Assembly: GCA_021731215.1 (NCBI GenBank)
Contig: JAKFXU010000406.1
Span: forward strand, 1-20,337
Reading direction: 5' to 3'
DNA: 20,337 bases
From: Rhodoferax sp.
Lineage (GTDB): Bacteria; Pseudomonadota; Gammaproteobacteria; Burkholderiales; Burkholderiaceae_C
The notes under the pieces are model-generated. The model saw only the letters and a program-made list of their open reading frames with translations, had not been told where the DNA came from and made no database searches. Position 1 is the stretch's first letter. Each line of letters starts with the position of its first letter. Made by a program: the position numbers and the translations under genes. This document shows positions 1 through 20,337 of this stretch, piece after piece.

Positions 1-1
1 G

Positions 2-1159
2 ACCAAGGTGCTGGACCGCATCCACATTCTGGAGGGGCGGCAACTGGTGCTGCTCAATATCGACGAAGTGATCGCCATCATTCGCCAGTCCGATGAACCG
101 AAGGCGGCGCTGATGGCGCGCTTCAAGCTGTCCTCCGCCCAAGCCGAGGACATTCTCGACATCCGCCTGCGCCAGTTGGCGCGCTTGGAAGCGATCAAGA
201 TCGAGCAGGAATTGAGCACGCTGCGCGACGAACAAAAGCGGCTGGAAGAAATCCTGGGCAGTCCGGCTGCGCTGCGCCGCTTGATGATCAAGGAAATCGA
301 GTTGGACGCCAAAACCTTCGCCGACCCACGCCGCACCCTGATCCAAGCGCAGAAGAAGGCGGTGCTGGAAGTCAAGGTGCTGGACGAACCGGTGACGGTG
401 GTGGTCAGCCAGAAAGGCTGGGTGCGCGCGCAGAAAGGCTGGGCCCGCGAGCGCGCCGGGGACAACGGCGCGGCCCTGGAGTACAACTTCAAGGCCGGTG
501 ACGCGCTGTATGGCACGTTTGAGTGCCGCACCGTAGACACGCTGCTGGCGTTTGGCAATAACGGGCGGGTCTATTCGGTGGCGGTGGCGCTGTTGCCGGG
601 CGCGCGCGGCGACGGCCAGCCGATTACCACGCTGCTGGAACTCGAAGCCGGCACCCAGCTGGCCTATTACTTTGCCGGCCCCGCCAGCGCCAGCCTGCTG
701 CTCAGCAGCTCGGGCGGCTACGGTTTTATTGCCACGGTGGAGAACATGACTTCCCGGCTGAAAGCCGGCAAGGCCTTCGTCACCTGCAACGCGGGCGAAG
801 TCCTGTGCCGGCCCTCGGTGGTGGCCAGCGCCGCCGGTGCCCTGCCGGTGCTGCCCGCCACCCATGTGGCCTGCGCCTCGGTTGGTGGACGCATCCTGAC
901 GTTCGAGCTCAGTGAGCTCAGGAACATGAGCCACGGCGGGCGTGGCCTGATGCTGATCGACTTGGAAGCCAAGGACGCGCTGGCCGGTGCTGCCGCCTAC
1001 ACGCGCAGCGTCAGGATTGAAGGCATTGGCCGGGGCGGCAAGCCGCGCGAAGAAACGCTGGAAATTCGCAGCCTCAACAACGCCCGGGCCGCCCGCGCGC
1101 GCAAGGGCAAGGCGGCGGATCTGGGCTTCAAGCCGGCGTTGATCATGCGCGTGGAGTAG
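2..1159 (+). CDS. parC: DNA topoisomerase IV subunit A, C-terminal part (5' end outside window)
   Basis: This is the C-terminal 385 residues of the ParC/GyrA family; the reading frame is open to the window edge, so the true start lies upstream. ParC is the breakage-reunion subunit of the type II topoisomerase that decatenates daughter chromosomes. The first ~100 residues are the end of the tower/coiled-coil domain, with the family-typical stretches ILDIRLRQLARLE and LIKEIELDAKTF-like segments. The rest is the C-terminal beta-pinwheel that wraps DNA. The pinwheel is degenerate and lacks an obvious GyrA box, which favours ParC over GyrA. The catalytic Tyr domain is not in the window. A hairpin followed by five T residues lies about 30 bp after the stop codon. 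It is a housekeeping gene that marks the edge of the accessory region. Confidence 0.93.
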   Translation, partial: TKVLDRIHILEGRQLVLLNIDEVIAIIRQSDEPKAALMARFKLSSAQAEDILDIRLRQLARLEAIKIEQELSTLRDEQKRLEEILGSPAALRRLMIKEIELDAKTFADPRRTLIQAQKKAVLEVKVLDEPVTVVVSQKGWVRAQKGWARERAGDNGAALEYNFKAGDALYGTFECRTVDTLLAFGNNGRVYSVAVALLPGARGDGQPITTLLELEAGTQLAYYFAGPASASLLLSSSGGYGFIATVENMTSRLKAGKAFVTCNAGEVLCRPSVVASAAGALPVLPATHVACASVGGRILTFELSELRNMSHGGRGLMLIDLEAKDALAGAAAYTRSVRIEGIGRGGKPREETLEIRSLNNARAARARKGKAADLGFKPALIMRVE

Positions 1160-1183
1160 CTTTATCGGGTGCTGCGTGGCGTT

Positions 1184-2125
1184 TCAGTGCGGGCCGGTGC
1201 GTGGCCGGTCTTTTTCAAAAAATAGCGCCGTGCAGATGCCGCGCAGCCACTGATTACCGGCATCATGGTGGTAACGGGCATGCCAATACTGCTTGACGGT
1301 AAAAGACGGAATCGCGAGCGGGCAGGGCAGCACGCGCAGACCGGCCGCGCGGGCCAGCGTTTCGCCGATGTGGCGTGGCAAGGTTGCGACCAGATCATTG
1401 GTCGACAAAATGGCTGACAGGCCCAGGAAGCCCGGCAGTTCCAGCAGCACACGGCGCTCGATGCCAAGCCTTTTCAGTGCGCCATCGAGCAACTGGTGGC
1501 CCGTGCCTGAGACGATGCCGATGTGCGCTTCTGCCACATAGTTCTTGAGCGTAAAAGTCTTGCCGATGCGCGGGTGGCGCGCGTTGCACAGGCAGATCCA
1601 ATCCTGCCCATACAGCGTTTGCTGGTAAAAACCAGCCTCCAGCCCCGGCACGAAGCCGAGCGCCAGATCGCCCTCGCCAGCCTGCAGCGCCGGCACCATG
1701 CGCGCGTCAATGGTGGCGGCCTCCAGCCGCACCTGCGGCGCCAGCGCGCGCACGTGGGAGAACAGGCGCGGCAGCAGTGTGATGTGGCTGGCGTCGGTCA
1801 TGAAGATGCGGAACTCGCGCTGCGCCGTGGCCGGGTCAAAGCGCGACTGTGATTCAGACATACGGCGCAAGCCTTCCAGCACTTCACGCACGGTGCCAAT
1901 CAGGGCGTCGGTGCGCGGCGTGGGCTGCATCCCTTCGGGGGTGCGCACAAACAGCGGGTCGCTCAACTGCTTGCGCAGGCGCGCCAGCCAGATGCTGACC
2001 GTCGGTTGACTTTGCCCCAGGCGCTCGGCCGCGCGCGTCACGCTGCGCGTGGTGTAGAGCAGATCGAGCAGGCGCAGCAGCTTGGTGTCGAGAAGCGCGG
2101 CGTCGCCGCTGTCGGCCTCACTCAT
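1184..2125 (-). CDS. LysR-family transcriptional regulator (NahR/NodD-like clade)
   Basis: A 313-residue LysR-type activator/repressor, of normal family length. The winged HTH occupies roughly residues 15-75, including SVTRAAERLGQSQPTVS and a following LARLRKQLSDPLFVRT stretch. The remainder is the periplasmic-binding-protein-like co-inducer domain. The pattern DPLFVRTPEGMQPTPR after the HTH is typical of the NahR/LinR/NodD group, many members of which sense aromatic acids. The start is the ATG at 2125, with GGAG about 10 nt upstream. It is divergent from the operon starting at 2258, and the region between holds an inverted repeat, so it probably controls that operon and itself. The inducer cannot be read from the sequence. 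Confidence 0.93.
   Translation of the reverse strand: MSEADSGDAALLDTKLLRLLDLLYTTRSVTRAAERLGQSQPTVSIWLARLRKQLSDPLFVRTPEGMQPTPRTDALIGTVREVLEGLRRMSESQSRFDPATAQREFRIFMTDASHITLLPRLFSHVRALAPQVRLEAATIDARMVPALQAGEGDLALGFVPGLEAGFYQQTLYGQDWICLCNARHPRIGKTFTLKNYVAEAHIGIVSGTGHQLLDGALKRLGIERRVLLELPGFLGLSAILSTNDLVATLPRHIGETLARAAGLRVLPCPLAIPSFTVKQYWHARYHHDAGNQWLRGICTALFFEKDRPRTGPH
1191..1215 (+). terminator. Intrinsic terminator of parC
   Basis: A GGCCGG stem (1192-1197), 7-nt loop and CCGGTC (1205-1210, one G-U pair) is followed directly by TTTTT (1211-1215). It stands 31 bp after the parC stop and overlaps the last codons of the convergent LysR gene. Confidence 0.7.
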
Positions 2126-2152
2126 GGCATTGGTACTCCATCAACATTAAAA

Positions 2153-2184
2153 AATGCAATGAAGTGTATTTCACGCATTGCATT
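2153..2184. promoter_or_regulatory. Probable LysR operator: 32-bp inverted repeat
   Basis: AATGCAATG (2153-2161) and CATTGCATT (2176-2184) form a perfect 9-bp inverted repeat with a 14-nt spacer. Nested on the same axis is TGAAGTGTATTTCA (2160-2173), itself TGAA-N6-TTCA and close to the T-N11-A LysR box. It lies in the divergent region, immediately upstream of and touching the -35 element at 2183, where LysR activators usually bind. Confidence 0.65.
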
Positions 2185-2211
2185 TACACGGTTTTATTTA
2201 AAACCTAGTAT
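2183..2211 (+). promoter_or_regulatory. Sigma-70 promoter of the 2258-6302 operon
   Basis: TTTACA (2183-2188, five of six matches to TTGACA), a 17-bp spacer and TAGTAT (2206-2211, four of six matches to TATAAT). The predicted transcript start is near 2218, giving a ~40-nt leader to the TTG start at 2258. The weak -10 beside a LysR-type site fits an activator-dependent promoter. Confidence 0.55.
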
Positions 2212-2257
2212 TCACCCCAACGGACCCCCGAGCAGTGTCCGCGACAAGGAGATAACT

Positions 2258-3208
2258 TTGAAAATTTGTGTGCTGGGCGCGGGCGCCCTGGGTTGCGCCA
2301 TTGGTGGCGTGTTGACCGAAGCGGGCAATGAGGTGTGGCTGGTCAACCGCGGCCAGGCCCATGTGGATGCCATGCGTCAAAAGGGCTTGACGATGCGGGA
2401 CGCGGGCGTTGAGCGTGTCGTCAAAGTGCATGCCACCACCGATTGCCGCGAGATCGCCGCGGCCTCCGGGGCGATGGACCTGGTCATCGTGCTGGTCAAG
2501 TCCTTCCATACCCGCGAAGCGATCACGGCCGCCACCTGCATTGTGGGTGAGCAGACGATGGTGTTGTCGCTGCAAAACGGCTTGGGCCATGAGGACGTGT
2601 TGGCCGATGTGGTGGGTCGCCAGAAGGTGCTGGCGGGCAAGACCTACGTCGGCGGTTTGATGCTTGGCCCCGGGCACATCACCATCGGCACCCGCGGCAA
2701 GGACACCCATATGGGTGAGCTCGATGGCGCGCTGACCGAGCGCGTGCAGCGCGTGGCGGCGGTCTTCAGCGCCGCCGGACTAGAGACTTTTGTCAGCGAC
2801 AACATCATGGGCACCATGTGGGACAAACTGCTGATCAACGTGGCCACCGGTGCTTTGAGTGGCATCACGGGTCTGACTTACGGCGAACTCTACCAGCAGC
2901 CCGAGTTGGAGACCTGTGGCGTGGCGGCGGTGGCCGAGGCCATGGCCGTGGCCAAGGCCAGCGGCATCGAGCTCAGCATGACCGCCCCGATCGAGGCCTG
3001 GCGCAAGGCCGGTGCGGGGTTGCCCTATGAATTCAAGACCTCGATGTTGCAGAGCCTGGAAAAGGGCTCGGTCACCGAGATTGATTTTGTCAATGGCGCG
3101 GTGGTGCGCCAGGGTGCGAAGTGCGGTGTGCCGACGCCGGTCAACCAGGCCCTCGTGGCTTGCATGAAGGGTGTGGAGCGGGCCATGCTGCTGGCTCAGA
3201 CCCGCTGA
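2258..3208 (+). CDS. Ketopantoate reductase (PanE/ApbA) family protein
   Basis: 316 residues with the family's usual length and layout: N-terminal Rossmann domain with GAGALG at 7-12, a QNGLG loop at 106-110, and a helical C-terminal domain with the catalytic-type Lys in MWDKLLIN (K190) and SVTEIDFVNG near 271-280 (E274). The family makes NADPH-dependent reductions of 2-keto acids such as ketopantoate to the 2-hydroxy acid. The start chosen is TTG at 2258, because AAGGAG (2246-2251) sits 6 nt before it and the protein then begins at the Rossmann strand; an open frame extends further upstream but has no support. Its place at the head of a catabolic operon under a LysR regulator suggests a paralog acting on another 2-keto or 2-hydroxy acid rather than in pantothenate synthesis. 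This last point is inference. Confidence 0.88.
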   Translation: MKICVLGAGALGCAIGGVLTEAGNEVWLVNRGQAHVDAMRQKGLTMRDAGVERVVKVHATTDCREIAAASGAMDLVIVLVKSFHTREAITAATCIVGEQTMVLSLQNGLGHEDVLADVVGRQKVLAGKTYVGGLMLGPGHITIGTRGKDTHMGELDGALTERVQRVAAVFSAAGLETFVSDNIMGTMWDKLLINVATGALSGITGLTYGELYQQPELETCGVAAVAEAMAVAKASGIELSMTAPIEAWRKAGAGLPYEFKTSMLQSLEKGSVTEIDFVNGAVVRQGAKCGVPTPVNQALVACMKGVERAMLLAQTR

Positions 3209-3247
3209 TTTTTGACCCTGTCCCAAATTTTTAAACAAGCGATTGCC

Positions 3248-3646
3248 ATGGCTTACACCCAAAAATCCTATCTTGAGCACGTGGCCGTGCGTGTGAGAGA
3301 CATTCAGTGGCACATCAACTTTTTTTATGAGGTGCTGGGCATGGAGGTGCGCGAGATCGACGGCCCCGCCGACGCTCCGCGCCAATACTGGACGCTGGGT
3401 GGCATGCAGCTCATCAGCGCGCCTGATTTCGAAGCGCCGCCCTCCAATGACGCGGGCTGGCTCGCTCATCTGGGCATCATGGTCGAAGACCTGGAAGCCG
3501 CGCTGGCAGCCGCCCAAAGCTGGGGCGTCAAGGCATTGCCGCAGGGCCGCAACTGGCTGCAGTTGCCGGACGGGCTGGCCGTGGAGTTGATCCAGGCTAG
3601 CGGTGACAGCGTGGCCAGGGTATTGGCCATCAACCCTAGAGCTTGA
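3248..3646 (+). CDS. VOC (glyoxalase/dioxygenase) superfamily protein
   Basis: A 132-residue single-chain vicinal-oxygen-chelate protein with two beta-alpha-beta-beta-beta modules. Candidate metal ligands in the glyoxalase I arrangement are H11 (LEHVAVRVRD), Q54 (MQLIS), H74 (AHLGIMVED) and E113 (VELIQA). VOC proteins include glyoxalase I, extradiol dioxygenases and epimerases, so the reaction is uncertain; the small size fits glyoxalase-like lyases or isomerases. The start is placed at ATG 3248, since the upstream in-frame TTG at 3212 would add 12 residues with no family counterpart. It lies 39 bp after the ketopantoate-reductase-like gene and 46 bp before the MaoC gene, within the same apparent operon. 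Confidence 0.85.
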   Translation: MAYTQKSYLEHVAVRVRDIQWHINFFYEVLGMEVREIDGPADAPRQYWTLGGMQLISAPDFEAPPSNDAGWLAHLGIMVEDLEAALAAAQSWGVKALPQGRNWLQLPDGLAVELIQASGDSVARVLAINPRA

Positions 3647-3692
3647 GTCACACGGCCCGCCCACCAACCCTCATTCATCGAGTGATAACGCC

Positions 3693-4172
3693 ATGCCCAA
3701 GCCCAATATCGAGTTCACCACCCCGGAAAAATACTGGGACGACGCCAAAGTTGGCGACCAATGCACCAGCCCGACCTACACCGTTACCGCCGAGCGCATT
3801 GACGCCTATGCCGAACTCATCGGCGACTACACACCCGTACATGTGGACGAGGCCTACGCCAAAGCCTCTCATTTCGGCTGCCGCGTGGCCCATGGCCTGA
3901 TGGGCCAGTCGGTGGCCGATGGCCTCAAGACGCAGAGCGAATACCGTTTTTTGCCCGGCATGTCACTGGGCTGGACCTGGGACTTTCTGCTGCCGATCAA
4001 GATCAACGATGTGCTGCACGTGAAGTTTCGCGTCGGCAGCCTGCGCGCCTCCAACAGCAAGCCGGGCTGGGGCATCGTGGTGATGCCGGCCGAACTGATC
4101 AACCAGCAGGGGCAGGTGGTGCAAAAGGGCGAGCACCGCCTGATGGTCCCCAAAAGGCCGCAGGCGGCTTGA
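3693..4172 (+). CDS. MaoC-like (hot-dog fold) enoyl-CoA hydratase/dehydratase
   Basis: A 159-residue protein of the MaoC dehydratase family. The hydratase-2 motif is clear: D45 and H50 in GDYTPVHVDEAYA, followed by FGCRVAHGLM (61-70). These proteins add water to, or remove it from, CoA thioesters, acting as (R)-specific enoyl-CoA hydratases; relatives act on mesaconyl-, itaconyl- or methylmalyl-type CoA esters. The start at ATG 3693 places the conserved region at the usual distance; an in-frame extension upstream overlaps the VOC gene and was not used. It precedes a class III CoA-transferase, a frequent pairing in which the transferase activates an acid that the hydratase then hydrates. The specific acid is unknown. 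Confidence 0.88.
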   Translation: MPKPNIEFTTPEKYWDDAKVGDQCTSPTYTVTAERIDAYAELIGDYTPVHVDEAYAKASHFGCRVAHGLMGQSVADGLKTQSEYRFLPGMSLGWTWDFLLPIKINDVLHVKFRVGSLRASNSKPGWGIVVMPAELINQQGQVVQKGEHRLMVPKRPQAA

Positions 4173-4186
4173 AGAATTCAGGGGTA

Positions 4187-4200
4187 CCGGCGGTCGCCGG
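4187..4200 (+). other. Compact GC hairpin between MaoC and CoA-transferase genes
   Basis: CCGGC (4187-4191), loop GGTC, GCCGG (4196-4200). There is no T-run directly after it, so it is more likely an RNA-processing or stability element within the operon transcript than a terminator. Confidence 0.3.
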
Positions 4201-4233
4201 GAGGGACGGAAATAACAGGGTCAACTTATTTTT

Positions 4234-5472
4234 ATGACTAATTCAACACCAGCCAAACCAACTCAAGCGCTGCCGCTGGCCGGCTTTCGCGTCATCGACT
4301 ACAGCCACTTTCTGGCCGGGCCTTACCTGTCGCGCTGCCTGGCGGCGCTGGGGGCCGAGGTGATCAAGGTCGAGCGTCCCAAAGCGGGCGATCCGGGCCG
4401 GGCCCATGCCTATTTCATCCAGGGCCAGAGTGGCTACTTCTTGCAGCAGAACATGGGCAAGCAAGGCTTGTGCATCAACCTGCGTGACCCGCGTGGCCTG
4501 GCGCTGATGCACAAGCTGACCGACACGGCCGATGTGTTTGTGGAGAACTACCGTCCCGGCGCGCTCGAAAAACTGGGCCTGGGCTACGAGGAGCTGTCCC
4601 GGCGCAACCCCGGTCTGGTGTACTGTTCAATTTCGGCCTACGGCCACACCGGCCCGGACGCGCACCGCGCCGGTTTCGGCCTGATTGCCGAGGCCAAGAG
4701 CGGCATCATGGCCATGGTGGGCGAGCCCGGCAGCACGCCGCCGCTGCTGCGCGTCTCGCTAGGCGACATGTATGCCGGCATCCACGGTGTGGCAGCCGTG
4801 TGTGCGGCGCTGCTGGGGCGCGTCAAGTCGGGCCGAGGCCAGCATATTGACCTGTCCTTGTACGACTGCCTGGTGTCCATGCACGACTATGCGGTGCAGT
4901 GCTACACGCTCTCGGGCGGCAAGGAAATTCCGCAGCAAACCGGGCACGACATGCCCCAAAGCACCCTGTACGGCGTCTTCACCGCCAGCGACGGCCACCT
5001 GGTGATTGCGGCGCAGGTGGACGACGCCTGGAAACGCTTTGCCATGGTTGTCGGTGGTGAAGCGCTGGCGGCGGATACCCGTTTTTACAGCGCCGACGGG
5101 CGCAACCAGAACCGCCTTGAAATATTGGCGCTGGCCAAAGCCTGGGTGTCGGGGCGCAGCGTGGCCCAGTGCCTGGCCGCGCTGGACGCGATTGACGTGC
5201 CCGCTGCCCGGGTGCAAGGGATTGACGAAGTGCTGGCCGACCCGCAGATTCAGGCGCGCAACATGGTGATCGAGCAGGAGCACCCGCTGCTGGGAAAAAT
5301 AAGAATGCCGAATCTGCCGTTCAGATTCTCCGAATGCGATACCTCGCCCACCTGCGTGGCACCCAGTATGGGCCAGCACAACCGCGACATTGCCGCCAGC
5401 CTGGGCTTCAGTGCCGACGATATCGATGTCATGGAGCGCGATGGCGTGCTGTATGCGGAGGTGCCAGCATGA
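4234..5472 (+). CDS. Class III (CaiB/BaiF) CoA-transferase
   Basis: 412 residues, typical for formyl-CoA-transferase-like enzymes. Landmarks in order are LAGFRVIDYSHFLAGPY (15-31), AEVIKVERP (41-49), VENYRPGALEKLGLGY (103-118), and the catalytic Asp at D178 in VSLGDMYAGIHG, which forms the acyl-aspartyl anhydride. It moves CoA between carboxylates such as succinyl-CoA and the pathway acid, without ATP. The ATG at 4234 has a poor Shine-Dalgarno, but the N-terminus matches family length. Its stop codon overlaps the start of the AroE-type gene (ATGA), so the two are translationally coupled. It follows the MaoC gene by 61 bp. The substrate is not predictable at this level. Confidence 0.93.
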   Translation: MTNSTPAKPTQALPLAGFRVIDYSHFLAGPYLSRCLAALGAEVIKVERPKAGDPGRAHAYFIQGQSGYFLQQNMGKQGLCINLRDPRGLALMHKLTDTADVFVENYRPGALEKLGLGYEELSRRNPGLVYCSISAYGHTGPDAHRAGFGLIAEAKSGIMAMVGEPGSTPPLLRVSLGDMYAGIHGVAAVCAALLGRVKSGRGQHIDLSLYDCLVSMHDYAVQCYTLSGGKEIPQQTGHDMPQSTLYGVFTASDGHLVIAAQVDDAWKRFAMVVGGEALAADTRFYSADGRNQNRLEILALAKAWVSGRSVAQCLAALDAIDVPAARVQGIDEVLADPQIQARNMVIEQEHPLLGKIRMPNLPFRFSECDTSPTCVAPSMGQHNRDIAASLGFSADDIDVMERDGVLYAEVPA

Positions 5473-6302
5473 CCGACCGATATGCCGTCATTGGCAACCC
5501 CATCCAGCAAAGCAAATCGCCCTTGATCCACGGCATGTTCGCCCAGGCCACCGGGCAGGACATGGAATACACCCTGCTTGAAACGCCGCTGGGGGGCTTT
5601 GCCGGTGCCGTTGACGCCTTCCGCGCCGCCGCAGGCAAAGGCATGAATGTGACCGCGCCATTCAAGCTTGATGCCTTTGCCTATGCCACCGAGCGCTCCG
5701 AGCGGGCACAACTGGCCGGGGCGGTGAATGCCTTGAAGTTTGAAGGCGCGCAGGTACTGGCCGAGAACTTTGACGGTGTCGGGCTGGTGCGTGATGTGAC
5801 CCATAATCTGCAGCGCCAGCTGAAGGGGCGCCGCGTGCTGCTGCTGGGCGCCGGGGGGGCCGCCCGTGGCGCGCTGTTGCCGTTCCTGGCACAGCAACCG
5901 GATCGGCTGGTGATTTGCAACCGCTCGCTTGAGAAAGCCCTTGAACTGGCCGCCATCGCTGCCAAGCAGGGCGCGGCGCCGGGCCAGGTGCTGGGCTGCA
6001 GCTACGCTGATCTGGACGGTCAAACCTTTGACGTGGTGTTCAACGCCACTTCGGCCAGTCTGCGCGGCGAACTGCCACCGGTGCCGGCCACGGTCTTTGC
6101 CAACTGTGGACTGGCTTATGAATTGGCCTATGGCAAGGGCCTGACGCCATTCTTGCGCCTGGCACAAAACGCCGGCGTGAAGCGGCTGGCCGACGGGGTC
6201 GGCATGCTGGCCGAGCAGGCGGCCGAAGCCTTTGCCTGGTGGCGCGGAGTACGCCCCGATACCCGCGCGGTGATCGCCAGGCTGAGCGTTGCGCTGGTGT
6301 GA
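5469..6302 (+). CDS. aroE: Shikimate dehydrogenase (AroE family), copy 1
   Basis: 277 residues with a near-canonical active site: SKSP at 15-18 (carboxylate-binding serines S15 and S17), catalytic K66 in NVTAPFK, N87 region AGAVNALK, and D102 in ENFDGVGL. The Rossmann motif GAGGAARG spans 127-134, and a CNRS segment at the end of beta-2 fits NADP(H). The enzyme interconverts 3-dehydroshikimate and shikimate. Deviations are Q14 in place of the usual His before SKSP and ENFDG instead of DNTDG. The gene overlaps the CoA-transferase stop by 4 bp. It may be the housekeeping aroE captured by this operon or a catabolic paralog; a second, more divergent copy lies at 11730-12557, and the rest of the genome is needed to decide. 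Confidence 0.9.
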   Translation: MTDRYAVIGNPIQQSKSPLIHGMFAQATGQDMEYTLLETPLGGFAGAVDAFRAAAGKGMNVTAPFKLDAFAYATERSERAQLAGAVNALKFEGAQVLAENFDGVGLVRDVTHNLQRQLKGRRVLLLGAGGAARGALLPFLAQQPDRLVICNRSLEKALELAAIAAKQGAAPGQVLGCSYADLDGQTFDVVFNATSASLRGELPPVPATVFANCGLAYELAYGKGLTPFLRLAQNAGVKRLADGVGMLAEQAAEAFAWWRGVRPDTRAVIARLSVALV

Positions 6303-6368
6303 ACAACGGTCCATGGTGCGCTATGCAAGCTCTGCGGATGGCTACTTCCCTGTCGTTCGATAGCGCTC

Positions 6369-6374
6369 TATACT
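6369..6374 (+). promoter_or_regulatory. -10 element of tetR; predicts a leaderless transcript
   Basis: TATACT (6369-6374, five of six matches) ends 6 bp before the ATG at 6381, so transcription would begin at or near the A of the start codon. No Shine-Dalgarno precedes the ATG. The -35 region (around 6346, TTCCCT) is weak. Confidence 0.5.
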
Positions 6375-6380
6375 TCGCGA

Positions 6381-7058
6381 ATGAACGAGTTAGTACATTC
6401 CGCGCGCACAACCAAGACTGCGGTCAAGGCTTCACCGGTGTCCCGCACCAACGATCCGGCCCGCACCATGGCCGGCATTCTGGAGGTCGCCACCACGGAG
6501 TTCGCCAACAAGGGCCTGAGCGGCGCGCGCATCGACGAAATTGCAGCCGCCACGCGCACCAGCAAGCGCATGATTTACTACTACTTCGGCAGCAAGGAGG
6601 GCCTGTATGTGGCCGTGCTGGAAGAATCCTACCGTCGCATGCGGAAAATCGAAGCCGAGCTGCATCTGGAGGACCTGGCGCCCGAGGCGGCCTTGCAGCG
6701 GCTGGTGGAATTTACTTTCGATCACCACCATGGCAACCCGGACTACATCCGCCTGGTGATGACCGAGAACATGGAGCGCGGCGCGTACCTGGCGCAAAGC
6801 AAGAGCATCCAGCAGCTCAATGTGCCCGCCATCCAGGCGATTCGGCTGCTGTACGACCGCGGTGTGGCGCAGGGCGTGTTCCGACCTGGGCTGGAGCCGA
6901 TCGACATTCACGCCTCGATTTCGGCGCTGACTTTCTTCAATGTCTCGAATCAGCACACCTTCGGCCTGATCTTTAAGAACGACACGCGCTCGCCACAAGC
7001 TGTTGCGGCGCGCCGCAACAGCATCACCGAGATGATTGTGCGTTTCGTTCGCGCCTGA
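6381..7058 (+). CDS. TetR-family transcriptional regulator
   Basis: 225 residues. After an unusual ~30-residue polar N-terminal tail, the TetR DNA-binding domain begins at about residue 30. Helix-turn-helix residues 48-70 include the hallmark SKRMIYYYFGSKEGLY. The C-terminal ligand/dimer domain is ~140 residues and resembles the AcrR-type group. The ATG at 6381 is supported by a -10 box placed so that the mRNA would be leaderless; an alternative start nearer residue 30 (AMG-less, M30) would give a more typical length. It stands directly upstream of the TRAP transporter on the same strand. A palindrome in the TRAP promoter and a similar sequence over its own start codon suggest it represses both. 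Confidence 0.9.
   Translation: MNELVHSARTTKTAVKASPVSRTNDPARTMAGILEVATTEFANKGLSGARIDEIAAATRTSKRMIYYYFGSKEGLYVAVLEESYRRMRKIEAELHLEDLAPEAALQRLVEFTFDHHHGNPDYIRLVMTENMERGAYLAQSKSIQQLNVPAIQAIRLLYDRGVAQGVFRPGLEPIDIHASISALTFFNVSNQHTFGLIFKNDTRSPQAVAARRNSITEMIVRFVRA
6385..6398. promoter_or_regulatory. Degenerate copy of the TetR operator over the tetR start
   Basis: ACGAGTTAGTACAT matches the perfect palindrome at 7109-7122 in 10 of 14 positions and begins 4 bp inside the coding sequence, next to the predicted transcript start. Binding here would give autorepression. Confidence 0.4.
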
Positions 7059-7098
7059 GATTCGTCAGGGGGCACCGCCATACAAGGGTAAATACCGA

Positions 7099-7127
7099 TT
7101 CATAAAAAACGAACTAGTTCGTACATT
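7099..7127 (+). promoter_or_regulatory. Promoter of the TRAP transporter operon
   Basis: TTCATA (7099-7104), a 17-bp spacer and TACATT (7122-7127) each match consensus in four of six positions. The spacer contains the palindromic operator. The leader to the GTG at 7158 would be about 24 nt. Confidence 0.5.
7109..7122. promoter_or_regulatory. Perfect 14-bp palindrome, probable TetR operator
   Basis: ACGAACTAGTTCGT is its own reverse complement. It lies 50 bp after tetR and fills most of the spacer between the -35 and -10 elements of the TRAP promoter, the classic position for a TetR-family repressor site. Confidence 0.7.
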
Positions 7128-7155
7128 ATCGAATATTGATCCTGAAGGAGAGAGA

Positions 7156-7161
7156 ATGTGA
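7156..7161 (+). promoter_or_regulatory. ATGTGA start-stop overlapping the GTG start of dctQ
   Basis: AAGGAG (7145-7150) is followed by ATG at 7156, which is immediately closed by TGA. The real gene starts at the GTG embedded in it (7158). Both starts lie within working distance of the same ribosome-binding site, so initiation at the ATG would be unproductive and could lower or tune DctQ synthesis. Confidence 0.45.
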
Positions 7162-7706
7162 TCCACAAACTGATAGATAAGTACTGCCGGGCCTTGTCCT
7201 GGCTGATGGCTGCCAGCCTGGCACTGATGGTGGTATTGGTGTTCACCAACGTGGTGCTGCGCTACGCCTTCAACTCCGGTATCGCGGTGTCCGAAGAACT
7301 CTCGCGCTGGCTGTTCGTCTGGCTCACTTTCCTGGGGGCCATCGTGGCACTCCATGAGCACGGGCATCTGGGCACCGACATGCTGGTGGCACGGCTGCCC
7401 GTCCTGGGCAAGAAGGTTTGTCTGGTGGTGGGCCATGTGCTCATGATCTTTGTGTGCTGGCTGATCTTTGAAGGCACGCTGGCACAGGTCAGGATCAACT
7501 GGGACTCCACCAGTGCGGCGATGGAAGTGTCGATGGCCATTTTTTACGGCTGTGGCCTGGTGTTTGCGGTCTCCGGCGCTGTGATCTTGCTCAGCGACTT
7601 CTGGCGTCTGCTGACCGGACAACTGTCGGATGGTGAGCTGGTTGGCATCCGCGAAACCGTCGACATGCCGCACGGTGACCCCAAGTCCCTCAAGGGGTTC
7701 AAATGA
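7158..7706 (+). CDS. dctQ: TRAP transporter small permease subunit (DctQ family)
   Basis: 182 residues with four predicted membrane helices at about 14-36, 49-65, 86-106 and 126-146, the standard DctQ topology. The conserved segment VLRYAFNSGIAVSEELSRW joins helices 1 and 2. DctQ pairs with DctM to form the membrane part of a Na+-driven, binding-protein-dependent carboxylate importer. The start is GTG 7158, with AAGGAG 7 nt upstream; it overlaps an ATG-TGA start-stop. Its stop overlaps the dctM start (ATGA). The symbol denotes the family, not proven dicarboxylate specificity. Confidence 0.92.
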   Translation: MIHKLIDKYCRALSWLMAASLALMVVLVFTNVVLRYAFNSGIAVSEELSRWLFVWLTFLGAIVALHEHGHLGTDMLVARLPVLGKKVCLVVGHVLMIFVCWLIFEGTLAQVRINWDSTSAAMEVSMAIFYGCGLVFAVSGAVILLSDFWRLLTGQLSDGELVGIRETVDMPHGDPKSLKGFK

Positions 7707-8983
7707 CCATCGCCATTTTCCTGGGTTCGCTGCTGGGCGCCATGGCGCTGGGCATTCCCATCGCTTTTTCCCTGCTGCTGTGCGGTGCCGCGCTGATGTG
7801 GCATCTGGACATGTTTGATGCGCAAATTCTGGCGCAAAACGTGATCAACGGTGCCGACAGCTTCCCGCTGCTGGCGGTACCCTTTTTCATGCTGGCTGGC
7901 GAAATCATGAACGCGGGCGGTTTGTCACGCCGCATCGTCAACTTTGCCCTGGCGCTGGTGGGACACGTCAAGGGAGGGCTGGGCTATGTGGCGATTGTGG
8001 CTGCCGTGATCATGGCGGCGCTCTCCGGCTCGGCCGTGGCCGATGCAGCGGCCCTGTCCGCGCTGCTGTTGCCCATGATGGTGGCGGCCGGCCACGACAA
8101 GGCACGCTCGGCCGGCCTGCTGGCTTCGGCCAGCATCATCGCTCCCGTCATTCCGCCTAGCATCGCCTTCGTGATCTTTGGCGTGGCCGCCAACGTATCG
8201 ATTTCCAAGCTGTTCATGGCTGGCATCGCACCTGGGCTCATGCTCGGCGCGGCCTTGTGGTTCACCTGGTGGTACGTCGCACGCAAGGAGACGGTTGCAG
8301 TGCCGCCGCGCAAGTCGCGCGCGGAGGTGTTCGCCGCCTTCAAGGAAACCAGTTTTGCGATGGTGCTGCCGGTGATCGTGATCGTTGGACTGAAGTTCGG
8401 CGTGTTCACGCCCACCGAAGCGGCGGTCGTGGCGGCGGTTTACGCGTTGCTGATCTCGGTCTTGGTCTACAAGGAGCTCAAGCTCAACCAGTTGTACGGC
8501 CTGTTCCTGGCGGCAGCCAAGACCACGGCGGTGATCATGTTCCTGGTGGCGGCGGCCATGGTCTCGGCTTGGCTGATCACGGTGGCGCAGTTGCCGGATC
8601 AGGTAGTCACCCTGCTGCAACCGCTGCTCGACAGCCCCAAGCTGCTGATGCTGGCCATGATGGTGCTGGTGATGGTGGTGGGTACGGCGATGGACATGAC
8701 GCCCACCATCCTGATCCTGACCCCGGTGCTGATGCCGCTTGTGAACGCGGCAGGCATCGACCCCGTTTACTTTGGCGTGTTGTTCATCATCAACAACGCC
8801 ATCGGCCTGATTACCCCGCCGGTAGGCACCGTGCTCAACACCGTCGCCGGTGTGGGCAAGATCAGCATGGACGAGGTGACCAAGGGGATCTGGCCCTTCA
8901 TGGCGGCGCAGTTTGCGGTCATGTTCCTGCTGGTGCTGTTCCCGCAGATCGTCATGGTGCCCGCCCGCTGGTTCTATGGCTGA
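7703..8983 (+). CDS. dctM: TRAP transporter large permease subunit (DctM family)
   Basis: 426 residues, full family length, and almost entirely hydrophobic helices (about 11-12). Conserved features include an N-terminal GIPIAFSLLL segment, PFFMLAGEIMNAGGLSRRI (residues ~50-70), a GSAVADAAALSALLLPMM motif, PPSIAFVIFG, and a C-terminal DMTPTILILTPVLMPL with NNAIGLITPPVGTVLN. It is the transport-competent subunit of a TRAP system and works with the DctQ and DctP proteins encoded on either side. The start overlaps the dctQ stop by 4 bp, so translation is coupled. Confidence 0.96.
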   Translation: MTIAIFLGSLLGAMALGIPIAFSLLLCGAALMWHLDMFDAQILAQNVINGADSFPLLAVPFFMLAGEIMNAGGLSRRIVNFALALVGHVKGGLGYVAIVAAVIMAALSGSAVADAAALSALLLPMMVAAGHDKARSAGLLASASIIAPVIPPSIAFVIFGVAANVSISKLFMAGIAPGLMLGAALWFTWWYVARKETVAVPPRKSRAEVFAAFKETSFAMVLPVIVIVGLKFGVFTPTEAAVVAAVYALLISVLVYKELKLNQLYGLFLAAAKTTAVIMFLVAAAMVSAWLITVAQLPDQVVTLLQPLLDSPKLLMLAMMVLVMVVGTAMDMTPTILILTPVLMPLVNAAGIDPVYFGVLFIINNAIGLITPPVGTVLNTVAGVGKISMDEVTKGIWPFMAAQFAVMFLLVLFPQIVMVPARWFYG

Positions 8984-9005
8984 TCTGATTTGATTTCCAA
9001 AGTGC

Positions 9006-9036
9006 GGGGCGTGCATGGTACGCCACGTTCCGCCCC
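9006..9036 (+). other. Hairpin between dctM and dctP
   Basis: GGGGCG (9006-9011) can pair with CGCCCC (9031-9036), with alternative inner stems such as GGCGT/ACGCC (9008-9012 and 9020-9024). It lacks a strong T-run. A hairpin here could protect mRNA ends or allow different levels of the permease and the more abundant binding protein. Confidence 0.35.
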
Positions 9037-9076
9037 TTCCTGTTTGCGTACTGTTAAATTTTTTCAAGGAGACAAA

Positions 9077-10087
9077 ATGAAACGTCTGACGATCAAAACT
9101 CTGGTGGCCGTCGCTGCCATGGCCGCTTTCGGTGTGGCCAGCGCGCAGGACATCAAGGAGCGCACGCTCAAGTTCGCCACGCAGAACCCCAAGGGCCACC
9201 CCATTGTGATGGGCATGGAAAAGTTCGCTGAAATTGTCACGGCCAAGTCCGGCGGCAAGATCAAGGTCAATATGTTTCCTGGCGGCGTGCTGGGCGGCGA
9301 TGCACCCAACGTGTCGGCCCTGCAGGGCGGTACGCTTGAAATGGTGTCAATGAACTCGGGCATTCTGGCCAGCCAGGTGAAGGAATTTGCCATTTTTGAC
9401 TTTCCCTTCCTGTTTGCCAACGGCAGAGAAGCCGACGCCGTGGTCGATGGTCCGTTCGGCAAGAAAATGCATGACAGGTTGCAGGAAAAAGGCATCGTGG
9501 GCCTGACCTACTGGGAGCTTGGCTTTCGCAATATGACCAACAGCAAGCGCCCCCTCAACACGGTCGCCGACTTCGCCGGCCTGAAAATCCGCGTGATCCC
9601 CAATCCGATCAACCTGGACTGGGTTAGGGTATTGGATGCCAATCCCACGCCCATGGCCTTCCCCGAGGTCTATGGCGCACTGGAGTCGAAGGCGATTGAC
9701 GGCCACGAAAACCCGTTCTCCGTGATCCTGTCCAACAAAATCAATGAAGTTCAGAGGTACCTCACCATCACCAACCACGTCTATAACCCGCAGTCCGTCA
9801 TCATCAGCAAGAAGTTCTGGGACACATTGACCGGCGACGAGAAGAAACTGTTGGGCGACGCCGCCGTGGAAGCCGGTAAATACCAGCGCCAGGTGGCCCG
9901 TGACGCCGCCGGCACGGCGCTTGACGGACTCAAGAAGGCCGGTATGCAGGTCAACGAGCTGCCCGCCGCCGAGATGGACAAGCTGCGCGACAAGATGCGC
10001 CCGGTGATTGCCAAGTACGCGGTGTCGGTGGGGCAGGAGGTCGTCCAGGAAATCCAAAGCGAGCTGGCCAAGGCGCGCAGCAAGTAA
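9077..10087 (+). CDS. dctP: TRAP transporter solute-binding protein (DctP family)
   Basis: 336 residues with a clear Sec signal peptide: positively charged start MKRLTIK, hydrophobic core to about residue 20, and an ASA cleavage site (A23/Q24). The mature protein is the periplasmic receptor that captures the substrate and delivers it to DctQM. Family motifs include GMEKFAEIVTAKSGGKIKV and a GFRNMTNSKRPLNTVADFAGLKIRV stretch (split across ~165-195), in which Arg of GLKIRV normally binds the substrate carboxylate. The ATG at 9077 has AAGGAGA just upstream. Ligand type cannot be assigned, but neighbouring quinate/shikimate-type enzymes suggest a cyclic hydroxy acid. Confidence 0.94.
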   Translation: MKRLTIKTLVAVAAMAAFGVASAQDIKERTLKFATQNPKGHPIVMGMEKFAEIVTAKSGGKIKVNMFPGGVLGGDAPNVSALQGGTLEMVSMNSGILASQVKEFAIFDFPFLFANGREADAVVDGPFGKKMHDRLQEKGIVGLTYWELGFRNMTNSKRPLNTVADFAGLKIRVIPNPINLDWVRVLDANPTPMAFPEVYGALESKAIDGHENPFSVILSNKINEVQRYLTITNHVYNPQSVIISKKFWDTLTGDEKKLLGDAAVEAGKYQRQVARDAAGTALDGLKKAGMQVNELPAAEMDKLRDKMRPVIAKYAVSVGQEVVQEIQSELAKARSK

Positions 10088-10098
10088 AGCAAGCCCAA

Positions 10099-10136
10099 GC
10101 ATCACCTGCGGTGGCACACGTCCGCACAGGTGATGC
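10099..10136 (+). terminator. Terminator-like hairpin after dctP
   Basis: GCATCACCTG (10099-10108) and CAGGTGATGC (10127-10136) are perfectly complementary over 10 bp, with an extra CGG/CCG inner stem. The sequence after it is pyrimidine-rich (CTTCTCTCATTTTC) rather than a pure T-run, so termination may be partial and the next genes may receive read-through. Confidence 0.65.
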
Positions 10137-10208
10137 CTTCTCTCATTTTCTTTCCCCCCGTTCAATCGCGCGCCCCAAGCCTGGGCTTGACATTTCAATA
10201 GCACTGAC

Positions 10209-11264
10209 ATGAGTAATAAAACCCGCATCGCCGTTGCCGGCGCCGGCTACATCGGCCAGGCCCACGTGGGCGTGGCCTTGAACAGCCCGAGCTGTGCACT
10301 GTCTGCCATTGTTGATCCGTCACCCGCCGCCGTGGCCGTGGCCGCCAAAGCCGGCGTTCCGCTGTACAAAACCCTCGAAGAACTGCTCGCCACGAACCGC
10401 CCCGACGGACTGATCCTCGCTACGCCCAATCAACTGCACGTACCGCAAGCCCTGCAGTGCATTGCAGCCGGTCTGCCCATCCTGCTGGAAAAGCCGATCG
10501 CCACCACCGTGGCGCAGGGCGAGCAATTGGTCAAAGTCGTGGCTGAGACCGGCGCCAGGGTGCTGATTGGTCACCACCGTGCCCACAGCCCGATCATGGC
10601 CAAGGCCAAAGAGGTGGTCGATTCCGGCAAGCTTGGCCAACTGGTGGCGGTCATGGGCAGCGCCACCTTTTTCAAGCCTGATCGCTATTACGCGGAGGCG
10701 CCCTGGCGGCGTGAAGTCGGCGCCGGACCGATCCTGATGAACATGATCCACGAGGTGCATAACCTGCGCATGCTGTGTGGCGACATCGTCGCGGTGCAGG
10801 CTTTTTCCTCGAATACCACACGCGGCTTCCCGGTGGAAGACACGGTCGCTATCAACCTGCGCTTTGCCAGTGGTGTGCTGGGCGCCTTCTTGCTGTCCGA
10901 CACCGCCGCCTGCCCGCGCAGCTGGGAGCAGACCTCGCAGGAAAACAAGGCCTACTCGAGCTACGACGACGAAGACTGCTATGTGATCACCGGCACCAAT
11001 GGCAGCCTGTCGGTGCCAACCATGCGCCTCAAAACCTATCCGCGCCCCGAAGATCGTTCCTGGTGGAAGGAATTCGAGGTCGGCGTGGTCGGCATGGTGC
11101 GCGACGACCCGCTCAAGCACCAGCTCGAACACTTCGGCGCCGTGGTTCGGGGCGAGGCGCAGCCGCTGGTCAGCGCGCGCGATGGCCTCTTGAACCTGCG
11201 CATCACCGAAGCCATTGCCCAGGCCGCCAACACCGGCCAAGTCATTGAGCTGCGCTCCGATTGA
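10209..11264 (+). CDS. Gfo/Idh/MocA-family NAD(P)-dependent oxidoreductase
   Basis: 351 residues. The N-terminal Rossmann domain has GAGYIG at 11-16 and an acidic residue after beta-2 (D36 in IVDPS) that favours NAD+. The catalytic EKP motif is at 94-96 (K95). In the C-terminal domain, the usual active-site Asp-x3-His region reads ILMNMIHEVHNL, keeping His (H181) but with Met in place of the first Asp/Asn position. The family oxidises or reduces hydroxyls on cyclic polyols, sugars and dihydrodiols; relatives include inositol and phthalate-dihydrodiol dehydrogenases. It heads the cluster containing AroQ- and AroE-like genes, 121 bp after dctP, so it may perform the first oxidation of the imported compound. 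That role is inference. Confidence 0.88.
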   Translation: MSNKTRIAVAGAGYIGQAHVGVALNSPSCALSAIVDPSPAAVAVAAKAGVPLYKTLEELLATNRPDGLILATPNQLHVPQALQCIAAGLPILLEKPIATTVAQGEQLVKVVAETGARVLIGHHRAHSPIMAKAKEVVDSGKLGQLVAVMGSATFFKPDRYYAEAPWRREVGAGPILMNMIHEVHNLRMLCGDIVAVQAFSSNTTRGFPVEDTVAINLRFASGVLGAFLLSDTAACPRSWEQTSQENKAYSSYDDEDCYVITGTNGSLSVPTMRLKTYPRPEDRSWWKEFEVGVVGMVRDDPLKHQLEHFGAVVRGEAQPLVSARDGLLNLRITEAIAQAANTGQVIELRSD

Positions 11265-11286
11265 AATTAACCCGAATCAAAACATC

Positions 11287-11733
11287 ATGAAAATTCTCAT
11301 GCTTCACGGCATCAACCACAACATGTTCGGCAAACGTGATCCGCTGCAATACGGCACCATCACGCTGGAAGAAATCAATGCCAGCCTGAACGCGCTGGGC
11401 CAAGAGCTGGGGGTGGAAGTGGAAAGCTTCCAGACCAACAGCGAAGGCGAAATGTGCGAGCGCATTCACCAGGGCTACCAGGACGGCGTGGACGCGGTGC
11501 TGATCAACGCCGGCGCCTGGACCCATTACAGCTACGGCATCCGCGATGCGCTGGCGATCCTGACTTGTCCGATTGTCGAGTTGCACATGTCCAATATTCA
11601 CGCCCGCGAGGCCTTCCGGCACGTGTCGGTGTTTGGCGAGATCGTCAAGGGCCAGATTTGTGGTTTTGGCGTCGACAGCTACCTGCTGGGGCTGCGCGCC
11701 GGTGTGTCTGCGGCACAAGCGGCAAAAAAATGA
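11287..11733 (+). CDS. Type II 3-dehydroquinate dehydratase family protein (AroQ-like, divergent)
   Basis: 148 residues, normal for the flavodoxin-like dodecameric type II dehydroquinase. Catalytic positions are kept: N10, R17, Y22 (base), N74, H80 in NAGAWTHYS, and H100, S102 and R111 in ELHMSNIHAREAFR. The N-terminal signature is altered: GINHNMFGKRDP replaces the usual GPNLNxLGxREP, losing the Pro and the aliphatic residue, and the NPGAYTH motif reads NAGAWTH. The family trans-eliminates water from, or cis/trans-hydrates, dehydroquinate to dehydroshikimate. Its stop overlaps the start of the second AroE-like gene (ATGA). Position in a transporter-linked operon suggests catabolic use, possibly on a dehydroquinate analogue. 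Confidence 0.88.
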   Translation: MKILMLHGINHNMFGKRDPLQYGTITLEEINASLNALGQELGVEVESFQTNSEGEMCERIHQGYQDGVDAVLINAGAWTHYSYGIRDALAILTCPIVELHMSNIHAREAFRHVSVFGEIVKGQICGFGVDSYLLGLRAGVSAAQAAKK

Positions 11734-12557
11734 TCAACGGCAACACTGAGCTGATCGCGCACATCGGCTACCCGACGCACGCCTTCAAGGCACCGCTGAT
11801 CTACAACCCCTGGTTTGAGAAGGCAGGCATCAACGCCGTCGTGGTGCCGATGGCCTGCCAGGCGCAGGACTACCCGGATTTTCTGCGCGCCGTGTTCAAG
11901 CTCAAAAACATGCGGGGCGCCCTCATCACCATGCCGCACAAGGTCAGCACCGTCGGCCTGGTCGACGAGGTGTTGCCCACGGCCGCCATTGCCGGTTCGT
12001 GCAACGCGGTGCGGCTGAGCCCTGAGGGTCGCTTGCAAGGCGATATGTTCGATGGCGAGGGTTTTGTGCGGGGTTTGCTGCGCAAGGGCTTGATGCTCAA
12101 GGGGGCCCGTGCCCTGGTGGTGGGCAGCGGCGGCGTCGGCTCGGCCATCGCCGCTTCGCTGGCGGCTGCCGGTGTGCTGGAGATCGACCTGTTCGATATC
12201 CATGGCGAGTCGGCAACTGTCTTGGCCCAGCGCTTGATGCAGCACTATCCCCAAATGACGGTTCGCACCGGCTTGAACGACCCCGCAGGCTTTGACCTGG
12301 TGGTCAACGCCACGCCCATGGGCATGAACGAAGGCGATCCATTGCCCATCGACATGTCCCGCATCGACCCGTCAACTTTCGTGGGCGAAGTGGTGATGAA
12401 GACCGAGATGACTGCTTTTTTGAAGGCGGCCCAGACCCGCGGTTGCCGCATTCAGGTGGGCTCCGACATGCTGTTTGAGCAAATACCGGCGTACCTGGAG
12501 TTCTTTGGTTTTCCCAACACCACGCCTGACGAGTTGCGTTCAGTGTCGAATCTATAG
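11730..12557 (+). CDS. Shikimate/quinate dehydrogenase family protein, divergent copy 2
   Basis: 275 residues. The catalytic pair is present: K71 in ITMPHK and D108 in GDMFDGEGF, with N92 in AGSCNAV. The substrate-carboxylate SxS motif is missing: the segment reads GYPTHAFKAP, with Phe and Ala at the two Ser positions. The Rossmann loop is GSGGVGSA (132-139), and beta-2 ends LFDIHGE, where the acidic D156 disfavours NADP and suggests NAD+, as in catabolic quinate dehydrogenases. The ATG at 11730 overlaps the AroQ-like stop. This is likely an NAD-dependent oxidoreductase on a cyclic hydroxy acid or a related compound lacking the normal carboxylate contact. The exact substrate is unknown. Confidence 0.87.
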   Translation: MINGNTELIAHIGYPTHAFKAPLIYNPWFEKAGINAVVVPMACQAQDYPDFLRAVFKLKNMRGALITMPHKVSTVGLVDEVLPTAAIAGSCNAVRLSPEGRLQGDMFDGEGFVRGLLRKGLMLKGARALVVGSGGVGSAIAASLAAAGVLEIDLFDIHGESATVLAQRLMQHYPQMTVRTGLNDPAGFDLVVNATPMGMNEGDPLPIDMSRIDPSTFVGEVVMKTEMTAFLKAAQTRGCRIQVGSDMLFEQIPAYLEFFGFPNTTPDELRSVSNL

Positions 12558-12568
12558 GCAATAACACC

Positions 12569-13513
12569 ATGTCCAAAATGCCCAATACCCCCGACGTCCT
12601 GATCAGCGAAGTCGGACCGCGCGACGGTCTGCAGTCGGTTAAAGCCACCATGCCGACCGCCGACAAGTTCCGCTGGATCGACGCCCTGGTAGCGGCCGGC
12701 CTGCGTGAAATTGAGGTTTGCTCTTTTGTGCCGGCCAAACACCTGCCGCAAATGGCGGACGCCGCCGAGGTGGTGCGCCACGCACTCACGCACCGGGGCG
12801 TCACGGTCATGGCCTTGGTGCCGAACTTGCGCGGTGCCGAAGCGGCGCTTAAGGCCGGGGTGCACAAGCTCACTATCCCCGTGTCGGCCAGTGCCGCCCA
12901 TTCGATGGCCAATGTGCGCAAGACGCGTGAAGAAATGATGGAGGAAGTGCGCGCCATCGTGCGCCTGCGCGACCAGATCGCCCCGGGCGTGAAGATCGAG
13001 GCCGGCATTTCCACCGCCTTCGGCTGCACCATCCAGGGTGAAGTCACGGACGAGGATGTGGTCTGGACCGCTGCCGGCTGCATCGAAGCCGGGGCCGAAG
13101 AAGCCGGCTTGTCAGACACCACCGGCATGGCCAACCCGGCCCAGGTGCGGCGTCTGTTTAACAAGGTGCGCGCCGCCATTGGCGATAAAACGGGTGCCGC
13201 CCACATGCACAACACGCGCGGTCTGGGCCTGGCCAACTGCCTGGCGGCTTATGACGTCGGCGTGCGCACCTTCGATGCCTCGCTCGGTGGCCTGGGCGGC
13301 TGCCCCTACGCGCCCGGCGCCTCGGGCAACGTGGTGACCGAAGACCTGGTGTTCATGTTCGAGGCCATGGGCGTCACGACCGGCGTCGATATCGAAAAAA
13401 TCATCGCGGCGCGCGCCCCCCTGATGGCCGGCCTGCCGGGCGAGCCAATCTACGGCATGACGCCCGAAGCGGGTTTGCCCAAAGGCTGGAAGCAGACGGC
13501 CCGGACTGCGTGA
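12569..13513 (+). CDS. HMG-CoA lyase family protein
   Basis: 314 residues with all main HMGL landmarks: EVGPRDGLQ near the start (R18, D19), SDTTG at 182-186, metal-binding H212 and H214 in HMHNTRGLGLANC, and the Cys loop GGLGGCPYAPGASGN with C245. The usual HDT reads HNT here. The family cleaves 3-hydroxy-3-methylglutaryl-CoA to acetoacetate and acetyl-CoA, and members also cleave related tertiary hydroxy-acyl-CoA esters. It follows the second AroE-like gene by 11 bp. With a CoA-transferase and MaoC hydratase nearby, it could perform the final C-C cleavage of a branched acyl-CoA made from the ring-opened substrate; it may also serve leucine degradation, though no liu genes are adjacent. Confidence 0.9.
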   Translation: MSKMPNTPDVLISEVGPRDGLQSVKATMPTADKFRWIDALVAAGLREIEVCSFVPAKHLPQMADAAEVVRHALTHRGVTVMALVPNLRGAEAALKAGVHKLTIPVSASAAHSMANVRKTREEMMEEVRAIVRLRDQIAPGVKIEAGISTAFGCTIQGEVTDEDVVWTAAGCIEAGAEEAGLSDTTGMANPAQVRRLFNKVRAAIGDKTGAAHMHNTRGLGLANCLAAYDVGVRTFDASLGGLGGCPYAPGASGNVVTEDLVFMFEAMGVTTGVDIEKIIAARAPLMAGLPGEPIYGMTPEAGLPKGWKQTARTA

Positions 13514-13596
13514 TTTAACTGCCGCATGCTGCTTCGCATCGTCAGCATCTTTGTTTCGGTCTTCATCACCGTGCTGGTGGGCTTTGCCCATGGCTG

Positions 13597-13764
13597 ATGA
13601 CGCCCGATAGCGCCAACTTTTCCGGCAACGTCCATGGCGGCCTTATTCTCAAGCTGCTGGACCAACTGGCCCATGCCTGCGCCAGCCGCTGCGTCGTGAC
13701 GCCGTGGCAGCCGAGCACGCCGGATGAACGGCGGCGTCATGCCGCGATTGGCACCGGCGCATAG
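13597..13764 (+). pseudogene. Internally deleted acyl-CoA thioesterase (hot-dog) remnant
   Basis: A 55-codon frame begins MTPDSANFSGNVHGGLILKL and runs on through LLDQLAHACASR, which is the characteristic N-terminal part of the bacterial acyl-CoA hydrolase family (normally ~130-170 residues). It then jumps to PSTPDERRRHAA, which resembles the family's C-terminal tail, and stops. The central ~80 residues that complete the hot-dog fold are absent, so an internal in-frame deletion with the junction near residues 33-40 is the simplest reading. A 23-codon hydrophobic frame at 13526-13597 overlaps its start (TGATG) and may be part of the same ruin. It cannot be functional as a thioesterase. Confidence 0.7.
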
Positions 13765-13787
13765 TCGCCTTTTCACCAAACCTGCCC

Positions 13788-14750
13788 ATGCTCGACATCC
13801 TGGCCATTACCGGTCCCATCTACATCACCATCGCCCTGGGCTACCTGACGACCCGTCTGGGCCTGTTTGCCAAGGCCGACATGCGCGTGCTGGGCAAGTT
13901 CGTGATCACGCTGGCGTTGCCAGCGCTGCTGTTCAATGCCCTGGCCCAGCGCAATATTGGCGAGATTCTCAACGTCAGCTATGTGCTGGCCTACCTGGCC
14001 GGTTCGTTGCTCGTGATCGGCCTGGGTTTGCTCTGGTGTCGGCGCGTCGCCGGTCTGAGTCCGAGCACCAGTGCGGTCTATGTGATGGGCATGACGTGCT
14101 CGAACAGTGGTTTTGTTGGTTACCCGATTCTGGTGCTGACCCTACCCCCGGTTGCGGGCGTCGCGCTGGCCCTTAACATGGTGGTGGAAAACGTGGTCGT
14201 TATCCCGCTGCTGCTGGCCTTGGCTGAGCGCGGACGCGGTGACGCCGGGCAGTGGTACCGTGTGCTGGGCCAGTCGCTGGCCCGACTGGTCTCCAATCCG
14301 CTGATCATGGGTCTGGTCGCAGGATTGACCGTCTCCCTCATGGGTTGGAAATTACCGGAGCCAGTGGCACGAACCATCAACCTGTTTGCCCTGTCCAGCG
14401 GCGCCCTCTCGCTGTTTGTCATTGGCGGCGCGCTGGTCGGATTGTCGATGCGGGGCATGGGGCCACAAATCACGCCGATCGCGGTTGGCAAGCTGATTTT
14501 TCACCCGCTGGCCGTGCTGCTGGCCGTGTTCGTGCTGCCTCTTCTGGGTCTGCCCGCGATGGACCCCACGCTGCGCATGGCCGCCGTGCTGATGGCTGCC
14601 ATGCCCATGATGGGCATCTATCCGATCCTGGCCCAGAGCTACGGACAGGAGAGTTTGAGTGCGGCTGCCTTGCTGGTTACCACGGTGGCCTCATTCTTTA
14701 CCCTCAGCGTGCTGCTCTGGCTAGCCCCGCATGTCACGCTGTGGAGCTGA
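13788..14750 (+). CDS. AEC (auxin efflux carrier) family transporter
   Basis: 320 residues with about ten membrane helices arranged as two five-helix repeats. The N-terminal MLDILAITGPIYITIALGYL and the segment GMTCSNSGFVGYPIL (around residues 104-118) are typical of bacterial AEC/MdcF-like permeases, which carry malonate, malate and other carboxylates. The ATG at 13788 lacks a clear ribosome-binding site. It is separated from the HMG-CoA lyase gene by the thioesterase remnant and converges on the acyl-CoA dehydrogenase gene with only 10 bp between stops. Direction of transport is not known; in this setting it could export or import an organic acid intermediate. Confidence 0.9.
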   Translation: MLDILAITGPIYITIALGYLTTRLGLFAKADMRVLGKFVITLALPALLFNALAQRNIGEILNVSYVLAYLAGSLLVIGLGLLWCRRVAGLSPSTSAVYVMGMTCSNSGFVGYPILVLTLPPVAGVALALNMVVENVVVIPLLLALAERGRGDAGQWYRVLGQSLARLVSNPLIMGLVAGLTVSLMGWKLPEPVARTINLFALSSGALSLFVIGGALVGLSMRGMGPQITPIAVGKLIFHPLAVLLAVFVLPLLGLPAMDPTLRMAAVLMAAMPMMGIYPILAQSYGQESLSAAALLVTTVASFFTLSVLLWLAPHVTLWS

Positions 14751-14760
14751 CCAGTGCGCC

Positions 14761-15933
14761 TCAGGCGTTGACGTCAAACAGGGCGGCGCCGCGCTTGACC
14801 ACACTGCGCGCGATCACGGTGCGGTGAATTTCCGAGGTGCCATCAAAAATGCGGTAAATGCGCGCATCGCGGTAGTAGCGCTCAATCGGCAGTTCCTTGC
14901 AAAAACCCATGCCGCCAAACACCTGAACCGCGCGGTCGGTAACGCGGCCCAGGGTCTCGGCGGCTTGCACCTTCACCATTGAAATCCAGTCACGCGCGTC
15001 CAGCCCCTGGTCGATCATCCAGGCTGCGTGCAACACCATCAGCCGGGCCGAGTTGATCTCGATCACGCTGTCAGCCAGCATCTGCTGCACCAACTGAAAG
15101 TCGGCAATCGGTTTGCCAAACTGCTTGCGTTGCGCGGCATAATCCACCATCAACTGCAGCACGTGGCTGGCCTTGCCGACCGCGCGCGCCCCGACCTGGG
15201 CCAGCCGCACCCGGCCCAACACGCCGAGCGCCTGCGCCAGGCCCTTGCCCTCGTCACCCAGCAGAGCCACTGGTTCCAGCAGCACATTGTCAAACCACAG
15301 TTCCAGGTGGCTGGTGCCGCGCAGGCCCATCATCTTCTGATCCTTGCCGAGCGTGAAGCCGGGCAGACCCTTGTCCACCAGGAACAGGGAAATTTCCTTT
15401 TTGCTGTCTTGCGTTCCGGTCAGGGCGGACACGATAAAAAAATCGGACACCTCGCCGTCGCTGATGAAATGCTTCGCTCCTGAAAGGCACCAGCCCTCTG
15501 GCGTCTTGACTGCGCGGGTGTTGATGCCGGCGGCGTCCGAGCCAGCGCCCGCTTCGGTGATGGCGATCGAGCAGACCCGCTCGCCGCGCACGGCAGGTGT
15601 CAGCCAGCGCTCAATTTGTGCCCCCTGGGCGGCCAGCAAGACCTCGTACACATTGCCAAAGGCGCGGCGGATCAGGATGTCGGTGGTGTGGCCGAACTGC
15701 TCTTCCAGCAGCATGGTGTCCAGTGCGCTCAAGCCCCCACCGCCGAATTGTTCCGGGATGTTCATTGCATACAGGCCCAGCGCCTTCGATTTTTCATGGA
15801 TGGCTTTGGCCTTGTCGGGCGCCAAAAAGCCTTGTTGCTCGACTTCATCTTCCAGGGGCTGCAGTTCCTCGGCGATGAAGCGGCGTACGGTCGCGATCAT
15901 CATTTTTTGCTCTTCAGCAAGTGCAAAGTTCAT
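14761..15933 (-). CDS. Acyl-CoA dehydrogenase family protein
   Basis: 390 residues, a standard FAD-dependent acyl-CoA dehydrogenase. Landmarks are GLYAMNIPEQFGGGGLS (53-69), the FAD/substrate segment AITEAGAGSDAAG (124-136), the helix with RKQFGKPIADFQ (269-280), and the C-terminal VFGGMGFCKELPIERYYRDAR. The position of the catalytic Glu in medium-chain-type enzymes (YEGT) is Asp here: IFDGTSEIHR, D364. The start at ATG 15933 has GGAG 9 nt upstream; the open frame continues 44 codons further but that extension is hydrophobic and unlike the family. It lies 162 bp downstream of the lyase gene on the same strand, so it may have its own promoter. It probably desaturates a CoA ester generated in the pathway. 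Confidence 0.93.
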   Translation of the reverse strand: MNFALAEEQKMMIATVRRFIAEELQPLEDEVEQQGFLAPDKAKAIHEKSKALGLYAMNIPEQFGGGGLSALDTMLLEEQFGHTTDILIRRAFGNVYEVLLAAQGAQIERWLTPAVRGERVCSIAITEAGAGSDAAGINTRAVKTPEGWCLSGAKHFISDGEVSDFFIVSALTGTQDSKKEISLFLVDKGLPGFTLGKDQKMMGLRGTSHLELWFDNVLLEPVALLGDEGKGLAQALGVLGRVRLAQVGARAVGKASHVLQLMVDYAAQRKQFGKPIADFQLVQQMLADSVIEINSARLMVLHAAWMIDQGLDARDWISMVKVQAAETLGRVTDRAVQVFGGMGFCKELPIERYYRDARIYRIFDGTSEIHRTVIARSVVKRGAALFDVNA

Positions 15934-16095
15934 TTTATTTCTCCAGATTGTTGATAAAACTGACGGTTGAGAAAGAAACGAACTCAGGCGCTGGAAAACC
16001 AGAAGGCTCCAAAAAAGTACTGCAAAAAAATGTCGGAATAGATGCGGGTGAGCATGAGCGTGCAAGGGTCCGGCGGGCGATGGAAAATATTTTTC

Positions 16096-17313
16096 TTATG
16101 TTGGTTGGTTAAGCAGCGCCAGGGCTTTGACTTGTCTGTGTGTCAATTCGGCCGCATGCTGGGCCAGAGCCGGGTTGAACCATTCATCAGCGACCTTGGC
16201 TGGCAGAGTCGCCCGCAGCGCGTCCAGGTTGGCCCGCATGCGCTGCGTATCCAGCTGCAGACCGGGCAGCGCCTGGGCCATGGCCTGCGCGGCACCATGC
16301 GCCGACATCAGCAGCGACGGCCATTCGGCCAGTTCAGCCTGCCAATTGCCCAGGGCGCGCTCGTGTTCCTGCGGCATCGCTGCCAGCAGGGCGGCGACCC
16401 GTTGCGGTGTGCGCTGGGCGGCGGCCAGCGCCACCATGCTGGCCAATTGCTTGCGTTGGTGCGGCATCGTTGTCGATGCGCCGCCACGTCCGGTCTCAAG
16501 TGGCTCGGCCAGTTCGCCCACTTCATACTGGCCCATCAGCGCAATGTCTTTGGCCATTTTCCCCAGGCTACCCACCAGCAGCCCCAGTTCACAACCCAGC
16601 GCGACCCATTCATCGCGCTGCGTATGCCAGGCCAGGGTGGGGGCTCGCAGCTTTAAATCGGTCGCCATCAGGGCCGTGATCTGCGGCCCCAAATCGTTGC
16701 CATTTTTCTTCATTTGAGCCAGCGTGCCCACAGCGCCCCCCAATTGCAGGCTCAAGGCGTTGCTGGCGCTGGTTTGCAGGCGTTGCCGGCTGCGCACCAG
16801 CGGCGCCGCCCAGCCGACACACTTCAGACCAAAGCTGGTGACCGACGCCGGTTGCATCAGCGTGCGTGCCAGTACTGGATCGGCCGCATGACGCCCGGCC
16901 AGTGCCAGCAGCGCAGCCACCGCCTTGTCGATATCGGCTTCAATCAGGATGAGCGCGTCGCGCGTGACCAAGGCCAGCGCGGTATCGATCACATCCTGGC
17001 TGCTGCTGCCCAAGCCGACAAAACCGGTGGCCTCTTTGTTGAAAAGGCCCACAGTTTCCTTGAGGCTGTCGATCAGCGGGATCGCGATGCTGCCGGCCCG
17101 AATGCTTTCGCGCACGATTTTGGGCGCATCAAATAATTCGATCTTGCAGGTGCCGATGATGGACTGGGCTGCCGCTTCCGGGATCAGGCCGACGCTGGCC
17201 TGCGCGCGTGCCAGGGCGGCCTCAAAACGCAGCATGGCTTCGATGAAATTGCGCTCACTCAAAGCTTCCAGAACTTCAGAGGTGGTTAAAAAACCTTCAA
17301 ATATGCTGCGCAT
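16096..17313 (-). CDS. 3-carboxy-cis,cis-muconate cycloisomerase-like lyase (PcaB-like, divergent)
   Basis: 405 residues of the fumarase/aspartase superfamily, closest in pattern to PcaB: EAMLRFEAALARAQASVGLIP (25-45), GSSSQDVIDTAL (102-113), then RTLMQPASVTSFGLK (150-164). PcaB lactonises carboxymuconate in the protocatechuate ortho route. The superfamily signature loop, usually GSSxMPxKxNP, reads GASTTMPHQRKQ (278-289): Lys becomes Gln286 and the Asn-Pro is lost. ATG 17313 was chosen because family homology begins there; a TTG at 17343 that overlaps the stop of the upstream TIM-barrel gene (TTGA) is an alternative adding 10 residues. It is third in the minus-strand operon. Cycloisomerase activity is doubtful given the altered loop. 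Confidence 0.85.
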   Translation of the reverse strand: MRSIFEGFLTTSEVLEALSERNFIEAMLRFEAALARAQASVGLIPEAAAQSIIGTCKIELFDAPKIVRESIRAGSIAIPLIDSLKETVGLFNKEATGFVGLGSSSQDVIDTALALVTRDALILIEADIDKAVAALLALAGRHAADPVLARTLMQPASVTSFGLKCVGWAAPLVRSRQRLQTSASNALSLQLGGAVGTLAQMKKNGNDLGPQITALMATDLKLRAPTLAWHTQRDEWVALGCELGLLVGSLGKMAKDIALMGQYEVGELAEPLETGRGGASTTMPHQRKQLASMVALAAAQRTPQRVAALLAAMPQEHERALGNWQAELAEWPSLLMSAHGAAQAMAQALPGLQLDTQRMRANLDALRATLPAKVADEWFNPALAQHAAELTHRQVKALALLNQPT

Positions 17314-17339
17314 GGGAGGGGCCGGATCTGATCGGTAAA

Positions 17340-18245
17340 TCAAGTAGCTGTTGAATGTTTCAAGCGGATCTGGTTGGGCAGCGGCACGGAGCGTTGCAAT
17401 ACGTTCTCACCCAGCCAAAGGGCTGCGCGCCGGGCGCGCTGGGCCACGCTGGGCAGGGGCATCTGCCGGTAGTCGTGATTGAACACTTGAAAACTGTAGT
17501 CACCGCGATAACCCAGGCCATGAAGCTGGGTCACCAATGCCGCGAGGGCGTCGCTGTGTTCCCCTTCCCCGGGGAAAACGCGAAAATGGTGGGCGCTGGC
17601 GATGCGCTCCTCGACCGAACTGGCCTCGGTCCACATGAAGTCGGCCAGTTGCACCAGAAACAATTTGTCGGGGTCGAGCATATCGAGCTCCTCAAGCGAG
17701 GTGGCTGCTGCGAACATTTGAGAGGAGTCAAGGCCCAAGCCCAGATTGGGCATGTCGGCCTGGCAAACCAGGTCCCAGGCCTGCGGGAATGCATGGATGG
17801 TGCGCCCCTGCGAGCAAGCTTCATAAGCGATTCGGATATTCATCGGGATCGCCAGCATCGCCAGTTTGCGCAGGTCCCTGGTCAGGGCAGGGGTTTCGCC
17901 ACTGGCTTGCTTGAGCGTCGATGAGCCAACCAGCAGCAGACGGCAATCGAGCGCCTGACACATCTCCAGCATCGATTTGGCAATGTCAATCTTGTAAGCG
18001 TGCAGGGGTCCTGACAAGCCTTCAAAATCGCGCAAGGTCTGAAAGCCGGTGACGCGCAAACCGCTGGCACGCACCGCCGCCACGGCCGCCTCCAGGCCGT
18101 CGGGGTGACCCACCAGGTCGGTGGCGGCCAGCATGATCTGGGTGAAACCGGCCTCCCGCACCGCCTTGAGCCGGGCTTCGAGGGGCCCCGCCAGCGAGAT
18201 CGAGTCCATCCCGAAATCGTCGATGTTTCCGCTGTAATGGCTCAT
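17340..18245 (-). CDS. Xylose-isomerase-like TIM barrel, dehydroshikimate-dehydratase-like
   Basis: 301 residues, similar to the N-terminal domain of QuiC1-type 3-dehydroshikimate dehydratases, with AWDLV, LFLVQLADF and FRVFPGEGE as the most telling segments. The family turns 3-dehydroshikimate into protocatechuate using a divalent metal. Of the expected ligand positions, E142 (AYEA), D173 (GLDSSQ) and Q199 (LVQLAD) are present. The fourth, normally Glu in a LEIFN motif, is Gln253 (FQVFN, codon CAA), and the His normally three residues after the Asp (DSFH) is Gln176. Function as a true dehydratase is therefore uncertain. The ATG at 18245 lies 5 nt after the HPPD-like stop with a weak ribosome-binding site, implying coupled translation. 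Confidence 0.85.
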   Translation of the reverse strand: MSHYSGNIDDFGMDSISLAGPLEARLKAVREAGFTQIMLAATDLVGHPDGLEAAVAAVRASGLRVTGFQTLRDFEGLSGPLHAYKIDIAKSMLEMCQALDCRLLLVGSSTLKQASGETPALTRDLRKLAMLAIPMNIRIAYEACSQGRTIHAFPQAWDLVCQADMPNLGLGLDSSQMFAAATSLEELDMLDPDKLFLVQLADFMWTEASSVEERIASAHHFRVFPGEGEHSDALAALVTQLHGLGYRGDYSFQVFNHDYRQMPLPSVAQRARRAALWLGENVLQRSVPLPNQIRLKHSTAT

Positions 18246-18250
18246 GGTGC

Positions 18251-19153
18251 TCAGCCGCGCTGGTTGTGAACGAGCTCAAAACTTACGCCGCCCATCCAGG
18301 TTTTGGTCAAGGCGCCGCGGCCCTCGGTGTGAACGCTGCCTGATTCGATAAACTCCGCGCCCCGCTGGCTAAGCTCGGCCACCGCTTGCAGCACGTCGGC
18401 GCAGCCCAGGCCGATGCGTTGCAGGCCCTCGTCATCTTCCACATCCAGCACGCCGGCTTCAGGCTCAATCAGTTGGATGTAAAAACGCGACGCCGCCGGG
18501 CACGGGCTGCGCAGGATGCGCCCCTTGGGCAGAATGCCAAAGCGCTGCTCGGCGGGCAGGTCGGTAAAGCCAAACAGCGCGCGGTAAAACTCGGTCCAGT
18601 CCTCGGTGCGGTCGTTGCCAATGTACTGAACGACGCCAAAAAAGTGCAGTCCGGCAATCGCGCTCGGATGCTGATCGACCGTGGGGATGGGGGTGAAATC
18701 CACGTCGTAAATGGAAAATTCCCGGTGCCGGTCGACGAAGTAGATGCGGCTGGTGCCCACGCCGTGGATGGCGGGAATATTCAACTCCATCACCTCCACC
18801 CGGGTCGGCACGGCCCAGGCGCCGTGATCGAGCGCGTGGCGGTAGGCGGCAGCGGCATCGCGCACGCGCAACGCGATCGCTGCCAGCACCGGCTTCTCGG
18901 TCAACACCCGTCCATTGGCGTGGGCATTGACGATCACATTGATGTCGCCCTGGCGGTACAACAAGACCTCACGCGAGCGATGACGCGCCACTGGCCGAAA
19001 GCCCATGATCTCCAGCACTTGACCTAGCGCTTGCGGTTTTGAGGTGGCGTACTCGATGAACTCCAGGCCTTCGAGACCCAGTGGATTGAGCCCTTGCGCG
19101 ATCTGTTCGCGGTCGGCGCCGCTGGTTTGGGTCAAATTAGGGGTTGCCAACAT
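18251..19153 (-). CDS. 4-hydroxyphenylpyruvate-dioxygenase-like VOC protein (QuiC1 C-terminal-domain type)
   Basis: 300 residues, shorter than true HPPD (~350). Two VOC modules are visible; the second contains AGLHFFGVVQYIGND (H170), EGLQRIGLGCADV and GGVSFELVHNQ (E293). In HPPD the iron is held by His, His and Glu; the middle His (IQHIAL-type motif) is Arg246 here, so dioxygenase chemistry is unlikely. A similar HPPD-like domain is fused to the C-terminus of QuiC1-type dehydroshikimate dehydratases, where it supports the dehydratase domain. Here it is a separate gene placed 5' of the TIM-barrel gene. The ATG at 19153 has GGAG 8 nt upstream. It starts 72 bp after the end of tctA. Confidence 0.83.
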   Translation of the reverse strand: MLATPNLTQTSGADREQIAQGLNPLGLEGLEFIEYATSKPQALGQVLEIMGFRPVARHRSREVLLYRQGDINVIVNAHANGRVLTEKPVLAAIALRVRDAAAAYRHALDHGAWAVPTRVEVMELNIPAIHGVGTSRIYFVDRHREFSIYDVDFTPIPTVDQHPSAIAGLHFFGVVQYIGNDRTEDWTEFYRALFGFTDLPAEQRFGILPKGRILRSPCPAASRFYIQLIEPEAGVLDVEDDEGLQRIGLGCADVLQAVAELSQRGAEFIESGSVHTEGRGALTKTWMGGVSFELVHNQRG

Positions 19154-19225
19154 GGTCTGTTCTCCGGATAAGGTTAAGCGACACAGGCCAACGCCTTCGA
19201 CTGCAATTTTGCACCACCCTTGGCC

Positions 19226-20337
19226 TCAAGCGCGCCCACGCCACCGTTGCCACCACCTGGTTTGGCTCACAATGGTGAAGGTCAGTGCCAGCAGGATGAT
19301 CAGGGACAGAGGCGAGGTGAAAAACTCGCCCGCGAACTGGCCCACCTTGCCTTCTGCGGAAATCATGGCTTGCCGATAGGACCGATCCATCAGCGGCCCC
19401 AGAATCATGCCCAGAATAACCGGACCGACTTGAAAGCCATACATTTTTAGAAAGTAGCCGATCACGCCAAAAGCCAGCATCCAGTACACATCGACCGGGT
19501 TGTTGTTGATGGCGTATGCCCCCACGGCCGACAACACCAGGATCAGCGGCAACAAAATCGGCTTGGGGGTCTCGACAATCTTGGCAAATAGCTTGATGCC
19601 GGTCAGGCCAAAAATCAGCAAGAAGCAGTTGGCCAGTGTCAAGGCACCGACCTGGAACCAGAACAGGTGCGGCGTTTCGATCATCAGCATCGGTCCGGGT
19701 TTGAGCCCGTGGATGTACATCGCACCAATGATCACGGCAGTCACGGCATCGCCTGGAATGCCCAGCGTCAGCATGGGAATATAGGCTCCCGGGACCGCTG
19801 CGTTGTTGGCCGACTCGGGCGCCACCAGGCCCTCGTAGGCGCCTTCGCCAAACGGCCGCGACGGGTTCTTGACGCTGCGTTTGGCGTGGTCATAGGCCAT
19901 CAGGGCGGCGATGTCGCCGCCGGCACCGGGCAAGGCTCCCACCACCACACCGATGGCCGATGTACGGCTTGCCAAGGGCAGGTATTTACGGACCAAACTC
20001 CAGGACGGAATGATCTTGCTGACATCCTGCTTGACAGCCTTGAGCTTCATTTCATGCAACTGCACCAGCACCTCGGCGACCCCAAAGAAGCCAATCATGG
20101 CCGCCACATACGATATCCCCGCCGTGAGCTGCAGGCTGCCAAAGGTAAAGCGCGACTCGGCCGTCATGGGGTCCAGGCCCACGGAACCAATCAGCACCCC
20201 CAGGGCGCCGGCGAAAATGCCCTTGGCCAGCGAGCCGCCCGACAGGCTGCCAACCAACAAAATACCCCAGATGGCCAGCATCAGGTAATCACGCGGCGCA
20301 AACTTGAGCGCCAGTTCCGACACCGCAGGCGCAGCAA
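19226..20337 (-). CDS. tctA: TctA, large membrane subunit of a tripartite tricarboxylate transporter (5' end outside window)
   Basis: About 370 C-terminal residues; the frame is open to the window edge, and full-length TctA is ~500. Diagnostic motifs are GALPGAGGDIAALMAYDHAKR (split here from ~residue 130) and ESANNAAVPGAYIPMLTLGIPGDAVTA, two glycine/proline-rich loops typical of TctA. The remaining sequence is a series of membrane helices ending in WWQRWRGRA. TctA works with TctB and a periplasmic TctC receptor to import carboxylates; those genes are not in the window. It is the first visible gene of the minus-strand operon with the HPPD-like, TIM-barrel and lyase genes, so its substrate is probably the compound they act on. 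Confidence 0.95.
   Translation of the reverse strand, partial: AAPAVSELALKFAPRDYLMLAIWGILLVGSLSGGSLAKGIFAGALGVLIGSVGLDPMTAESRFTFGSLQLTAGISYVAAMIGFFGVAEVLVQLHEMKLKAVKQDVSKIIPSWSLVRKYLPLASRTSAIGVVVGALPGAGGDIAALMAYDHAKRSVKNPSRPFGEGAYEGLVAPESANNAAVPGAYIPMLTLGIPGDAVTAVIIGAMYIHGLKPGPMLMIETPHLFWFQVGALTLANCFLLIFGLTGIKLFAKIVETPKPILLPLILVLSAVGAYAINNNPVDVYWMLAFGVIGYFLKMYGFQVGPVILGMILGPLMDRSYRQAMISAEGKVGQFAGEFFTSPLSLIILLALTFTIVSQTRWWQRWRGRA

Follow-up and report, generated by a model that had tools for sequence, protein, structure and literature searches.

Two modules of different character appear to meet in a stretch of 20,337 nucleotides from Rhodoferax sp. (GCA_021731215.1, contig JAKFXU010000406.1, positions 1–20,337), which is here called the window. 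One is a plus-strand quinate/shikimate module, the other a minus-strand operon resembling a split QuiC, in which a dehydroshikimate-dehydratase-like barrel (DSD) and a PcaB-like protein, in altered forms designated DSD* and PcaB*, have been kept as probable non-catalytic partners of an HPPD-like protein. To this reading as a whole we give about an even chance of being correct. The surprise lies in the losses in the barrel and the PcaB-like protein, not in the unusual signatures of the AroQ-like protein and the second AroE (AroE2).

Gene content of the window

The window contains two facing gene sets, as proposed in a first-pass annotation, with their point of convergence at 14750/14761. Its further proposal of a conserved catabolic neighbourhood is borne out by gene order kept in relatives. 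The source genome is 84.67% complete and consists of 507 contigs.

2258..6302, plus strand: PanE-like protein, VOC protein, MaoC, CaiB-type CoA-transferase and first AroE (SKSP), from family models, VOC and PanE by reading the translation
5469..6302, plus strand: the first AroE, with canonical SKSP
6381..10087, plus strand: TetR regulator and TRAP transporter DctQ, DctM and DctP (translations read)
10209..11264, plus strand: Gfo/Idh/MocA oxidoreductase (PF01408)
11287..11733, plus strand: AroQ-like type II dehydroquinase of the GINHN subfamily (NF003805)
11730..12557, plus strand: AroE2, FKAP-type quinate/shikimate dehydrogenase-like protein (PF08501)
12569..13513, plus strand: HMGL-like lyase, adjoining AroE2 (NF004283, 289.5 bits against a cut-off of 246)
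13788..14750, plus strand: AEC-type transporter (translation read)
14761..15933, minus strand: acyl-CoA dehydrogenase (PF00441, PF02770, PF02771)
16096..17343, minus strand: PcaB*, a PcaB-like protein whose catalytic loop is altered (sequence comparison with relatives)
17340..18245, minus strand: DSD*, a TIM barrel that is dehydroshikimate-dehydratase-like and carries Gln176 and Gln253 (alignment; PF01261)
18251..19153, minus strand: HPPD-like protein without two metal His (PF14696)
19226..20323, minus strand: TctA-like transporter subunit (translation read); its gene lies at the end of the contig, upstream of that for the HPPD-like protein

The block from PanE to the first AroE, which lies outside 10209..19153 yet within the same conserved neighbourhood, keeps its order in relatives (e.g. 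L006, L023, L026, L058, L061 and L071). Among the AroE2 loci retained (80 of 583 confirmed), 54 carry DctP and DctM and 19 the Gfo/Idh/MocA oxidoreductase. The HPPD-like, DSD and PcaB-like genes are tightly spaced, and the order TctA-like then HPPD-like is repeated in L008, L015, L146 and L148. For PcaB*, relatives make the ATG at 17313 a likelier start than the TTG at 17343. An AEC-type transporter is found near DSD* in several relatives, as judged by naive gene picking that includes antisense frames.

AroQ and AroE2 represent an old and widespread subfamily

The five motif strings on which the first-pass annotation was built—GINHN, FKAP, Gln253, Arg246 and MPHQRKQ—are all present in the genes to which it had assigned them. 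GINHN (residues 8–12 of the AroQ-like protein) stands where the canonical type II dehydroquinase motif is GPNLN, and is also found in 35 of 52 relatives. The catalytic residues, which we take to be N10, R17, Y22, N74, H80, E98, H100, R107 and R111, are all present in the window protein and complete in 51 of these 52 relatives, the remaining one being cut. GINHN itself touches none of these nine residues. The AroQ-like protein also exceeds curated cut-offs (NF003805, 199 versus 146 bits; TIGR01088, 171.7 versus 169.85), and its closest solved relative, PDB 6cv6 (a type II dehydroquinase by its deposited name; E 3.4e-75), has the same GINHN and shows no difference at the presumed catalytic residues.

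AroE2 carries FKAP (residues 19–22) instead of SKSP and stays below the AroE equivalog cut-off (TIGR00507, 135 versus 200.2); the substrate-binding domain PF08501 is present, and Lys71 and Asp108 occur in 80 of 80 relatives. The AroE-family structure PDB 4k28 and the NAD quinate/shikimate dehydrogenase 3jyo share with it the shikimate dehydrogenase fold and the catalytic Lys and Asp, whereas in AroE2 both Ser of SKSP are replaced by Phe and Ala. Homologues came from the best 120 of 8000 or 7981 matches for AroE2, AroQ and the barrel, of which 25 AroE2, 21 AroQ and 18 barrel homologues were aligned with the queries.

AroQ, QuiC and AroE2 follow each other in this order, with QuiC intact, in at least eight loci (L021, L041, L042, L058, L066, L069, L072 and L073). 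Such loci look like an ordinary quinate-to-protocatechuate module. GINHN and FKAP are old signatures; the subfamily they mark is widespread and retains its presumed catalytic residues. A similar quinate-pca cluster on the Rhizobium hidalgonense plasmid pPR19E02 unites QuiC, Gfo, an FKAP-type AroE2 and a dehydroquinase annotated as type II; it differs from the window in that QuiC is fused and intact, pcaBGHCD/pcaQ are adjacent and the dehydroquinase is only 37% identical to that of the window. This is the one case seen of an FKAP-type AroE2 beside a pca operon. AroE2 relatives are also found in further gene contexts besides the quinate module, and the AroE2 substrate may therefore vary.

Loss of active-site residues in the minus-strand operon

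In the barrel, Gln253 is found at the canonical Glu position, and a second loss, absent from the first-pass annotation, is the replacement of the active-site His by Gln176. Set against the active-site residues of QuiC1 as listed in PMC7442255, the window protein has Gln for both His168 and Glu239, Cys (Cys144) for Leu136 and Ala for Ser206, the latter also found in 12 of 12 canonical DSD rows; with E134, R64 and the loop retained, it is only partly altered. The P. putida enzyme QuiC1 (PDB 5HMQ) and its C. glutamicum counterpart QsuB are two-domain dehydroshikimate dehydratases with the same two parts, a DSD barrel and an HPPD-like half, but in the window these are separate genes and the DSD lacks active-site residues.

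A survey of the genus yielded 17 altered genomes (G177 being partial and G200, with 41 residues, left out). The 16 further ones have lost two to four of the DSD active-site residues as well as the PcaB loop: all 16 rows lack H168 and E134, 15 of the 16 lack E239 and 15 lack R64, whereas canonical rows keep all four (12/12). No row other than the window has Gln in place of both H168 and E239. The canonical His and Glu are kept in 18 of 18 aligned relatives at 79–83% identity, among the matches listed, and of 48 other matching genomes the 29 whose DNA was examined are all canonical at the four inspected positions. The barrel itself is retained, as indicated by PF01261 in the window protein and by a predicted model of DSD* from a relative (G174; pLDDT 84.6), with 5hmq as best structural match (TM 0.81). 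A second dehydratase was not found in the altered genomes, each of the 17 giving one match. A distant TIM barrel lies near a DSD* operon (L152, 5015–5866), and the distant genome L040 has a separate DSD alteration.

In PcaB*, the catalytic loop reads STTMPHQRKQ and LMQPA stands in place of WLQHA, both being differences from PDB 1re5 (PcaB, i.e. 3-carboxy-cis,cis-muconate cycloisomerase), its best match by sequence among solved structures (E 5.7e-78); the TIGR02426 score of 318.6 is below the cut-off of 355.75. Among altered genus genomes this loop is variable, and in some it has been deleted. A search of G159 found no PcaB gene, and in G185 the gene is 958 bases away; locus L037 of the cultured Rhodoferax sp. 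U2-2l has DSD* and the HPPD-like protein but gave no match for PcaB.

The HPPD-like protein has Arg246 and also lacks the first metal His, whereas QuiC1 has both metal His. The first His is missing and the second is Arg in 33 of 33 aligned rows, with Glu kept, and Arg246 is a family-wide feature. The two His and one Glu that bind metal in 4-hydroxyphenylpyruvate dioxygenase are thereby reduced to the Glu, and the TIGR01263 score of 92.1 is below the cut-off of 277. Its predicted structure, from a 12-row alignment, reached a pLDDT of 34.5. The HPPD-like tree, without G134, has four label changes, a number inflated because L008, L015 and L037 were labelled canonical although they come from the same genomes as altered rows.

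Retention and selection in the altered lineage

Each gene has a full-length frame in 16 of the 17 genomes. In the ten closest pairs, drawn from five related genomes, dN/dS is 0.148–0.231 for DSD*, 0.131–0.216 for PcaB* and 0.055–0.108 for the HPPD-like protein. With intact frames and a dN/dS well below 1 in further genus genomes, DSD* and PcaB* are under purifying selection and do not resemble products of random decay, and here the first-pass annotation was right. Judged by sequence, the altered lineage thus combines lost catalytic residues with proteins kept by selection, as expected of pseudoenzymes. DSD is better conserved than the HPPD-like protein in 27 of 28 canonical pairs versus 0 of 120 altered pairs. 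This reversal is limited to DSD, because the PcaB-like protein trails the HPPD-like protein in both groups (better conserved in 0/105 altered and 0/28 canonical pairs); PcaB may just be loosely constrained.

AroQ is present in only 7 of the 17 genomes with altered DSD. Window-type HMGL occurs in 16 of these 17 versus 1 of 11 others (Fisher p 9e-6), but was rejected as independent evidence, as the tree gives just one independent pair. The first-pass annotation had also suggested, from the CoA-transferase, MaoC, HMGL and acyl-CoA dehydrogenase genes, that ring-opened acids might be handled as CoA esters.

Alternative explanations

We favour DSD* and PcaB* as retained pseudoenzymes that would serve the HPPD-like protein. 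That they have instead become new enzymes, with other catalytic residues and a changed substrate, working alongside the HPPD-like protein and perhaps HMGL, seems unlikely: purifying selection, the co-occurrence of HMGL and recurrent replacements (Gln at E134 and Ala at E239, each in 10 of 16 rows) would suit this, but H168 is replaced variously by Q, E, A, D, N or G, the PcaB* loop is variable or deleted, and the 97 positions that stay the same in at least 15 of the 16 rows include few marked as non-canonical, one being polar, where Gln284 replaces Arg. Only slightly less doubtful is that both are passengers in slow decay under weakened selection, with the pathway product made or used differently and only the HPPD-like protein mattering. 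The faster evolution of DSD* (mean identity 0.615 versus 0.803 for canonical DSD), the intradiol dioxygenase family PF00775 being found in 0 of 17 altered genomes, the absence of PcaB from one of them and a separate PcaB loop deletion in Polaromonas sp. A23 (L061) all fit such a course, against which stand the full-length frames and the close-pair dN/dS of 0.13–0.23.

The first-pass annotation had read the five substitutions as one coordinated event in enzymes for a single shared non-canonical substrate series. The strings are indeed present in genes near each other, but they do not co-occur across genomes: the AroQ/AroE2 signatures adjoin intact QuiC, a canonical split DSD stands beside an HPPD-like protein with the same Arg, and L061 combines a canonical DSD with its deleted PcaB loop. 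Their ages differ as well, GINHN, FKAP and Arg246 being subfamily-wide with variants and Gln253, Gln176 and MPHQRKQ confined to the window among the rows examined. Five coordinated substitutions were thus rejected, and the shared substrate series is very improbable. AroQ and AroE2 thus require no non-canonical substrate series, and only in the HPPD-like/DSD*/PcaB* operon is a changed role plausible. Sequencing or assembly errors as the source of the two Gln might be suspected in so fragmentary a genome, with the window as sole row having both, but we hardly credit them, because the frame is intact despite several separate changes, Cys144 and the altered PcaB loop among them, and because the same His is lost in 16 further genus genomes, some with assemblies of 20 to 50 contigs.

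A model of two modules and its implications

In the favoured model of retained pseudoenzymes, the plus-strand module comprises the TRAP transporter, Gfo/Idh, AroQ and AroE2; AroE2 would oxidise an imported acid (quinate or shikimate), AroQ would convert dehydroquinate to dehydroshikimate, and GINHN and FKAP mark this catabolic subfamily. The minus-strand operon (Tct transporter, HPPD-like, DSD and PcaB-like) resembles a QuiC split into separate genes, in which protocatechuate would be formed from dehydroshikimate by the DSD. DSD and the PcaB-like protein have lost catalytic residues in the window lineage and most likely stay on to scaffold or stabilise the HPPD-like protein, with the remaining function carried by the latter. 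PMC7442255 states that it is still unknown what the HPPD-like half contributes in bacterial dehydroshikimate dehydratases, and that the HPPD-like domain of QsuB promotes oligomers and showed no activity on protocatechuate; by analogy with this oligomer promoter we infer a putative HPPD-like/DSD*/PcaB* complex. More tentatively, and with considerable doubt, the whole quinate-derived operon may have turned into an assembly without canonical catalytic sites. The HPPD-like protein, once an accessory of the dehydratase, would then be its functional centre, acting as a new enzyme or as a ligand sensor, with DSD* and PcaB* as required subunits; L040 would have taken the DSD step separately. Our literature search found nothing on AroE-like/Ael1, quinate dehydrogenase with TRAP or a dehydratase pseudoenzyme, and what it gave for quinate with Polaromonas and for dehydrogenase phylogeny looked off topic.

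In altered genomes, the automatic names ‘dehydroshikimate dehydratase’ and ‘PcaB’ would mislead. Proteins that stay intact after losing catalytic residues suggest a non-catalytic or new role. Moreover, because the dehydratase site has been dropped while the HPPD-like protein is more strongly conserved, the sequences suggest that this protein acts by itself in some way. A lineage of this kind thus constitutes a natural experiment on the role of the HPPD-like protein.

Loss of active sites in the − strand operon

The genes considered here form two sets:

10209..11264, + strand, Gfo/Idh
11287..11733, + strand, AroQ
11730..12557, + strand, AroE2
12569..13513, + strand, HMGL
16096..17343, − strand, PcaB-like gene
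17340..18245, − strand, dehydroshikimate-dehydratase-like (DSD) barrel
18251..19153, − strand, HPPD-like gene

The window is bases 1–20337 of contig C5, in a genome of 3.18 Mb (507 contigs, 84.67% complete). The gene names LysR, TetR, TRAP, Tct, AEC, PanE and VOC were assigned by reading translations. A block of PanE, VOC, MaoC, CoA-transferase and canonical AroE genes (window 2258–6302) keeps its order in relatives, including Caballeronia (loci L049 and L077).

The active-site residues of QuiC1, as listed in PMC7442255, include R64, E134, D165, H168, Q191, R210 and E239, all of which are retained in 12/12 canonical DSD rows. The window DSD has Gln at H168 and E239 and Cys at L136 (QuiC1 numbering), and across another 16 genomes from the genus H168 and E134 are lost throughout and R64 and E239 in 15 each, with D165 and R210 retained in all 16 and Q191 in 13. 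The mildest of these altered forms (DSD*), that of genome G185, still has R64 and E239. The stretch following QLAD is shorter in the 16 further rows and not shortened in the window. The canonical His and Glu are found in 18 aligned barrel homologues (79–83% identity) and in 29/29 fetched family genomes other than the window's. Most of the 97 positions that do not vary across at least 15 of 16 DSD* rows have the same residue as in canonical DSD, so they reveal no new conserved site. In the predicted structure of the G174 DSD* the barrel is preserved (pLDDT 84.6, 19 rows; top Foldseek match 5hmq, TM 0.81).

The window's PcaB-like loop reads STTMPHQRKQ; in 15 other altered rows it is unrecognisable or deleted (2 rows), and other superfamily motifs are altered as well. 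Among the seven rows with a canonical DSD, four have MPHKRNP or MPHKHNP, L088 has LPHKRNP, L032 has MLHKRNP and L061 (Polaromonas sp. A23, 19526–20737) has the catalytic loop deleted; LMQPA replaces WLQHA in all seven. Since such changes occur beside a canonical DSD, PcaB drift preceded DSD drift. In the HPPD-like protein the first metal His is absent and the second is Arg in 33/33 rows; the metal-ligand Glu is retained.

Distribution within the genus

The barrel was matched in 29 of 89 genus genomes: 17 altered (including the window's), 11 canonical (one partial) and one fragment, which was dropped. The tree of HPPD-like proteins unites the window, G185, the Polaromonas-type rows and 14 core altered genomes in a single clade (98/97), whose unsettled branching allows one or several losses of the DSD site. 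A distant betaproteobacterial bin, L040, has an intact 301-residue DSD-like protein (near 11271) without E134, D165, H168 and E239, adjoining an HPPD-like gene from a distant part of the tree, and also an intact QuiC (near 6435); judged from sequence, it is a separate case of active-site loss.

AroE2 is present in 16/17 altered genomes and a type II dehydroquinase in 7/17. HMGL of the window type occurs in 16/17 altered versus 1/11 canonical genomes (Fisher p 9e-6); this was rejected as independent evidence because the tree yields a single independent pair. Intradiol dioxygenase (PF00775) was found in 6/89 genomes overall, among them 4/11 canonical and 0/17 altered ones. LigB-type PF02900 is present in 15/17 altered genomes; the window's own genome and G185 lack it. 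Two genomes have a gene for a LigB-family dioxygenase within a few kilobases of the altered operon (G152:C20:9150-9992, G153:C171:59649-60491), where it may provide a 4,5-cleavage route for protocatechuate.

In several loci a third AroE-like gene (37% identical to AroE2; found in 10/17 altered genomes) lies upstream of the altered operon and of a transporter of the Tct or ABC type:

L161, 1009–1947, third AroE-like gene, IclR-type regulator opposite
L146, 944–1903, third AroE-like gene, IclR-type regulator opposite
L157, 439–1398, third AroE-like gene

Other neighbours of the altered operon are genes for a type I dehydroquinase and an aldehyde-dehydrogenase-like protein (L149 16882–19212, genome G159) and, in genome G145, a distantly related TIM barrel, possibly a further dehydratase (L152 5015–5866).

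Retention and selection

The HPPD-like, DSD and PcaB-like genes are each full length in 16/17 altered genomes; in G134 the HPPD-like copy lies beyond the contig and the DSD is truncated by its end, and among the 17 no PcaB-like gene was found in G159. Neighbouring genes are separated by −4 to 27 bases in 14/15 measured loci; in G185, DSD and PcaB are 958 bases apart.

Mean pairwise identity of the HPPD-like, DSD and PcaB proteins is 0.830, 0.615 and 0.554 in the altered group versus 0.747, 0.803 and 0.687 in nine canonical rows (one cut HPPD-like row excluded). Conservation is higher for DSD than for HPPD-like in 27/28 canonical versus 0/120 altered pairs, which are not independent; this reversal is confined to DSD, as PcaB exceeds HPPD-like in 0/28 canonical and 0/105 altered pairs, likewise not independent. 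For the ten closest altered pairs (five genomes; pairs not independent), dN/dS is 0.055–0.108 for HPPD-like, 0.148–0.231 for DSD* and 0.131–0.216 for PcaB*. Against three canonical rows (two from Polaromonas), the window DSD gives dN/dS of 0.12–0.15 and dN of 0.119–0.132, versus 0.062–0.069 among the three. By these sequence comparisons, the altered − strand operon is kept by selection.

The + strand module

The window AroQ scores 199, above the curated cut-off of 146 of the type II dehydroquinase family model, and shares GINHN with its nearest solved relative, 6cv6. In a sample of 80 of 583 AroE2 loci, 52 contain an AroQ with 60% identity or more, with GINHN in 35 and near variants in 17; nine residues that we take to be catalytic are all there in 51/52, the remaining row being cut. 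The AroE2 motif is FKAP in 58, FKSP in 15 and FRAP in 7 loci, and the catalytic Lys and Asp are kept in 80/80. At least eight loci (L021, L041, L042, L058, L066, L069, L072, L073) have the order AroQ, QuiC, AroE2, and the dehydratase domain of this QuiC shares 60–64% identity with its counterpart in P. putida QuiC1. A plasmid of Rhizobium hidalgonense carries pcaBGHCD and pcaQ next to QuiC, Gfo, an FKAP-type AroE2 and a gene annotated as type II dehydroquinase, whose product has 37% identity to the window AroQ.

The + strand set is thus a known, old quinate-type module. Given these neighbourhoods, GINHN and FKAP accompany an ordinary route from quinate or shikimate to protocatechuate, and the first-pass annotation, which took these two and three further changes to suggest one shared non-canonical substrate series, is not borne out. 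AroE2 substrates may nevertheless vary, since relatives on three other plasmids have different gene surroundings.

Possible role of the altered proteins

In open-licence literature, of which coverage was partial, no paper paired 'dehydroshikimate dehydratase' with 'pseudoenzyme'. The genes for HMGL, CoA-transferase, MaoC and acyl-CoA dehydrogenase may, as the first-pass annotation suggests, process ring-opened acids as CoA esters. According to PMC7442255, QsuB shifts from mostly octamers to mostly monomers without its HPPD-like domain, for which no activity on protocatechuate was detected. In the − strand operon, two enzymes, DSD* and PcaB*, persist without their sites, and, by analogy, the HPPD-like protein is probably served by both as non-catalytic partners.
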